A stretch of DNA of 61,360 nt, taken from positions 1 through 61,360 of the forward strand of contig NZ_JACJOO010000056.1 of NCBI RefSeq assembly GCF_014695575.1, written 5' to 3'. This stretch comes from Leptolyngbya sp. FACHB-8. Its GTDB lineage: Bacteria > Cyanobacteriota > Cyanobacteriia > Elainellales > Elainellaceae. The position numbers and the translations under genes were made by a program. Of this stretch, positions 1-61,360 are shown piece after piece (position 1 is the stretch's first letter; each line of letters begins with the position of its first letter). The notes under the pieces are model-generated. The model did no database searches. It saw nothing but the letters and a program-made list of their open reading frames with translations, and had not been told where the DNA came from.

Positions 1-76
1 CTGAAACCGTTGATTTTGCGTGCGCTTCGCGCACGCAAAATCAACGGTTTCAGAAAAACTGTCCGAACTAATGTTA
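1..76. repeat. Palindromic element, family D copy 1 (left part cut by window edge)
   Basis: Positions 1-25 and 29-53 are perfect 25-base inverted arms around a TTC triloop. The right flank (54-76) is the reverse complement of the left flank of the palindrome at 26636-26707, so the two are copies of one element in opposite orientation. The arms agree except for a few bases near the middle, and each copy stays perfectly self-complementary. The left flank lies outside the window. Confidence 0.85.
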
Positions 77-671
77 TATGAATTATGGTCGTCTACCTGT
101 TGTTTCTGTTGATATGGTTTGATGACCATCTTGAAGGATATTTAGGTTCTGCACGGCTAGCACTGAACAGGGCGCATATCCCTAGCTTTTCTTCGAACGC
201 TTTGCGATCGCCCGTTGCGCTACTAATTGTAATTAGAATTTTCCTGAAAATCAGCTCTCCAATGATAAGCTCTCTAAAAGAATGGCCAAATAAAATCGTA
301 ATTTGAAACGGAAGCTAAACTCTTCTCATCCTTGTTATGCCAAAAGATTTTGAGAAACTTGTGAGCGTTGTCTCAAAAGGATTCAGAGGTTAAAACTTAG
401 GTTTATTGCTAGGCATAATCTTCGTTTGCAAGGGGCTATCTTTGGCCAGAAGTCTGAGCACGTATCTAAAAGAAATGGTTTTTTTAGAGCTCTGTTCTCA
501 CTTATGACAGAAGGATTAATTAAGAAGAGTACCTTAGCTTAAGGTAATGCTGAAATCAAAAAAAATGAGCCACATGATACCAATTCTTTACTCTTCAATC
601 GTGGCTTATTTTTATGAAGTGCTCCCCTGTTTTTAGTCAATAACTTTTTTAGTCCTTTCAGGAAATCGGTG
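77..671. other. Intergenic region with no convincing gene
   Basis: No ORF here has a ribosome-binding site or a recognisable protein. A 73-codon ORF at 85-306 looks fortuitous. An A/T-flanked inverted repeat (AATGAGCCAC near 567 and GTGGCTTATT near 601) could be a transcription terminator or part of the leader of the exported-protein gene that follows. Confidence 0.5.
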
Positions 672-1241
672 ATGAAACGCTTTGCTCTGGCCTTCTTTTC
701 TCTCGTTGTCTCTGCCGTTGTTTTTGCTCCGGTTGCACAAGGTCAGGAAACACGCCCAAATAACAATCAATCTCCACAGTTTAATAACGAAACTCTTCAG
801 ATTCAGGATAGGCAAACAACTCGTGTATTAACTCCAATTCAGCTAGCAACTTTAGCGAATCGAGGCTATCTCTCAGACCAAGGAATTCCCGGTTATGGAA
901 ACCTGATGGTTGGGCTCAGAACCGGAAGCATCACAGCTAATGACATTATTCAGGCTGCTATTGATGCCGGAAGAACAGCTCCTAGTACAGGAGAGGAGTC
1001 AAGCTACAGAACTGCACTTCGTCGACAACTTTACGCTTTGCAAGACAGAGCAAGCGATTCGAATGATGGGGCCGGTAATGATGGCAATGACGGTGGCAAT
1101 GACGGTGGCAATGATGGTGGCGATGACGGTGGCAATGATGGTAGTGGTAATTCCAGTGGAGGAGAGGCCGATGGTAATACTTCTGGCGGAAGTACCGGCG
1201 GGGGAACTTCTAGTGGCAGCAATGGGGGCTCTAATAGATAG
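672..1241 (+). CDS. Small exported protein with Gly/Asn/Asp-rich tail
   Basis: No family recognised. The first 25 or so residues form a clear Sec signal peptide: MKR, then a hydrophobic stretch, then a small-residue cleavage site near AQGQ. The middle of about 100 residues is polar and helical, and includes LTPIQLATLANRGYL. The last 60 residues are low complexity, with repeats of GND, GGND and SGG. They are encoded by short tandem repeats of about nine bases (1075-1145) that could vary in number by slippage. ATG 672 is preferred over GTG 669. The tail resembles a flexible linker of a cell-surface or periplasmic protein. Function is unknown. Confidence 0.7.
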   Translation: MKRFALAFFSLVVSAVVFAPVAQGQETRPNNNQSPQFNNETLQIQDRQTTRVLTPIQLATLANRGYLSDQGIPGYGNLMVGLRTGSITANDIIQAAIDAGRTAPSTGEESSYRTALRRQLYALQDRASDSNDGAGNDGNDGGNDGGNDGGDDGGNDGSGNSSGGEADGNTSGGSTGGGTSSGSNGGSNR

Positions 1242-1265
1242 TGGTGATTAATACGATTCCATAGC

Positions 1266-1374
1266 CTAGTACTCTACCCAAGAATTTTTGAGGGGTCGTA
1301 GACCCCTCAAAAATTCCTTAAATTTAATTTTTAAGTGTGGAGTAACCCACACTTAAAAATTGACAGACCACTAG
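1266..1374. repeat. CTAG-bounded element with two hairpins (MITE-like)
   Basis: CTAG occurs at both ends (1266-1269 and 1371-1374). Inside are two consecutive hairpins. Arms 1282-1297 and 1301-1316 surround a GTA loop. Arms 1326-1340 and 1347-1361 surround AGTAAC. The ends next to CTAG are weakly inverted (TACTCTACC versus TGGTCTGTC). CTAG at both ends would fit a four-base target duplication as in IS5-type transposition; that is inference. It also lies 3' of the exported-protein gene and may terminate it. Confidence 0.6.
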
Positions 1375-1429
1375 TTATTACAATAAAGTTGACAGCTTCC
1401 CTATAGCTCTCCTCGGTTGGAACGCATGT

Positions 1430-1792
1430 ATGAAATCTCCTATCCAACCACTAAAAATTATTACAGCTTTACTGTTTGCGATCGCTGCTTCCATAGGGTT
1501 GACGCCCGCCCAAGTAGGAGCTGAAACTTTACCGCGCTCTATTATTAATAGCCTGGCTTATCCCACCAGTTCTCAACGATTCTTTGAGGAAGGATATGCT
1601 CAGATGGAACGCGAAATCCAGCAGTTGCAAGGAAGGCTCGAAACCAATACCCCTGTCCTTAACGTTCAGCCTGCTGTTCGGGAACAGCCTGAGGAATTAC
1701 AGCGGCTTGAACCGCAGTTAGAAGAAATAATACCAGAGCAGTTTTCTCCAACGAATACCCAGGGTTCTGAACGGCATCTATTACTTCACTAG
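1430..1792 (+). CDS. Small exported protein, C-terminus possibly cut by a MITE
   Basis: No named family. The N-terminus is a Sec signal peptide: MKS, hydrophobic residues 9-27, and small residues before GAETLPRS. The body contains SSQRFFEEGYAQMEREI and a Glu/Gln-rich, probably helical segment. The last residues are HLLLH, and the TAG stop (1790-1792) is part of the CTAG that starts the repeat at 1789. The present C-terminus was therefore probably set by insertion of that element, and an uninterrupted relative may be longer. Location is likely periplasmic or outer membrane. Function is unknown. Confidence 0.65.
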   Translation: MKSPIQPLKIITALLFAIAASIGLTPAQVGAETLPRSIINSLAYPTSSQRFFEEGYAQMEREIQQLQGRLETNTPVLNVQPAVREQPEELQRLEPQLEEIIPEQFSPTNTQGSERHLLLH

Positions 1793-1886
1793 TACGCTGA
1801 GGCGGAAATCCATCACCTATGTTTTGTGTGGGGTGCGAAGCACCCCACACAAAACATAGGTTGCGAACTTAGGCCGCAGCCTACTA
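1789..1886. repeat. CTAG-bounded MITE, family A copy 1
   Basis: The 98-base element runs CTAG to CTAG with imperfect terminal inverted repeats (TACGCTGAGGC versus TAGGCTGCGGC). The centre is a perfect hairpin with a GAA loop and the tip GGGGTGC-GAA-GCACCCC. Two further copies lie in tandem at 43295-43488. No transposase gene is inside, so mobility would need one in trans. Its first bases supply the stop codon of the preceding gene. Confidence 0.8.
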
Positions 1887-2000
1887 GGGTCTGTGAAAGT
1901 TGTTTTTTATGCGCCTCACGATCAAAAAAAACAACCTTTAAAACAGGCCATGAAATAACAATCAGCATAAGCTCATCACAACACCGTATAAGTCCTATTT

Positions 2001-2102
2001 GCAGCGCTTTTTGCTTGAATTAGCCACGGTTGTTTTTGTGAGAGCCGCGCGGAGCGCGGTTCTCACAAAAACAACCAGATTTTAAGCGCTTGAAAAGCGC
2101 TG
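2001..2102. repeat. CAGCGCTT-ended palindromic element, family B copy 1
   Basis: CAGCGCTTT is at the left end and AAAGCGCTG at the right. The central palindrome has a GGA loop and arms beginning GGTTGTTTTTGTGAGAGCC. The copy at 29464-29571 is the same element inverted: its left arm matches the reverse complement of the right arm here. No ORF is inside, so it is probably a non-autonomous mobile element or dispersed repeat. Confidence 0.8.
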
Positions 2103-2134
2103 TAAGTGAATTTGTAGCTTAATGATTTGAATTA

Positions 2135-2168
2135 AGAAACCCGGTGTTTCTGAAAACACCGGGTTTCT
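2135..2168. terminator. Hairpin terminator after the glycosyltransferase gene
   Basis: Perfect 15-base arms (2135-2149, 2154-2168) begin AGAAACCCGG around a four-base loop, 17 bases past the stop of the minus-strand glycosyltransferase gene. A close relative lies at 43245-43276. A U-tract is weak, so termination is inferred from position and stem strength. Confidence 0.65.
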
Positions 2169-2184
2169 AGGGCGTGCTTAACAA

Positions 2185-3264
2185 TTAAACCTGTTGCGCC
2201 TTTTGAATATCGCGGAATCCTTTGGCGAATACCGTATTGCTGAGAAAATCCTCAAACAGGTGAGGGGGATCGGCATCAGGTTTGCGTTGTATCATCTGAC
2301 GCAGGCTCCATAGAGAGAAGCCTGTTGACCAGGCCAGATCCGCCAGGGCTGCATAGAGGACGCCGTGATTTTTTACGAAATAACGGCGGCGAGAATCCCA
2401 TACGTATTGAGGGATGCGTTTTTTAGCGCGATCGCGCCCCGTCACTCCGGTACTCTGTCCTGCCAGGTGCATCACCTTACTCTCAGGAACGTACCAGCAT
2501 TCCCATCCGGCGCGTTTTGCCTGTAGGCAGAAGTCTGTTTCTTCGTAGTACAGGAAGTAGTTGTCATCCATTAAGCCAACGGACTCAAATACTTCGCGAC
2601 GAATGATCATACAAGCGCCGGGCATCCAATCAATCTCCTGGGGGCGATCGGTCGCCATCGTTTGTGCCACCACCCAGCGGGACAGCAGCTTTGAGACAAA
2701 TCCCAAACGCAGCCCCGAATCCAACTCACTGAGGATGGAGGGGAAGCGAAAGGCGATCGGCCACAATTCCCCATCAAATTTCTCGATGCAACTTCCGGCA
2801 ATTCCTGCCTTCGGATTGGCATCCATAAAATCTACCAGGGCTTTCATGGAACCAGGTCGTGCCTCTGCATCAGAGTTCAGCAGCATGTAATAGGGAGGCG
2901 GATCGTCCGATTGGAAAGCCGGGCGAATCGCTTCATTGTTGCCATAGGCAAAGCCCCCATTCCTTTCTGCCGGAACCACGGATGCCCAACTACTCCAGCC
3001 TTCTGCTTCAATCGTCTGGGCAATTTTTTCAGCGGAGCCATCCCCTGAATCGTTGTCCACTACTACGGCTTGCATACCGGGAAGGGTGGGAAGCTCAGGA
3101 ACGAGCGATCGCAATGCGCTAATGGTCAGGTCGGCGGTGCGGTAGTTGACGATCGCAACCAGCAAAGGCACTGAGCACTTCGAAGACGATGGAGTTTCGG
3201 TTATGTCCTGTTCCGCACACAGGTCTGCACGCTGGGATTGGGTAGTCATGAAAAGGTGATCCAT
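2185..3264 (-). CDS. Family 2 glycosyltransferase, rhamnosyltransferase-like
   Basis: The 359-aa protein has a GT-A fold, family 2. The nucleotide-binding start is VAIVNYRTADL near residue 37 and VVDNDSGDGS near 66. The metal-binding region is LLNSDAEARPG near 128. The acceptor-side motif EIDWMPGACMIIRR leads into YYEETDFCLQAKRAGW, typical of WbbL/RfbN-like rhamnosyltransferases. It lacks membrane segments apart from a weak one near the C-terminus. It lies 94 bases downstream of the large NRPS gene on the same strand, so it may be co-transcribed and glycosylate the product. It could equally serve surface polysaccharide. The sugar is not predictable. The start could be either of two Met codons (3264 or 3249); neither has a good ribosome-binding site. 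Confidence 0.85.
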   Translation of the reverse strand: MDHLFMTTQSQRADLCAEQDITETPSSSKCSVPLLVAIVNYRTADLTISALRSLVPELPTLPGMQAVVVDNDSGDGSAEKIAQTIEAEGWSSWASVVPAERNGGFAYGNNEAIRPAFQSDDPPPYYMLLNSDAEARPGSMKALVDFMDANPKAGIAGSCIEKFDGELWPIAFRFPSILSELDSGLRLGFVSKLLSRWVVAQTMATDRPQEIDWMPGACMIIRREVFESVGLMDDNYFLYYEETDFCLQAKRAGWECWYVPESKVMHLAGQSTGVTGRDRAKKRIPQYVWDSRRRYFVKNHGVLYAALADLAWSTGFSLWSLRQMIQRKPDADPPHLFEDFLSNTVFAKGFRDIQKAQQV

Positions 3265-3358
3265 TGAGTGTCGGATGGGTCATCCACATGCAGGGGCTAC
3301 ATGTCAAACGTAAGCTAACGGCTCTAACTTGGCCCCCCGAAGAGGGCCAGGGTTAGAT

Positions 3359-6300
3359 TCAGGCTGCCTGTTGTGCATCTGCATTGGATTTGGACTGGTT
3401 AGCATCTTGAGCCAGCGTTGCCACCTCGTTGATAGCCGCTTGTAGATGCTCGGCTAACACCTTCACATTGGGGTCTTGTAGCATACTGGCGTGCCCACCA
3501 GGAACATCATAACTGCGGACTTGGGCCGCACGCTTATCCCATCCCAGCAAAGGCTCCGCGTACTTCTCAATGGCGGGAGTATCGTCGATAGGGGTGCCGT
3601 CAAAAATATTGCTCTTCTGGGTCGCCCGATAGAGCAGCACTTCACCCTCGAGTTGGCCATCAAAGCGATGCTGAGGCCCTGCCCACATAATCACGGTACG
3701 CACTGGGATATTGCGTAGGAATGGGGGTACGGAGATATTGCGATCGAGGCAGTAGCGGAACAAGGACAGTTTGGTATGCTTGAGCGCTGCCAAATACCGC
3801 TGCTGAGTTTCGTAAACCAGGAGGTTGGTGGCTTTCTTCCGGATTTTATTTGCGATGGACAGGACTCTAACCAGAGGATTAGATTGTGTCCCTGTTTTCA
3901 TAACTTGAGCAAAGCGGTTGAGGCGCTGGCTGTTGGCATAGTTGCCACCCCGTTCGGGAGTTCCCACATCGGCAGCATCAAAAATCGCCAGTAAAGCAGT
4001 TTTCTGCCCCTGTTTTTGCAGTTGCAGGGCTACTTCAAAAGCCAAACGCCCGCCTGCACACAGCCCACCAATGAAGTACGGCCCTTCGGGTTGAATCTGG
4101 CGAATTTGCTCGATGTAGAAGTTGACCATGTCTCCGATGCGCGTATGCAAGAGGGGAAAACCTGCCGCACTGTAAGGGCGTAATGCATACACCGGAATGG
4201 TCGGATCGAGTTGCTGCGCCAGACTCCGGTAGACCAGGGTTTCTCCGTCGGCATCGTGAATCAAGAACAGCGGTAACTGGCCAGTGCCGGGTCGCAGTAG
4301 TACCACTGATTCGTAGTGAATCGGCTCTGCATGATTGCTCACGTTTTCCTTATCCAGAACGGCAGCTAGCTGTTCAACTGTGGGAGCCGTTAGAACGGCG
4401 CTCAAAGGCAGCTTTGTCCCAAACTGCTGTTCAATTTGGGAGGTGAGACGTACTGTGAGCAGTGAGTGACCACCCAGGTCGAAGAAATTGTCGGTGACGC
4501 TAATAGCCGGCAAATTCAAGACTTCGGCCCAAATCTGCGCCAACTGTTCTTCTGTTTGGGTGCGAGGGGCCACATGAACGGCTGTTGCCATGCGATCCGA
4601 CAAATCCGGCTTGGGTAGAGCGCGGCGATCGATTTTGCCGTTGGGGGTGAGGGGCAGTGCTTCCAGGGGGACGAAGACCGAGGGCACCATGTAGTCGGGG
4701 AGCGATCGCTTCAAAAACTGCCGCCATTCGCTAGCTCCAATTTCCTCACCAGTTGTCACCACATAGGCCACCAGTGCCTTACGGCCAGGTTCATCTTCCC
4801 GCGCCGCTACCACACACTGCTGCACCGCTGAATGCTGCTTCAGGGCTGACTCAATTTCACCCAGTTCAATCCGGAAGCCCCGGATCTTCACCTGGTGATC
4901 CATCCGGCCCAAAAATTCCACATTGCCGTCGGGCAGATAGCGGCCATAATCTCCTGTCTTGTAGCAGATATCCTGCTGATCACCCGTCAGTGGATTGGCA
5001 ACAAACTTCTCCTGACTCAGGGAACCCTCCAGGTAACCGTTGGAGCGGTAGGGTGTGCGCACGTAAATTTCACCCAATTCGCCAACCCCCGCCAAAGCCT
5101 GACCGGAATTCACAATCATGAGCTGAGTATCTTCGATACCCTGGCCCACCGGTAGGCGAGATGCTCCATGGTGCGGTGCAGTCGTTTCCCCACTGGGAGG
5201 AACTACGAAGTAGCTGGCCAGCTGCGGTGTTTCCGTTGCACCGTAGCCGTTGATTGCCGTTACATGGGGAGCCAGCTTGCGGAACTCATCCAGACTTTGG
5301 CGGGTGAGAATGTCCCCACCAAAGCAGGCATAGCGCAGGCTGGAGAGTTGGAAATTCGCGATCGCCGCTGCGCCTTCCCGGATCAACTGCCCCATGGCTG
5401 GGGTCAGGTGCATTACGCTGATTTCCGACTGGTGTAACCAGGTAGCCAGCTCGCTGGGCGTTTCCATCTGCGCCGGGGAGGGAACGTAGAGGGTGGCCCC
5501 AACGCTCAACGGGGTGAAGATGTCACGCCATAGGGGATCGTGAGCCAGGCCCGACAACTGGCTGAAGTGATCTGTAGTGGTGAAGGGGAAGGTGTGACGA
5601 TACCACCTGAGGAAGTGGGAAACGGGGCTGTGGGTGCCCACAATGGCTTTGGGTTTACCCGTTGAACCGGATGTGAAGGACACATAGGCTCGATGCTCGG
5701 GATTGGGCACAGGTGGCTCATCCGTGGAGCATTGGGCTAGGGCGTCCGGTAGGGTTTGCCCATTGGCGGGAAGGGTGATCTGGCAAGTCCAGGGATGGTT
5801 GGCGATCGCCCCCTGCAATTCCTCAGGAAACTCTCCAGCTGCTTCCAGCACCACCAAACCTTTCGGTTGAGCGATGTCCAGGTAATCCGCCAAACGTGCC
5901 GCAGGATAAGCCGAATCCAGTACTGTAACGGCCGCACCTGCTTTGAGGATGCCCAGCATTGCCCACACCAGGGAAGCGCTACGAGAGGCATAGATCGCGA
6001 CACCGTCCTGAGGTTGAATGCCCTGGCTCACCAAGTAGTTCGCAAGTTGATTGCTGCGCTCGTTGAGGGTGGCATAAGTCCAGGTGCCGTGGCTATCAAT
6101 GACGGCGGGTTGTTGGGGAGTGCGATCGCTCCACTGCACAAACTCGTGATAAATTACCTCGCCTGCATCGTAGGTCAGCGGTAATTGAGGATCAGGCAAC
6201 AGAGCCGCTTTACCCGGTGTTACCAGAGAGAGTTGGGGGATGGGTGTTTCGGGGGCCGCTGCAATTTGCTGAAGCAGATATTCATACTGCACCAGCATTT

Positions 6301-9300
6301 CTTCCATTCGGGCCGCACTGAACAGGTCAGCGTTGGAAACCAGGTTGACCCACAGTTCCCCGTCCTTCTCGCCCACGTACAAGGTGATGTCGAACTTAGA
6401 AGCCGGTTCTGCAACCGAGAGGGATTGGACGTCCAGATCCGCCAGCTCAACAGGGATGCCCTCAAAATTGAACATGTTAAACCACACCTGGAAGATAGGG
6501 GTGCGGCTCAGATCCCGCTCGGGATGCAGTTCTTCCACCAGCTTTTCGAAGGGCATGGCCTGGTGAGCGTAGGCTCCCAGAGCAGTTTGACGCACGCGGC
6601 CCAGCAATTCTCGGAAGCTGGGGTTGTGGCTCAAGTCAGTGCGCAGGACGACGGTGTTGATGAAGAAACCAATGAGGGGTTCTAATTCGGGGCGATCGCG
6701 CTCTGCAATAGGCGTTCCCACCACCACATCCTCTTGTCCTGCCATCCGGCCCAGCAACACCTTGAAAGCGGCTAACAGGGTCATGAACAGGGTGGCCCCT
6801 TCCTGCTGGCTCACCTTCTTGAGAGATTGAGCCAGGTCACCGGAGATCACCCGCGTATGACTTTGCCCGCTGTAGCTCTGGGTAGCAGGACGAGGATAAT
6901 CTGTGGGCAGCTCCAGGGGAGTAATGCCCTGAAGAGTTTCCTTCCAGTAACCGAGGTATTGCTCCAGCACCTCTCCGGCGAACCACTGGCGCTGCCATTC
7001 CGCGAAATCAGCGTACTGTACGGGTAGGGCCACCAGGGGATTGGGTTGTCCGGAACGGAAGGCTTGATAGAGATCGCGCAGCTCCCGGAACAGAATTTCC
7101 ATGGACAGACCATCGGAGCAGATGTGGTGAACAACCACTTGCAGCACATGCTCTTCGGGCTGCAACCGCACCAGGGTTGCCCGCAGCATCAGATCCATGG
7201 AGAGGGTGAAGGGGCGTTGCTCCTCGCGGGTCAAAATTTTCTGTAATTCGGCATCGCGATCGCCCGCTGCCCTTTGGCTCAGGTCAATCAGGGGTAGCTC
7301 AAAAGGCTGGTGGGGCAGAATGACCTGACTGGGGATACCGTTGGTGGCGACAAAGCAGGTACGCAGCGGCTCATGTCGCTCCATGATGGCATCGAGCGCC
7401 TGTTGCAAAGCGGCTACATCTAAAGAACCCTGGAGTCGGATGGCCTTACAGATGTGGTAGGCATAGCTGTCAGGCTCCAATTGATCCAGGTACCAGAGAC
7501 GCTGTTGAGCAAAGGAGAGAGGGGCTGACTGCTCGTTGGAACGTTGAGGAATAATCTGTCGTTCCGTTGAGTCGTTTTCGATAAACTCGGCTAATCCTGC
7601 AATCGTGGGAAATTCAAACAACCGTCGTAGGGGTAAGTCAATTTCCAGATTTTCCTGAATGCGGGCGATTACCTGTGCTGCCATCAGCGAGTGGCCGCCC
7701 AGGGTAAAGAAATCGTTTTCGATACCGACTCGCTCAACGCCAAGGATTGCCGCCCAAACATCCGCCAGGGATTTCTCTAGTTCGGTTCTGGGAGCTACAT
7801 AGGGTGTGTCAGAATTACCCTGGCTCAGGTCTGGATCGGGTAACGCCTTGCGATCGACCTTGCCATTCATATTGAGGGGCAGCGCTTCTAACACCTGGAA
7901 TGCCGAGGGCACCATGTAGTCAGGCAACTTGGCCTGCAAGAAACGGCGCATGGTGTCAGTGGTCGCGGGTTGGGCGGGGTCTAGCACCACGTAGGCCACC
8001 AGACCTTCTTCATCTCGCCACAGGGGTTTCAATGCCACAACACTATCGCGAACACCGGGGCACTGCCGCAGGGTAATTTCGATTTCACCCGGTTCCACCC
8101 GCATCCCCCGAAGCTGAATCTGAAAATCCGATCGCCCCAAAATCTGCACATTGCCATCGGCATCAAAACGGCCTAAATCTCCAGTGCGATAAAAACGCTG
8201 ACCATCAATGTAGATGAATTTCTCCTGAGTTAATTCATCACGATTGAGATAGCCCTGAGTAATGCCATCACCACTGAAGCAAATCTCACCGACCATGCCA
8301 ACCGGAACGGGATTGAGATAGCCGTCATACAACCGAACCATTACGTTGGGAAAGGGTTTACCCACCCAGGTTTTTGTGACGGTGCGATCGCCTGCAAAGA
8401 AAGTGCAACCCATGCAACTCACTTCGCTACAACCATAAATCACAAAAATTTCAGCGTTACGGAACGCCCGCTTCATCGCTTCTTGTAAATCCGCTGATAC
8501 CAGATCTCCACCCGAAGATACATGCTTCAGGTTATCGAAGCGAGATACATTCAAACCGTTGTCATGGATGTAAGCGATTAGTTTGCGGAGCAGGCTGGGA
8601 GATGCATGGATCGTATTAATTTCTTCCAGAAGCTGAATCATCCGCTTAAAGTCAAGGACGCGATCGCGCTCCAGAATGACCAGTTGACCACCAGCCACCA
8701 ACGGCAACAGCAATTCGAAAAAGGTAATGCTGAAGGTATACCGGGCCATGGACGGCAGGATGATATCCGGGCCAAACCGATAAGTATCGACAGCAACGCG
8801 AATGTAGTTCACCAGGTTGCCATGGCTGGCCATCACCCCTTTGGGTTTGCCCGTGGTGCCGGACGTGTAGACGATATAAGCGGTCTGGTTCAGATCTAGC
8901 GAGAGATTTAGATTATGGGTGGGTAGCGCGGCCACATGAGCCCAATCGCGATCCAGGCAGAAGGTGGCAGGAACCAGCGCAGGAACCACCGATTGTAGGT
9001 GGGTTTGCGTCAGCAGCACCTGGGGTTGTGTGTCTTCGAGAATAATGCCCAACCGTTCGGCTGGGTAGCTTGGATCCAGTGGGACGTAGGTACCTCCAGC
9101 TTTAAAGATGGCGAGGAGGGCTACTGATACATCTAAGGAAGGTTCAAAGCAGGCCGCTACCCGTGAGCCGGGAGTAACACCCTGAGCCACAAGATAGTGA
9201 GCCAGTTGGTTGGCCCGCTGGTTCAGTTCGTTGTAGCTAAGGGCTTGCTCCAGAAAACGAACGGCGATCGCCTCGGGCCGCTCTGCGGCATGGGCCTCGA

Positions 9301-10126
9301 TAGCTGTAAAGACTGGGAGCCGGGGATACTCAACGGTAGGGCTACCCCACTCCACGAACATCTGCAGCTTTTCGCTGGGGGTGAGCAGGGGCAGACTGGC
9401 AATGGGGGCATTGGGAGTGGCGATCGCCCCCTCCGCTAATTGGCCCAAATGTCCAGCCAAACGCTCAATGGTTTCCGGCCGGAACAGGTGAGTATTGTAT
9501 GCCAGCGTGCCCTGCAGGCCTGTTTTGGTTTGGACCAGCACTAGATGAAGGTCGGGTGTACCTTGATCGAGAATATGGGCTTCAGCTTCGGAAGAGGTAG
9601 CTGCGGCCTCCGTTACAAAGGTAAAGGCGACAGTAGCCGGAGTGGGAAGGGGCAACCCTGCTTCCATGGCGGAGGAGAGCTGATGTGCCAGAGTTTGCAT
9701 CGACTCTGTTTCATCCAGCGTTAAGGCAATACCCCGTGGTTTTTGGGGAGTGTTATTGGAATTGACCAGGGTCACGTCCAAATCAAGGGTAGTCTGCTGG
9801 GTGTAGCGGAACAGCAGCCCATAGAACACTGTCAACCAGAAGGAACTGGGATGTTTGAGGAGAGGGGAGAAGGGTTGGTGAGGAATTTCTGGCAGGGAGT
9901 CTGCGTGGCAGAAACTGATAAATCCGAATTGATGTGGGGTTGTTGGGTTTTTTAGGAAATCCCAAGGCAGCTGCATATCTGAGCGCATTTTCTTAACCGG
10001 CTGAGATTTGGAGGTAAGAGATGAAGGCTCAAAGGATCGTTCGGCTCTGCCGTTCCGTCCTTGGGAATTGTCATCACCTTCACAAACCGATGCTTCAACT
10101 GGCACCAACACTTGCTCAAAACTCAT
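3359..10126 (-). CDS. Nonribosomal peptide synthetase: half-C, A, T, C, A, T, TE
   Basis: The protein is 2255 aa. Residues 50-255 resemble the C-terminal half of a condensation domain without HHxxxDG. A1 (about 265-760) has SGTTGKPKG near 425; at the A4 motif it reads TFSITFFEL, so the Asp that anchors the substrate amino group is Ser. A5 is GCSEVSCMGC. T1 is LGGHSL near 811. The C domain (about 850-1290) has HHICSDG near 1003 and looks active. A2 (about 1335-1830) is Lys2-like with AHDPLWRDIF and YGATET. T2 is LGGHSL near 1887. The TE has GLCAGG with Cys2023 in place of Ser and GGHAS near 2210. Prediction: load a non-amino aryl acid, join one amino acid, then release. The N-terminus (MSFxxVL) matches the neighbouring NRPS-like protein, which implies duplication. 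Specificities are inferred by eye. Confidence 0.93.
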   Translation of the reverse strand: MSFEQVLVPVEASVCEGDDNSQGRNGRAERSFEPSSLTSKSQPVKKMRSDMQLPWDFLKNPTTPHQFGFISFCHADSLPEIPHQPFSPLLKHPSSFWLTVFYGLLFRYTQQTTLDLDVTLVNSNNTPQKPRGIALTLDETESMQTLAHQLSSAMEAGLPLPTPATVAFTFVTEAAATSSEAEAHILDQGTPDLHLVLVQTKTGLQGTLAYNTHLFRPETIERLAGHLGQLAEGAIATPNAPIASLPLLTPSEKLQMFVEWGSPTVEYPRLPVFTAIEAHAAERPEAIAVRFLEQALSYNELNQRANQLAHYLVAQGVTPGSRVAACFEPSLDVSVALLAIFKAGGTYVPLDPSYPAERLGIILEDTQPQVLLTQTHLQSVVPALVPATFCLDRDWAHVAALPTHNLNLSLDLNQTAYIVYTSGTTGKPKGVMASHGNLVNYIRVAVDTYRFGPDIILPSMARYTFSITFFELLLPLVAGGQLVILERDRVLDFKRMIQLLEEINTIHASPSLLRKLIAYIHDNGLNVSRFDNLKHVSSGGDLVSADLQEAMKRAFRNAEIFVIYGCSEVSCMGCTFFAGDRTVTKTWVGKPFPNVMVRLYDGYLNPVPVGMVGEICFSGDGITQGYLNRDELTQEKFIYIDGQRFYRTGDLGRFDADGNVQILGRSDFQIQLRGMRVEPGEIEITLRQCPGVRDSVVALKPLWRDEEGLVAYVVLDPAQPATTDTMRRFLQAKLPDYMVPSAFQVLEALPLNMNGKVDRKALPDPDLSQGNSDTPYVAPRTELEKSLADVWAAILGVERVGIENDFFTLGGHSLMAAQVIARIQENLEIDLPLRRLFEFPTIAGLAEFIENDSTERQIIPQRSNEQSAPLSFAQQRLWYLDQLEPDSYAYHICKAIRLQGSLDVAALQQALDAIMERHEPLRTCFVATNGIPSQVILPHQPFELPLIDLSQRAAGDRDAELQKILTREEQRPFTLSMDLMLRATLVRLQPEEHVLQVVVHHICSDGLSMEILFRELRDLYQAFRSGQPNPLVALPVQYADFAEWQRQWFAGEVLEQYLGYWKETLQGITPLELPTDYPRPATQSYSGQSHTRVISGDLAQSLKKVSQQEGATLFMTLLAAFKVLLGRMAGQEDVVVGTPIAERDRPELEPLIGFFINTVVLRTDLSHNPSFRELLGRVRQTALGAYAHQAMPFEKLVEELHPERDLSRTPIFQVWFNMFNFEGIPVELADLDVQSLSVAEPASKFDITLYVGEKDGELWVNLVSNADLFSAARMEEMLVQYEYLLQQIAAAPETPIPQLSLVTPGKAALLPDPQLPLTYDAGEVIYHEFVQWSDRTPQQPAVIDSHGTWTYATLNERSNQLANYLVSQGIQPQDGVAIYASRSASLVWAMLGILKAGAAVTVLDSAYPAARLADYLDIAQPKGLVVLEAAGEFPEELQGAIANHPWTCQITLPANGQTLPDALAQCSTDEPPVPNPEHRAYVSFTSGSTGKPKAIVGTHSPVSHFLRWYRHTFPFTTTDHFSQLSGLAHDPLWRDIFTPLSVGATLYVPSPAQMETPSELATWLHQSEISVMHLTPAMGQLIREGAAAIANFQLSSLRYACFGGDILTRQSLDEFRKLAPHVTAINGYGATETPQLASYFVVPPSGETTAPHHGASRLPVGQGIEDTQLMIVNSGQALAGVGELGEIYVRTPYRSNGYLEGSLSQEKFVANPLTGDQQDICYKTGDYGRYLPDGNVEFLGRMDHQVKIRGFRIELGEIESALKQHSAVQQCVVAAREDEPGRKALVAYVVTTGEEIGASEWRQFLKRSLPDYMVPSVFVPLEALPLTPNGKIDRRALPKPDLSDRMATAVHVAPRTQTEEQLAQIWAEVLNLPAISVTDNFFDLGGHSLLTVRLTSQIEQQFGTKLPLSAVLTAPTVEQLAAVLDKENVSNHAEPIHYESVVLLRPGTGQLPLFLIHDADGETLVYRSLAQQLDPTIPVYALRPYSAAGFPLLHTRIGDMVNFYIEQIRQIQPEGPYFIGGLCAGGRLAFEVALQLQKQGQKTALLAIFDAADVGTPERGGNYANSQRLNRFAQVMKTGTQSNPLVRVLSIANKIRKKATNLLVYETQQRYLAALKHTKLSLFRYCLDRNISVPPFLRNIPVRTVIMWAGPQHRFDGQLEGEVLLYRATQKSNIFDGTPIDDTPAIEKYAEPLLGWDKRAAQVRSYDVPGGHASMLQDPNVKVLAEHLQAAINEVATLAQDANQSKSNADAQQAA

Positions 10127-10771
10127 AGTGACTCTTTACAGATGAAAGGGAATGACTTGAAACGATTGGGTCGTGGCCGACGTTTGAGTCCTCTACAGCA
10201 AGACCACCGGATGGCTGGATGTGTTAGAAGAACAGCACTAGTGGGGTACTACAATCTAGTTCTGCAGCAGTCCGCTGTTAAGCCAAAATTTTCTAAAACC
10301 AGTGAATTGCCAATACCGGTCGGTCGGATCTTCAACGTTAGAGAGGGGCAACCCGTAGATAGGCTCGCGTAAATTTGGTAGAGCACCCTCCTAAGTCTAG
10401 AGCCACTATATAACTGACTGACGAATATCCTCCTGATAGGGTTAACTTACGCTTCAAACGATGAATAGCTGTTAGTGAAAATTGTCCGTAGGATGACGGA
10501 TAAATGAACAACTAACCTAGAGGTCTTTCAGTGTATTACCCATGTCATGGCGAACATAACATAGAGAATTTCAGCAAACCAATATTTTCTTATAGAAATT
10601 CATCAGAAATACATATTGACCTCTCCGTACTACGGAGATGCTTTATGTGCGCAGTTTGCATAAGGATACTATCCCCTAACACATAGGCTTTGGGCTTCTA
10701 GCCCCGCAGCTAGCTGGGAAAAAAGAAGTTAATTTTTATGGATAAGGCATAGGAAAGAGTGCTACTTTCCG

Positions 10772-10828
10772 ATAACAACTCATTTATTTTTGCCATCACT
10801 TTACGATGAAAAATAAATGAGTTGTTAT
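10772..10828. repeat. Palindrome, 20-base perfect arms
   Basis: Arms 10772-10791 and 10809-10828 (ATAACAACTC... inverted) are perfect around a 17-base loop. Outside them TTCCGAT and ATCGGAA pair again after a two-base bulge. The sequence is AT-rich and unlike the neighbouring hairpins. Confidence 0.7.
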
Positions 10829-10857
10829 ATCGGAACTAACCATTAGTAGCTCAGCCT

Positions 10858-10926
10858 AATTAAAAAGACCCAAAGGGTTGTGTCGCCCGCTTTGTGGATG
10901 GCACAGCCCTTTGGGTCTTTTTAATT
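10858..10926 (-). terminator. Long hairpin, possible terminator upstream of the NRPS leader
   Basis: The 25-base arms begin AATTAAAAAGACCCAAAGGG and have one mismatch that becomes U-G in RNA. The outer part is A/T-rich on both sides, so it can act as a bidirectional Rho-independent terminator. It lies about 175 bases past the stop of the minus-strand A-T-TE gene, where it would separate that transcript from the downstream NRPS. Confidence 0.6.
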
Positions 10927-10970
10927 GCAATCACCTACTTATCCTCAGTTCAGGATAAGCTAAAGTGCCC

Positions 10971-11001
10971 ATTTTGGTGTACGCAGAGCGTACACCAAAA
11001 T
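10971..11001. repeat. Hairpin with AGA loop and flank shared with 61110
   Basis: Perfect 14-base arms (ATTTTGGTGTACGC) enclose AGA. The upstream flank CCTCAGTTCAGGATAAGC (10943-10960) resembles CCTCAATTCGGGATAAGC at 61112-61129, which also precedes a triloop hairpin. This points to a dispersed element with a conserved flank and a freely changing stem. Confidence 0.65.
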
Positions 11002-11100
11002 CCCCCTGAACCCAGCTATGAATTTGGATGCGCCCTTGGGCACATCTTGCACCCAATAGGTGTGACGTTCGTCTGCTGGCTGTATAGGCTCTAGCCCGTT

Positions 11101-14100
11101 TTATTGAGGGAGATAGGGGGTTAAGTGCTCTGCCATCATTCTGACATTGGGAGTTCTCAGGATGCCCAGGTGATTACCGGGAATGTGCACAACCTCAAGC
11201 CGATCAACATAGGAACCCCAGCCCATATCTTGATTGGGGTCGACCTCAAATGGGTCGCGATCCATCGCCCGGAATAGGATGACGTTGCCTTTGTAGGGGG
11301 TGAGGAAATAATAGCGGCTTACCTGTGCCCGAAACGCTTCTCGTACGTCAGAAGGTACATCAGTTGACGGCGGGCTTGCTGGCTGTACTCCTTCATTTGT
11401 TTTGCTATGAGCGGGAAGCTTGACCTTGCCTTTAAATTTGTTGAGCGTGCCCTGAATTTTGTCTGCGAGATAGGACGGGCCTTGCTGGGTTGCCATTTCC
11501 AAATGCTTTTTCAGACGATGCTTCAGAGATGCCTGGGCATAGCTATTGGGTGCTTTTGAATCGAGCAGAGCGATCAGGGCAACTTCTTCCCCTTCGGCTT
11601 CGAGTTGCTGTGCCATTTCGTAGGCAATGACGCCACCAAAAGACTCACCCGCGAAGTAGTAAGGGCCATGGGGTTGCAATGAGCGTACGGCCTTTAGGTA
11701 TTGCTGGGCGATCGCCGGAACCGTAGAGAAATGGGCAAACTTCGGATCATCCTGCCAGCCTGGCCCAGCCTTGAGAATCTCCACCTCCTCCTCCAGATAA
11801 ACCCCGTACACGGGCTGATCGGGATCGAGGTGTTCCACCAAGTCACGGTAGAGTAAAACTCCATACAAGCAGAATAGTGGTGGTTTGCTCCCCTCTTTAC
11901 GAAGGGGCACCAACCCGGTATTTGCAATGCTTCCCTTGAAGTTGCGGATGAGCTCCGCCATCTCCTCGATGGTCGGTGCCTGCAAGGGAGCCGTGATCGA
12001 AAGAGTTTTGTTGAAAACGGTCTCAATTTGCATGAGAATTTGCACCGCCATCAGCGAATCACCGCCCATTTCAAAGAAATTGTTGCGGATGCCGATAGGG
12101 GAAATGCCTAGGACTGTTTCCCAAATTTCTGCGAGTTGAGACTCAAGCTCGTCGCGAGGAGCGACATACGCGCTTGCATCTACCAGATCTGCCAGGGTGG
12201 GAACCGGTAAATTCAGCCGATCTACTTTGCCGTTAACGTTCAACGGCATGGCATCCAGTTCTTTGTAAATGGTGGGTACCATGTAGTCGGGTAGTTTCGC
12301 CTCCAGAAACCGGCGAATTTGCTGGGTCGTGGGCTTGTTGTCTGCCTCCAACACTAGGTAGGCAATTAAGCTTTTCTCCTCATTGCCCGGAAGAGTTTGG
12401 GCGGCAACTACGGCCTCGCGCACTCCGGCTACCTGGCGCAGGGTTGCCTCAATCTCGGCGGGCTCCATGCGGATGCCCCGTAACTTGATTTGAAAATCCG
12501 CACGGCCCAGAATTTCAAGATTGCCATCGGTATCAAAGCGACCTAAGTCGCCGGTGCGGTAGTACCTCTGGCCGCCAATCATGACAAACCGTTCAGCCGT
12601 TAATTCATCACGGTTCAGATAACCTTTGTTAATCCCAGCACCACCAAAAAAGATTTCACCAGGGATACCAACGGGAACCAAATTGTAATCCGGATCGAAT
12701 AGCCTTACCGATACATTGGGGAAGGGTTTACCAACACGGGTTTTGGTTGGGCTACCATCTCGGGGAGTGAAATAGGTGCAGCCCATGCAACTAATTTCGC
12801 TGCACCCGTAAATGACAAACACTTCCGCGTTGGTAAAGGTTTGCTTCATCATTTCCAACAGGTCAGCGGCTACCATATCACCACCTGAGGAGACATGGCG
12901 AAGCTGCTGGAATCGGTTCAGGTCTAGCTGGTTGTCGTGGATATAATTGACCAATTTACGCAGCAGACTGGGAGATGTGTGGATGATGGTGACCTCTTCC
13001 AGGGTCTGAATCATCCGCTTGAAATCCAGAATATGATCGCGTTCCAGCAGTAGCAAACGTCCGCCTGCTACTAGGGGTGACCACAGCTCAAACATCGTGA
13101 TGCTGAAGGTATAGCGGGCAATGGATGGCATCACATCCTGGTCATTAAACCCATACTTTTCCTGGGCTACCCAAATGTAATTGATCAGATTTTGGTGGCT
13201 GGCCATAACCCCTTTGGGCTTGCCTGTGGTCCCCGAGGTGTAGATGATGTAGGCGGTCTGATCCAAGTCGATGGGGTAGTTGGGATTGTGAGTGGGCTGC
13301 GAGGCTACCGTTTCCCAATCACGATCGAGGCAGAAGGTATGCTGGGCGATCGCCGGTACGTTCCCCAGTAACCGCTCCTGGGTCAATAGCATGAGGGGTT
13401 CCGTGTCTTCGAGGATAGCGGTGCGCCGCTCCAAGGGGTGGCTGGGGTCAAGGGGGACATACACACCGCCAGCTTTATGAATAGCCAGTACACCTACCAG
13501 TACCTCCAGGCCGGGTTCCAGACAGGTCGCAACGCGTACTTCGGGGCCGACGCCGAGGGTCCGCAGGTGGTGAGCCAATTGGTTGGCCCGCTGGTTCAAC
13601 TCCGCGTAAGTCAGGTGTTGGTTGGTAAATGTGAGGGCGATCGCCTCAGGACGCTGTGCAGCGTGTGCTTCAATGACCGTGAAGATGGGCTTTTGGGGAT
13701 ACTCAACAGCAGGACTGGCCCAATCTACAAGTAGTTGATGAGTTTCGTCGGCTGTTAGAAGAGCCAGGTCAGCAACAGTTTGATCCGGGTCACCTATGAG
13801 ACCTTCGATGAGCTGGTTGAGATGCCCGGCACACCGCTCAATAGTGGAGCGCTCGAATAAATTGGCGTTGTAGCGCAGGGTGCCCTGAATGCGTTCTGGG
13901 GCGCTCTGCACATGTAAATGTAGATCAGGTGCCTCGGTTGTCAATTTCCCGGTGAAATCAGCTGTGTCAAAGGAAACGACTATATTAGAGCGTGACTGGT
14001 TCTCCAGTGATTCCAGCCCGCTCTCTGGATCTGAAAGGGCAACGGAAAGGTTTTGCACCAGGGAGCGAAGGGAAGCGAGGCTAGATACCGATGTCGTCAG

Positions 14101-14454
14101 ACCCAGGGGTGGCAGCGTGGTCTTGTGATAACTCAGTGCCAGGACATCTAGATTAATGAGGGTTTGTCGGGTGTAACGGTATAGGAGGGCGCTCAAGGCA
14201 GCCAGCACGATGCTATCGGGATGAATGCCTTGAATGAGTTGCTCAGATAAAAACTTGGGCAGAGTTGATGGAAGGGTAAACTGAACCTGCTCTGGATTGT
14301 AGGATGTTGCCGCTGTTTTGAGGTAGTCGTAGGGCAACTGAAGCCCAGGCCGCTCTTGAAGCGACGTTGGTTGAGATTCGGTGCGGGGAGAGGGGCTGCT
14401 CTCCACCTGCTGTACCGATGAGTCTAAAGCATCCAGAACCGATTTAAAGCTCAT
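11101..14454 (-). CDS. NRPS-like aryl-acid synthetase: half-C, A, T, TE
   Basis: The protein is 1117 aa. Residues 35-240 form a degenerate half condensation domain without HHxxxDG. The A domain (about 250-745) has SGTTGKPKG near 410. A4 reads TFSITMFEL, again Ser in place of the amino-group-binding Asp, and A5 is GCSEISCMGC. T is MGGDSL near 799. The TE has GESFGG (Ser938), Asp in LLDSKAP and His in GNHLG near 1094, a normal triad. The A-T-TE order is that of enzymes which dimerise aryl pyruvates (atromentin, ralfuranone type). By my alignment its pocket code equals that of A1 of the next gene, so both probably take the same substrate. It may make a homodimer or supply an acyl unit. The same strand and shared N-terminal MSFxxVL mark it as paralogous to the NRPS downstream. 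Confidence 0.92.
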   Translation of the reverse strand: MSFKSVLDALDSSVQQVESSPSPRTESQPTSLQERPGLQLPYDYLKTAATSYNPEQVQFTLPSTLPKFLSEQLIQGIHPDSIVLAALSALLYRYTRQTLINLDVLALSYHKTTLPPLGLTTSVSSLASLRSLVQNLSVALSDPESGLESLENQSRSNIVVSFDTADFTGKLTTEAPDLHLHVQSAPERIQGTLRYNANLFERSTIERCAGHLNQLIEGLIGDPDQTVADLALLTADETHQLLVDWASPAVEYPQKPIFTVIEAHAAQRPEAIALTFTNQHLTYAELNQRANQLAHHLRTLGVGPEVRVATCLEPGLEVLVGVLAIHKAGGVYVPLDPSHPLERRTAILEDTEPLMLLTQERLLGNVPAIAQHTFCLDRDWETVASQPTHNPNYPIDLDQTAYIIYTSGTTGKPKGVMASHQNLINYIWVAQEKYGFNDQDVMPSIARYTFSITMFELWSPLVAGGRLLLLERDHILDFKRMIQTLEEVTIIHTSPSLLRKLVNYIHDNQLDLNRFQQLRHVSSGGDMVAADLLEMMKQTFTNAEVFVIYGCSEISCMGCTYFTPRDGSPTKTRVGKPFPNVSVRLFDPDYNLVPVGIPGEIFFGGAGINKGYLNRDELTAERFVMIGGQRYYRTGDLGRFDTDGNLEILGRADFQIKLRGIRMEPAEIEATLRQVAGVREAVVAAQTLPGNEEKSLIAYLVLEADNKPTTQQIRRFLEAKLPDYMVPTIYKELDAMPLNVNGKVDRLNLPVPTLADLVDASAYVAPRDELESQLAEIWETVLGISPIGIRNNFFEMGGDSLMAVQILMQIETVFNKTLSITAPLQAPTIEEMAELIRNFKGSIANTGLVPLRKEGSKPPLFCLYGVLLYRDLVEHLDPDQPVYGVYLEEEVEILKAGPGWQDDPKFAHFSTVPAIAQQYLKAVRSLQPHGPYYFAGESFGGVIAYEMAQQLEAEGEEVALIALLDSKAPNSYAQASLKHRLKKHLEMATQQGPSYLADKIQGTLNKFKGKVKLPAHSKTNEGVQPASPPSTDVPSDVREAFRAQVSRYYFLTPYKGNVILFRAMDRDPFEVDPNQDMGWGSYVDRLEVVHIPGNHLGILRTPNVRMMAEHLTPYLPQ

Positions 14455-15528
14455 AATCCGCAGCTCAAGAGGTAGTTCTTCAGTAACGCGCAGCGACAGG
14501 GCTATCTATAATTTGCGCCCCCGTACAGGGCACATTAAGGAGATGACTTTCGTCCAAAACGATGAACCGAAAATATCTATTTATGTGCACTGAACGTCTC
14601 AACTCAACGAACAGGGAAAACCATCGCTTACACAATACAACCCTTCAGGTAGAACACCTTAGGGAGTAGCCATTTGCCATCGATAAACTGATGAGATAAA
14701 CGGATGTAGCGGTGTACCCACTCTAATCCAATCATTCTGTCTCTGGTAGTCCCATCCGTATTTTCACGGTGAAAATGAGACGGGGCTACAAATCGGGAAA
14801 CCCAACAATAGTCAGAAACAAAGATTAGGAATCTGTAATTCTTAATTTGGAGGCTATCACAAATTTGGAGATCGACCAAAAAATCTAAGGCCAAGTTCAC
14901 TAGAACTACATAGAAATCCTTCGATATTTAGGGATTGCAAAAACTGACCATTTATCCTTTAGCTTTTTTTTCATCCTTTTTTTCAACACATTTGGTAGTT
15001 TCCCTGAGAACATAGATTTTGTTTTAGGGATAGAGGCATGAGAATAGGGATTCTAAAAATTTCCTACTTTCCCTATCTATTTGTATTTTTGTCATTTTTA
15101 TATGAAGCTGTACGGAATGAGAGGTTTGATACGCCTATGTACCGCACCTCTCATTTCGTGCAGCTTGGTATTGGTTTAGCTGTAATTTGATCCCATAGTG
15201 AAAATACGTAAGTCTTCATAGTGCCTTTAAGAAGATGTCATGAAGTGAATGGAGTTTTTTATATTCCATTTTCTGGAATCGAGTTTGTGCTTGATGTTTG
15301 CAATTAAACCGTTCTGATTCTTGTTATTTCTGAAACGATTACGGAGCTTTTGGCAAATCTTTAAGCAAGCTTCTCTCCGTATGAAGAGTAGATGTACCCT
15401 CTAGTGGACTTACTTAGCCCTGAGCTAGAGTGAGTCTCAAGTTCACCCAATAACCCCCTGAAATATCTCAGAGCTGCGGTGATTTCTCCTTAGCGTTTTA
15501 CGTTCATTTAGCTCTAAGCGGAGAGGCT
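14455..15528. other. Divergent intergenic region of the aryl-acid locus
   Basis: The 1.07 kb lie between the divergent synthetase and HPPD genes and must hold promoters for both. I see no recognisable gene; a 90-codon minus-strand ORF (14628-14900) has no family features. Runs of T (14960-14990) and the AT-rich stretch 14980-15105 precede a hairpin at 15105-15166. A Shine-Dalgarno-like GGAG lies at about 15519, before the HPPD start. Confidence 0.6.
15105..15166. promoter_or_regulatory. Hairpin in the HPPD 5' region with wobble-compatible mismatches
   Basis: The 21-base arms (15105-15125 and 15146-15166) enclose a 20-base loop. The two mismatches in DNA would be U-G and G-U in plus-strand RNA, so the stem is complete only as RNA. 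It lies about 360 bases before the HPPD start and could be a leader structure or a terminator. The role is inferred. Confidence 0.45.
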
Positions 15529-16617
15529 ATGATGAGTGATGTCTGCCCCATTATCGGAGTTGATCATTTGGAGTTCTTCGTCGGTAATGCGAAGCAATCG
15601 GCGCAGTTTTATTCCAGATGTTTCGGCTTTCAAAATACTGCCTATCGTGGTCTAGAAACGGGAGAACGCAAGACTTCATCCTATGTTATGGAGCAGGGAG
15701 AAATTCGCTTCGTTCTAACCTCTGCTATGGTGGGTGACCACCCCATTAATAAGAGTGTGATGAAGCATGGCGATACCATCGGCGTTATGGCATTTCAAGT
15801 GCCCGACGTTACCGCTGCCTACCGGTATGCTATTTCTCAGGGGGCAGTCGGTGCCATTCCTCCCACTGAGCAGGATGATGAGCATGGAACGCTGCGTTAT
15901 GCTGCCGTCCGCTCTTTTGGGGATGTGTTAGTTAAGTTTGTTGAGCGACAAGCTTATAGCGGCCCGTTTGCTCCTGGATTCGTAGCCCGCGCCTCTGTTC
16001 CTGGCCCTAATGCTGGTCTAAAGCGGATCGACCACATCGTTGGTAACGTTGAGCGGGGCATGATGGATCGCTGGGTGGAGTTTTTCCAGAAGGCGATGGG
16101 CTTTGAACTGCGGATGCATTTCGATGAGCAAACCATTTCCACTGAGTATTCTGCTCTGATGTCGAAGGTGTTGCAAAACGGTAGCAAAACTATCGTGAAC
16201 ATCAACGAGCCTGCAGATGGTTTGCGGAAGTCCCAAATTGAAGAATTCCTGGATTTCCACTACGGCCCTGGGATTCAGCATATTGCATTGGAAACGACCG
16301 ACATTGTGCAGGCGGTAGTGCAATTGCGGCAGGCCGGGGTTGAGTTTCTGCCTATCCCCAAAACCTATTACGAAAATCTGGAAGACTGGGTTCGCGAAAT
16401 TGATGTCCCAGTCGAGAAGCTGGCAGAACTGGGCATTCTGGTAGACCGCGATGAGGATGGATATCTGCTGCAACTGTTCACCAAGCCGCTGGGCGATCGC
16501 CCCACCCTCTTCTTCGAAGTCATTGAACGTCATGGATGCCGTGGCTTTGGTGCCGGTAACTTTAAATCCCTGTTTGTGGCTCTAGAGCGTGAGCAAGCCC
16601 TACGCGGCAACCTTTAA
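15529..16617 (+). CDS. hpd: 4-hydroxyphenylpyruvate dioxygenase
   Basis: This Fe(II) enzyme turns 4-hydroxyphenylpyruvate plus O2 into homogentisate and CO2. The protein is 362 aa with two vicinal-oxygen-chelate halves. The metal ligands are visible: His169 (RIDHIVGNV), His251 (GIQHIALE) and Glu330 (FFEVIER). Each lies 18-19 residues before its counterpart in the Streptomyces avermitilis enzyme. Phe345 in GNFKSLF matches the Phe that separates HPPD from hydroxymandelate synthase. The C-terminus EREQALRGNL is typical. It starts a two-gene operon with the prephenate dehydrogenase (about 75 bases between) and is divergent from the synthetases. Homogentisate could feed tocopherol-type quinones or the locus product. 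Confidence 0.95.
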   Translation: MMSDVCPIIGVDHLEFFVGNAKQSAQFYSRCFGFQNTAYRGLETGERKTSSYVMEQGEIRFVLTSAMVGDHPINKSVMKHGDTIGVMAFQVPDVTAAYRYAISQGAVGAIPPTEQDDEHGTLRYAAVRSFGDVLVKFVERQAYSGPFAPGFVARASVPGPNAGLKRIDHIVGNVERGMMDRWVEFFQKAMGFELRMHFDEQTISTEYSALMSKVLQNGSKTIVNINEPADGLRKSQIEEFLDFHYGPGIQHIALETTDIVQAVVQLRQAGVEFLPIPKTYYENLEDWVREIDVPVEKLAELGILVDRDEDGYLLQLFTKPLGDRPTLFFEVIERHGCRGFGAGNFKSLFVALEREQALRGNL

Positions 16618-16691
16618 GTTTTTCCGTTTCCCTGTTTCGACCTTTTTTGTACGCCAACGAAACCCCCTATCGTCACGAGGTAAAGCTGACT

Positions 16692-17804
16692 ATGGCCGGA
16701 ACTAAGACGCTACAGCAAATCGACCAAGCTTTGATTGCGCTGCTCAGTGAGCGCATTTCCCTACTAGAGACCTCGGGTGCCCCCTCCATAGAAGAGCAGC
16801 TGAGTAATGCTCGGTCATGCTTAATGAATACGAATGTTACGGAGTTCACCTGGAATTCTTTAATTGTAAACTGCATGGCAGCTCTGGCAACGGAGACACC
16901 TACCCCCCAACAAAAGCATGCCCAAAGCCGCCGTATCACGGTAATTGGGGGCCGTGGGATCATGGGAAGCTTCTTCACTGAGCGGATGGCTGCTGCAGGC
17001 CACCAGGTGAGCATCCTGGAGTATGACGATTGGGATCGGGCCGATACGCTGCTAGGCGATGCGGATTTGGTGCTGATTGCAGTACCCCTCAAGAGCACTG
17101 TGGCGATGGTTCGTAAGGTAGCGAGCTATCTTTCCCCCAACACGATTCTGGCAGATGTGGCCAGTACCAAAACCGAAGTGGTGCAAGCCATGATGGAGCA
17201 TCACAACGGGCCAGTTGTTGGTTTACACCCAATGTTTGGGGTTGGCAGCGGTACCTTCCTCGGTAAGAAGGTGGTGGTGTGCCCCGGACGTAACGCTGAA
17301 GCATCCCAGTGGTTGTTGGATCTGATTGAGGCCGATGGCGGTACCCTGATCACCTGCACTCCTGAAGAGCATGACACGATGATGGTGGCGGTTCAGGTCA
17401 TTCGATTCTTCTCTGACTTCAGCCTGGGAACTTTTTATGCCCGAGAAGGGGTGGACATCGATCGCAGCTTCGAGTTTGCTAGCCCTCTCTATCGCTCCGA
17501 AATCAACATCATCAGTCGTCTGGTGACTCAAGATGCTGCCCTCTATGTAGACATTTTGATGGCTTCCCAGGAACGTCTCGATGCTATCGAACGAATGGTC
17601 GCCACCTACAGCCACCTGGCAGATTTGTTGAAGAAGGGCGATCGCGCCGGTCTCATTGCCGAGTTCGAGAAAACCGGAGCAGCCTTTAAGCCCGGAGCGA
17701 AGCGCTCCATGGTAGAGAGTAGCTACATGCTGAATAACCTCAGCAACTTCGTCGCCGCTAGTCAGGTTGAGATGGAGCAGACCTGCGAAGCTGCTGCTGC
17801 CTAA
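16692..17804 (+). CDS. tyrA: NAD-type prephenate dehydrogenase with vestigial chorismate mutase domain
   Basis: The protein is 370 aa and collinear with the E. coli T-protein. It starts with an AroQ-like helix (TLQQIDQALIALLSERISLL), but the N-terminal domain is about 18 residues shorter than in E. coli. The catalytic Arg of LRDQID is Gln, and the VKSR and PERE segments are missing, so mutase activity is unlikely. The dehydrogenase has GGRGIMGSFF, then ILEYDDWDRA, where the acidic end of the second strand favours NAD. It also has DVASTKT, GLHPMFG (His179) and SPLYRSEI. It should make 4-hydroxyphenylpyruvate from prephenate. Most cyanobacteria use an arogenate dehydrogenase, so this copy looks dedicated to the locus, as tyrA is in scytonemin clusters. 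ATG 16692 is chosen because GAGG precedes it and it matches the E. coli start; a TTG at 16647 is possible. Confidence 0.92.
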   Translation: MAGTKTLQQIDQALIALLSERISLLETSGAPSIEEQLSNARSCLMNTNVTEFTWNSLIVNCMAALATETPTPQQKHAQSRRITVIGGRGIMGSFFTERMAAAGHQVSILEYDDWDRADTLLGDADLVLIAVPLKSTVAMVRKVASYLSPNTILADVASTKTEVVQAMMEHHNGPVVGLHPMFGVGSGTFLGKKVVVCPGRNAEASQWLLDLIEADGGTLITCTPEEHDTMMVAVQVIRFFSDFSLGTFYAREGVDIDRSFEFASPLYRSEINIISRLVTQDAALYVDILMASQERLDAIERMVATYSHLADLLKKGDRAGLIAEFEKTGAAFKPGAKRSMVESSYMLNNLSNFVAASQVEMEQTCEAAAA

Positions 17805-17862
17805 CCCGCTTTTCCAGCGCAGGGCGTTGCATCCCCTGAAGAAAGACAACGTTAGTGCGATC

Positions 17863-17897
17863 GCCTGATTTTCAGCGCCCCTGTCTGAAAATCAGGC
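17863..17897 (+). terminator. Terminator of the hpd-tyrA operon
   Basis: Perfect 13-base arms (GCCTGATTTTCAG inverted) enclose a nine-base loop, followed by TTTCCTAT, 58 bases after the tyrA stop. The left arm overlaps a HIP1 site. Confidence 0.7.
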
Positions 17898-17947
17898 TTT
17901 CCTATATAGCGGTGTGTACGTTAATTCAGTACGTTCGTGTTAGGCCA

Positions 17948-17994
17948 GTTTACGTTTGAAAAGCCTCGCTCTGCGAGACTTTTCAAACGTAAAC
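17948..17994. terminator. Hairpin after the DUF442-like gene
   Basis: The 22-base arms (GTTTACGTTTGAAAAGCCTCGC inverted, one mismatch) enclose TCT and end one base before the stop codon of the minus-strand phosphatase-like gene. It is probably the terminator of that convergent gene. Confidence 0.6.
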
Positions 17995-17995
17995 A

Positions 17996-18397
17996 TTATT
18001 CCTGGCAGACGGGTGTCAGCAGCCCCAGTCTCTCGGCCTGTCGAAACGCCTGCTTAGGCGTCGCCCCCTGCTGCATCGTGATGTAGATCAGCACAAGCAG
18101 CGCTGCTCGAATGCCTGTGTCACAATGCACCAGCAATGGTTTACCCAGTTCATTAATCAACTTGAATGTTTGTAAGATGGTTTCCTCGTGCAAGTTGTCG
18201 AAACTCAGGGGAAAGTTCAGGTAATTCAACCCAAACAATCCCGCTTTGACCTCCTCAGAGGGCTCAAACTCGTATTCCCCCGGCGATCGCAAATTCAAAA
18301 TAGAGCGAAATCCATCGCCAACGAGCTGTGGCAACTGCTCAGAGGAGATCTGTCCGGCGATCGCCAACTCATCATTAATTTTACGAATCGTTTCCAT
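17996..18397 (-). CDS. DUF442-like protein with phosphatase loop
   Basis: The 133-aa protein resembles the beta-lactamase-hydrolase (DUF442) group of the protein tyrosine phosphatase superfamily. Visible are LAIAGQISSEQLPQLVGDGF at the start, then SILNLRSPGEYEF, and the P-loop HCDTGIRA (Cys followed by Arg five residues later) near residue 100, then a helical end. The substrate is unknown; members act as small phosphatases or in sulfur and persulfide metabolism. The start METIRK is chosen over an upstream Met because GGAGG lies five bases before it. Its link to the aryl-acid locus next door is only proximity. Confidence 0.8.
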   Translation of the reverse strand: METIRKINDELAIAGQISSEQLPQLVGDGFRSILNLRSPGEYEFEPSEEVKAGLFGLNYLNFPLSFDNLHEETILQTFKLINELGKPLLVHCDTGIRAALLVLIYITMQQGATPKQAFRQAERLGLLTPVCQE

Positions 18398-18578
18398 GCC
18401 GACCTCCCCGATTGTGGGGAACAACCATGACTGGTTAATGCCCTACCGATTCTGTGAATCGAGCTGAGGAGACATCGCCCTAACAACGGTGCATAGCTGA
18501 GAGGTAGATGGCTCCTAGTTTTCAAGCTACGGCATAAATGTGAGAAACTTGTGAAGAAGTTATGTTAAGTTGTATGTC

Positions 18579-18956
18579 TTAGACAGCCCAGCCCAAGGCG
18601 TGAGCGATCTGATTGGCGAGATCCAGGGGATTGAAGGGTTTGGCGATCGCCTCCTGAATTCCTAAATCGGTATAACGCTTGCGATCGGATGCCTGCACTT
18701 TGGCTGTCAATAATAAGACCGGAATGGTGCGAGTTTGATCGTTTTCCTGCAATTTTTGGAAGGTGGTTAGCCCATCCATATCAGGCATCATCACATCCAG
18801 CAGAATTGCGTCGGGCTTCTCCTGAGCTGCTTTTTCGATGCCCTCCATCCCAGAACTGGCGGCAATGACCTGCCATCCGGCTACGGTTTGGAGACAAATT
18901 TGCGTCACTTCTTGAATCGAGACTTCATTGTCAATAATGAGTACTTTTTTGGTCAT
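18579..18956 (-). CDS. Single-domain response regulator
   Basis: The 125-aa CheY-like receiver has no output domain. It has IIDNE for the acidic pocket, LLDVMMPDMDG with the phospho-acceptor Asp, LLTAK with the conserved Thr, and Lys in AIAKPFNPLDL. The gene is 91 bases downstream of the 1192-aa regulator/kinase on the same strand, so the kinase is its most likely phosphodonor. The start MTKKVL is chosen over a Met five codons upstream because it fits the family start. Confidence 0.9.
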   Translation of the reverse strand: MTKKVLIIDNEVSIQEVTQICLQTVAGWQVIAASSGMEGIEKAAQEKPDAILLDVMMPDMDGLTTFQKLQENDQTRTIPVLLLTAKVQASDRKRYTDLGIQEAIAKPFNPLDLANQIAHALGWAV

Positions 18957-19047
18957 ATCTATGCAAATCATGAATCAAGTGAGCCAGAGATGCTTTAGGT
19001 CCGTGCTGCAATAGAACTAACTCCTACGTTGACCCAAATCATCAGGG

Positions 19048-22000
19048 TTAATCAGTGGGAGCCTCTTGATTGGGCGATCGCAGCGGGATGGTGAAATAGA
19101 AAGTACTTCCCTTCCCCAGAATACTGTCGACAAAAATATGGCCCCCGTGCTGCTGCACAATGTTACGACAGATCGCCAGCCCTAGTCCTGTGCCATCCTG
19201 ATTGCGCGAATCTGATGCATCCACCTGCTGAAACCGCTCAAAAATAGTTTCCTGCTTATCTAAGGGGACGCCCCGCCCCTGATCGGCTACCGAAAACAGG
19301 ACGTGGGGAGGATTGAGCAGATTGGCGCTTTTGCGGAGGATCGTCGCAAAAGGTCCTTCTGCCTGGATATTGGAAGCATCCGGTTGTAACTCAGACCCCT
19401 GATCCAGAGTCGCCGTAATCCATACATGGCTATGGGCTGGCGAAAATTTGATGGCGTTGCTGAGTAAATTCGTCAGGGTTTGGAGAATGCGATCAGGGTC
19501 TGCCTGGAACGTGATGGGTTCAGCCTGTACTTGTAGAGTAATTTCCGACTTCTCTGCCATCGGCTGTAGTGCATCAGCTGCCCGTTGCACCAATTCCTTG
19601 GCATCACAGGCTTGCAGTTGCATCGTCACCTTGCCAGATTCGATGCGTTCCACATCCAAAATATCGTTAATTAACCGCACCAATCGCTCTGTGCTGGCAA
19701 CCGCAATATCTAATAGGCGCTTGCTGGTGCTTGGATCGGTCGCCAGTAAACCGCTAGCCAACATTCCTAACGAACCGTGGATGGAGGTGAGCGGAGTGCG
19801 TAGTTCATGGCTCACCACTGAAATAAATTCATCCTTCATCCGTTCCACCACCTGGCGTTCGGTGATGTCCTTAAACGTGATGACACTACCCACAATTTCT
19901 TGCTCCTGGATGGGGGTGCTGACGTATTCCACTGGAACCGCCGTGCCATCTTTACACCAGAAAGTATCACGCTTGGCTTGTGCCGCTCCGTTGTACAAGA
20001 AGACATCAATGGTAGAGGGGCCATCCGAGTCTCTATTTGCGGATTCCTTGGCATTCTCCAGAATTACCTGGATGGATTGTCCAATCAGTTCATCGCGGGT
20101 GTAGCCCAACAGATTTGTCGCGGCTGGATTAATGAACGTGATGCGGCCTTCCAGGTCTAACCCACAAATTCCTTCTCCTACAGAATTGAGGATCAGCTCA
20201 TTCTCATGGCTCAGGTTAGCGAGGGCTTCCTCCGCTTGTTTACGCAAGGTAATGTCCCGCAGGATGACTGTATAGACGACTTCCCCGCCCACCTCAAATT
20301 TGGAAATCGACGCCTCAGCCGGAAATTCTGTACCATCCTTGCGACGGCCATAAATTTCCCTCCGCTCACCCATGCGTCGCGCATTGTTATGGGCTTGGCC
20401 AAAATCCTTTACATGGCCCTGATGGACGGCGGCATAGCGCTGGGGCAACAACACAGATAGGGATTGATCGCGAACTTCCTGGGCTGTGTAGCCAAAGATC
20501 TTCTCGGCCCCCTGGTTAAACAGGGTAATCCGCTGGCACGCATCGACAGAAATAATGGCATCATCGGCGATGTCAAGAATCCCCGCAAACCGGGCCTGGG
20601 ATACTCGCAGCGCTTCCTGTGCGCGCTTGCGTTCCTCCAGCTCCCGCCGCAGTCGCTCGTTGACCCCCACCAACTCGGCAGTACGCTCAGCCACCCGCAC
20701 CTCCAGCTTGTCACGGGAGCGTTGTAAGGCCTCATCCATCTGCTTGCGGTCGGTCACATCCCGCGTGACCACGGCATACCCTCGGAGTGTTTGGTCAGGG
20801 TTCCACACGGATGTAATGACGACATCTCCCCAGAAACAGGTGCCATCCTGCCGTTGCCGCCATCCCAGGAATTCGCATCGCCCTTCGGTACGGGCGATCG
20901 CCAAATCCTGCTCCGGCTTCCCAGTGGCCACCTCTTCCGGCAAATACAGCCGCCCCAAAAATTGCCCCAGAATCACGGCTGGCGAATATCCTTTAATCCG
21001 TTCAGCTCCGCTATTCCAGCTAATGATATGCCCGGTCGCGTCGAGCATATAAATCCCATAGTCTTTGATCCCGTCTACCAGCTGATGAAACTCTTCCTCT
21101 GAGTGCCGTCCCTGAGTTTTGGGCTCCGCCACAGGAGCTTCGCTAAATCGCCGCAACAGCCGCACTCGTTCGAGGCGATGCAAGATGCGACTGACCAGTT
21201 CTGGGCCAACGATGGGCTTGCTGACAAAATCATCGGCTCCTGCTGCAAACACCTGATTCACGGTTTCGGCATCCTGGTGTGCCGTCAGAATCATAATGGG
21301 GAGTCCGCCCCAGCGATCGTGTTCGCGCACCTCCTGGCAAAGCTCAATGCCGTTGCGGTAGGGCATCTGAATATCCAAAATCAGGAGGCTGGGAGTAGCC
21401 GCTTCCAGCGTGTTCCAAAACTGGCGGGGATCTGGCAGGGTTGTGACATGGAGTCCCCAGGGTTCCAGGAGGGTTTTGACCGTCGCCAGCATAGCGGGGT
21501 CATCATCAACCACCATCAACCGTTCTTGGGGTGGGGTAGAAGGGGCCGGGTCGGGTGTAGGAGCGGGCTGGGATACTGGAGTGGCTGAGGCTTGAGGAGC
21601 GTCGATGTCGTTTTGAATCGAGCGCACCAGTTCTGCCATCTGTACGGCTTTTCTGGTGGATCCGGCGGTTTTGTCTTGTAGCCAATGCTCCAGGGTACGA
21701 GCGTGTTTGGATGCTTCCGGGAAGCCAAAGGTGCCAAGAGAGCCTGCGAGGGTATGGGCATCTTGAATGGCCTGTTGCCTGAGGGCCTCCTCCAGAGTGC
21801 CATTGAGGAGCGCAGTTACGGCCTGTTCGACGACGTGGACTTGGCCCTGTACCTGACCTTTGAACTTCTCCCAAAGTTGGGCGATCGCATTTAAGGTCTT
21901 CTGCTGCACCGCTTCTGAGGGCTTGTCCACCTCTGTGGAGGTTTCCGCTGTTTCCAACGGTTTTAAGCGATAACCAATGCCATAGACGGTCTCGACAAAG

Positions 22001-22626
22001 TCTGCTGGGGCTCCCTTTGCCTTAAGCTTTTGCCGCAGACCCTTAATATGGGTTCGAACGGCCTCCTCCCCTGGCATCTCCTCAAAGGACCAAATTTGCT
22101 CCAGAATGACTCCACAACTAAAGACCCGACGGCTGTTGCGCAGGAATAATTCTAATAGGGCATATTCTTTAGGGGTGAGGGTCAGCATCTGCGAACCAAA
22201 GCTCACCTCACAACTGCTGGGGTCGAGCCGTAGGGGGCCCCATTCCAGCACGGGTTGGCCCGCTACACTTCCCCGCCGCAGAAGTGCCCGAATTCGAGCC
22301 GATAATTCTTCTGGGTCAAAGGGTTTGACCACATAGTCGTCAGCCCCTGCATCCAACCCCTGAGCTTTATCGTGGCCCGTATCCCGTCCCGTTAGCATGA
22401 GGATCGGCATTTGGTGCCCATCGGCCCGGACTTTTCGACACAGCTCAATGCCATTTCCGTCAGGCATCACCACATCCAGCAATATCAGGTCAAACGGGAA
22501 GGCATCGAGCAGCTCTAATGCACTCACCCGATCGGGCGCAATCTCTACGGCGTAATTTTGACCCGTCAGTAAGGCTGCAATGGCTTGGGCGGTTGGGGTG
22601 TCGTCTTCTACGACCAGGATTCTCAT
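19048..22626 (-). CDS. Response regulator-histidine kinase fusion: REC, wHTH, HPt, REC, PAS x3, HisKA, HATPase
   Basis: The protein is 1192 aa. REC1 has LLDVVMPDG. An OmpR-type winged helix follows (LTPKEYALLELFL near 150, VYGIGYRL at its end). An HPt segment has AHTLAGSLGTFG (near 295). REC2 has LILDIQMP (near 413). Three PAS domains start near 520, 690 and 820, each ending with a PAC-like RDIT or KDIT. HisKA has VSHELRTPLTS (His near 940). HATPase has NLLSNAIKFSP and GTGLGLAICRN. No membrane segment is evident, so it is probably cytosolic. A DNA-binding domain in the same chain as a full kinase suggests a one-protein phosphorelay that acts on DNA. The receiver protein downstream is a probable partner. 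The signal is unknown. Confidence 0.93.
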   Translation of the reverse strand: MRILVVEDDTPTAQAIAALLTGQNYAVEIAPDRVSALELLDAFPFDLILLDVVMPDGNGIELCRKVRADGHQMPILMLTGRDTGHDKAQGLDAGADDYVVKPFDPEELSARIRALLRRGSVAGQPVLEWGPLRLDPSSCEVSFGSQMLTLTPKEYALLELFLRNSRRVFSCGVILEQIWSFEEMPGEEAVRTHIKGLRQKLKAKGAPADFVETVYGIGYRLKPLETAETSTEVDKPSEAVQQKTLNAIAQLWEKFKGQVQGQVHVVEQAVTALLNGTLEEALRQQAIQDAHTLAGSLGTFGFPEASKHARTLEHWLQDKTAGSTRKAVQMAELVRSIQNDIDAPQASATPVSQPAPTPDPAPSTPPQERLMVVDDDPAMLATVKTLLEPWGLHVTTLPDPRQFWNTLEAATPSLLILDIQMPYRNGIELCQEVREHDRWGGLPIMILTAHQDAETVNQVFAAGADDFVSKPIVGPELVSRILHRLERVRLLRRFSEAPVAEPKTQGRHSEEEFHQLVDGIKDYGIYMLDATGHIISWNSGAERIKGYSPAVILGQFLGRLYLPEEVATGKPEQDLAIARTEGRCEFLGWRQRQDGTCFWGDVVITSVWNPDQTLRGYAVVTRDVTDRKQMDEALQRSRDKLEVRVAERTAELVGVNERLRRELEERKRAQEALRVSQARFAGILDIADDAIISVDACQRITLFNQGAEKIFGYTAQEVRDQSLSVLLPQRYAAVHQGHVKDFGQAHNNARRMGERREIYGRRKDGTEFPAEASISKFEVGGEVVYTVILRDITLRKQAEEALANLSHENELILNSVGEGICGLDLEGRITFINPAATNLLGYTRDELIGQSIQVILENAKESANRDSDGPSTIDVFLYNGAAQAKRDTFWCKDGTAVPVEYVSTPIQEQEIVGSVITFKDITERQVVERMKDEFISVVSHELRTPLTSIHGSLGMLASGLLATDPSTSKRLLDIAVASTERLVRLINDILDVERIESGKVTMQLQACDAKELVQRAADALQPMAEKSEITLQVQAEPITFQADPDRILQTLTNLLSNAIKFSPAHSHVWITATLDQGSELQPDASNIQAEGPFATILRKSANLLNPPHVLFSVADQGRGVPLDKQETIFERFQQVDASDSRNQDGTGLGLAICRNIVQQHGGHIFVDSILGKGSTFYFTIPLRSPNQEAPTD

Positions 22627-23051
22627 TGTGATTTGGGGAGAAACACAGCTAGAGACAGATGAGCACTGACAGCATACAAGGGGTTCAGCCGAACCGACTG
22701 TTCTGTAAACAATGATTTCCGTTTAGGATTGCGCGATCGCAATCTTGGGAACTTGTCTCCATTCAGTGTAGGCATAGAGCGAGGGGTTTGGCAGGTTCAG
22801 TCCGGGGCAAGCGAATAGGAGGGGCAGGGGGCGGAAGGTAGAGGGAATGGCAAAAGATAGGCGGCGGCAGGCAAAAGAAGCGCCAAAAAAGGGAAAACTG
22901 TACTCAGGTCTCTGCGCGCTGCTCCTCTATCCTGTGCCCTTCTGCTCATGTTCCCGCTCGTGTTCAACGCCTCTATTTATTACGATAGAGAGAATGGTGC
23001 AATTCCCTGTTTGCTGTTTCGCTTTCATTCCCTTTATTCCCCAGCGTTTTC
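22627..23051. other. Divergent promoter region
   Basis: The 425 bases separate the kinase fusion and the aspartyl protease genes, which diverge, so both promoters should be here. GATTGCG-CGAT-CGCAATC (about 22727-22744) forms a seven-base stem that overlaps HIP1. A purine-rich stretch lies at 22810-22900. No gene or named motif seen. Confidence 0.5.
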
Positions 23052-23981
23052 ATGGATAGCAATGAGGATTTGCGTAAGGCACTTTTGCAGCGAGCTCAAC
23101 AGGGTGATGCTCAGGCGATCGCCAGCCTGATGAACCAGTCCCTCCAAAAACGAGAGGTGACGGCGAAGGTTACGCGGATGGGCGATCGCCTTAAGATCCT
23201 GCTTGAAAGTGAGCAGGTCCCGGAAGCTGAGGCCCTAACCCAGTATTTGCAAACCAGCCTTACTAAATTGAGAGCGGTAGGTATCCGCTCTGTTCAGGTG
23301 ATGGGTCGCCAGCGAGAGTCCGCTAAAATGGCCTGGAATCGTAGCTTTGAGCTGGAGGGGGCTGCTCCGTCTCCAACACCCACCGCAACACCGGGTGTCA
23401 GTTCGGCTGGGGTAATGTCAAGGGCAACCGCTTCCCATACGGTACCGATGCGCACGGTCGCAGCGAGGTCTCAGCCATCAGGTCAAATTCCCCAGTTTTT
23501 GTTAGGGGCGATCGTGGCCGTTATCCTCATTTTGATGGGAGCAAATATCCGCTCTATGGTCAGCCTGGTTACGGGTACCCCGAATTTTGTCGCCTCTTCC
23601 ACCGGGTCGGATGGTCGTTATGAAGCGCCCATTGTCGATAGTCTCTACGGTATTCCTGTAATTAATGTCAACTTCAATGGTCAGACTTTCCCCATGATGG
23701 TTGATACCGGAGCCAGCGGTACTCTTGTGACTCAACCCATGGCGGCTGCCCTCCGAATCCGTCCTGTGGGCCAGGTAGAGTCTTCCACTGCCAATGGTAC
23801 GGCTGTTTTCGATGTAGGCTATGTGCGTTCTATCGAAGTTGATGGGGCTACTGTCTACAATGTCCCTGTTGCCGTTGGCATGTCAGATCTAGAGATTGGG
23901 CTACTGGGTCATGATTTCTTTCAATACTTCGATGTAACTATTCGGCAGAATGTGGTGGAGTTTCACCCAAGAGCGAAGTAA
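23052..23981 (+). CDS. Membrane-anchored retropepsin-like aspartyl protease
   Basis: The protein is 309 aa. Residues 1-100 are cytosolic and charged, followed by a Pro/Thr/Ala-rich linker. One membrane segment (FLLGAIVAVILILMGANI, near 155-175) leads to a single retropepsin-like domain with FPMMVDTGASGTLV (catalytic DTG near 219), a flap region, and a second-half motif IGLLGHDFFQYFD. Such single-domain proteases work as dimers. Topology suggests the protease domain faces the periplasm or thylakoid lumen. The substrate is unknown. ATG 23052 has no clear ribosome-binding site. Confidence 0.85.
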   Translation: MDSNEDLRKALLQRAQQGDAQAIASLMNQSLQKREVTAKVTRMGDRLKILLESEQVPEAEALTQYLQTSLTKLRAVGIRSVQVMGRQRESAKMAWNRSFELEGAAPSPTPTATPGVSSAGVMSRATASHTVPMRTVAARSQPSGQIPQFLLGAIVAVILILMGANIRSMVSLVTGTPNFVASSTGSDGRYEAPIVDSLYGIPVINVNFNGQTFPMMVDTGASGTLVTQPMAAALRIRPVGQVESSTANGTAVFDVGYVRSIEVDGATVYNVPVAVGMSDLEIGLLGHDFFQYFDVTIRQNVVEFHPRAK

Positions 23982-24003
23982 TATCGTGTCGTGCTAGGTG
24001 CTA

Positions 24004-24066
24004 TTGCTGGTGCATCTTTGTTGAATGATGTGTTTCACAGCATACCCAACAAAGATGTACCAGCAA
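24004..24066 (+). terminator. Hairpin after the aspartyl protease gene
   Basis: The 20-base arms (TTGCTGGTGCATCTTTGTTG, near-perfect inverted copy at 24047-24066) enclose a 23-base loop, beginning 23 bases after the stop codon. No long U-tract follows, so it may be a processing or repeat hairpin instead. Confidence 0.5.
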
Positions 24067-24152
24067 GACCAGACTTGTGTAGGGTCTGAATAGGTAACCC
24101 CTGATCCTTTGTCTTAAGCTGCCCTTACGTTTGCCCTCTGTCTGCTTTTTCT

Positions 24153-24350
24153 ATGGAACTCCTTCTCCTTCTCGCGGCCCTGGTGATTGCTTTCCTGGTG
24201 TTTACCTGGTTGGTGAGAGTTGTCAAGGCGACACTTTCCCTGGTGGTTGCGATCGCCCTCTTAATCATCCTTCTCCGGGTCTTTGGTGTCAGCCCTGGTG
24301 AAATTTGGGAAACGCTCACCAACCTGTGGAGCAGAATCTTTGGCTCCTAA
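24153..24350 (+). CDS. Small hydrophobic membrane protein
   Basis: The protein is 65 aa. Two hydrophobic helices (about 1-22 and 27-45) are separated by RVVKATL, with an amphipathic end (GEIWETLTNLWSRIF). It sits 171 bases after the aspartyl protease on the same strand. No family recognised. The codon pattern and strong hydrophobic periodicity argue for a real gene. It could be a small subunit or regulator of a membrane complex. Confidence 0.55.
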   Translation: MELLLLLAALVIAFLVFTWLVRVVKATLSLVVAIALLIILLRVFGVSPGEIWETLTNLWSRIFGS

Positions 24351-24459
24351 TTTGAAGGAGCAGAAACGCTTGTGAAACCATCAGGCTGGGCAACTCGAGC
24401 AAGAACCTTCACGAATCTCCGAGCGCATCCGAGGCATAGGCGTAACTAGAATAGGTTGT

Positions 24460-24531
24460 CCTGCATGAATCATGGCGCACCGAAGCAGCGCAACGATTCA
24501 TGCCCTCAAAACCCGATTCATGCAGGAGGTC
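24460..24531. repeat. Palindromic element ending in GCAGGAGGTC, copy 1
   Basis: Left CCTGCATGAATC (24460) pairs with right GATTCATGCAGG (near 24515), with an internal copy of GATTCATG. The right end GCAGGAGGTC recurs after the palindrome at 57667-57696 (there ATTCACGCAGGAGGTC), so the two are related elements with different inner stems. Confidence 0.6.
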
Positions 24532-24540
24532 CAATGAACA

Positions 24541-25230
24541 CTACCCGGGATGCTTGGTAATTTTCAGCATTTCGTTGCCACCTCGTTGTAATTCATAGGC
24601 TACCTTTTGAACTTCACAGGAGTAGCCTTGTGTTTCTAGCTGCTCTATTACGAGCTTAAGATAGGGCGATGGTTCTCCCATTAACGTGAGGAGCGGAAAA
24701 ATCCTCACGTCCTGGCAGACTCTTAGCATTTCGCAAACAGCATCTCGATGGAACGTTTCATCGAAATGATCGGAGTACAAAAACAGAAAGTGGGAACACA
24801 AGCCCAGTTCAAACTGGCTATCTTGATAATTTAACTGGGGCAGTTCGCCGACCGCGTAGCGGCCTTGCTGCTTCCCCTGTTCGTAGTCCTTGCAAAACAG
24901 CTCTGTAGTGGATTCTCGGCGTTGTCTTAATGCATCGGGAGAAGCATGGTAAGACCAGACCCAATCTTCTGGGGTTTGCTCAACTTGTCCAATAATATGA
25001 TCGACAACTTCGTAAAACCGTTTCCTGATTTGTTCTGCCGTAAAGATATAGAGCGGATCAATAGATTGAATTTTGCATCCTAATGAAGTACCTTCCGCAT
25101 TGAAACTTGCTGGTCCATCCGCAACACTGAGAATTGTTTTTTGTAGATCGATCGGAGTGAGATTAAACATTTTAATGTACTCATCCATCGATCTTCCAAA
25201 GGGAACAACCTGTTCTAGGTGCATGACCAT
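24541..25230 (-). CDS. SAM-dependent methyltransferase, class I
   Basis: The protein is 229 aa. Motif I is ILSVADGPASFNAEG, followed by an acidic residue at the end of strand 2 (IQSIDPLYIF). A later SQFELGLCSHFLFLY resembles the post-II region of small-molecule methyltransferases, and EMLRVCQDVRIFPLL resembles motif III. The substrate is unknown. GAGGAG lies eight bases before ATG 25230, so that start is used rather than the TTG at 25233. It is flanked by repeats on both sides and has no evident operon partners. Confidence 0.8.
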   Translation of the reverse strand: MVMHLEQVVPFGRSMDEYIKMFNLTPIDLQKTILSVADGPASFNAEGTSLGCKIQSIDPLYIFTAEQIRKRFYEVVDHIIGQVEQTPEDWVWSYHASPDALRQRRESTTELFCKDYEQGKQQGRYAVGELPQLNYQDSQFELGLCSHFLFLYSDHFDETFHRDAVCEMLRVCQDVRIFPLLTLMGEPSPYLKLVIEQLETQGYSCEVQKVAYELQRGGNEMLKITKHPG

Positions 25231-25399
25231 CAACGTTACTCCTCAATATACTGTCCTATCTGATACCATGACTACTTCTTGTGGAGACAGTATTTGCGGG
25301 TGAGATGCCTCCATAGTGGGCATTTTATAAAAAAGATCTGAACCCATCTGGCATGACTATAGCAGTACCTATTGGCTTATATTATGTCGAGTTAAATGC

Positions 25400-25689
25400 C
25401 TATGATAAGAAGTGGCTCACCTGAGGATTACTGGGGGCGATCGCCAGGCTATGAAAATCCGTGCCCTCCATCGATACTAATTTCCAGGTTTGCCCTTTAT
25501 CTTCGCTGATCCGGAAGCCCAGGTTTCTGCCTGTCGGGGGTGCCCGCTGGAGTAGAAGCGATCGCCCTCCGTTGGGTGTACCATAAGGCCCATCAGGTCA
25601 TCGCGTCCTTCACCAACCCAGACCGACTGGCCCGTAAGCGAGCGGCACATTATCTCAGGATTTATGTTTAATGATGTCTGTTTATTCAT
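25400..25689 (-). pseudogene. Remnant of an F510_1955-type glycosylhydrolase/BNR-repeat gene, frameshifted
   Basis: The upstream frame reads GRDDLMGLMVHPTEGDRFYS and then SGHP. After a C5 run the matching continuation NLGFRISEDKGQTWKLV appears in another frame and runs to a stop at 25400-25402. One more C would restore SGHPPTGRNLGFRIS. The N-terminal part of the family and the rest of the repeats are absent, so the gene is both truncated and frameshifted. A half-copy of the palindromic element at 25759 lies at its 3' end. A sequencing error in the C run cannot be excluded, but it would not restore the missing parts. Confidence 0.7.
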
Positions 25690-26149
25690 CCATGAGGTTG
25701 TCTTTTAGATCTTCTTTGTTCTCTTTGAATGAAAAGGAATAGGTTTTATACCATGCCGGGTTAAATGCCGATGATAAAAGGTGGTGCGGCGCAATGCGCC
25801 GCACCACCTTTTATCATCGGCATTTAACCTTATTGTTATTAAATGTCATTGAAATATGCATTCTTGTGTTCCTATTAAATTTAGAATCATCTAGATCTGG
25901 AAGTTATTCTCTTGGAATTAATTGCAATTCATACATATTCCTAACGTTTCAATTTTAGGGTGGATACTTCTTCTGAAATCTTGAGTTTTGATGGTGCTTC
26001 GTGTCTTCAAAGCCGAAGGTTTCAGAAGAAACTGTTGGACGAATACAGTGGAGCACCTTTTATGAATTGATATTTTTTCGTGCGTTCTGCACACGAAAAA
26101 CCATCCCTGAAAACAGATCCTAGGGATTTTGACATCATGGCTGCTACCA
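25690..26149. other. Intergenic region with one major palindrome
   Basis: No gene is seen. Besides the palindrome at 25759-25829 there is an imperfect one around 26070-26105 (TTTTTCGTGCGTTCTGCACACGAAAAA) and AT-rich DNA in between. Together with the pseudogene on its left this 0.9 kb block looks like decaying sequence that collects repeats. Confidence 0.5.
25759..25829. repeat. Longest perfect palindrome: 34-base arms, AAT loop
   Basis: Arms 25759-25792 and 25796-25829 are exactly complementary (start GGTTAAATGCCGATGATAAA, tip GCGGCGC-AAT-GCGCCGC). A diverged half-copy of the left arm, without its partner, lies at about 25390-25415 (GAGTTAAATGCCTATGATAA). The stem is 34 perfect pairs while the related copy is about 20% different, so the arms must have been matched to each other recently. 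Confidence 0.85.
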
Positions 26150-26542
26150 TTATCGCTGGAACACGACGTTTAAGTATTCACGGTAAGAGCATACTTGGCC
26201 GTTCTTAATGTCGAAAGCGATCGCCGCCTGGTTCTCGTAAGGCTTGCCTAACATTAAGCCCTGGGAACGCACCTCAAATACAACAGTAGTGGCATTGCTG
26301 GTAATTTGTTGTACCGTCAAGGTCAAGCCTTCTGGGAAAACTTGAGAAACCATTTCGAAAAAAGCTTTGGCTTTATCCGCACCCACATTCAGCCCCTGAA
26401 ATGGGCCAGCGGGAAACCAAAATGTAAAATCTTCACTCAGGCGGTTTAAAAAGGCTGACCATTCCCCTTGGGCTAACCCCTGACAAAAATCTTGAAAGGC
26501 ATCCTGTGCAATTTGTAGGGTTTCTGCACTCGCTTCAGTCAT
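26150..26542 (-). CDS. NTF2-like (SnoaL-type) protein
   Basis: The 130-aa protein has the cone-shaped NTF2 fold pattern: helices (AQDAFQDFCQGLAQGEWSAF), then LNRLSEDFTFWFPAGPFQG, then strands ending NGQVCSYREYLNVVF. Members may be enzymes (isomerase, cyclase, hydrolase) or binding proteins; no catalytic pair can be assigned here. The start MTEAS is chosen over an upstream Met because it fits the family start. It is monocistronic with repeats on both sides. Confidence 0.8.
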   Translation of the reverse strand: MTEASAETLQIAQDAFQDFCQGLAQGEWSAFLNRLSEDFTFWFPAGPFQGLNVGADKAKAFFEMVSQVFPEGLTLTVQQITSNATTVVFEVRSQGLMLGKPYENQAAIAFDIKNGQVCSYREYLNVVFQR

Positions 26543-26635
26543 TGTTATCGTTCCACCTATTCCCGTTAAGAAACACATACAAATTAAAACCCGAAATTCT
26601 GTTCAAAAGCCTGGCTCTGCTGTACTTCTTAAACC

Positions 26636-26719
26636 ATTAGTTCGGACAGTTTTTCTGAAACCCTTGATTTCGCGTGCGCGAAGCGCACGCGAAATCAAGG
26701 GTTTCAGAAAAACTGCCCA
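26636..26719. repeat. Palindromic element, family D copy 2
   Basis: Arms 26655-26679 and 26683-26707 are perfect around GAA (tip GTGCGC-GAA-GCGCAC). Outer bases CAGTTTTTCTGAAACCC continue the pairing, with one mismatch to 26719. The left flank CATTAGTTCGGACAG equals the inverted right flank of the element at 1-76. It lies about 150 bases before the P-type ATPase start and falls inside that gene's leader. Confidence 0.85.
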
Positions 26720-26864
26720 GAGTATTGTTAAACAAAATTTGGGGTTTCAAGAAGTTTGTGCTTCTACAGGCTTTCTCAGACCCAACGAAAATGGGCAACG
26801 CTGTAAAGGGTGGGCGATCGCTATAGAATGCTGGAAACGCTTTGGCCGACTATACCGTACTGTA

Positions 26865-29423
26865 ATGACCTCATCTGCATTCACTGCATCCACCGATCTT
26901 CGAGGCCTTTCTGAGCAGGAGGTAGCCACACGCCGCGCTGCCGGGCAGGGGAATGAACTACCCCTGCAAACGAGCCGCACCTATTCCAACATCTTGAAGG
27001 ACAACCTGTTGACCTTCATCAACATGGTGTTGTTTGGAATTAGCGTGATCCTCATTTTATTGGGGCGAGCTGACGATGTCGGCGTGATTGCTTTTGTAAT
27101 TTCGGCCAATGCGATCGCCAATATTGTTCAAGAAATCCGCGCTAAGCGCAAGCTGGATGCCCTCGCGCTGGTGAACCGCCCTAAAGTAACGGTGGTGCGG
27201 GATGGGACGGAGCAAACGGTGGATCCCAACGACCTGGTACTGGGAGATGTGCTGGTCGTCACACCTGGTACTCAGATCGTGGTGGATGGCACCGTTATCG
27301 GTGGCGGTGAAATCAATATGGATGAGTCTCTGTTGACTGGAGAATCCGATCTGATCGCCAAGCACCTGGGAGACGAGCTTTACTCAGGAAGCTTCTGCGT
27401 GAGTGGCTCCGCTCACTACCAGGCTGACAAGGTAGGCCTTGATAGCTATGCCAACCAGCTCACCGCTGGAGCCAAAAGTTTTCGCCGCGTCCTTACCCCT
27501 TTACAGCAGGAAATTAACCTGATTGTACGGGTGCTGCTGATCACCGCCATCTTTCTCTGGCTATTGGCTGGGATCTCGATGATGATGGGTTTGACGCCCT
27601 TCGCCCAGAGCGTGGAGAATGCTGCCGTTATTGCAGGCCTGGTGCCCAGTGGCCTGTTTTTGATGATTACCCTGGCCTATGCTATGGGATCCCTGCGCAT
27701 GGCTGATCGTAATGCCTTAGTGCAGCAGGCCAATGCGGTAGAATCCCTCAGCCATATCAATATGATCTGTTTAGATAAAACCGGAACCTTGACGGCAAAT
27801 CGGATTCAGTTACTCTCGGTGTTGCCTATTGGGATTTCTGAGGCTGAGTTGCGATCGCAACTGGGTCAGTACGCTGCCAGCGCCTCCTTTAGCAACGCGA
27901 CGAATGAGGCGATCGCCCGTGCCTGCCCAGGCGAAAAACGCCCTGTGGATCAAGAGATTCCGTTTGCCTCCGCCTACAAATGGAGCGCCCAAACTTTCAA
28001 AAGCTTCTCAGATTCAGGTGTTTGTGTCCTGGGTGCCCCTGATATCCTCAAGACGGTCGTGCCCCTGGATGCAACAATAGAGCAAGCGATTCAGGATGGT
28101 GCTGCCCAGGGGCTACGGGTCCTGCTGTTTGCTAAAACCCACACTCTCATCTCTCTGCAAACCGCCCAGGTCGGCCTGCCGGCGCTACCATCCGATTTAC
28201 GGCCCCTAGGACTCTTGTTTTTTGGGGATGAGTTGCGGCCCCGCGTCCATGAAACTTTAAGCCGCTTCCGTGAGGGAGGCATTCAGGTGAAAGTCATTTC
28301 AGGAGACAACCCCGCCACGGTCGCTGCCTTGGCGACGCAGGCCGGGCTTGGCACAGATCTCCCATCCATCTCTGGACCTGAATTAGCAGAGATGGACGAG
28401 GCCCAATTCACCCAGGCGGCGATGGAGTCCACCATTTTTGGCCGCATTACTCCCGACCAAAAAGCCCAGCTTGTGAAGGCATTTCAGGGTGAGGGGCAGT
28501 ATGTTGCCATGATGGGGGATGGGGTCAACGATGTGCCCTCCCTGAAGCAGGCTAATCTGGGAATCGCTATGGAAAGCGGTAGCCAGATTACGCGGGGAGT
28601 CGCGGATATGGTGCTCCTGAACGATTCTTTTGAAGCCCTTCCCGATGCCTTTCTCGAAGGACAACGCATTCGCAATAGCATTCAGGACGTGACCAAAATC
28701 TCTCTTGTGCGAGTATCTGCGTTTGTCATTTTGATGCTGACCCTGGTTATGCCGGGGCTGATTTTTCCCCTGACCATCAAGCACAATGCCGTTCTGACCC
28801 TGCTAACGGAAGGTATTCCTACCCTGGGGGTAACGCTGTGGGCAAAACCCGGTAAAGAGTCGCATCGAGGGTTGGTGCGATCGCTCGCCACCTTTGTGCT
28901 GCCTGCTATGGCATTTCTGTCCCTGTTTAGTCTTCTGGTGTATATCGGCTACACGGTCAATCAAATTACGCCACTGCTGCGATTGCTCGATGGCAACACC
29001 CCTCTGCGCAACTTGGGCCAGGTCATTACCCAGGAACGCGTGATTGAAGCGCTGTTTGCGGCCCGCAGTGCTCTGGTCGCCTTTCTGGTGTTTTGCGGGC
29101 TGCTGCTGATTCTGCTGTTGAAGCCCCCTACGCGCTTTTGGGTGGGTGGTGCACCACTCAGTGGTGATTTGCGCTACCCCTTTATGGCGCTGGCGATGTT
29201 GATCATGTTTGGGGTGTTACTGGTGGTACCCGGTTTGCGATCTGCCTTTGATTTGACCGTGCTACAGCCTATCAACTATTTGACGTTATCGCTGCTGGCT
29301 TTCGTCTGGGCATTGCTTGTTCGCATGGCCTGGCGCAACTGCTGGCTAGAGCGCTTCCTCCAGATGAATCTGTCAGGTTCGCCAACCCCTCCGCGTCCCT
29401 TCTCCATGCGACGCCCGAATTAA
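26865..29423 (+). CDS. Cation-translocating P-type ATPase (CtpE-like)
   Basis: The protein is 852 aa. The A-domain has LLTGES (near 158), the P-domain DKTGTLT (phospho-Asp near 304), and the hinge MMGDGVNDVPSL (near 552). Two N-terminal, two middle and about six C-terminal membrane helices fit a P2-like pump. The start region LRGLSEQEVATRRAAGQGNE and IANIVQEIRAKRKLDAL resemble mycobacterial CtpE, a Ca2+ pump. The TM4 motif reads VPSGL where CtpE and P2 pumps have VPEGL, so a ligand-type Glu is Ser and the ion may differ. There are no N-terminal metal-binding CxxC repeats. ATG 26865 is chosen because the family start begins just after it; the upstream extension encodes repeat DNA. Confidence 0.9.
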   Translation: MTSSAFTASTDLRGLSEQEVATRRAAGQGNELPLQTSRTYSNILKDNLLTFINMVLFGISVILILLGRADDVGVIAFVISANAIANIVQEIRAKRKLDALALVNRPKVTVVRDGTEQTVDPNDLVLGDVLVVTPGTQIVVDGTVIGGGEINMDESLLTGESDLIAKHLGDELYSGSFCVSGSAHYQADKVGLDSYANQLTAGAKSFRRVLTPLQQEINLIVRVLLITAIFLWLLAGISMMMGLTPFAQSVENAAVIAGLVPSGLFLMITLAYAMGSLRMADRNALVQQANAVESLSHINMICLDKTGTLTANRIQLLSVLPIGISEAELRSQLGQYAASASFSNATNEAIARACPGEKRPVDQEIPFASAYKWSAQTFKSFSDSGVCVLGAPDILKTVVPLDATIEQAIQDGAAQGLRVLLFAKTHTLISLQTAQVGLPALPSDLRPLGLLFFGDELRPRVHETLSRFREGGIQVKVISGDNPATVAALATQAGLGTDLPSISGPELAEMDEAQFTQAAMESTIFGRITPDQKAQLVKAFQGEGQYVAMMGDGVNDVPSLKQANLGIAMESGSQITRGVADMVLLNDSFEALPDAFLEGQRIRNSIQDVTKISLVRVSAFVILMLTLVMPGLIFPLTIKHNAVLTLLTEGIPTLGVTLWAKPGKESHRGLVRSLATFVLPAMAFLSLFSLLVYIGYTVNQITPLLRLLDGNTPLRNLGQVITQERVIEALFAARSALVAFLVFCGLLLILLLKPPTRFWVGGAPLSGDLRYPFMALAMLIMFGVLLVVPGLRSAFDLTVLQPINYLTLSLLAFVWALLVRMAWRNCWLERFLQMNLSGSPTPPRPFSMRRPN

Positions 29424-29463
29424 CTTGCATCGCTCCAGGGCTCACACATCTGAATGCTTTTCA

Positions 29464-29571
29464 TACAGCGCTTTTCAATCGCTTAAAATCCGGTTGTTTT
29501 TGTGAGAGCCGCTCTGAGTTCGGCTCTCACAAAAACAACCGTGGCTGATTCAAGCGCAAAGCGCTGTAAGT
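29464..29571. repeat. CAGCGCTT-ended palindromic element, family B copy 2 (inverted)
   Basis: The ends CAGCGCTTTTC and GCGCAAAGCGCTG and the core GGTTGTTTTTGTGAGAGCC with its complement match the element at 2001-2102 in inverse orientation. The loop region differs (CTCTGAGTT instead of GCGCGGAGCGC). It lies 40 bases past the ATPase stop and may also help end its transcript. Confidence 0.8.
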
Positions 29572-29620
29572 GATGCAGGGGTGGTATGGCGCGTTTCACG
29601 CGCCATACCACCCCTGCATC
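29572..29620. terminator. Bidirectional hairpin between convergent genes
   Basis: Perfect 23-base arms (GATGCAGGGGTGGTATGGCGCG inverted) enclose TTC. Its right end overlaps the TGA stop of the kinase gene on the minus strand, and it lies after the P-type ATPase gene on the plus strand. It directly abuts the preceding repeat. Confidence 0.65.
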
Positions 29621-30704
29621 ATGCTGCTAATGCTGCCAGGGTAATTTCAAAAATGGCACCTTTAGGCTCATTATTGCGGACGCTAATTTTGCCTCCGTGG
29701 GCTTCTACTACCATTTTGCAGAAGGCCAGGCCCAAGCCAATTTGCGATACATCTGGCATCAGTGTGCCTACTTCATACTTCTCGAAAATCTTTTGCTGCA
29801 AGCCCTCAGGTACCCCCGGGCCAGCGTCGATGACTTGAATTTGACAATGCCCTGAAGATGGATAGTCTACCTTCACCATAATTTCGCCCTGGCGGGGAGA
29901 GAACTTGATGGCGTTGGAGATGAGATTATCCAAGGCCCGGTGCATAATGGCCGGATCCGCATACACCGTTTGTTGCGGCACGTTCGGCAGATGGCTGACA
30001 AGAGATTGTTTTTTCTGGGCTGCGATCGCCTCAAAATTTGAGACCGCTGACTGCACCAGCGCCACCATATCCACCTCTGTGCAGTTCAGGCAAATTTTTC
30101 CCGACTCCAGCAGCGCAATCTTGAGCAGGTCATCAATCAACCCCTGTAATGCTTGAGCTGAACCATGAATCTGTGAGAGCTTCGCTTGCTGCTTTTCGGG
30201 GGGATACCCGGCAGTTCTGAGAACATCCAGCCCAAAAAGAATACTGCTGAGCGGATTTCGCAAGTCGTGAACCACCATGTTGACCATGTCTTCCCGCAAC
30301 TTCAAGAGGGTTTGCAGGTCGTCATACTGGTGTTTAATGCGTAGCATCGATTGAACCCGAGCCCGTAGTTCAATCGAGTTTACGGGCTTGCTGATAAAAT
30401 CGTCTGCACCGGCCGCCAAACACCGCGCCAGGTCTGCCTTCGAGTTCAACGCCGTAACCATAATGATGGGGATGGCCTGCCATTTGGGTTTCGACTTAAT
30501 GTGCTGGCACAGCTCAATGCCATTGATTCTAGGCATCATGACATCCAGCAAGATCAAGTCCGGGAGACAGGCATGGAGAGCGGCGATCGCCTCCTCTCCA
30601 CCGGCTGCATAGTGTAATTCGTAATCCTGCTTGCTCAGGAGGGCCTCGATGACCATAAAGTTATCTGCTTCGTCATCGACCACTAAAATATAAGGCTGCT
30701 TCAT
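29619..30704 (-). CDS. Receiver-histidine kinase hybrid (REC-HisKA-HATPase)
   Basis: The 361-aa protein has an N-terminal REC with VDDEADNF, LLDVMMPRING (Asp near 55) and SKPVNSIEL. A short coiled coil leads to HisKA with VVHDLRNPLSS (His near 145). HATPase has LISNAIKFSPRQ and a G2-like IGLGLAFCKMVV. It is cytosolic. Its ATG overlaps the TGA of the upstream 1915-aa kinase in an ATGA of four bases, so the two are translationally coupled and probably form one phosphorelay, with the large kinase donating to this receiver. Confidence 0.93.
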   Translation of the reverse strand: MKQPYILVVDDEADNFMVIEALLSKQDYELHYAAGGEEAIAALHACLPDLILLDVMMPRINGIELCQHIKSKPKWQAIPIIMVTALNSKADLARCLAAGADDFISKPVNSIELRARVQSMLRIKHQYDDLQTLLKLREDMVNMVVHDLRNPLSSILFGLDVLRTAGYPPEKQQAKLSQIHGSAQALQGLIDDLLKIALLESGKICLNCTEVDMVALVQSAVSNFEAIAAQKKQSLVSHLPNVPQQTVYADPAIMHRALDNLISNAIKFSPRQGEIMVKVDYPSSGHCQIQVIDAGPGVPEGLQQKIFEKYEVGTLMPDVSQIGLGLAFCKMVVEAHGGKISVRNNEPKGAIFEITLAALAA

Positions 30705-33700
30705 AGGTCATCTCCATGAGGCACTAAAAGGTCAGCGATCGCCTCTACCAGTTGCTTTAGCTTGATGGGCTTGGTGATGTAGTCATTGGCCCCGGCCGCG
30801 AGATAGCGATCGCGATCGCCCTCCATTGCGAAAGCCGTCATTGTAATGATCGGCACACTGCTCAAACGAGGGGTCTGGCGAATTGCCGCTATGGCTTCCA
30901 GTCCGTCTAGCCCTGCCATTTGAATGTCCATCAGAATCAAATCGGGAGACTGGGCCTGAGCGAGGGCGATCGCCTCCTGACCACGTTTAGCCAGCAGAAT
31001 CCGATAGCCCTTCGCTTGTAGATAACTTGAGATGGTACCAATATTGGCCTCATTATCTTCTGCTAATAGAATGAGTGGGCCTGCGTCTGGGACAAAGGTG
31101 GCTGCCATGGATTTCCGGCTTGTTGCGCTTTCGGACCCAGAAGCTGCCGATGGTACACAAGGCAGATCAATCGTGAAACAACTGCCCGCTCCGACCTCGC
31201 TGGTCAGGCGTACCTGCCCGCCATGGAGTTCAACAATCCGCTTGACCAGCGCCAACCCCAGCCCAGTTCCCTCGTACTTGCGGTTGAGTGCACTATCAAT
31301 TTGTATGAACGGTCTAAAGAGCTTACCGATATTTTCTGGAGAAATTCCAATTCCGGTGTCAGTGACAGCTAACCGCAAAAATCTCTGAGATTGATCGCCC
31401 AAGGTTTTCCCCTCTTGCAGGCTCACCTCCAACGTAATCTGCCCTCCCTCAGGGGTAAATTTAACGGCATTGTTGAGCAAGTTGATCAAAACCTGCCGAA
31501 TGCGGCGCTCATCAACCCATAGGTAAGGGAGGTCGGAGGGCAGATTGAGAAGCAAATCAATCTTCTTCTTTTCTGCCTGTTGCTTGAAGAATGCCATGCT
31601 GGCATTGCACAAAGGTGTGACGGCTGTTGGAATGCAGTCCAGCTCCATTTGCCCGGATTCAATTTTGGCAATATCTAAAATGTCGTTGATCAGCTCCAGC
31701 AGATGGTGACCACTGCGTTCGATGGTTTGAATTGCCCTGAGCTGTTGGGAATTGATTTCACCGAAAACGGCTTCAACCAATCCCTCGGTCATCCCTAAGA
31801 TGGCGTTGAGTGGGGTGCGTAACTCATGGCTCATGGTGGCGAGAAATTCATCTTTTAAGCGCGTCGCTTGGGCCAGTTCCTCGTTAGTCCGTTGCAGTTC
31901 TGCCTCTGCTTGTTTGCGAGCCGTGATGTCTTGAAACATGCCCACAATGCCGACCACCTCGCCGGCCCAGTTTCGCAGTGGGGCTTTATGAGTTTCAAGC
32001 CACCGCTGTTCCCCATTGGGAAGGGTCAAGGTTTCTTCAATACCCAGTTTGGGCTCTTCCTCCTCCATGACCCAACGATCAGCTGCCTGGTAGGCTTCTG
32101 CTTCGAGCGGGGTTGGTGAAAAATCAAAATCTGTTTTGCCAATAATTTCGTCTGGAGACTGCAAGCCCAATGTTTTAGCGAGCTGTTGATTACAGCCTAA
32201 AAAGACAGACTGCTGATTCTTCCAAAGCAGGGGGAGCGGAACAGTATTGACGACTGTCTGAATGAACTGTTGAGACTCTTGCAATGCCTTCTCCGCTTGT
32301 TTGCGCGCGGTGATGTCTTGAATCAACGCCAGCACGTAGAGCTGTCCCTCGCTGCTGGAGAGGAGTGAGGTTGAAATGGCAATGGTGCGTCGCTGCCCGT
32401 CTTGCCGCTGAATGTCCCATTCCTCCGCGATCAGGAAGTCGTTTTCGTGCATGCGGGTCATGCGAGTCCTCGCCTGCTCTTGGGTTTCCATATCGGGGAA
32501 CAGGATGTGCCATCCCAGGGTATTGATTTCCTCCTGGGTGTAGCCTGTGATCTGGAACATTTGCTGGTTCCAGACGGTAAAACGAAGATAGGGCAACTCC
32601 TCAAGAGCGTGGCAAACGCACAGCCCTTCTGCCATGTTTTCAACAATTTGCTGGCGGAAGGCGTTTTCCTGTTGAATGGTGACTTCGGCCAGTTTGCGAT
32701 CGGTAATGTCGAAGCGAACGGCGAGGTATTGAAACGGCTGACCTTGGGCATCTAAAAATGGAACCAGAGTACTTTCCACCCAGTACAGGCTGCCATCCTT
32801 GGCACGATTGCAAATCTCGCCCTTCCAAATCTCGCCCTGGGCAATCGTACTCCATAGATCTCGGAAAAATTCTGGAGGATGGTAGCCCGAGTTGACCAGA
32901 CTGTGGGTCTGGCCAATCAATTCCTCCTCGGAGTAGCCGGAGATGGCAGAGAAGCGATCGTTGACATAGGTAATCACTCCCTGGGCATCTGTGATGGCAA
33001 CGATCGCCGCTTCATCCAGGGCCAATTTGAAATCAGATAACTCCTGAATCAACCGCTGCCGTTCCACTTCGGCTTGTTTGCGATCGCTAATGTTAATGTG
33101 GCAACCAATCATCCGGAGTGGGTTACCCTCAGCATCCCATTCAATGACTTGGCCCGAACAAATTACCCATACGGTTGAGCCATCCTTATGGCGGTAACGC
33201 ACCTCGTTGTAATAGGGAATAACGCCTCGGCTTTGAACATGGTGCTTAAAACACTCCCGGGTTCCTGGCAAATCCTCGGGAAAAATTAGGGTCTCCCATA
33301 TCCCAGGTAGGTTGGGTAGTTCCTCATCGGTATAGCCAAACATTCGCTTGAACCCGGGGCTGAGGTATTCTTGCTGGTTCACCAGATCAGAATCCCAATA
33401 GCCTGCTAGGACCACATCAAGAATTTGTTCAAGCAAATGGAGCTCTACGCGTGCCTTTTCGGCTTGCAATCGCTCTGCTTCTGCGCGTTTGCGATCGGTT
33501 ATATCGCGAATAATAATCAGCACTTCCCGCTCATTGAGCGGGGCAACTCGAACTTCCTCGTGAATGGATTCACTACCCGTGTTGAATATCTGCTCGTAAA
33601 CCTGTAAAGACCCGGTTTCAATAGCACGGTTAGCGTAGTAAAGCCGCTGCTCTGCTAGCTCCTGGGACAATACGTTGAAAATTTCAGGTTCTGTCGCTGA

Positions 33701-36448
33701 CCAGTCCGGCTGTCTAACCCGCACCCCGCTGCCTCCTAGCATGCGGCTGTAACGCCCCTCGCAGTCCATCTGAATGAGGAGATCAGGGATGCTCTCAACA
33801 ATAGTGCGATTGGTTTGTTCACTCTGCTGAAGGGCGGCTTCTGTGCGTTTGCGTTCGGTAATATCCCGAATCATAAATAGAGCTTCATCGTCGCCGCTTT
33901 TAATGACCCGCACCTCCTCGTGCTGGAGGTAATCGCCCAGTTGAATTTGCTGCTCATAAATTTGCAACTCACCGGTTTGTACAGCCTGATTCAAATAGTG
34001 CCACTGGCGTTCGGCCATCTCCGGAGGCAACAAATTCAGCATCGATTGGCCAATAGGGTTGACCCCCTTCTGAATAACATCCAATTGTTGGTATTGGGTC
34101 ATGTATGCTCGATAGACGCCATCTATCCCCAACCGCATCATCAAGTCAGGAATTGCCTTTAAAATGGCGCTGCTCTGGGCTTCGCTTTGCTTCAAGGCCA
34201 GCTCGGCTTGTTTGCGATCGCTAATATCTCTAACCAACGCCAATACTTCGTTGTCGTTGTAAGGAACAATACGGACTTCTTCAACCTGGGTTCTCCCGTC
34301 AATGGAAAGGTCCTGTTCATATATCTGAACCGTCTTGGTTTTTAAGCCCCGCTGAACAGCCTCCATCCGTTTCTGGGCTGCTTCAGGTGGCAAGGTTTCA
34401 AAGACATGGGTGCCGACCATCTTGGGTAGATTACCCACAATATCGAAGTTAGGGGTGGCTACAAACTCCAGGTAAACTCCCGCCCCATTGATCCGCATAA
34501 TCAAATCAGGCAATGCGTCGATCAACGCTCGGTGATGGGCCTCACTCTCCTGTAGAGCCTTTTCCCAACGCTTGCGTTCGGTGATATCGCGAATAATTTT
34601 TGAAATTCCTGTAATTCGACCTGCTTCATTTTTTAATGGTGAAACGGTAATGGAAACTTCCACCGGGTTCCCATCTTTGTGAATACGAACCGTTTCAAAA
34701 TGCTCAATTCGCTCGCCCCGTTGGAGTCGTTCGCTGATGGATGGCTCCTCGTCTTGAGGCTTCAGCGGAAACAGCATAGAAATGGGTTGTCCCACGGCTT
34801 CCGCTCTGGTATACCCAAACAGACGTTCAGCTCCAGCGTTCCAGCTGGTAATTATGCCATCTAACGTCTTGGTGATAATGGCATCATCAGAAGATTCCAC
34901 CACGGCTGCTAGCAAGCGCGCTGTCTCTTCATTTTGTTTGCGATCGCTAATATCCGTCAGGCTGCCCACGTACCCGGTGATATGCCCTGAGGTATCCTGT
35001 TCGGCTTCCATCTGCACCAGTACCCAACGCACGGTTCCATCAGGGTGCAGAAAGCGATACTCCATCAAGAATGAGCGGCTTTCCTGAAAGGCGCGAGCCG
35101 CTTCGGTGACTACCTTCTCGCGATCGTCTGGATGAATTCCTCGATGCCAGGAGAAATCGAGGGAACAGCCGGGAAGGAGGCCCGTAATCTCGCAGCAGCG
35201 TTGGTTGACATAGATGCAATTCCCTTCCGCATCGGTACGAAAAATACCCACCGGAACGCTGGCAGCCAGGGTCGCATAGCGCTGTTCGCTTTCTTGCAGG
35301 GAAAGGAGGGTCTTTTGTCTCTCCAGGGCAAGCTGCTCTAGGGCTGCTTCTGCCCGCCGCCGCTCCTCCAGTTCCTGGTTGACCCGCTGGTAAGCAGCGT
35401 GTAATTCTTGGGTGCGCTCCTCTACTTTTTGTTCCAGAGATGCGTTCAAGGTTTGCAGGGAGCGATCCAGTTCTGTTTGGTGGAGGGCGATCGCCAACTG
35501 CACAGATAGTTGTTGTAGAAAGCTGACATCACTTTCGTCCCAGCATCGTGGAGATGTGCACTGATGAACGATTAGCAACCCCCATAAGGGTTGATTAACT
35601 TTGGGTGGTCGCAGGATTGGCATCACCACAGCAGCCCGCACTTGCGCCTCTTGCAGCCGTTGAACATGCTCTCCCGATAGGTGGGTCAGATCAATATCTG
35701 CAACTGCGAAGAGACTGCCCTCCTGACAGGCTGCACTCAGGTCATCGGGAAAGGATAAATCAATGCGGGGCGTATCCAGGCATGAGGCCCAGGGAGTGGC
35801 AATCGCTTCTGCAACAATCTCCCCCTTGCCATCTGGGCTGAGCTCGTAAATGAGGATGCGATCGCTTTTCAAAAACTCGCGGGTGTCGTGGGCGATCGCG
35901 CTCAAAATCTCGGTGATGTCGTGATGTTGCCGAGTGCGGGAGGCGATATCAGCCAGCAATGCCTCCTGCCGTTGCGAGCGCAGCAGTTGCCGCATCAAAG
36001 TTGTATGCTCGCGTACCTGATTGATGCAGGTGTAGAGGGAAACGGATGTAATATCCCCTTTTACCAAATAATCAGCGGCTCCCAGCTTCATCGCTCTGAC
36101 TGCCGTCCGCTCGTCGCCATGCCCCGTTAAGACAATAACGGGCGATCGCCGCTCTGATGGCTCCGCCCCAACCATCTCGAGAAACTGTAATCCATCCCCA
36201 TCAGGCAACCGCACATCCAGTAACACTATGTCGGGATGGTGCGATCGCCATAGATCAAGCCCTACAGCCAGGGTGCCTGCTTGCAGAAAGTGGTAGGGAA
36301 CGTCACTGGCAGCTTTTAGATACTGGATGTATGTCGCACGGGCGACCGCAGAATCATCCACCACAAGAATTGTAAACGGGGTCGCTGGCAAAGCCTGAAA
36401 AGCATTGACACTACCCTGAAAACTGTAACAAGGGCGTACGTTGGACAT
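30701..36448 (-). CDS. Giant hybrid sensor kinase: REC, GAF, nine PAS, HisKA, HATPase, REC
   Basis: The protein is 1915 aa. REC1 has LLDVRLPDGDG (Asp near 75). GAF (about 180-325) has SDRILIYELSPDG, like bilin- or small-ligand-binding GAFs, but lacks the chromophore Cys of phytochromes as far as I can see. A coiled coil follows. Nine PAS/PAC units start near 390, 515, 645, 765, 885, 1005, 1145, 1270 and 1400. Units 3-5 are tandem copies (IPDL at the start, YEQ before HEEVRV, then RDITERK). HisKA has MSHELRTPLNA (near 1541), HATPase NLLNNAVKF and GTGLGLALVKR, REC2 LILMDIQMAG (near 1841). No membrane helix, so it senses internal signals or those of partners. Confidence 0.94.
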   Translation of the reverse strand: MSNVRPCYSFQGSVNAFQALPATPFTILVVDDSAVARATYIQYLKAASDVPYHFLQAGTLAVGLDLWRSHHPDIVLLDVRLPDGDGLQFLEMVGAEPSERRSPVIVLTGHGDERTAVRAMKLGAADYLVKGDITSVSLYTCINQVREHTTLMRQLLRSQRQEALLADIASRTRQHHDITEILSAIAHDTREFLKSDRILIYELSPDGKGEIVAEAIATPWASCLDTPRIDLSFPDDLSAACQEGSLFAVADIDLTHLSGEHVQRLQEAQVRAAVVMPILRPPKVNQPLWGLLIVHQCTSPRCWDESDVSFLQQLSVQLAIALHQTELDRSLQTLNASLEQKVEERTQELHAAYQRVNQELEERRRAEAALEQLALERQKTLLSLQESEQRYATLAASVPVGIFRTDAEGNCIYVNQRCCEITGLLPGCSLDFSWHRGIHPDDREKVVTEAARAFQESRSFLMEYRFLHPDGTVRWVLVQMEAEQDTSGHITGYVGSLTDISDRKQNEETARLLAAVVESSDDAIITKTLDGIITSWNAGAERLFGYTRAEAVGQPISMLFPLKPQDEEPSISERLQRGERIEHFETVRIHKDGNPVEVSITVSPLKNEAGRITGISKIIRDITERKRWEKALQESEAHHRALIDALPDLIMRINGAGVYLEFVATPNFDIVGNLPKMVGTHVFETLPPEAAQKRMEAVQRGLKTKTVQIYEQDLSIDGRTQVEEVRIVPYNDNEVLALVRDISDRKQAELALKQSEAQSSAILKAIPDLMMRLGIDGVYRAYMTQYQQLDVIQKGVNPIGQSMLNLLPPEMAERQWHYLNQAVQTGELQIYEQQIQLGDYLQHEEVRVIKSGDDEALFMIRDITERKRTEAALQQSEQTNRTIVESIPDLLIQMDCEGRYSRMLGGSGVRVRQPDWSATEPEIFNVLSQELAEQRLYYANRAIETGSLQVYEQIFNTGSESIHEEVRVAPLNEREVLIIIRDITDRKRAEAERLQAEKARVELHLLEQILDVVLAGYWDSDLVNQQEYLSPGFKRMFGYTDEELPNLPGIWETLIFPEDLPGTRECFKHHVQSRGVIPYYNEVRYRHKDGSTVWVICSGQVIEWDAEGNPLRMIGCHINISDRKQAEVERQRLIQELSDFKLALDEAAIVAITDAQGVITYVNDRFSAISGYSEEELIGQTHSLVNSGYHPPEFFRDLWSTIAQGEIWKGEICNRAKDGSLYWVESTLVPFLDAQGQPFQYLAVRFDITDRKLAEVTIQQENAFRQQIVENMAEGLCVCHALEELPYLRFTVWNQQMFQITGYTQEEINTLGWHILFPDMETQEQARTRMTRMHENDFLIAEEWDIQRQDGQRRTIAISTSLLSSSEGQLYVLALIQDITARKQAEKALQESQQFIQTVVNTVPLPLLWKNQQSVFLGCNQQLAKTLGLQSPDEIIGKTDFDFSPTPLEAEAYQAADRWVMEEEEPKLGIEETLTLPNGEQRWLETHKAPLRNWAGEVVGIVGMFQDITARKQAEAELQRTNEELAQATRLKDEFLATMSHELRTPLNAILGMTEGLVEAVFGEINSQQLRAIQTIERSGHHLLELINDILDIAKIESGQMELDCIPTAVTPLCNASMAFFKQQAEKKKIDLLLNLPSDLPYLWVDERRIRQVLINLLNNAVKFTPEGGQITLEVSLQEGKTLGDQSQRFLRLAVTDTGIGISPENIGKLFRPFIQIDSALNRKYEGTGLGLALVKRIVELHGGQVRLTSEVGAGSCFTIDLPCVPSAASGSESATSRKSMAATFVPDAGPLILLAEDNEANIGTISSYLQAKGYRILLAKRGQEAIALAQAQSPDLILMDIQMAGLDGLEAIAAIRQTPRLSSVPIITMTAFAMEGDRDRYLAAGANDYITKPIKLKQLVEAIADLLVPHGDDL

Positions 36449-36627
36449 GATTGCGGGAGGAGAAGGTTAGCCAACCAGGAATCAGGGATGAGTTAGCCAC
36501 TTATGTTTAATATGCCCACTGGCCTCATGAGATCACAAAGAGAGCAATACACTCTAGGAAACGGATGCATGGATGGCATCAGGGGTGGGTTTTAGCATGC
36601 CTTATCGTTGTTTTCCTCGTTGACGTA

Positions 36628-36702
36628 GCCCTGTCGTGTTAGTTAGGAAATCAAGAGCAGTGTTCCACGCGCTCCTGATTTCTCAACTAACACGGCACTG
36701 GC
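36628..36702. repeat. Imperfect palindrome
   Basis: GCCCTGTCGTGTTAGTTAGG on the left pairs with CTCAACTAACACGGCACTGGC on the right, and AAATCAAGAGC with GCTCCTGATTT, around a loop of about nine bases. There are a few mismatches, unlike the perfect elements next to it. Confidence 0.55.
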
Positions 36703-36723
36703 AATCAATCGGTAAACATCATT

Positions 36724-36779
36724 CAACTCAACTTCATAATGCTGTGCGAAGCTTCGCACAGCATTATGAAGTTGAGTTG
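36724..36779. repeat. Perfect loopless palindrome, 28-base arms
   Basis: The 56 bases are fully self-complementary with no spacer (centre TGCGAAGCTTCGCA). As single strand it would fold with a loop of four or so bases. It is unrelated in sequence to its neighbours. Confidence 0.75.
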
Positions 36780-36965
36780 AATTGAGTTAATTAGCCTCTG
36801 CTGGCAGTATTTTGTAAGGCTCTGCTGCGTTACAGAGGTGTGTTGTAGAACCTCCCATAAGGTTAATTTTTCTATGCATTTCGCATACGAAAAAATATCC
36901 TTTCAAACAGATCCTAACCCCTGGGGGGCATCGCTATACTTGCGTCATATAACCCTTTCTGATCC

Positions 36966-37024
36966 GGTGAGGTACGAGAGATAGATGTGAGATGCCATCC
37001 CATATCTATCTCTCGTACCTCACC
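36966..37024. repeat. Palindrome, 24-base arms
   Basis: GGTGAGGTACGAGAGATAGA on the left is complementary to the right arm ending CTCGTACCTCACC, with one mismatch and an 11-base loop. It lies 70 bases before the lipase-like gene, so it is within that gene's leader or promoter. Confidence 0.65.
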
Positions 37025-37095
37025 AAATTGATTAGAGATGCTGTATAAGCTTGCCAAGGTTCGCACGACCTGTTGATTCATGACACCCATAATTC

Positions 37096-37995
37096 ATGCC
37101 TTTTAGGGAGCCAAACGTAATTTTGTTTTTGCAGCATGGTTGGGCCGATGACAACCGGGCCATGCTGAAATTAGGAGAACAACTCGCTATCCCCGGTACA
37201 GAAGTGGTGGCGTCCAGCCTCAACTACGTACAAACCTGGTTGCGGATTGACCCGCTCATTCAGGAAGTGGAAGCGATCGCCCAAACCACCATGGCCCGTC
37301 ATCCTGGTATTCCTTTGCGGATTGTGGGGCACTCCATGGGCGGGCTGATATGGCTGGAAGTTTTGAACCGCAATCCCTCCTGGCGCGCCAATGTGCATTC
37401 TCTCGTGCTGGTGGGGTCGCCGGTGGGTGGTGCTGATTTAGGCCGTATCCTCGATCCATTACAAGTCGGGGTTGGTATTGCAGGCGATTTGGGCAAGAAC
37501 CGGAAGGCGCTTGCTGCCCACATTGCTGCCATAGTGCCCACCCTGATTATTGCTGGCGACCTGGACGGAGGTAGCGATGGAGTCGTTCCTGTGGAATGTA
37601 CCCGCTTTCCACATGCCCAGTTTGTGCGGCTCCCAGGGATTTCCCATCCCGCTCTCCGCAGCCACTCCAGTGTGGCTGCGACTATCCGCGAGTTCTGGGT
37701 CGGGCTCCAGGTGGGAGAGGCGGTCGTGTTAGATGACGTGATTCATCGGTTACATGCGGTCCCCGGCATGACCGATGGCCATATGCGGGATTTTGCGAAA
37801 AGCAAGGTTCTCTTCCATCTGAAGAATGGGGGGACGTTGCGCACCTGGACAAACGTATTTGGGGTGGCTCACGTCTTTGTTGCCGATGCCGAAGGGACAT
37901 GCCGATACGCTGGGTTTGTAGGCTGGTTACATAATTCGGATTTGCAACGGGCGATCGCTAATATTCACCAGGATGAACATCTGAGTATTCAGTAA
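37096..37995 (+). CDS. Alpha/beta hydrolase, lipase-like
   Basis: The protein is 299 aa. The alpha/beta-hydrolase fold has an early FLQHGWADDN, nucleophile elbow IVGHSMGGLIW (Ser near 79), and candidate acid DLDGGSDGVVP near residue 155, as in PGAP1/DUF676-like lipases. The catalytic His is likely in LPGISHPALRSHSS. After residue 205 there is an extra C-terminal segment of about 90 residues I do not recognise. No signal peptide, so it is probably cytosolic. The substrate may be a lipid or ester. Confidence 0.85.
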   Translation: MPFREPNVILFLQHGWADDNRAMLKLGEQLAIPGTEVVASSLNYVQTWLRIDPLIQEVEAIAQTTMARHPGIPLRIVGHSMGGLIWLEVLNRNPSWRANVHSLVLVGSPVGGADLGRILDPLQVGVGIAGDLGKNRKALAAHIAAIVPTLIIAGDLDGGSDGVVPVECTRFPHAQFVRLPGISHPALRSHSSVAATIREFWVGLQVGEAVVLDDVIHRLHAVPGMTDGHMRDFAKSKVLFHLKNGGTLRTWTNVFGVAHVFVADAEGTCRYAGFVGWLHNSDLQRAIANIHQDEHLSIQ

Positions 37996-38072
37996 CTTGA
38001 GTGCGAGTTAAGGGATTTTCACGTAGAGCAGAGACACAAATCCAATATGAGGATGCGCCTCACTGACAAAGA

Positions 38073-38113
38073 CATGAATTGTTGTGTAGCAAAGCCACAC
38101 AGCAATTCACGCA
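38073..38113. repeat. Short hairpin after the lipase-like gene
   Basis: GAATTGTTGTGT and ACACAGCAATTC pair around AGCAAAGCC, 80 bases past the lipase stop and 90 bases before the end of the convergent PhoX gene. It may be a bidirectional terminator. No T-run is seen. Confidence 0.45.
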
Positions 38114-38200
38114 GAGAGTCTCTTTTTGAGTTTTGAGAAGCTTAGAGAAGCCAGGGACGACCCCCCAGCTTGAATTTGTCAATGATCGAACTCTAGATTA

Positions 38201-40405
38201 TCAGACCAGGGCTTGCCCATTTGTACGCCTGATTGCAATTAGGGCAGGTTTAGGTGGATTATTGGGGCCTTTTCCGGGCCAATTCGACCCGACAGGCACC
38301 TCCCGCTCCTGCGCAAACTCTTCGCCTGCAGTGGTCTTCATGGCAAATTTACGAGTTGCGGTCGCCATATCCTGACGTCGACCATTAATTTCTCCCGGGT
38401 GTTGCACCGAGATGAACAGAGTGCGCTGATCGCGGCTAAAGAACGGCCCCGTCATTTCGCAATCCATAGGGCCAAAGCCGAACAGGTAGGCCTCGCCAGC
38501 GTTGGGGCCAGATGTGGGAATGTACCACACTGAGTTGTTGCCATAAAGGCCACGCAGATTGGATTGACTGATGGCCTTGCCTTCAGCATCCACACGGCTG
38601 GTGATCTCCTTGTTGTGGCGATCGCTCGACATATCCGTTACCATCCACAGGTTACCTTTGCTGTCGAACTCCAGGTTGTCGGGGTTGGCAAAACCTGCGC
38701 CTCCCTCGGCGGGTTCGCCCCCCAGGGCCATACTTTCCCACCGAAACGTCATGGAGGCGGGGTCAGCTTCTACCAGCTTGACAATCCAGCCATACTCCCA
38801 TTCAGATTCGCCATTGGGCGCCTGGAATACCAGTTTGTTGGGGCTGCCGTCGCTGCCGCTGGGAGCACCCGAGGTGAAAGCAATATATAGAGTGCCATCA
38901 GGAGCCAGTTCGGTGTCTTCGGGCCGGGCTGTGCAGGTAGCCCCGGCGGCATTGGCGGCGAAGTGTGCGTCAATCAGGATGGCACCCTGCACCTCTTCAG
39001 GGGCACCTGTGTAGAGAGCACCTAGCGTAGGAAATTGGGATTTGTAGGTGGCGATCGCTCCATCATCCTCGACCTTCATCGTGCCGCCATCGGGACGATT
39101 AGGCAGGGTGATCATGCCACCGACATGGATGCTGGGCAGTTCGGGGTTAACAGGAGTATCTGCCTTTAAGGGAATCCAGCTGCCTGTGCCATCTGGGTTA
39201 AATTTGGCAGCGTAAAGCATGCCACTTTCCATCAGACGCGAGTTGGCCTTGCTGGTGGGGTCGCTGACGGTGCCTGTGCTAACGAACTTGTAGACATGGC
39301 CACCACGGCGATCGCACCCCCCATACACCGCCAGTTGCTTACCCGCTTCTGCCCGAATGCCAAACCCTTCATGGCGATAGCGCCCCAACCAGGAGTGCTT
39401 GGTGCCAAAGTCACGAGGGTTTGCCGGGTCAATCTCCACAGCCCAGCCATATTTGTTCCCTGCCAGGCCAAAGACATTACCCAGGCCGTCAATACCTTCT
39501 TTGCCAACCAAAAAGGCCTTCTTGGCGGGATCGAAGGAGGTCCCATCAGCATGGATTTGTTCCGGTACAAAGTCCTGGAAGTTCTCTTCTGCGCTCAGCA
39601 CCGTTCCCCAGGGTGTCGTACCACCAGAGCAGTTGTTGAGTGTGCCCACAATCCGATCGCCCAGGCTATCGATATAACCGATACCGCTGGTCTTCCGAAA
39701 TACCGCTGCTGCTGGCCCGGTCGCTTTCAAATAACGACTATCTTCCAGCCCAGACATACCGGTTATCCGGCGATCGGCATTGGAATTTGTGCGCACCCAA
39801 CGACCCTCTGCATTCCGCTGCACAGAGATGACCGAGAGCCCAATATCAATCAACGCCTCTTTGCAATACTCGGCAATTTTCCCCTTCAAGGGATCGCTGT
39901 CAGCCAAACCAAAGGCGTTGATGCCATCCTCCCCCGCTGCCTCTGAGACCGCAACCATATCAGCAATAGGGATGGATTTGCCAACGACCTCTTCGTAGGT
40001 CTCGTTCCAGGGGGTAGCGCTGATGTACTCGTGGTTGTTGATCAGGTACCCTTCACCGGGAGCCGTCTCCAGAAAAGAGATGTAATCGCTGTTGTAGCCA
40101 AACCGTGAATCTCCAACGGGGTCACCCCAGGCTGCAACAATGTCATAGGTAAAGCCGTCCGGCAGTACGACATCATCCTGTACTGCAAACTTGCTATATT
40201 CCACGGCTTGTCGGAACGGTGCAACCCCATCGGTTGCTACAGGCATTGCCCCTTTGATCGGGGTAAACGGAAGCTCCGCAGAGATTGACTCAGCTGCAGC
40301 AGGAGCACCTCGCAAAAAAGCCCCATTTTGAACCAGGGGTTGTAGTGCAACGGAACCGGCACTGGCACCCAGGAACGCCAGGAAATGTCTACGTTTGAGG
40401 GTCAT
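38201..40405 (-). CDS. phoX: PhoX-family phosphatase, Tat-exported
   Basis: The protein is 734 aa. The N-terminus LKRRHFLAFLGASAG is a twin-arginine signal, so the protein is exported folded to the periplasm. The body is a DUF839 beta-propeller as in PhoX alkaline phosphatases, which use Ca2+ and Fe and release phosphate from organic esters. Visible blocks are GYLINNHEY near 115, GGTTPWGTVLSAEENFQD, and DNLEFDSKGNLWMVTD near 600. The start MTLKRR is used rather than a Met seven codons upstream because it puts the twin Arg near the N-terminus. Many DUF839 proteins lack proof of phosphatase activity. No obvious Pho box was found by eye. Confidence 0.88.
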   Translation of the reverse strand: MTLKRRHFLAFLGASAGSVALQPLVQNGAFLRGAPAAAESISAELPFTPIKGAMPVATDGVAPFRQAVEYSKFAVQDDVVLPDGFTYDIVAAWGDPVGDSRFGYNSDYISFLETAPGEGYLINNHEYISATPWNETYEEVVGKSIPIADMVAVSEAAGEDGINAFGLADSDPLKGKIAEYCKEALIDIGLSVISVQRNAEGRWVRTNSNADRRITGMSGLEDSRYLKATGPAAAVFRKTSGIGYIDSLGDRIVGTLNNCSGGTTPWGTVLSAEENFQDFVPEQIHADGTSFDPAKKAFLVGKEGIDGLGNVFGLAGNKYGWAVEIDPANPRDFGTKHSWLGRYRHEGFGIRAEAGKQLAVYGGCDRRGGHVYKFVSTGTVSDPTSKANSRLMESGMLYAAKFNPDGTGSWIPLKADTPVNPELPSIHVGGMITLPNRPDGGTMKVEDDGAIATYKSQFPTLGALYTGAPEEVQGAILIDAHFAANAAGATCTARPEDTELAPDGTLYIAFTSGAPSGSDGSPNKLVFQAPNGESEWEYGWIVKLVEADPASMTFRWESMALGGEPAEGGAGFANPDNLEFDSKGNLWMVTDMSSDRHNKEITSRVDAEGKAISQSNLRGLYGNNSVWYIPTSGPNAGEAYLFGFGPMDCEMTGPFFSRDQRTLFISVQHPGEINGRRQDMATATRKFAMKTTAGEEFAQEREVPVGSNWPGKGPNNPPKPALIAIRRTNGQALV

Positions 40406-40879
40406 AAAATCTGGATGTGTTCTCAACTCAATGAATGCAGCTATTAGTCGGGGCTTTGGTGTAACAAACCATCATTTCAGGGAAACCCTGAAAAGGCCCC
40501 TTACCTGTCACGCGGGGGTATTCTGCTGTTCAAGCCGCAAGCCTTATCGAGTTCATCTTCTGAGGGCCACCAGAACGAGCAGGCATACCCACCCAGATCC
40601 AGACTCTACAGATGTAGGGTTAAGGGACGGTCGCTGCTGCATTAATGGCAAGTAATGGGGTGTTTAAGGTTTTGCAAAAGTTCGCCTCTCTGGCCCAATT
40701 CTCTAGACGTCCTGCGCGAATTGTTAAGCGGCGGGTGCATCCCACTTTTGCGGGTGAGGCGAAGCCTGCCTCACCCGCAAAAGTTGGGATGCACCCTTGA
40801 GCGGCTTCGTCATGCAACGATCTGTGCAGCACCTCTTTCATGGCAACCGCCCGAAAGCTTTCGCTAAGTCAACCCAGTC
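40406..40879. other. Intergenic region upstream of phoX, with a palindrome
   Basis: No gene is supported. A strong palindrome at 40733-40796 (left GGGTGCATCCCACTTTTGCG, right its complement with one extra base; loop GAAGC region) dominates. The promoter of phoX should lie within 40406-40720. Confidence 0.55.
40733..40796. repeat. Palindrome, about 28-base arms
   Basis: The arms end in GGTGAGGC and GCCTCACC around a GAAGCCT tip, with a single extra A in the right arm. It belongs to the same general kind as the other GAA-tipped hairpins in this window, but the arm sequence is its own. Confidence 0.7.
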
Positions 40880-41205
40880 TGTGCGAAAAGATAGGTAATT
40901 TAGGGCACCTTACTGAAGGTAGCTTCGTGGGTGAATAAAGACGTGCCTGCCAAGTAGGCAGGGTTTCCCTTGAAGACGCTAGCAATAGCCGTTAAGTGGT
41001 CTCTTAAATAGAGATAGCTAAAGGCCAATATCTTAAGAACTGCCCAAATGGAGGAATCTAAAGGTGATGAGGTAAATCTATGGTAGGAACATGTCTGGTT
41101 GAGGTACATGTTCGAGAGCCTAACGCGGAACTCCACACGCGAGTATAAGCGCAAGTTTGCGAGGCCAGGGAGACGTGATCGTAAGGATTAGAGTTCTTAA
41201 GCTTC
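40880..41205 (+). ncRNA. Structured block, possible 5' remnant of a group II intron
   Basis: There is no ORF of merit. The block starts GTGCGAAAAG, like the GUGYG start of group II introns. Hairpins inside are ACCTT-ACTG-AAGGT (40906), CCTGCC-AAGTA-GGCAGG (40948) and GAACATGT...ACATGTTC (about 41087-41113). A nine-base closing stem CTTAAGAAC (41032-41040) / GTTCTTAAG (41193-41201) encloses the last of these. Phrases such as GAGAGCCTAACGCGGAAC and GCGCAAGTTTGCGAG look like intron domain I. No reverse transcriptase and no domain V were found, so if it is an intron it is truncated. Alternatively it is a cis-regulatory or stand-alone RNA upstream of the UbiB-type gene. Confidence 0.35.
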
Positions 41206-41505
41206 AGCTGGCTCAACCCCCAAAAAGGATAAATTTTGGGGCCGAGCTAATCCGTATTTCTATGGTTACAATAGTTAACTTTTGCGAAAGCTTTGGTTTA
41301 GTTAAGTGTAGTTTCTTATACGATGGTTAATAGATGCCATCAGCTGCCTGAGTAAGTCAGCTGTATCTCAAGCCCGCTCAAGCCTGCTCTGGTTGCGATC
41401 GTATTAAGAGACTGCGATAACTCGCTCTCTTCGTCCGGCAGGTAACAGCAGGTTTGACGTCTGTGAACACAGTTCAGGTTCATGGTTTGAGAGGATATTT
41501 CCAGC
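41206..41505. other. Leader region of the UbiB-type gene
   Basis: The 300 bases hold no gene. CCCCCAAAA...TTTTGGGG (about 41217-41243) is a small hairpin. The start of the next gene is preceded by GAGG at about 41491. The promoter is presumed here; I cannot pick a box with confidence. Confidence 0.5.
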
Positions 41506-43209
41506 GTGAGTCTTTTCCCTCTAAGTCGGCTCAAGCGCTACGATTCCGAAGCGATCGCCCGCTATTACAGCCGCCGCCCTTGGCTCAGCCTGTGGCGTAT
41601 GTTCCTGATCCTTTGGTATTTGGGGGGCTTTGTCGTTTCCCTCAAGTTGGATGACTGGTTCGGTCAAACTGAAGCAAATCGACCTCGCCGCACTGCGCAA
41701 TTGCGCCAGTCGATCACCCGGTTAGGCCCCACCTTCATTAAGGTTGGGCAGGCACTTTCCACCCGCCCTGACCTGATTCGCAAAGACTATCTGGAGGAAC
41801 TGGTCAAGTTGCAAGACCAGTTGCCGCCCTTTCCCAATGCGATCGCCTTCAACATCATCGAAACAGAGCTGGAGCGGCCCATCGCTGAAATTTACAGCGA
41901 AATCTCACCGCATCCAGTAGCGGCCGCCAGTTTAGGCCAGGTATACCGGGCCAAGCTGTTTTCTGGGGAAGAGGTTGCTGTCAAAGTGCAACGTCCCAAT
42001 CTGTTACCAACGTTGACGCTAGACCTGTTCCTCATCCGCTGGATGGCCAGTTGGCTGTCGCCCTGGCTGCCCCTCAATCTGGGCCATGACCTGACCCTGA
42101 TTGTGGATGAATTTGGTATCAAGCTCTTCGAGGAGATTGACTACGGCAACGAAGGTCGCAACGCCGAACTATTCGCTCGCAACTTTGCTAACGACCCCCA
42201 GGTTAAAGTCCCCTGTATTTACTGGGACTACAGCGCTACCCATGTGCTGACCCTGGAGTGGATTGATGGCTTCAAGCTCAATGATTTTGAGAAAATTCGG
42301 GCTGCTGGCCTCGACCCCGATCGGTTGATCGAAATTGGCGTTACATCTGGTTTGCGGCAATTGCTAGAGTTTGGCTTCTTTCACGCTGACCCTCACCCCG
42401 GCAACCTGTTCGCCATGCCGGATGGCCGCATGGCTTATATTGACTTCGGGATGATGGACCAATTGGGCCAGGATTCTAAGGAAACCTTGGTGGATGCTGT
42501 TGTCCATCTCATTAACAAGGACTACTCTGACCTTGCTGCTGATTTTGTCAAGTTGGGCTTTTTGACCCCCGACATTGACATTACTCCTATCATTCCTGCC
42601 CTGGAGCGAGTATTGGGAGATGCGATCGGCAGGAATGTAGGTGCCTTCAACTTCAAGACGATCACGGATCAGTTCTCGGAGTTGATGTATGATTATCCCT
42701 TCCGAGTGCCCGCCAAATTTGCCTTAATTATCCGCTCCCTTGTCACGCAGGAAGGGTTAGCACTTTCCCTCAATCCGTCCTTCAAGATTTTGGAGGTGGC
42801 TTATCCCTACGTGGCTCGCCGTCTGCTGACTGGGGAAACGCCTGAGCTACGCCGTCGTCTGTTTGAACTGTTGTTCAAAGATGGCAAGTTCCAATGGCAT
42901 CGCCTGGAAAACTTAATTTCCATTGCTCGTACGGACTCCAGCTTTGATCTCATTCCTACGGCTCAGCTGGGGCTGCAATACTTGCTTTCTGAGGAGGGTT
43001 TGTATCTGCGTCGTCAGTTGTTGCTAGCGTTGATTGAGGACGATCGCCTGCACACTGATGAAGTGCAGCGGCTGTGGGAATTGGTGAAGGATGACCTACA
43101 ACCCTCACGTCTGGTGAGTGCTGCTTTGGGAGCCTTGACAGGGCTTTCGGGCGATCGCCCCTCCGGCCTTTTCCCTGCCATGGCCTCTTTCCTTTCCCTT
43201 CAGAAATAG
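41506..43209 (+). CDS. UbiB/ABC1-type atypical kinase (AarF family)
   Basis: The protein is 567 aa. The KxGQ motif (TFIKVGQALSTRPDL), the Ala-rich loop (AAASLGQVYRA), VAVKVQRP with the nucleotide-binding Lys, HADPHPGN of the catalytic loop and YIDFGMM of the metal-binding site are all present. This is the full UbiB/ADCK set. Family members support prenylquinone (ubiquinone; in cyanobacteria plastoquinone or tocopherol) metabolism and bind membranes. One hydrophobic segment near the N-terminus (WRMFLILWYLGGFVVSL) may anchor it. GTG start at 41506. Cyanobacteria usually have several paralogues. Confidence 0.93.
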   Translation: MSLFPLSRLKRYDSEAIARYYSRRPWLSLWRMFLILWYLGGFVVSLKLDDWFGQTEANRPRRTAQLRQSITRLGPTFIKVGQALSTRPDLIRKDYLEELVKLQDQLPPFPNAIAFNIIETELERPIAEIYSEISPHPVAAASLGQVYRAKLFSGEEVAVKVQRPNLLPTLTLDLFLIRWMASWLSPWLPLNLGHDLTLIVDEFGIKLFEEIDYGNEGRNAELFARNFANDPQVKVPCIYWDYSATHVLTLEWIDGFKLNDFEKIRAAGLDPDRLIEIGVTSGLRQLLEFGFFHADPHPGNLFAMPDGRMAYIDFGMMDQLGQDSKETLVDAVVHLINKDYSDLAADFVKLGFLTPDIDITPIIPALERVLGDAIGRNVGAFNFKTITDQFSELMYDYPFRVPAKFALIIRSLVTQEGLALSLNPSFKILEVAYPYVARRLLTGETPELRRRLFELLFKDGKFQWHRLENLISIARTDSSFDLIPTAQLGLQYLLSEEGLYLRRQLLLALIEDDRLHTDEVQRLWELVKDDLQPSRLVSAALGALTGLSGDRPSGLFPAMASFLSLQK

Positions 43210-43244
43210 CTGGTTTATCAGCGAATTATCGCTCAACCATCTCA

Positions 43245-43276
43245 GACACCCGGTGTTTCTAAAAACACCGGGTGTC
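43245..43276 (+). terminator. Terminator of the UbiB-type gene
   Basis: Arms GACACCCGGTGTTT and AAACACCGGGTGTC enclose CTAA, 36 bases after the stop codon. It is closely related to the hairpin at 2135-2168. The two copies share the CCGGTGTTT core. Confidence 0.7.
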
Positions 43277-43294
43277 TTGCTTATTCCTTTATGG

Positions 43295-43391
43295 CTAGTA
43301 CGCTGAGGCGTCAATGTATCACCTATTTTGGTGTGGGGTGCTTCGCACCCCACACCAAAATAGGTGACGAACTTAGGCCGTGGCCTACTAG
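43295..43391. repeat. CTAG-bounded MITE, family A copy 2
   Basis: CTAGTACGCTGAGGC on the left; GGCCGTGGCCTACTAG on the right. Its inner perfect hairpin has the tip GGGGTGC-TTC-GCACCCC. It shares its right CTAG with the next copy, so the two are in direct tandem. Confidence 0.85.
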
Positions 43392-43488
43392 TACGCTGAG
43401 GCGGAAATCCATCACCTATGTTTTTGTGTGGAGTGCGAAGCACCCCACACAAAAACATAGGTTGCAAACTTAGGCCGTGGCCTACTAG
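43388..43488. repeat. CTAG-bounded MITE, family A copy 3
   Basis: The same ends as copy 2 and the same left flank as copy 1 (GGCGGAAATCCATCACCTATG). The hairpin tip is GGAGTGC-GAA-GCACCCC, with one G-T mismatch in DNA. The hairpin sequence is closer to copy 1 (98 bases, at 1789) than to its tandem neighbour, so the two tandem copies did not arise by simple duplication. Confidence 0.85.
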
Positions 43489-43636
43489 TGCCAGGTCGGC
43501 CTCTATCCTTATCTAATCTTTACAATATGGGAGGCCCTATCAAAAGTTCATAACTGGTAAGTGATGGGCATTCGCTCAGGAAAAGAGCCAGGTTAGATTG
43601 AAGGCGACGTGCTGGTATCATGTGACAACCGCTTGA

Positions 43637-44479
43637 ATGATGGAAACCCTGCGACGGTCTATTGGTGGAAACTGGTCTAGCCTGAATTGGGGGATTTACG
43701 ACCTGCTCATTAGTCCACGGTTTGTCAGCCTGGCTCTGCTGTTTGCTATGGCCTTGCTGGTGCTAGGGAGCTATCCAGCTCTCCGGAGGCAAATTTTGCG
43801 GGGGTTAATTATCACCCTGGCGGTTTACTGGATGGTGATTTCTCCACCCGTCGTTGCCCTCACCGAGGGGCTCCTGATGGCCCTGGTGCCACCCGATACG
43901 GGGGAGAGCGCTGACGCCATTGTGGTGCTCGGACGGGGAGCGTATGAGCGGGGCGATCGCTACCCTGTTGCCTTGCAATTGCTGCAAGACAAACGTGCCC
44001 CTAACCTGTTTATCACCGGGCGTGGTAACTTCCAATATGTTGCGGATGCTTTGGATGATTATGGCGTTTCCCTGGCTCAGGTAAATGGTACCTATTGCGG
44101 GCGCACCACCAAGGATGAAGCCTACGCGACCTCCGTCCTTCTAGGGCCTCACGGTATTCAAAAGATTATTTTGGTGAGCGATCGCCCTCACATGCTACGG
44201 GCCTATCTAACCTTTCGGGGGCGAGGCTTCACCGTTATTCCGCATCCGATTGACCTGTCGCGAAAGATCAGCAGTGCCCGTCGTTCTATCCTGACCCTGC
44301 GCGAATATTTTGGTTTAGCCAGCTACCTGTTTTTGGGACGGTTGCATCCCGGCTCCCCGGAAGAATTGCGTCAGCCCTCGGCAGAATTGGTGCAAGAGGT
44401 CAGGCGTCGCCGTTGTGAAATTAAACCCGAAGATAAACCCGCACTCTTTCAGGCTAGCCGTTCAAGGGATACACTTTAG
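43637..44479 (+). CDS. YdcF/ElyC-like DUF218 membrane protein
   Basis: The protein is 280 aa. Two membrane helices (about 25-50 and 53-82) precede a DUF218 domain with DAIVVLGRGAYERGDRY, ITGRGNFQYVADALDDYGV, TKDEAYATSVLL and LVSDRPHMLRAY. The group includes ElyC, linked to cell-envelope and undecaprenyl-phosphate metabolism, and SanA. The C-terminal 60 residues are polar. The gene may use ATG 43637 or 43640. No operon partner upstream; HIU hydrolase follows 87 bases later on the same strand. Confidence 0.85.
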   Translation: MMETLRRSIGGNWSSLNWGIYDLLISPRFVSLALLFAMALLVLGSYPALRRQILRGLIITLAVYWMVISPPVVALTEGLLMALVPPDTGESADAIVVLGRGAYERGDRYPVALQLLQDKRAPNLFITGRGNFQYVADALDDYGVSLAQVNGTYCGRTTKDEAYATSVLLGPHGIQKIILVSDRPHMLRAYLTFRGRGFTVIPHPIDLSRKISSARRSILTLREYFGLASYLFLGRLHPGSPEELRQPSAELVQEVRRRRCEIKPEDKPALFQASRSRDTL

Positions 44480-44489
44480 TATTCAATCT

Positions 44490-44540
44490 TGAGTAACGGT
44501 GATTGAAGTAACGTGTTGCTCCAAATTACCGCTACTCAAG
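44490..44540 (+). terminator. Imperfect hairpin after the DUF218 gene
   Basis: CTTGAGTAACGGTGATT pairs with AATTACCGCTACTCAAG with small bulges. It lies 11 bases past the stop of the DUF218 gene and 27 bases before hydroxyisourate hydrolase. It could terminate or attenuate. Confidence 0.45.
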
Positions 44541-44566
44541 CCGATTCCGCCCCTTTCCCCTGAACC

Positions 44567-44923
44567 ATGGTTGGAAAATTAACGACTCACGTTCTCGATA
44601 CGGCTCGGGGCTGTCCCGCGGCGGGAATTGTTGTCGAGCTATGGGAGATTGATGAAGCCGGTTCTCGTACCCAGCTCACGACTGTGGTCACCAATGCTGA
44701 TGGGCGTACCGATGCTCCTCTTCTCAGCGATGACGCCTTTCGAGTCGGCCGCTATGAGTTGGTTTTTGCTGTGGGAGACTACTTTGCTAGCCTAACTGAG
44801 TTGATGAACCCTGCTTTTTTAGATCGAATCCCGATTCAGTTTGGCATTGCCGATGCCACAGCCCATTATCACGTTCCCCTGCTTGTGTCTCCCTGGAGTT
44901 ACAGCACCTATCGGGGAAGCTAA
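44567..44923 (+). CDS. uraH: 5-hydroxyisourate hydrolase (transthyretin-like)
   Basis: The protein is 118 aa, the usual length. The signature start [15 protein letters not shown], the central Arg (DGRTDAPLL), and the C-terminus WSYSTYRGS with preceding [10 protein letters not shown] are all present, including His, Arg and the YRGS end that form the active site. It hydrolyses 5-hydroxyisourate to OHCU in urate breakdown. No uricase or OHCU decarboxylase is in the window, so its substrate must be made elsewhere or by another oxidase. The guanine deaminase and purine permease genes lie 4-6 kb away. Confidence 0.94.
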
Positions 44924-44967
44924 ACTTTTGATATCCCTTAGTCCCCTGCACGCAAGGAGTTATTCTG

Positions 44968-45648
44968 TTGGGCCTGCAATCTGTCCGGCGCGGTAAATCG
45001 CTTCACAGCCAAACCTATGAAGCCTTGCGAGCCAGCATCCTATCGGGAGAGTTAATGCCGGGGGAACGGTTGGTAGAGACTCAATTGGCCGAGCGGCTGA
45101 AGGTCAGCCGCACTCCCCTGCGAGAGGCGATCCGCCAGATCCAGCAGGAGGGGCTGGTCACGGATGACCAGGGAGGTGGGTTACGGGTTGTCACTATCTC
45201 GGTGGAAGATGCGGAGCAACTCTATGACTGCCGCATTGCTCTGGAAGCCCTCTCGGTCATGGGAGCCTGTCAATATGCTACGGAGATCCAGTTAAAAGAC
45301 ATTTATGCCCTGGTTCTGGAGGCGGAGCAACAGGAACCCGGTAAAGAACTGTCTTCGTTGCAACAGTTAGATTTGGATTGCCAGTTCCATCGCCATATTG
45401 CCGAGGCATCAGGGAATCGCTGGCTGACCCATTTACTGGATCAGGTGTTCGATAAGATGACGCTGTTGCGGGTACAAACAACTCAGCACAACCCTTATGT
45501 GCTGGATATCCGCGAGGAGCATCGAAGGATTTATGAAGCGATCGCCCAACGTAACGCTGAAACAGCGACGATGGCTATCCGTAGTCATCTAACCGCCAGT
45601 AAGCAGCGGGTCGTGCAGGAAGTGAAAGGGTTATTACACAAAGTCTGA
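44968..45648 (+). CDS. GntR-family regulator, FadR/FCD subgroup
   Basis: The protein is 226 aa. A winged helix (residues 10-75: LHSQTYEALRASILSGELMPG, then LAERLKVSRTPLREAIRQI) is followed by an FCD all-helical effector domain with a conserved metal-binding pattern (Asp in LDLDCQFHRHI, His in EEHRRIYEAI and IRSHL). It starts with TTG at 44968, eight bases after AAGGAG, and lies 44 bases after uraH. It is likely a repressor responding to a small carboxylate or purine breakdown product, and control of uraH, guaD or the permease is a reasonable guess. Confidence 0.88.
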   Translation: MGLQSVRRGKSLHSQTYEALRASILSGELMPGERLVETQLAERLKVSRTPLREAIRQIQQEGLVTDDQGGGLRVVTISVEDAEQLYDCRIALEALSVMGACQYATEIQLKDIYALVLEAEQQEPGKELSSLQQLDLDCQFHRHIAEASGNRWLTHLLDQVFDKMTLLRVQTTQHNPYVLDIREEHRRIYEAIAQRNAETATMAIRSHLTASKQRVVQEVKGLLHKV

Positions 45649-45663
45649 GGTCTGTCCTCACGC

Positions 45664-45698
45664 ATACTGGAAGGGGCACCCATTGGCCTTTCCAGTAT
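45664..45698 (+). terminator. Terminator of the uraH-gntR unit
   Basis: ATACTGGAAGG pairs with CCTTTCCAGTAT (one bulged T) around a 12-base loop, 15 bases past the regulator stop. The U-run is weak. Confidence 0.55.
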
Positions 45699-45759
45699 CT
45701 TCGATTGCCCTAAATCCTGTGGCAACCGCATACAGTAAAGAAAACAACTGGGGAGAGCT

Positions 45760-46458
45760 ATGTACGTTTTGATTGGAGGGGCCGGGCTAATTGGCCTGAC
45801 TTTGGCACAAAATCTGGTCAAATTAGGCCATACCGTTGCCATGATTGACATTGACCCAGCAGCTTGTCGCCGCGCTCGCGACCAACTGGGAGTCATGGCA
45901 TTTGAAGGGAGTGCCGTCAGCACTGAAGCTCTGAATGAAGCAGGCATTCAAAAAGCGGATGTGGTCTGTGCCGCGCTGCGCCATGATGCGTTGAATTTGG
46001 CGATCGTGTCCCTGGCGCGGCATTACGATGTACCCCACATCATTTCTCGGATGCGCCACCGGGATTTTGAACAACCCTTACGCCATGCGGGAGCTCACCG
46101 CATTATCAGCACGGTAGATCTGGCTGTATCCACTATGGTGAATGCGGTGGAATACCCCCAGGTAGAATCTATGATGCATTTTGAACAGGGGCAAATCGAA
46201 GTGCTGAAACTGGCTATCCCCTCAGCGTGTCATGTCATCGGGCGCAGCATTGCTGAAATTGCCCAGGACAGCCGCTTCCCTTCCAACTCACTGATTATTG
46301 GCTATCAACCCCATCCCCACCTAAACTTGATGGTGCCTAACGGCGCAACCATTCTAGAGCCCGAGTCTACTGTTCTGGTGGCTACTAAACCTGAATCTTT
46401 GCACCCCGTGATTGATTTTCTGCAAGAATGTCTTCCGGCAACCCGCATTTTGAATTGA
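45760..46458 (+). CDS. TrkA-like K+ transport regulatory protein (RCK)
   Basis: The protein is 232 aa. An N-terminal Rossmann fold has GGAGLIGLTLAQNL and, at the end of strand 2, IDIDPAACRRA, so NAD(H) or ATP binding. A TrkA-C-like domain follows (about 150-225, EVLKLAIPSACHVIGRSIAEI). It resembles KtrA and TrkA regulatory subunits, which gate K+ uptake channels. No channel subunit (KtrB/TrkH) is in the window. It lies convergent to the Na+/H+ antiporter gene, so the pair may serve ion balance. Confidence 0.88.
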   Translation: MYVLIGGAGLIGLTLAQNLVKLGHTVAMIDIDPAACRRARDQLGVMAFEGSAVSTEALNEAGIQKADVVCAALRHDALNLAIVSLARHYDVPHIISRMRHRDFEQPLRHAGAHRIISTVDLAVSTMVNAVEYPQVESMMHFEQGQIEVLKLAIPSACHVIGRSIAEIAQDSRFPSNSLIIGYQPHPHLNLMVPNGATILEPESTVLVATKPESLHPVIDFLQECLPATRILN

Positions 46459-46543
46459 GGCGATCGCCAGATAGCTATAGAACCTTCGGTTGGATAACCA
46501 CCTTGGTGATTATTTAACCGGATTCGATATCTTTAGGACTTGC

Positions 46544-46646
46544 GCGTTCTTGTGGTGTGCAAAGCACACCACAACGCACTCAAAAAAGATGCGACTCATG
46601 TTCTACGTCCCGCTTACCCAGTACGTGGAACATGAGTCGCATCTTT
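46544..46646. repeat. Two consecutive palindromes between convergent genes
   Basis: The first (46544-46577) pairs TTGTGGTGTGC with GCACACCACAA around AAA. The second (46583-46646) pairs AAAAGATGCGACTCATGTTC with its complement around a loop of about 22 bases that itself holds a short stem. The block lies between the TrkA-like and antiporter genes and may serve as a bidirectional terminator. Confidence 0.65.
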
Positions 46647-46711
46647 TGATTGAATTGCTAGAAACCCTCTCTCACAACAACTAACCACACGTCTAGAACA
46701 GCGCCTAGATT

Positions 46712-48367
46712 TTATTCGTCCTCCAGTCTAAACAACTGATCATCAATCGACCGCAAGCGCTGTGTAACCACTTCTTCAGAAATAATTCGTTTCCGTATAG
46801 CGTCGTTGAGTGCGCCGCGCTCAACCATCAAAAGTCGCCGTCGCACCGCATTAAGCTTGGAGGCACCACCCTGGCTACTAATGAGGGGATCGGTTCGACG
46901 GTTATGAAGGTCTCGCAGCTGTTTCTCAGCTTCTGCCACCTGAACCTGGTAGCTAGAACGCATTTCCTCATAGACAGACTTCGGAAGTACCCCTGTGTCG
47001 TGGAGCACGGCCAACTCGTTCTGCGCTGCTTTAGCTGCAATCAACTGCGATTGCAAGGCCTCAATTTGTTGACGGAATTCTGACACAGCTGCGATATTTA
47101 GCCGTTTGACCAACCAGGGAAGGCTGAGTGCCTGACCAATCAGGGAGACAAAAACAGCCCCATATACCAGAGCAATCAGATCACTGCGTCCGGGCAGCGA
47201 GGCCGGTAGGCTCAGGGCGAGAACCATTGAGAGTGACCCCTTGATGTTCCCCAAAAACAACACATGCTGCCATCGCAGGGGAATAGGCAAATCAAAGCGG
47301 TTTGAAATTGCAAGGAGTGGGTATACCGAGAGAACCCGCCCGACCTGATAGGCCAGAATTGTCAGCAGAATGGACGGAATAATATTCCACAATAGACGGG
47401 GCTCGACCTCCAGGCCAATCAGCAAAAAAATGAAGGTGTTAACGCAGAAGTCGGCATATTCCCAGAAATTTAGCAGGGTAATTTTGCTGGAAGCCGATAC
47501 CGATTGGTTTAAGCCTCGATTGCCTACCGTCAGCCCCGCTACAACTACCGCGACCACCCCTGATACCTGAAGCCCATGGCCTGCCTGAAACGTCCCAAAC
47601 GCCACCGCTACTGTCAATAAAATTCCACTTAGAGGGTCGTCAGAGAGGGACACAAATAGGACAGCACATAAAGAGCCGATCGCCAGTCCTACGAGTGCTC
47701 CCCCCACAATCACGACCACAAGCTGCTGAAGCCCGGCGAGCACCGTAACCGAGCCTCGGGTATAAACCTCCAGAATCAAACTAAAGAGAACGAGGGCGAC
47801 TCCGTCATTAAAGAGGCTTTCCCCTTCCACAATGGTCGTCAGGCGGCTGGGAACGGATACTTCCTTAAACACGGCAATGACAGAAACCGTGTCTGTGATG
47901 GCCAAGATCGTTCCCAGCAGCAATGCTGGAATCCACTCCAGATTGAGAGCAAATTTGAGCACCGTTGCGGTAATGCCTGCCGCGAGTGCTACGCCGGGGC
48001 CAGCCAGCAGGCTAATAGGCTTAATGGTGCTCCGCAATCGGCTGACGTCGGTATTGATCGCGGCCTGGAATAGCAGAATGGGAAGCAGCAAGTTTAGAAT
48101 CAGCGCGGAATCTAGATGTAAAGGGTTAGGGAGCAGTTGGGTTACCCCTAATCCCGCCAGCACAAGCCCCGTTACATAAGGGACTCGAAACCGGCGTGAT
48201 AGCAGAGCTACTCCGGTCGCTACAAGCAGCAGAATGGTCAGGGTTGTGGCAACTTGTGCCAGAGATTCTTTGCTCCCCGATTCTGCAACCGGAAGGACGG
48301 CGATCGCCGCAGGAAGCCAATCTGAAAGAGGGTTAGGTACGACGTAATTCAAATTCATATCCATCAA
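46712..48367 (-). CDS. Na+/H+ antiporter, CPA1 family
   Basis: The protein is 551 aa. About twelve membrane helices span residues 30-430, with LGTILAITDTVSVIAVF and VEGESLFNDGVALVLFSL, the ND pair of CPA1 exchangers. The C-terminal 115 residues are cytosolic, with a long helical or coiled segment (EFRQQIEALQSQLIAAKAAQ). It resembles cyanobacterial NhaS1/NhaS2-type proteins; which paralogue cannot be decided by eye. It would exchange Na+ or K+ for H+ at the plasma membrane. The first Met codons (48367, 48364, 48358) are all possible starts. Confidence 0.92.
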   Translation of the reverse strand: MMDMNLNYVVPNPLSDWLPAAIAVLPVAESGSKESLAQVATTLTILLLVATGVALLSRRFRVPYVTGLVLAGLGVTQLLPNPLHLDSALILNLLLPILLFQAAINTDVSRLRSTIKPISLLAGPGVALAAGITATVLKFALNLEWIPALLLGTILAITDTVSVIAVFKEVSVPSRLTTIVEGESLFNDGVALVLFSLILEVYTRGSVTVLAGLQQLVVVIVGGALVGLAIGSLCAVLFVSLSDDPLSGILLTVAVAFGTFQAGHGLQVSGVVAVVVAGLTVGNRGLNQSVSASSKITLLNFWEYADFCVNTFIFLLIGLEVEPRLLWNIIPSILLTILAYQVGRVLSVYPLLAISNRFDLPIPLRWQHVLFLGNIKGSLSMVLALSLPASLPGRSDLIALVYGAVFVSLIGQALSLPWLVKRLNIAAVSEFRQQIEALQSQLIAAKAAQNELAVLHDTGVLPKSVYEEMRSSYQVQVAEAEKQLRDLHNRRTDPLISSQGGASKLNAVRRRLLMVERGALNDAIRKRIISEEVVTQRLRSIDDQLFRLEDE

Positions 48368-48448
48368 TATAGCGATAGCTCTGTTCGGTTTGGCTGCTTT
48401 GAATGAAGAGCCTAGAGCTTATTCCCAGGCACTTCATCCAAAACGTTT

Positions 48449-48546
48449 TGGAGTGCTATGTAACGCGCGGCACTCCAAATGGTTAGTGTTCTGGGGGTTG
48501 TGGTGTAAGGGGCACGAAGTGCCCCTTACACCACAACCCCCAGAAC
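48449..48546. repeat. Two palindromes in the antiporter/guanine deaminase gap
   Basis: A short hairpin (48449-48477, TTGGAGTGC arms) is followed by a perfect one (48486-48546, arms of 29 bases, tip GGGGCAC-GAA-GTGCCCC). They sit upstream of the antiporter gene and after guaD on the same strand. Confidence 0.7.
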
Positions 48547-48636
48547 ACCCTTAAAACATGGCTCCAAAATGGAAGGGTTGAGTATGAACAGTGTCGTGAG
48601 CAGGTTTAGCCGCGTTAAAGGAAATGACTGCCGGCT

Positions 48637-49974
48637 CTAGGCTTCTGCCCTCGCCCATGCTTTTTCACCGGCTACATAGGTCGCCTCAACCAGTCGATCG
48701 TCTCCTAACACGATTAAGGCAAAGAGTTGCTTGGCCAGAGCCTCCACGGTTTGCGGGAGGGGGCCTGCATTGCGAAGCGCCAGCAGCGGCGTTGCCTGCC
48801 GATCAAGCACGACAAAATCTGCTTCTTTGCCCACCTCAAAGTTGCCGATTTTGTCCTCTAGAGAAAGGCTGTGGGCGGCTCCTAAAGTTGCCAGGTAGAG
48901 GGACTTGAAGGGCGATAGGCTGTAGCCTTGAAGCTGCATCACTTTATAAGCTTCTGCCATGGTGGCAAACATGGAGAAACTGCTCCCGCCCCCCACATCC
49001 GTTGCTAAACCAACCCGGATGCCACTCGCGCGAGCATGATCCAGCTTGAACAGACCACTGCCCAAGAAGAGATTAGAGGTGGGGCAGAAGGCGATCGCCC
49101 CTCCTGCCTCTGCCATACGCTCAAATTCTGACTCGCTCAGGTGCAGACAGTGGGCAAAAATGGAGCGATCGCTGACCAACCCAAATTTTTCGTACACCTC
49201 TAGATAATCCTTCGTTTCGGGAAATAGCTCAGCCGTAAAGGCGATCTCGGCGTGATTTTCCGACAGGTGAGTGTGAACGTACACATCTGAAAATTCGGCT
49301 TTCAGTTCCCCAGCTAATTCCAACTCTTCTGGAGTAGAGGTAATGGCAAAGCGGGGGGTAATGGCATAGAGCTGCCGCCCTTTCCCATGCCAGGTTTGAA
49401 TCTGTTCCCGTGTTTGGGCCTGAGCAACTTTTGCATCGTTTAGCAGGTACTGAGGGGCGTTTCGGCTCATCAGCACTTGCCCGGTAATCATGCGCATATT
49501 ACGCTGGTGGGCCGCTTCAAAAAAGGCGGTGACTGATTTCGGAAAAATTGTCGTCAATACCAGTGCAGAGGTGGTGCCATAACGTAGCAATTCATCGAGG
49601 AAAAAGTTGGCAATCTTTTCGGCATAGGCGGCTTCCTGAAATTTTCTCTCAGCGGGAAACGTGTAGGTATTCAGCCAATCCAACAGTTGGGCACCGTAGG
49701 AAGCAATGATTTCTGTTTGGGAGTAGTGGACGTGGCTATCGATCAAGCCAGGAATGATGAGGCGATCTCCATAATCCACGACAGGCAAACGCCTGTAGTC
49801 CTGGCACAAACTTTCATAGGCTCCCAGTGCTTGAATACGGCCATTCTCTAGAACCAATAAACCATCCGGGATATAACGAATACACTCAGTTTCATCCACC
49901 AGGAAAGGATCTTGGATCAGATCTAGAAATGCACCACGAATGGCGAAAGGTGAAGGAGAACTGGAGGAAGTCAT
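48637..49974 (-). CDS. guaD: Guanine deaminase
   Basis: The protein is 445 aa. The amidohydrolase fold has the metal-binding HVH in PGLIDSHVHYSQTEII, the middle His (YVHTHLSENHAEI), the second His (FAHCLHLSE) and Asp in GLATDVGGGSSFSM, the guanine-deaminase type. It converts guanine to xanthine and ammonia in the cytosol. ATG 49974 is used because it is the first ATG; the upstream start would be TTG. It is followed on the same strand by the antiporter and preceded by an NCS2 permease gene, a natural guanine uptake pair. Confidence 0.94.
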   Translation of the reverse strand: MTSSSSPSPFAIRGAFLDLIQDPFLVDETECIRYIPDGLLVLENGRIQALGAYESLCQDYRRLPVVDYGDRLIIPGLIDSHVHYSQTEIIASYGAQLLDWLNTYTFPAERKFQEAAYAEKIANFFLDELLRYGTTSALVLTTIFPKSVTAFFEAAHQRNMRMITGQVLMSRNAPQYLLNDAKVAQAQTREQIQTWHGKGRQLYAITPRFAITSTPEELELAGELKAEFSDVYVHTHLSENHAEIAFTAELFPETKDYLEVYEKFGLVSDRSIFAHCLHLSESEFERMAEAGGAIAFCPTSNLFLGSGLFKLDHARASGIRVGLATDVGGGSSFSMFATMAEAYKVMQLQGYSLSPFKSLYLATLGAAHSLSLEDKIGNFEVGKEADFVVLDRQATPLLALRNAGPLPQTVEALAKQLFALIVLGDDRLVEATYVAGEKAWARAEA

Positions 49975-50138
49975 AGGATGAAACAACTAATGAGTGATCA
50001 AGCTGAAGGTGTGGAAGAAGCTGAAGTAACTGATGAAAATTAACCTTGAAGTATTAGTAAAAATATGAGGAAGGATAAGAAATACTTTTTGAAAACCTGA
50101 AACGTGAATCCAAATTTCTAAAGCTTAATACCCAATGT

Positions 50139-50181
50139 TGGCATGACCCGGATGAATGGATGATGCATCCGGGTCATGCCA
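50139..50181. repeat. Hairpin, 16-base perfect arms
   Basis: TGGCATGACCCGGATG and its complement surround an 11-base spacer. It sits in the 600-base gap between guaD and the permease gene. There is no gene in this gap (49975-50576). Confidence 0.7.
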
Positions 50182-50229
50182 TGGGTCTACAGTATCAAAC
50201 AAGAATTGTCCATTCTGTCAGGAAAATAC

Positions 50230-50361
50230 CAGCAATTCTCAGTATGGGCATCAAAGCCAAGAGTTCACGCCCGTAGGGTGTGAACTCTTGGCTTTGATGC
50301 CCGAAAACCGCGCGCCAAAGGCGCGCGGTTTTCGGGCCTGATTTCAAAATGAGAATTGCTG
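50230..50361. repeat. Three-way junction element (outer stem plus two hairpins)
   Basis: The outer stem CAGCAATTCTCA (50230-50241) pairs exactly with 50350-50361. Inside are hairpin one (50246-50268 / 50280-50302, 23-base perfect arms) and hairpin two (50300-50316 / 50320-50336, 17-base perfect arms, AAA loop), which share a few bases. The layout matches the element at 61110-61231 though the arms are not similar. Confidence 0.8.
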
Positions 50362-50576
50362 GGAAAATACATCCAAGTGAATTGCTATCGGGTACGCTGG
50401 CCTGAATAGAAATATTGAAAACGTTAGCACTGACATCAGCGAAATTTGAGTACCTCAGATCCCCGGTTTTTAGGAGGCTAGAAGCCGACGTCCTCAAAGA
50501 ACTCCGGCTTCTGAAGCATAGATCAGGCTACTTCAATCGGGCTCTCTTTTGAGCTGTGAAAATGCAGCATCACTTC

Positions 50577-51998
50577 CTACCCAAGCTCAAAAGTCTTGAA
50601 GACGAACCGAATGAAAAAGATGACCGCCAGTACCCATGTCGCAACTGGAACCTCTCTCCCTCTGCCCTGAAAAACTTTAATCAGCGGATAGGTAATGAAC
50701 CCAGCGGATAGCCCTTCAGCAATAGAAAAACTGAACGGGATCAAGAAGATCGTCAGGAACGATGGAACGGCTTCCCCCAAGTCGTCCCAACGAATGCGAG
50801 TGACACAACTCATCATCAGAACACCTACTAAAAGGAGTGCAGGTGCTGTAGCAAACGCCGGGATTGCCTGAAAGATCGGAGAAAACAGGAGAGCGGCCAG
50901 AAATAGGAGTGACACCACGATAGACGTAAAGCCTGTGCGTCCACCTTCGGCAACCCCTGCACCCGACTCAATATAGGTGGTCACGGTAGAGGTACCGAGC
51001 ACTGATCCAGCAACCGTACCGATCGCATCTGATAACAGGGCTTGATTTGCGCGGGGTAATTCTCCAGAAGGTGTAATATATCCGGCCTGGGTGCCAACTC
51101 CTGTCAAGGTGCCCACCGTGTCAAAAATATCCACAAATAGAAACACCAGGGTTACCACCACAAAATCCCAGAAGTTGCCAGCGTTGATTCCCCCCAGCCC
51201 CACAAAGGCTTGCCCAAAGAGGTCCGTTGGAAATACTGGAAGAGCCGCGATCGCCGTAGGAGGGGCTGCCACTCCCAATACCCAACCTAAAATCGCAATT
51301 CCTAAAATGCCCCACAGCAATGCTCCTCGTACCCGGCGTACCATCAGGAACACGGTAAATAAAATTCCCAATACGGCTAGCAAGGTTTGAGGTTGACGCA
51401 GGCTGCCAAAGGCGGTCTTCGTAGCCTCATTTGCGACAATAATTCCAGCCCCCCCGACATCGGGAAGACTGCCCAGGCCAATGTAGGCCAGAAATAAGCC
51501 AATGCCCACGGTGGTTGCCATCTTGATCGCATCAGGCACGGCCGTGATGATCTGCCGACGCACCCCGGTTACGCTCAACACGATAAAGATCAGCCCTTCC
51601 ACAAGCACTGCTGCCAGGGCCATGCGCCAGTCAATACCCAGACCCAAAACAACCGAGTAGGCAAAGTAGGCGTTCATGCCCATCCCAGGGGCCATGGCAA
51701 AGGGATACTTAGCAATCAGCCCCATTAACGCTGTCCCGATAGCCGTAGCAACCGCTGTGGCAAAGACTATTTGGGCAAATAAATCGCCCGGTTGATTGAG
51801 AAAAATGGCATCCGACAGAATCAGCGGGTTCACCACCAGGATATAAGCCATGGTCATGAACGTTGTCAGACCTGCCAACGTTTCGGTGCGAAAGTTGGTT
51901 TGATACTGGTTAAAGTTGAAATAACGAGCGATCGCCCCCCAAAAGCCAGTCTGCGGTGCACCTGGCCCGGGCTGAATAACATCATCTTCGAGTTTCAT
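50577..51998 (-). CDS. NCS2-family purine permease (AzgA-like)
   Basis: The protein is 473 aa with about 13 membrane helices. The AzgA-type start (FRTETLAGLTTFMTMAYILVVNP), AMAPGMGMNAYFAYSV, DIFDTVGTLTGVGTQAG and TTYIESGAGVAEGGRTG are present. The family takes up guanine, hypoxanthine or adenine with H+. With guaD next on the same strand (about 600 bases after) and uraH nearby, guanine or hypoxanthine is the likely cargo. An AAGGAG lies only one base before ATG 51998, which is unusually close. Confidence 0.93.
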   Translation of the reverse strand: MKLEDDVIQPGPGAPQTGFWGAIARYFNFNQYQTNFRTETLAGLTTFMTMAYILVVNPLILSDAIFLNQPGDLFAQIVFATAVATAIGTALMGLIAKYPFAMAPGMGMNAYFAYSVVLGLGIDWRMALAAVLVEGLIFIVLSVTGVRRQIITAVPDAIKMATTVGIGLFLAYIGLGSLPDVGGAGIIVANEATKTAFGSLRQPQTLLAVLGILFTVFLMVRRVRGALLWGILGIAILGWVLGVAAPPTAIAALPVFPTDLFGQAFVGLGGINAGNFWDFVVVTLVFLFVDIFDTVGTLTGVGTQAGYITPSGELPRANQALLSDAIGTVAGSVLGTSTVTTYIESGAGVAEGGRTGFTSIVVSLLFLAALLFSPIFQAIPAFATAPALLLVGVLMMSCVTRIRWDDLGEAVPSFLTIFLIPFSFSIAEGLSAGFITYPLIKVFQGRGREVPVATWVLAVIFFIRFVFKTFELG

Positions 51999-52273
51999 GC
52001 TCCTTACCCGTGATAAGGATAAATATGTGGATGGTTAATACCATTACCGCTTCACAGATACCGCATATAACGGGTTTTGAAAAGAAGCCAGAAGGCAGGA
52101 GATAAAGAGTCGTAGGGCAGGTAAGGCAGTAGAGAAGCAGGGAAGTGAAGACCTGAAAGCTGAGGGGCAGTATCCAGAGAAGGGTCTTGTTGGGTCTTAC
52201 CGGTTGCGGACTTACATCCTGTCCTTGCCCTTTCCTGTTGCCATAAGAGCCTTTAACACCTTCTCATAGCCTT

Positions 52274-53356
52274 CTATCCTCTTCCTGCAGAAACCGTTGC
52301 TTCTAGCGATAGCCTTTCGGCCTCTAAATCACCCATACGATGGATATGACGTGTTTGCTCAACTTCGCCATGGGCTTTGAGCAGCGCAGCAATTTTCTTG
52401 CGCATCACCAAACCAGGTTTGTCCGTCATCATATGCTGCTCAAGGGCTGCTCGCAGGGGCACATCGGGATCAGTAGATTCGAGAATAGTCTTGTCTTCCA
52501 AGGTAACGGCGCGATCGAAGGCGATCACATCGGCTGCTGGGGTGTCAGCCTCCGTGTCGTTGCGCAAAGCGAACTGCACCATTTGTGAGGTGCCATCGTC
52601 GATGGGGGTCATGGTGTTGACAACGATGTGAGAAAGGCCATTGGGATAATTGATTCGCAAGCGAATGGTGAAAGGCATATACCAGTCCATGTCCAGGGTC
52701 CGGACGGTATCACGATTTTCCATTTTGAGGTTTTGCTGTTGGAGTTCTGGGTTAACCACCCCTAGCACGCCAAAGACGTGCAATCCCCATTCTGTTTCGG
52801 TTAATTTCAGGTCATCGGGTATGGGATGATCGGCGCTACCAAAGGTCGTGGTATGGACAAAGGTGGGATGGGCTAAATCCAGTTCGTTTTCCATAACCCG
52901 TAAGCCCGCAACTTTCCAGGGTTCGTAAAACTCATGCACCTGCCGGAAGTCTGCTTCGCTCGCTTCGGGGATTTCGGGAATCGGAATCAGTGGCTCGTCC
53001 AGGCATACCCAGGCATACCCATACCGCTCAGCACAGTGGAAGGCTTTGACTTGATAGGTTTGAGGAATTGGCTCGTTTTCAGTTAACTGGGGGACGTGAA
53101 CGCAGGTGCCGCAACCGTCAAACTGCCAACCGTGGTATGGGCAGGCAATATAGCCATCCACTACTTTTCCTAAAGACAACTGAGCCGTGCGATGGCAACA
53201 CCGATCCTCCGCAGCAGCAGGTTTGCCCTCAGCATCTAGCCAAACTACAATCTTTTGCTGTAACAGGGTAAAGGATTTGGGGCCCTCCGCTAACTGGTTT
53301 ATGGGTATAACGGGGTACCAGAAGCGGCGAAATACAGGTTGTTGGGTAATCAGCAT
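52274..53356 (-). CDS. Rieske non-haem iron oxygenase, alpha-subunit type
   Basis: The protein is 360 aa. The [2Fe-2S] Rieske ligands are in RCCHRTAQL and ACPYHGWQFD (CxH then CxxH). The mononuclear iron site is ENELDLAHPTFVH (D-x2-H-x4-H). It looks like PaO/vanillate-demethylase-type oxygenases, which need a separate reductase; none is adjacent. AAGGAG lies seven bases before ATG 53356, so this start is used rather than the longer frame. It sits directly upstream of the purine permease and guanine deaminase genes on the same strand (275 bases away), so oxidation of a purine ring, as HpxD does in Klebsiella hypoxanthine breakdown, is possible. A chlorophyll or aromatic substrate is the alternative. 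Confidence 0.88.
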   Translation of the reverse strand: MLITQQPVFRRFWYPVIPINQLAEGPKSFTLLQQKIVVWLDAEGKPAAAEDRCCHRTAQLSLGKVVDGYIACPYHGWQFDGCGTCVHVPQLTENEPIPQTYQVKAFHCAERYGYAWVCLDEPLIPIPEIPEASEADFRQVHEFYEPWKVAGLRVMENELDLAHPTFVHTTTFGSADHPIPDDLKLTETEWGLHVFGVLGVVNPELQQQNLKMENRDTVRTLDMDWYMPFTIRLRINYPNGLSHIVVNTMTPIDDGTSQMVQFALRNDTEADTPAADVIAFDRAVTLEDKTILESTDPDVPLRAALEQHMMTDKPGLVMRKKIAALLKAHGEVEQTRHIHRMGDLEAERLSLEATVSAGRG

Positions 53357-53614
53357 GACAAACTCCTTGGCGGCAGCGTGTGGTAAATCACTCGCTGGGT
53401 CTCTGGGGGCGGGCAATCAATTTTTCTAGCAGCATTGGCCCAGGCAACAGAACCTTGAGCGAACCCAGCGATTAAGTACACTTGCGTGCGATCGCAGCAT
53501 TACATCGATCGCCACTTCCCTTCTGTGCAACCTGTTACCGCGTGCGTTAAGTAAAGGCGCGGGTAAAAAGTATGGACAGAACGCTACAGTGCCAAGAGAG
53601 CTTGTAAATGGGCT

Positions 53615-53824
53615 ATGGTAAATTCTGCCGCCGCTCCTGAAACACCGGATACACTCTTTCAAACCGTGTATGGTCCGGTGAAATCTTGGCGCTACGGCAC
53701 TTCTTTAGGCATTGACCCGATTGGGCCTGTTTCTACGTGTTTGTTTGATTGCGTGTACGGCCAGCTGGGGGAAATTGAGCAATGGGTGGGCGCTCGCCTA
53801 TCTAAAAGACGTGGGGACGAATAA
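53615..53824 (+). pseudogene. N-terminal fragment of a radical-SAM protein with the third Cys lost
   Basis: The 69 codons match the start of cyanobacterial radical-SAM proteins: [20 protein letters not shown], then [16 protein letters not shown]. The CxxxCxxC cluster motif should end CVYCQL; here it reads CVYGQL, so the cluster cannot form normally. After EQ the match stops and the reading frame ends at 53824. It is truncated by at least 200 residues, hence a pseudogene. Its end runs into the hairpin that terminates the convergent rpe gene. Confidence 0.75.
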
Positions 53825-53842
53825 CCATTCGCCCCCACGTCA
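53809..53842. terminator. Hairpin terminator of rpe
   Basis: GACGTGGGGACGAAT pairs with ATTCGCCCCCACGTC (one mismatch) around AACC. It lies 23 bases past the rpe stop on the minus strand and overlaps the end of the radical-SAM remnant. Confidence 0.6.
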
Positions 53843-53864
53843 ATCAGCTAATCAATGAATTGAA

Positions 53865-54566
53865 TTAAGCGGTCACAAGCTCAGGCCGCTTGCTATTGCG
53901 GATGCCTGAGATCGCTTCAGCATAGTCTTTCGCACCGAACACGGCAGAACCTGCCACGATCGCATTCGCACCAGCTTCCAGCACTTGCCAGGTATTGTTG
54001 GCCTTAAGGCCTCCATCCACCTCGATCCAGGGGTCCAATCCACGCTCATCGCACATTTGGCGCAGCTTCCGGATCTTGGGCACAACCTCAGGAATAAAGC
54101 TCTGACCACCAAAGCCGGGGTTCACACTCATGATCAGCACGAGATCACAGAGTTCCAGCACATACTCAATCAGTTCCAGCGGAGTGGACGGATTGAGTAC
54201 AACCCCAGCCTGCTTACCAAGCTCTCTAATTTGGCCCAGAGTCCGGTGCAAGTGAGGGGATGCGTTGTGCTCAGCGTGAACCGAAATAATATCGGCACCC
54301 GCTTTAGCGAAATCTTCAACATATTTTTCGGGCTCGACAATCATCAGATGCACGTCAAGAGGCTTCTGAGTGTAAGGGCGAATCGCGCTTACAATCAGGG
54401 GACCGATGGTAATGTTAGGGACGAAGCGACCGTCCATCACATCAACGTGAATCCAATCAGCACCAGCCTGATCCACCGCCTGAATCTCTTCCCCCAGACG
54501 ACTAAAGTCAGCTGATAGGATGGAGGGTGAAATTACTGTTGACTTACTCGATGGGGTGTGGACCAT
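53865..54566 (-). CDS. rpe: Ribulose-phosphate 3-epimerase
   Basis: The protein is 233 aa, a TIM barrel. The signatures are [61 protein letters not shown] and WIEVDGGL. All metal and catalytic residues (two His, two Asp) are in place. It interconverts ribulose 5-phosphate and xylulose 5-phosphate in the Calvin and pentose-phosphate cycles. The gene is single, with a hairpin terminator just after it. Confidence 0.97.
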
Positions 54567-54698
54567 GGCGGGTGGGTTCTCCTGGCTCTATATCTTGGTA
54601 TTCAGTTTAACAAAATGTGAAGTCTTCTCGGCTCATTGATCTTAAGGAAATTGTCAGTATTTACTCAAACTTTAAGCAGAGATTAAGGGATGTCATGT

Positions 54699-56309
54699 AT
54701 GGTTCAGCGGAAAAAGCTGATTTTTCTAAGGAGATCAGCCTGGGGCGTAGCTCTAGCACTGATTGGGGTGCCGGCGATCGCTCTACAAAGCTCTACGGGA
54801 GAGGGCGGTATTGAGGCTCTACGACTTCATGACGAGCCCTACAACCTGACAGGACGTAAAATCAGCATCGGTCAAGTTGAAGTCGGGCGTCCGGCCCGTT
54901 TTGGTTTGGATAAGCCCGCTGCTGAAAACTTTACAGTACGTCCCACTCAACTCTTCATTCAAAATCGGAGCGCTATAGCCAATCAGTTTGTAGATGACCA
55001 TGCGGCCAGTGTAGCCAGCGTCATGATCAGCCAGGATAAGCGGCTACCTGGGGTGGCACCTAATGCTCGGTTGTATTCTGCCGCAGCCGGGTTCGATCGG
55101 GGGGGCGGGCAGCAGCAAGAATGCCTTGCCTCCCAAACCGTAGCTCTTCAAAACAATGATGATGTGCGGGCCATCAATTTCAGCTTTGGCGAACCGCTAT
55201 CTCAAGATTCGCGGCCTGACGCAACCCTCGACGGCAACGCCTTGTTAACCCTTTGCGTGGATTGGTCAGCCCAGACCCACAACGTCCTCTATGTGATTGC
55301 GGGGAATCAGGGCTTTGGCGGCATTCCCATCCCCACTGACCTCTATAACGGCATGACCGTGGCTAATTCCATTGCCATAGACGGGGTTTACCGCAAGGTC
55401 AGCTTTTCTGATTTGGGAAGTGAACCCCCCTCCTTCCAGGGCCGTCCTCCCGAAAGTAACGAGGGTTCCCGCCGTTCGATTTCCATTGTGGCTCCTGGCA
55501 GTGCTGTCCAAACCATTCAACCGGATGGCAATCCATCCCCTCCCATCAGCGGCACTAGCTTTGCAGCTCCCCATGTAACGGCGACGGTGGCCCTGTTGCA
55601 GGAGTATGGCGATCGCCAACTCCGGGAGCAAGCCGATGGTTGGAGTCTGGATGCTCGTCGTCATGAGGTCATGCGGGCAGTCATGATGAACTCGGCTGAC
55701 AAACTGCAAGATGCCGGAGATGGCTTGTTACTGGGTATGACTCGAACCGCAGCTAACCAGCGCAATGCCAACTGGCTCGAGTCTGATGCCTACCAACGGG
55801 AAGACGTTCCTCTGGATGCCAACATGGGAACTGGGCACTTAAATGCTTACCGGGCCTACCAGCAATTCTCGGCAGGTCAACAGAGCGCCGATGCACCCGT
55901 GTCGGCTATTGGTTGGGACTATCGCACTGTGGGGCTGGATGACAGTGCTCCTGCCTATCGGGATTACGTCATTGACGAGCCTTTGCAGGCGGGCAGTTTT
56001 ATCTCGGCTACCCTCGCTTGGGATCGCCAAGTCAACCTGCAAGATGCCAATAATAATGGCCTTTATGACCCTGGTGAAACCTTCGACAACCAGGGGCTGA
56101 ACAATCTCGACATTTATCTGCTGCGGGCTGAAGATGATGGCATTGAAAGCCGGCTCTGGGCGTCTAACAGTCCAGAAGATAGCGTTGAGCACATCTTCCA
56201 CCAGATTCCGCAGACGGGCCGCTATAAGATTCGCGTGGTGTACCGGGATCAGGCTAACGATCCAGTACAGAACTACGCGATCGCCTGGTGGGCTGTTCCA
56301 GCGAAATAG
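54699..56309 (+). CDS. Exported subtilase-like S8 serine peptidase with Glu in place of Asp
   Basis: The protein is 536 aa. A signal peptide (KKLIFLRRSAWGVALALIG) precedes a mature start near residue 30. The catalytic positions are Glu61 (IGQVEVGRP, where subtilases have Asp), His101 (DDHAASVASVM), oxyanion Asn in IAGNQGFGG, and Ser287 (GTSFAAPHV). After the protease domain about 200 residues form a beta-rich domain ending YAIAWWAVPAK. It is probably periplasmic or extracellular. AAGGGA lies eight bases before ATG 54699, so it is used rather than the ATG three codons upstream. Whether the Glu-His-Ser set is active is open. Confidence 0.88.
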   Translation: MVQRKKLIFLRRSAWGVALALIGVPAIALQSSTGEGGIEALRLHDEPYNLTGRKISIGQVEVGRPARFGLDKPAAENFTVRPTQLFIQNRSAIANQFVDDHAASVASVMISQDKRLPGVAPNARLYSAAAGFDRGGGQQQECLASQTVALQNNDDVRAINFSFGEPLSQDSRPDATLDGNALLTLCVDWSAQTHNVLYVIAGNQGFGGIPIPTDLYNGMTVANSIAIDGVYRKVSFSDLGSEPPSFQGRPPESNEGSRRSISIVAPGSAVQTIQPDGNPSPPISGTSFAAPHVTATVALLQEYGDRQLREQADGWSLDARRHEVMRAVMMNSADKLQDAGDGLLLGMTRTAANQRNANWLESDAYQREDVPLDANMGTGHLNAYRAYQQFSAGQQSADAPVSAIGWDYRTVGLDDSAPAYRDYVIDEPLQAGSFISATLAWDRQVNLQDANNNGLYDPGETFDNQGLNNLDIYLLRAEDDGIESRLWASNSPEDSVEHIFHQIPQTGRYKIRVVYRDQANDPVQNYAIAWWAVPAK

Positions 56310-56746
56310 CGTGACATCATAGCCAACGAAAGAGCCTAGGGCTCTGGTTTATGGCCAGGTTGCTGGCATCTAACAACAGGACTGTTGCCGGTGGTTGAGT
56401 GTTGTGTATTTCACACACGGCACTTAACCACCGGCAATCGCTTTAAATTTGAGGAAAAAACTGTTTTGGCATCTCTGTACCATTACGCAAAGCCCTTTCG
56501 GAGCAAACCTCGTTTATTCCTAAACGCTCGAACTGGCTCCGGGCAATGGTTTTGGATTTTCTATTAAAAAATCTGATGATTTTCATTGAGGAGATTTATA
56601 GTGCCTTTAAATAGTGTTCTCCTATACAAAGCGATCGCGAAATCTGTGTGTTCCAGGATTACATTCCATGGGTGGCCCGCCTAAGATGCAGATACCAACC
56701 GGAATTCACCGCCCTGAATTCTTCCCACTCAAGGAGAACCGTCACG
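56310..56746. other. Intergenic region with a hairpin, upstream of the PEP-CTERM gene
   Basis: A hairpin at about 56384-56436 (TTGCCGGTGGTT paired with AACCACCGGCAA) follows the subtilase gene and may terminate it. The rest holds the promoter of the next gene. AAGGAGAACC is 10 or so bases before its ATG. No further gene seen. Confidence 0.55.
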
Positions 56747-57442
56747 ATGGCCCACTTCAAATCCCTTGTCTCCGCACTCTCTGGCTCCGCCATCGTCCTG
56801 GCGGGATTAATGTTGGCTCCTAGCGAAGCATTTGCTGCTCAGAAGCAACAGAGCCAAACTCAAACATCTACGTCATTAACTCAAACTGCTTGCAGTGTAA
56901 CCAACGTCTCGGGAAGCACCGCAGCCGGTACTGTTTTTGCCAGTGCTTGCCAGGGGCCTATCAGCGGCAATGATACTGGAGCCCAAGGTACGGCTGAAGG
57001 GTCGTTGGATGCCGGCCTGTTCCAATCCCTTGTTGGTAGTGGGGATTGGAGCCTGGGTGGCAAGTCCGATGGTGGCTCCAATACTTATGGCTTCTTTGCG
57101 AACAACAACAACTCTCAGGGTTCCTGGGGATTCAGCTCTCCTTTCAGTGGCAGTTTCGCCCTCAGCCTGAAAGCAGGGACTTCCTACAGCCTCTACCTGT
57201 TTAACAATGTGAGCAACTTCACCACCGGTTCGTTCAACACCATCGGCGTAGCATTAGATGGTTCGGGCCGTGCGGGTCGAGGATTGTCTCATGCGTCGCT
57301 GTTTGTCTTCAAGCCTAGCCAAACCAGTGGCGGTGGCGGTGGTCAGCCTGTTCCCGAACCTTTGACGGTTTTGGGCACAGTCATGGCTGCTGGTATGGGC
57401 TATGGGATTAAGCGCAAAAAAATCCAAGCAAAGCGCGGTTAG
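56747..57442 (+). CDS. PEP-CTERM sorting-domain protein
   Basis: The protein is 231 aa. An N-terminal signal peptide (MAHFKSLVSALSGSAIVLAG, cleavage after AFA) is followed by a Ser/Gly/Asn-rich body. At the C-terminus is the PEP-CTERM set: PVPEPLT, then the hydrophobic VLGTVMAAGMGYG, then basic IKRKKIQAKRG. Such proteins are processed by an exosortase and often belong to extracellular matrix or surface structures; no exosortase gene is in the window. AAGGAG lies before ATG 56747, which is used rather than the longer frame. Confidence 0.9.
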   Translation: MAHFKSLVSALSGSAIVLAGLMLAPSEAFAAQKQQSQTQTSTSLTQTACSVTNVSGSTAAGTVFASACQGPISGNDTGAQGTAEGSLDAGLFQSLVGSGDWSLGGKSDGGSNTYGFFANNNNSQGSWGFSSPFSGSFALSLKAGTSYSLYLFNNVSNFTTGSFNTIGVALDGSGRAGRGLSHASLFVFKPSQTSGGGGGQPVPEPLTVLGTVMAAGMGYGIKRKKIQAKRG

Positions 57443-57773
57443 AGTGATGGTTATGGCGCAGGTTGTTATGGGATGGAATGCAGCTATTCTGCCGGTATTC
57501 CATAGCCATAACAGCTTGAATAAACCCTGTCGAGAAACGGGCTAACGGAGTTGATGGAGATGGAGGTGGCTTTTGGTCACCTCCATCTGTTTCTATACTC
57601 CTAGCCATCCTGCGTGATACCAATTAGAACAGAACCCAGTGCAGATGTTTGGTTTTCAAATTGGTATGAATCGTTGCGCGGCCGCGCAACGATTCACGCA
57701 GGAGGTCTATTAGAAGGAGAGAGGCGGCGCAACGTACCGCCTCTCTCCTTTTGGTACAGGCTCTATAACGTTA
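57443..57773. other. Intergenic region with two or three palindromes
   Basis: An imperfect palindrome (about 57447-57513, GGTTATGG / CCATAACA type) follows the PEP-CTERM gene. Then come the palindromes at 57667-57696 and 57714-57750 (listed). No gene is seen. Confidence 0.55.
57667..57750. repeat. Two palindromes with GCAGGAGGTC between them
   Basis: The first (57667-57696) is a perfect 30-base palindrome around GCGCGGCCGCGC. After ACGCAGGAGGTC comes a second hairpin (AAGGAGAGAGGCGG, 57714-57727, and its complement 57737-57750). The linking sequence is shared with the element at 24460-24531. Confidence 0.7.
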
Positions 57774-59333
57774 TTAATTGGAAGCTGTGCCGCTACCCAA
57801 GATGAAAAGACCGATCATCGTAATGCTATTCCACAGGCAGTGCAGCAGGATGGGGGCTAGTAGATTGCGCGATCGCACATACACAAATCCCAAAATTGCC
57901 CCTAACGCCGTCAACGGCAAAACCTCCGAAAGACTCAGGTGAGCGATCGCAAAAATCAGGCTGCTGAGGGCGATCGCCCCACTTGCTGGCAAGTAGCGGG
58001 TCAGCGAGGGCAGCAAAAATCCTCGGAATAGCGTTTCCTCGAAGATGGGAGCGGCGATCGCCGCTGTGAAGAGGAATAATCCCAGAGCCAGGGGATCGTT
58101 TTCTTCAAGAACAATTTGAAGGAGTGGATTGCTTCCGCCCTGCCCCTGCCAAAATTGCTGATTCACTAACGAAACACCCAACATGAGTGGTAGCGCTACC
58201 AAATAGCCTCCAACCCCCCATAACGGCCAGTTGCTCTGGAAACGATAACGGAACCAGGCGTCGGGTAACGGACGGTGAGAGCGAATGGAGAAAAAGAGCA
58301 CAAGCAAGGCTGAACTGGCCATGGTGAGGTAGTAGACCAGCGTGTAAACTGCCCGAACACGGCTACTTCCAACCCCTGTAAAGGTCAGATGCAGCAAACT
58401 CAACAGCAGCGGCACCACAATCTGGCCCATAAAGAAGAAGCCAACAATGAGCACCTGCCATACGGTTTCCCAGGTCCACGGGGTTTCCCACGGCGTTGCC
58501 TGAAAGGAGAGGATAGCTTCTTTGCCCCGCGTTATCCGCTGAATGACGAGAAAAATAAAGAGGCCAATACCCGTAACGGCAGCAATTCCTGGAAGTACAC
58601 CAATGACCGCGAGCTTCAGTAATGTCTGTTGGGCGATCGCTTCTTGTTCCCCTTCCAGCGCCGTCAAGGCTGCTGAATTCTGCTGCACCTCGTAGAGCCG
58701 CTCCAAACTGACCGCCCGAAACCAGCCTTCTAATGTGGTTTCTATCTGGCTACTGGCATCCTCCTCAATATTGGGTGGTTGGTTCCAAAGCCCCTGAACT
58801 GTTTTCGTGGTGCGGGCGATCGCCGCATCTCGTTCTGTGCGAGGGGAGCGAAGGCGATCGCTTAAGGCTTCCCAGGTTTGCTGAGCAGCGTTCACCTCCC
58901 CCTGCTCCGCCTGAAGTAAACCAATCTGCAAATCCAACTGAGCCAATAACCGTCGCTGCTGATCAACTAGGGTCAGGATTTCGGACGTTGGCGCTCCTTC
59001 TGTTGTGACCTCACTGGCGGGATTTTCCTTCAGCCGGGTTTGTAAACCGTTCAGCTCGGTTTGTACCGACTCTCGCACTTCTTGATAATCTTCCTGAGCT
59101 GTTTTGAGGGGCTCTTTTCCTAACACGGCCTCTCGCAGTTGGGCCTGGACTTCCGTTTCCGGGGCTGCATCTGACATGCCCGTCGCTGACAATATCAGGT
59201 TGGTTTGATACAGTTCCAGGCGATTGGTGATCTGGGGTTTCTCTAAACTGCCAAGCAAAGAACTGCCAACTAGAGCTACCACCATCACGGTCAGGGCAGC
59301 CAAAATTAATCGTTTCGGTGTCACCAATTTCAT
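57774..59333 (-). CDS. CPBP-family intramembrane metalloprotease
   Basis: The protein is 519 aa. The first helix lies near residues 10-28 (LILAALTVMVVALVGSSL). About 200 mainly helical, coiled-coil-like residues follow outside the membrane, then a bundle of seven or eight helices. The CPBP motifs are EETLFRGFLLPSL (EExxxR), FAIAHLSL (FxxxH) and LHCLWNSI, which together form the active site of Rce1-like proteases. In bacteria these cut membrane peptides or prenylated proteins. The N-terminal coiled domain is an unusual extra. MKLVTPKR is used as start; an upstream Met 23 codons earlier lacks support. Confidence 0.9.
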   Translation of the reverse strand: MKLVTPKRLILAALTVMVVALVGSSLLGSLEKPQITNRLELYQTNLILSATGMSDAAPETEVQAQLREAVLGKEPLKTAQEDYQEVRESVQTELNGLQTRLKENPASEVTTEGAPTSEILTLVDQQRRLLAQLDLQIGLLQAEQGEVNAAQQTWEALSDRLRSPRTERDAAIARTTKTVQGLWNQPPNIEEDASSQIETTLEGWFRAVSLERLYEVQQNSAALTALEGEQEAIAQQTLLKLAVIGVLPGIAAVTGIGLFIFLVIQRITRGKEAILSFQATPWETPWTWETVWQVLIVGFFFMGQIVVPLLLSLLHLTFTGVGSSRVRAVYTLVYYLTMASSALLVLFFSIRSHRPLPDAWFRYRFQSNWPLWGVGGYLVALPLMLGVSLVNQQFWQGQGGSNPLLQIVLEENDPLALGLFLFTAAIAAPIFEETLFRGFLLPSLTRYLPASGAIALSSLIFAIAHLSLSEVLPLTALGAILGFVYVRSRNLLAPILLHCLWNSITMIGLFILGSGTASN

Positions 59334-59676
59334 TCGCTTTTCCGTTGCAACCACGTAAACGGCTTTCCTACACGTTGCTCTGGCGTAACCATGCTCTGGC
59401 ATTATCGCACTCGAATCCAGGATGAGGCAGCGATCGCCCGGATGATAAAAGCAGCATAATTTGCTGGAAACCTACGCTGTGCGAAAGCTCTTGAGCAGCC
59501 CATCCTATTGGCATAGAGGGACTGTGTGGCCACTCGGCCAAATCAATGATCCCAGACCATAATGGTAGAGATTCAATGCCCGACAAGGGGGTTTCGCCGA
59601 TCCCATTGTGTAAGTCCTGGGGGTAAAATGCTTCTGATATTGGCATGATTTTTTACCAACTCAGGAGGGTACGGCT
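59334..59676. other. Divergent promoter region
   Basis: The 343 bases separate the CPBP protease and the phosphatase genes. No gene is seen (a 92-codon minus ORF at 59368-59646 has no family features). TATTGGCATGATTTTTTACC (59638-59657) may be part of the promoter of the next gene. AGGAGGG at 59663 is its ribosome-binding site. Confidence 0.5.
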
Positions 59677-61020
59677 CTGGCTACTCGCGTCATTCTGGTA
59701 CGGCACGGTGTGAGCTCCTACAACCTACAGCAACGGGTACAAGGGCACTGCGACGATTCCACCCTGTCGGAGGAGGGGCGCCAAGGAGCCCACCTGACGG
59801 GGCAGGCACTGCAAGGGTTAACCTTCAAAGCCGCTTATAGCAGTCCCCTGCGTCGGGCTAAGGAAACCGCCGAGCTGATTCTGGCTCAGCAGGATTCTGC
59901 TCCCGAACTGCACCTAACAGATCTACTCAAAGAAATTAATCTGGTCGAATGGGAAGGCATGACCTTCACCGAAGTGGAAGAAAAGTACCCTGATAGCGTC
60001 AAGGTATGGCGCGATCGCCCCCACGACCTGAAGATGACTCGCTCTACCCCCAACGGCCCTGAGGAATTTTACCCAGTGCTGGAACTGCGAGAGCAGGCCA
60101 AACAGTTCTGGAATGAGGTGCTATCCCGCCACCAAGGCGAAACCATTCTGGTCGTGGCTCACAGTGGCATTAATCGTTGCCTGCTGAGCGCTGCCGCCGG
60201 CCTCGCACCGGAGTACTACAACATCATTCATCAGAGTAATGCCGGGATCAGTGTCCTTAATTTCTCAGGTGAATTGGGCGACCAGGTGCAGTTTGAATCG
60301 GTCAACCTGACGGCTCACCTGGGAGATCCGCTACCCCCCATACGTAAGGGACACCGCGGCCCCCGCTTCTTGCTGGTGCGCCATGGCGAAACGGACTGGA
60401 ACCGGGATAAGCGCTTCCAGGGACAAATTGATGTGCCTCTTAATGACCAGGGGCGCGTTCAGGCTGATAAAGCGGCCTTCTTCTTACAAGATGTGCCCAT
60501 CGATCGGGCTGTTACCAGTCCTATGCTGCGCCCCAAGGAAACCGCTGAAATTATTCTCAAGCCGCATCCATCGGTAACGCTGGAGCTGGAACCCGAGCTT
60601 CAGGAAATCAGCCACGGCCTCTGGGAGGGCAAGCTGGAATCTGAGATTGCAGTGGATTACGCCTACGAACTGGATCAGTGGAAGGTCGCGCCCGAAACGG
60701 TACAGATGCCCGAAGGGGAGAACTTGCAACAGGTTTGGGATCGGGCGATCGCCGCCTGGGAAGTAATTGTGGCGTCTTGCCCAAGCGATCGTCCAACCAC
60801 CACCCTGGTCGTAGCCCACGACGCGATCAATAAGGCCATCCTCTGCCACCTGGTCGGCCTTGGCCCTGAAGGTTTCTGGGTCTTCAAGCAAGGTAACGGT
60901 GCCGTGAGTGTCATCGACTATCCCAAGGGAGCCGGAACCCGCCCCCTCCTCCATGCGATGAATATCACTACCCACTTGGGTTCTGGAGTACTCGATCGCA
61001 CCGCTGCTGGAGCGCTCTAG
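59677..61020 (+). CDS. Two-domain histidine phosphatase, CTG start
   Basis: The protein is 447 aa. Domain 1 starts RVILVRHGVSSYN and domain 2 (near residue 225) RFLLVRHGETDWN, both with the RHG motif and later LVVAHSGINR and LVVAHDAINK for the second His. It resembles cyanobacterial gpmB-like proteins; some of these are phosphoserine phosphatases. Substrate unknown. The only start that keeps the first RHG is CTG 59677, eight bases after AGGAGGG (59663); no ATG or GTG lies between the in-frame stop at 59635 and GTG 59710, which lies after the RHG. So either a CTG start is used or the first site is lost. Confidence 0.88.
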   Translation: MATRVILVRHGVSSYNLQQRVQGHCDDSTLSEEGRQGAHLTGQALQGLTFKAAYSSPLRRAKETAELILAQQDSAPELHLTDLLKEINLVEWEGMTFTEVEEKYPDSVKVWRDRPHDLKMTRSTPNGPEEFYPVLELREQAKQFWNEVLSRHQGETILVVAHSGINRCLLSAAAGLAPEYYNIIHQSNAGISVLNFSGELGDQVQFESVNLTAHLGDPLPPIRKGHRGPRFLLVRHGETDWNRDKRFQGQIDVPLNDQGRVQADKAAFFLQDVPIDRAVTSPMLRPKETAEIILKPHPSVTLELEPELQEISHGLWEGKLESEIAVDYAYELDQWKVAPETVQMPEGENLQQVWDRAIAAWEVIVASCPSDRPTTTLVVAHDAINKAILCHLVGLGPEGFWVFKQGNGAVSVIDYPKGAGTRPLLHAMNITTHLGSGVLDRTAAGAL

Positions 61021-61051
61021 GCACCCTTTGAACTCGTAGTTTCTGTTAGGA

Positions 61052-61087
61052 AGAGGCTGAACATTTAAAGTTCAGCCTCTTTTTTAT
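61052..61087 (+). terminator. Rho-independent terminator of the phosphatase gene
   Basis: AGAGGCTGAAC pairs exactly with GTTCAGCCTCT around ATTTAAA, followed by T6. It lies 31 bases past the stop and is the clearest classical terminator in the window. Confidence 0.85.
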
Positions 61088-61109
61088 CAAAGAACTACAA
61101 CCGTTTTAT

Positions 61110-61231
61110 AACCTCAATTCGGGATAAGCCCAAGAGCTCATTTTGTCGTGCGCTATGCGCACGACAAAATGAGCTCTTTCGAGGGACGCGCCTTGCGCGC
61201 CCCTCGAAAGAGCCCTTAACCCAAACTGAGG
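61110..61231. repeat. Three-way junction element 2
   Basis: Outer arms AACCTCAATTCGGG (61110) and the complement AACCCAAACTGAGGTT (near 61219-61231) enclose two hairpins: 61132-61153 / 61157-61178, perfect, loop TAT; and 61177-61191 / 61195-61209, one mismatch, loop CTT. The outer flank also occurs at 10943, next to a hairpin with AGA loop. Confidence 0.8.
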
Positions 61232-61244
61232 TTTTTATACTCTC

Positions 61245-61313
61245 AGCTATTTTCGCTAAGAAGGAGTGAGGCAGCGCGTTGCACTGCCTCACTCCTTCTT
61301 AGCGAAAATAGCT
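61245..61313. repeat. Palindrome near the right edge
   Basis: Arms of about 33 bases starting AGCTATTTTCGCTAAGAAGG, with one wobble-type mismatch near the tip (GGCAGCGC-GTT-GCACTGCC region). It is single, with no similarity to the others beyond the G+C-rich tip. Confidence 0.75.
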
Positions 61314-61360
61314 ATATCAATGACATCCCAAATCAAAACTGTTGAAGTCATCAAATAGGT

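Follow-up and report, generated by a model that had tools for sequence, protein, structure and literature searches.

Two nonribosomal peptide synthetases of Leptolyngbya sp. FACHB-8 are transcribed divergently from genes for a 4-hydroxyphenylpyruvate dioxygenase (HPPD) and a TyrA-type prephenate dehydrogenase. This arrangement raises the question of which acid the synthetases load, and whether the dioxygenase makes it. The window, the whole stretch of DNA that was analysed, comprises 61,360 nucleotides of contig NZ_JACJOO010000056.1. With a probability of about 0.55, we read the locus as a dedicated natural-product cluster in which the synthetases load homogentisate.

Organization of the locus

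The five genes that an earlier note on this DNA had described are all present at the place it had given, as follows:

2185..3264, minus strand: family-2 glycosyltransferase (PF00535, 5.7e-10; TIGR01556, 46 bits versus a cut-off of 200.55)
3359..10126, minus strand: synthetase NRPS2, C remnant-A1-T-C-A2-T-TE (Pfam)
11101..14454, minus strand: synthetase NRPS1, C remnant-A-T-TE (Pfam)
14455..15528, no strand: divergent intergenic stretch between NRPS1 and hpd (1074 bases; GC 0.40 versus 0.517 for the window)
15529..16617, plus strand: HPPD (TIGR01263, 410 bits)
16647..17804, plus strand: TyrA, prephenate dehydrogenase of the E. coli (CM-PDH) type (PRK11199, 284 bits)

The intergenic stretch presumably holds the promoters of both NRPS1 and hpd. 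TyrA probably starts at the ATG at 16692 rather than at the TTG. The end coordinate given earlier, 17897, lies ~90 bases beyond the tyrA stop.

NRPS1 has a single A domain (A-T-TE), and relatives with 46-57% identity over the aligned parts are found in G005, G006, G011, G018 and G037. NRPS2 has two (A-T-C-A-T-TE), and its C-A-T module supports the earlier claim of an extension by one amino acid. The motif of the C domain, HHICSDG, is intact, and the alignment shows that the second A domain (A2) keeps the Asp that binds the amino group. The code of A2 begins with D-P-R and is presumably Lys2/aminoadipate-like; in L036, L040, L043 and L049, A2 is presumably Gly-like. Pfam detected no ketoreductase domain in either synthetase. 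The thioesterase of NRPS1 carries a Ser in the motif GESFGG, and that of NRPS2 a Cys at the nucleophile position (GLCAGG). The latter is 44-54% identical to the Cys thioesterases of L022, L023, L024 and L026 and 26% identical to the thioesterase of NRPS1. Such a Cys occurs in 15 of the 23 thioesterases read across the loci.

The glycosyltransferase is rhamnosyltransferase-like by TIGR01556, with a score far under the model cut-off. It is retained in 8/19 cyanobacterial loci. The gene is 63-69% identical in seven cyanobacterial loci other than this one, and further homologues are found in Cellvibrionaceae (L056, 57% identity) and Pseudomonadales (L053, 40%).

Substrate pocket of the A domains

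The first A domain of both synthetases reads F-S-I-T-x-F-E where the LgrA reference has F-D-I-S-V-A-E, so that Ser replaces the amino-group Asp235. The alignment thus confirms the earlier observation that this Asp is missing. The pocket of NRPS1 A and NRPS2 A1 is S-I-F..S-G-I-C-M. Among the 28 A domains examined, the first code residue is invariably Ser and code position 5 is Ser or Phe. The A5 Pro is also absent from all 28, the motif being YGCSE, YGSSE, YGCTE or YGSTE, never YGP. Code position 278 was dropped, as the automatic alignment was gapped there; by eye, it is a His.

Residues 299/301/322/330/331 are S-G-I-C-M in 22 A domains, some of them from Pseudomonadota, Myxococcota and Acidobacteriota; two others have S-G-I-V-M and four have F-G-L-S-L. 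The genomes of all four F-G-L-S-L domains carry a single-domain HPPD-like protein. In the tree, these four group together with support, within A domains that have HPPD as partner; their pocket was altered on the same branch where HPPD was replaced. The change of pocket and partner is one evolutionary event and so does not amount to a statistical test.

Dioxygenases and TyrA

The HPPD of the cluster is a full member of its family by score (TIGR01263, 410.4 bits versus a curated cut-off of 277) and by metal ligands. H169, H251 and E330 are invariant in 11 aligned HPPDs; we take them to be the 2-His-1-Glu metal ligands of the enzyme. The best PDB match is the HPPD 1t47 (4e-115). The hydroxymandelate synthases 7yvv, 3zgj (both taken as such by their structure titles) and 2r5v follow at 1e-52, 1e-51 and 2e-49, and the Pseudomonas HPPD 1cjx matches at 4e-40, below them. 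The cluster copy differs from an ordinary HPPD in being a second copy, in its own clade and partnered with synthetases. The other hpd of the genome, at G000:C86, is 61% identical to it and has neighbours with Pfam matches to fumarylacetoacetase and homogentisate dioxygenase; G011:C470 has the same catabolic neighbours, judged by eye. With 100/100 support, the HPPDs of the cyanobacterial clusters group together, inside a larger supported group that also contains the catabolic HPPDs.

The HPPD-like protein aligns to the catalytic half of HPPD with both His and the Glu matched (hhalign probability 97.3, E 1.9e-11). Its kinship to HPPD rests on this profile comparison and not on structural models. 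A model from three sequences reached a pLDDT of 37. A later, moderate one (62.8) ranks the hydroxymandelate synthase 7yvv first with HPPDs close behind, a match that is partly circular because the input alignment contained HPPD C-terminal halves; methylmalonyl-CoA epimerases match this model nearly as well.

TyrA passes the PRK11199 cut-off (284 versus 273 bits) with a match that spans model positions 91-369 only. No chorismate mutase domain was found in it by Pfam, and the PRK11199 match begins at position 91. The only other TyrA match in the source genome is 27% identical over residues 132-249. Scytonemin-type loci likewise contain an extra E. coli-type TyrA copy feeding 4-hydroxyphenylpyruvate (4-HPP); the synthetases and HPPD set the present locus apart.

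Conservation of the gene set

The gene order of the locus is seen again in other genera. Of 60 genomes compared, the source included, eight carry an E. coli-type tyrA, and all six synthetase carriers are among these eight (hypergeometric p = 5.6e-7, with related genomes that are not independent). In the remaining two, G034 and G057, no synthetase was detected. The check proposed earlier, whether hpd and tyrA stay next to the synthetases in relatives, was therefore favourable, and their conservation there supports the claim of a dedicated natural-product locus fed from 4-HPP.

Nineteen cyanobacterial loci have A domains of this type. In 12 of them an HPPD gene adjoins the synthetase, and in three more the HPPD-like protein lies in the gene block. 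HPPD also adjoins the synthetase in four of eight non-cyanobacterial loci (L052, L053, L054 and L056). These HPPDs belong to two other lineages, which brings the HPPD lineages associated with this type of A domain to at least three. L053, L054 and L056 yielded no second HPPD elsewhere in the genome, so that the adjacent copy could also serve general metabolism. TyrA belongs to the block in 11/19 cyanobacterial loci; none was detected in the stretches examined for the eight others. HPPD without TyrA occurs in the blocks of L038, L043, L044, L047 and L049 and in the four non-cyanobacterial ones, some of these contigs being short. HPPD is the steadier partner of the synthetase and TyrA is optional; the retention of HPPD in blocks without TyrA speaks against TyrA as the core partner.

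Several loci depart from this arrangement. In L036, a cluster-type HPPD is located on a separate contig, close to its beginning, and in G037 both HPPD and TyrA are on a different contig from the synthetase. G180, L050, L051 and L057 lack a neighbouring HPPD, but each of the four genomes has a homologue elsewhere. No HPPD match was found in the genome of L055, whose locus stretch is only 3.5 kb. The HPPD-like protein of L045 and L048 is accompanied by an O-methyltransferase, which we take to be of the catechol type. As homogentisate is no catechol, these two loci may make another product.

Identity of the loaded acid

Homogentisate, the product of HPPD, is the likeliest substrate of the Asp-less A domains, as we infer from three observations: HPPD is the steadier partner, the pocket changed with the replacement of HPPD, and the other hpd of the genome sits with homogentisate catabolism. 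With 4-HPP as substrate, a constant TyrA would be predicted and HPPD would waste 4-HPP. The earlier note had left the choice between an aryl pyruvate and homogentisate; the latter gains from the steadier HPPD and the pocket change, and the former loses by a Ser that is neither Val nor aliphatic.

It is rather unlikely that the A domains activate 4-HPP and the thioesterase links a pair of units, as in the formation of ralfuranone or atromentin, with HPPD as a second branch or a pool limiter. The synthetases of atromentin, polyporic acid and ralfuranone share with NRPS1 the A-T-TE layout, the missing amino-group Asp and probably an aromatic non-amino acid from the 4-HPP/phenylpyruvate pool, and TyrA, which is present in more than half of the cyanobacterial blocks, makes 4-HPP. 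The combined loss of Asp and A5 Pro recalls the keto-acid A domain StsA (PMC11253843), and the loss of this Pro is the one pocket feature that points towards keto acids and against homogentisate, although A5 is also changed in the aryl-acid A domain DhbE. However, code position 1 is Val in the fungal A-T-TE quinone synthetases, and position 5 is Asn for 4-HPP (PMC10316625); keto-acid A domains carry an aliphatic residue at the Asp235 position (PMC10949194). Here, Ser at position 1 and Ser or Phe at position 5 are found, together with a truncated C remnant, frequent Cys thioesterases, C-A-T insertion variants and a dedicated HPPD that drains 4-HPP and is retained in blocks without TyrA. Because of this Ser and the substrate-draining dioxygenase, 4-HPP fits worse. 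The loading module of aeruginosin AerA (A-KR-T) is also cyanobacterial, uses a phenylpyruvate- or hydroxyphenylpyruvate-derived unit and has lost the Asp (PMC10143770), but the present synthetases have no ketoreductase, carry a thioesterase and have Ser instead of a hydrophobic residue. Less probable again is the activation of an ordinary amino acid, or of an aryl acid not made by HPPD. McyG is described as activating Phe with Val in place of Asp (PMC11253843), so that the loss of Asp alone does not prove a non-amino-acid substrate. Against this reading, Asp and A5 Pro are lost together in 28/28 A domains, and a different dioxygenase type comes with a different pocket. The aryl-acid A domains DhbE and EntE resemble the present ones in their altered A4/A5 motifs and in taking a non-amino aromatic acid (PMC11253843). 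They differ in their benzoate-type substrates and at position 235, which is Asn in DhbE and Asp in EntE; the present A domains have Ser there and lie inside an NRPS.

Two further explanations concern the dioxygenase and have very little probability. HPPD and hydroxymandelate synthase belong to one superfamily, and the first rank of 7yvv for the HPPD-like model would agree with a cluster dioxygenase that provides 4-hydroxymandelate to the A domain. The TIGR01263 score and the far better match to 1t47 disfavour this, and the cluster HPPD groups with the HPPD beside homogentisate-catabolism genes. Slightly less probable still is a chance neighbourhood of unrelated synthetase genes and an independent hpd-tyrA unit for tocopherol or tyrosine catabolism. 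HPPD is used for tocopherol in cyanobacteria, and the pair stands apart from the synthetase in G037 and without a detected one in the MAG G034. Against it are the repeated pairing in cyanobacterial and other loci, the separate HPPD with catabolic genes in the source genome and the confinement of the synthetase carriers to TyrA carriers.

Proposed pathway and implications

For the homogentisate cluster, it is proposed that TyrA converts prephenate to 4-HPP, from which the cluster's own HPPD would form homogentisate. The A domains of NRPS1 and the first of NRPS2 would adenylate homogentisate and load it onto their T domains. Release from NRPS1 via the Ser thioesterase would probably give an ester, depside or lactone. 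NRPS2 would join homogentisate to one amino acid (C-A2-T), and its Cys thioesterase would release the conjugate. The glycosyltransferase may decorate this NRPS2-type product. Release chemistry, the added amino acid, the sugar acceptor and glycosylation itself are predictions from the gene content.

Neither an NRPS using homogentisate nor an assayed A domain with this pocket appeared among the literature matches listed, in a search that covered few subscription journals. We tentatively consider, at somewhat below even odds, that these enzymes form a rare but widespread synthetase family of Cyanobacteriota, Pseudomonadota and Myxococcota, with homogentisate as committed building block and a dedicated HPPD. 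One cyanobacterial branch would have swapped HPPD for the HPPD-like dioxygenase, partly with a methyltransferase, its pocket changing too.

Homogentisate (2,5-dihydroxyphenylacetate) is a redox-active hydroquinone and a product of tyrosine breakdown. If our reading is true, it would join the acids loaded by NRPS A domains as a new kind of building block, and the SIF...S-G-I-C-M pocket next to hpd would provide a handle for genome mining. The natural pocket swap, which goes along with a new upstream enzyme, would represent a substrate switch caught on the tree. Our reading would also account for the extra hpd and tyrA genes of Leptolyngbya-type cyanobacteria, which might otherwise be taken for genes of tocopherol formation or catabolism.

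Organization of the synthetase locus

The genes of the locus are arranged in two divergent groups, with a spacer of 1074 bases between NRPS1 and hpd:

2185-3264, minus strand, family-2 glycosyltransferase (GT)
3359-10126, minus strand, synthetase NRPS2, 2255 residues
11101-14454, minus strand, synthetase NRPS1, 1117 residues
15529-16617, plus strand, divergent from the synthetases, 4-hydroxyphenylpyruvate dioxygenase (HPPD) gene, hpd
16647-17804, plus strand, divergent from the synthetases, tyrA

According to Pfam, NRPS1 is built of a truncated C segment followed by A, T and TE domains, and NRPS2 of A, T, C, A, T and TE, plus a second, weaker C stretch. HPPD passes the TIGR01263 cut-off (410 bits, cut-off 277). 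TyrA passes that of PRK11199 (284 bits, cut-off 273), matching only from model position 91 on, and no chorismate mutase domain was seen in it by Pfam or in the PRK11199 match. Elsewhere in the window, a hybrid histidine kinase of 1915 residues with many PAS and response-regulator domains (30701-36448) adjoins a smaller kinase gene (29619-30704).

A and TE domains

In the alignment, the first A domains of both synthetases carry F-S-I-T where LgrA has F-D-I-S; Ser thus replaces the amino-group Asp. Their A5 motif is YGCSE, compared to YGPTE in amino-acid A domains. The Asp is retained in the second A domain of NRPS2 (residues 1485-1710), which reads HDPLWRDIF and is presumably Lys2/aminoadipate-like; it differs from the second A domains of four two-module cyanobacterial relatives, which we take to be Gly-like.

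The TE motif is GESFGG (Ser) in NRPS1 and GLCAGG (Cys) in NRPS2. As the NRPS2 TE is closer to the Cys TEs of the relatives L022, L023, L024 and L026 (44-54% identity) than to the NRPS1 TE (26%), NRPS2 looks like an A-T-TE(Cys) synthetase of a relative's kind with an inserted C-A-T module. A Cys TE is found in 9/9 loci with a GT of at least 57% identity (the window counted by its NRPS2), while L053 combines a more distant GT with a Ser TE. Cys TEs with no GT in the stretch examined occur in L037, L044, L048, L050 and L023.

Occurrence and gene neighborhood

In a set of 60 genomes, own included, near-full-length synthetase relatives (43-51%, blastp) were found in five further genomes: G005, G006, G011, G018 and G037. 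An E. coli-type TyrA is present in eight of the 60, namely all six synthetase carriers, G034 and G057 (hypergeometric p = 5.6e-7 for the overlap, the related genomes not being independent). Neither of the latter two is among the carriers; G034, 68% complete, has a cluster-type hpd-tyrA pair, and the G057 TyrA is 44% identical. The Ser-type A domain is rare, occurring in 3/386 genomes drawn across the phylum (at most seven candidates scored per genome), in 5/36 of the order, and in 23 loci among 84,980 species, a scan in which either of two peptide patterns had to be present and from which records near the window's genome may be missing.

The cyanobacterial set comprises 19 genomes (the window; loci L035 of G011, L036 to L044, L045 of G018, L046 of G005, L047, L048 of G336 and L049; and G006, G037 and G180). 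HPPD adjoins the synthetase in 12 of them. A single-domain relative, the HPPD-like protein, lies within the block in three others, adjoining in L046 and at a distance of two genes in L045 and L048. TyrA is in the block in 11/19 and GT in 8/19. Of the four lacking a nearby dioxygenase, three have one on another contig: a cluster-type HPPD near a contig start for L036, whose synthetase starts 940 bases from a contig end, an HPPD-like protein near a contig start in G006, and HPPD together with TyrA in G037. This G037 pair (G037:C135:26087-28511, L113) stands apart from the synthetase, as if the cluster had split. In G180, no dioxygenase was found in its 20 kb. Three consecutive open frames of L049 (Pseudanabaena frigida; 4021-13308) hold two copies of the Ser-type A domain.

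Outside the cyanobacteria, HPPD adjoins the synthetase in four of eight loci (L052, L053, L054, L056), with GT present in L053 and L056. HPPD was not found in the stretches examined of L050, L051 and L057, and the L055 stretch covers only 3.5 kb. In L053 (Pseudomonadales), the synthetase that adjoins the A-T-TE protein (12250-16959) has N-terminal formyltransferase domains and a luciferase-like monooxygenase inserted in its A domain.

Dioxygenase lineages and the A-domain pocket

In a tree of 54 HPPD rows (50 different), the cyanobacterial cluster HPPDs form one clade of 16 rows (support 100/100). Fourteen bear the cluster label, among them L113 (G037) and L114 (G034), both found with tyrA and not next to a synthetase; the L036-genome copy and an L114 duplicate make up the rest. 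Together with other HPPDs, among them the own genome's second copy and that of G011:C470, this clade makes up a larger group (support 100/98). The second copy lies in what is likely a homogentisate-catabolism cluster (G000:C86:106121-111033, L112:6122-11034), next to a strong Pfam fumarylacetoacetase match and modest homogentisate dioxygenase matches (34.5 and 22.1 bits). By eye, neighbors and order are the same at G011:C470. Two further lineages, L053/L056 (64% within the pair; L053 nearest to Pseudomonas HPPD 1cjx) and L052/L054 (73%), are 29-34% identical to the window HPPD, so that the one A-domain type is found with no fewer than three HPPD lineages.

Of 28 A domains, 22 have S-G-I-C-M at pocket positions 299/301/322/330/331, and both Ramlibacter domains have S-G-I-V-M. 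The sequence there is F-G-L-S-L in L045, L046, L048 and G006, all from genomes with the HPPD-like protein, whose high-score matches among the 60 genomes are confined to three synthetase carriers (G005, G006, G018). This protein matches HPPDs weakly as a single sequence (best 5e-6); by hhalign (97.3, E 1.9e-11) it aligns with their catalytic half, where the two metal His and the Glu coincide. The F-G-L-S-L domains group together (support 100/99), and their clade lies within HPPD-partnered domains (97/89 when joined to the L039-L042 group). The pocket change alongside the new partner is suggestive rather than statistical because it is a single event. In L045 (5594-7195) and L048 (5626-7318), the HPPD-like gene is followed by an O-methyltransferase (Methyltransf_3, scanned in L024, the L045 copy).

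Proposed pathway

The nearest known systems are synthetases of the aryl-pyruvate A-T-TE kind, aeruginosin loading modules with A-KR-T order (PMC10143770) and aryl-acid A domains. Activation of 4-hydroxyphenylpyruvate (4-HPP) by the A domains finds some support in the lost A5 Pro, a trait also described in StsA, which is a keto-acid A domain (PMC11253843). However, neither the Val nor the Asn of the fungal A-T-TE codes for 4-HPP (PMC10316625) is present, the replacing residue is not aliphatic as reported for keto-acid domains (PMC10949194), and HPPD would drain the substrate. A synthetase using homogentisate was not found in the literature searched, which omits most subscription papers, and the stem "homogentis" is absent from the main text of the A-domain reviews PMC11253843 and PMC11355689.

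A dedicated homogentisate cluster, whose enzymes are all present in the locus, is the simplest account. TyrA would convert prephenate to 4-HPP and HPPD would convert this to homogentisate, which the A-T domains may load via homogentisyl-AMP as homogentisyl-S-T. The TE would release the loaded unit as it is or once it has been condensed with a single amino acid, and glycosylation by GT of a putative acceptor would be the last step.
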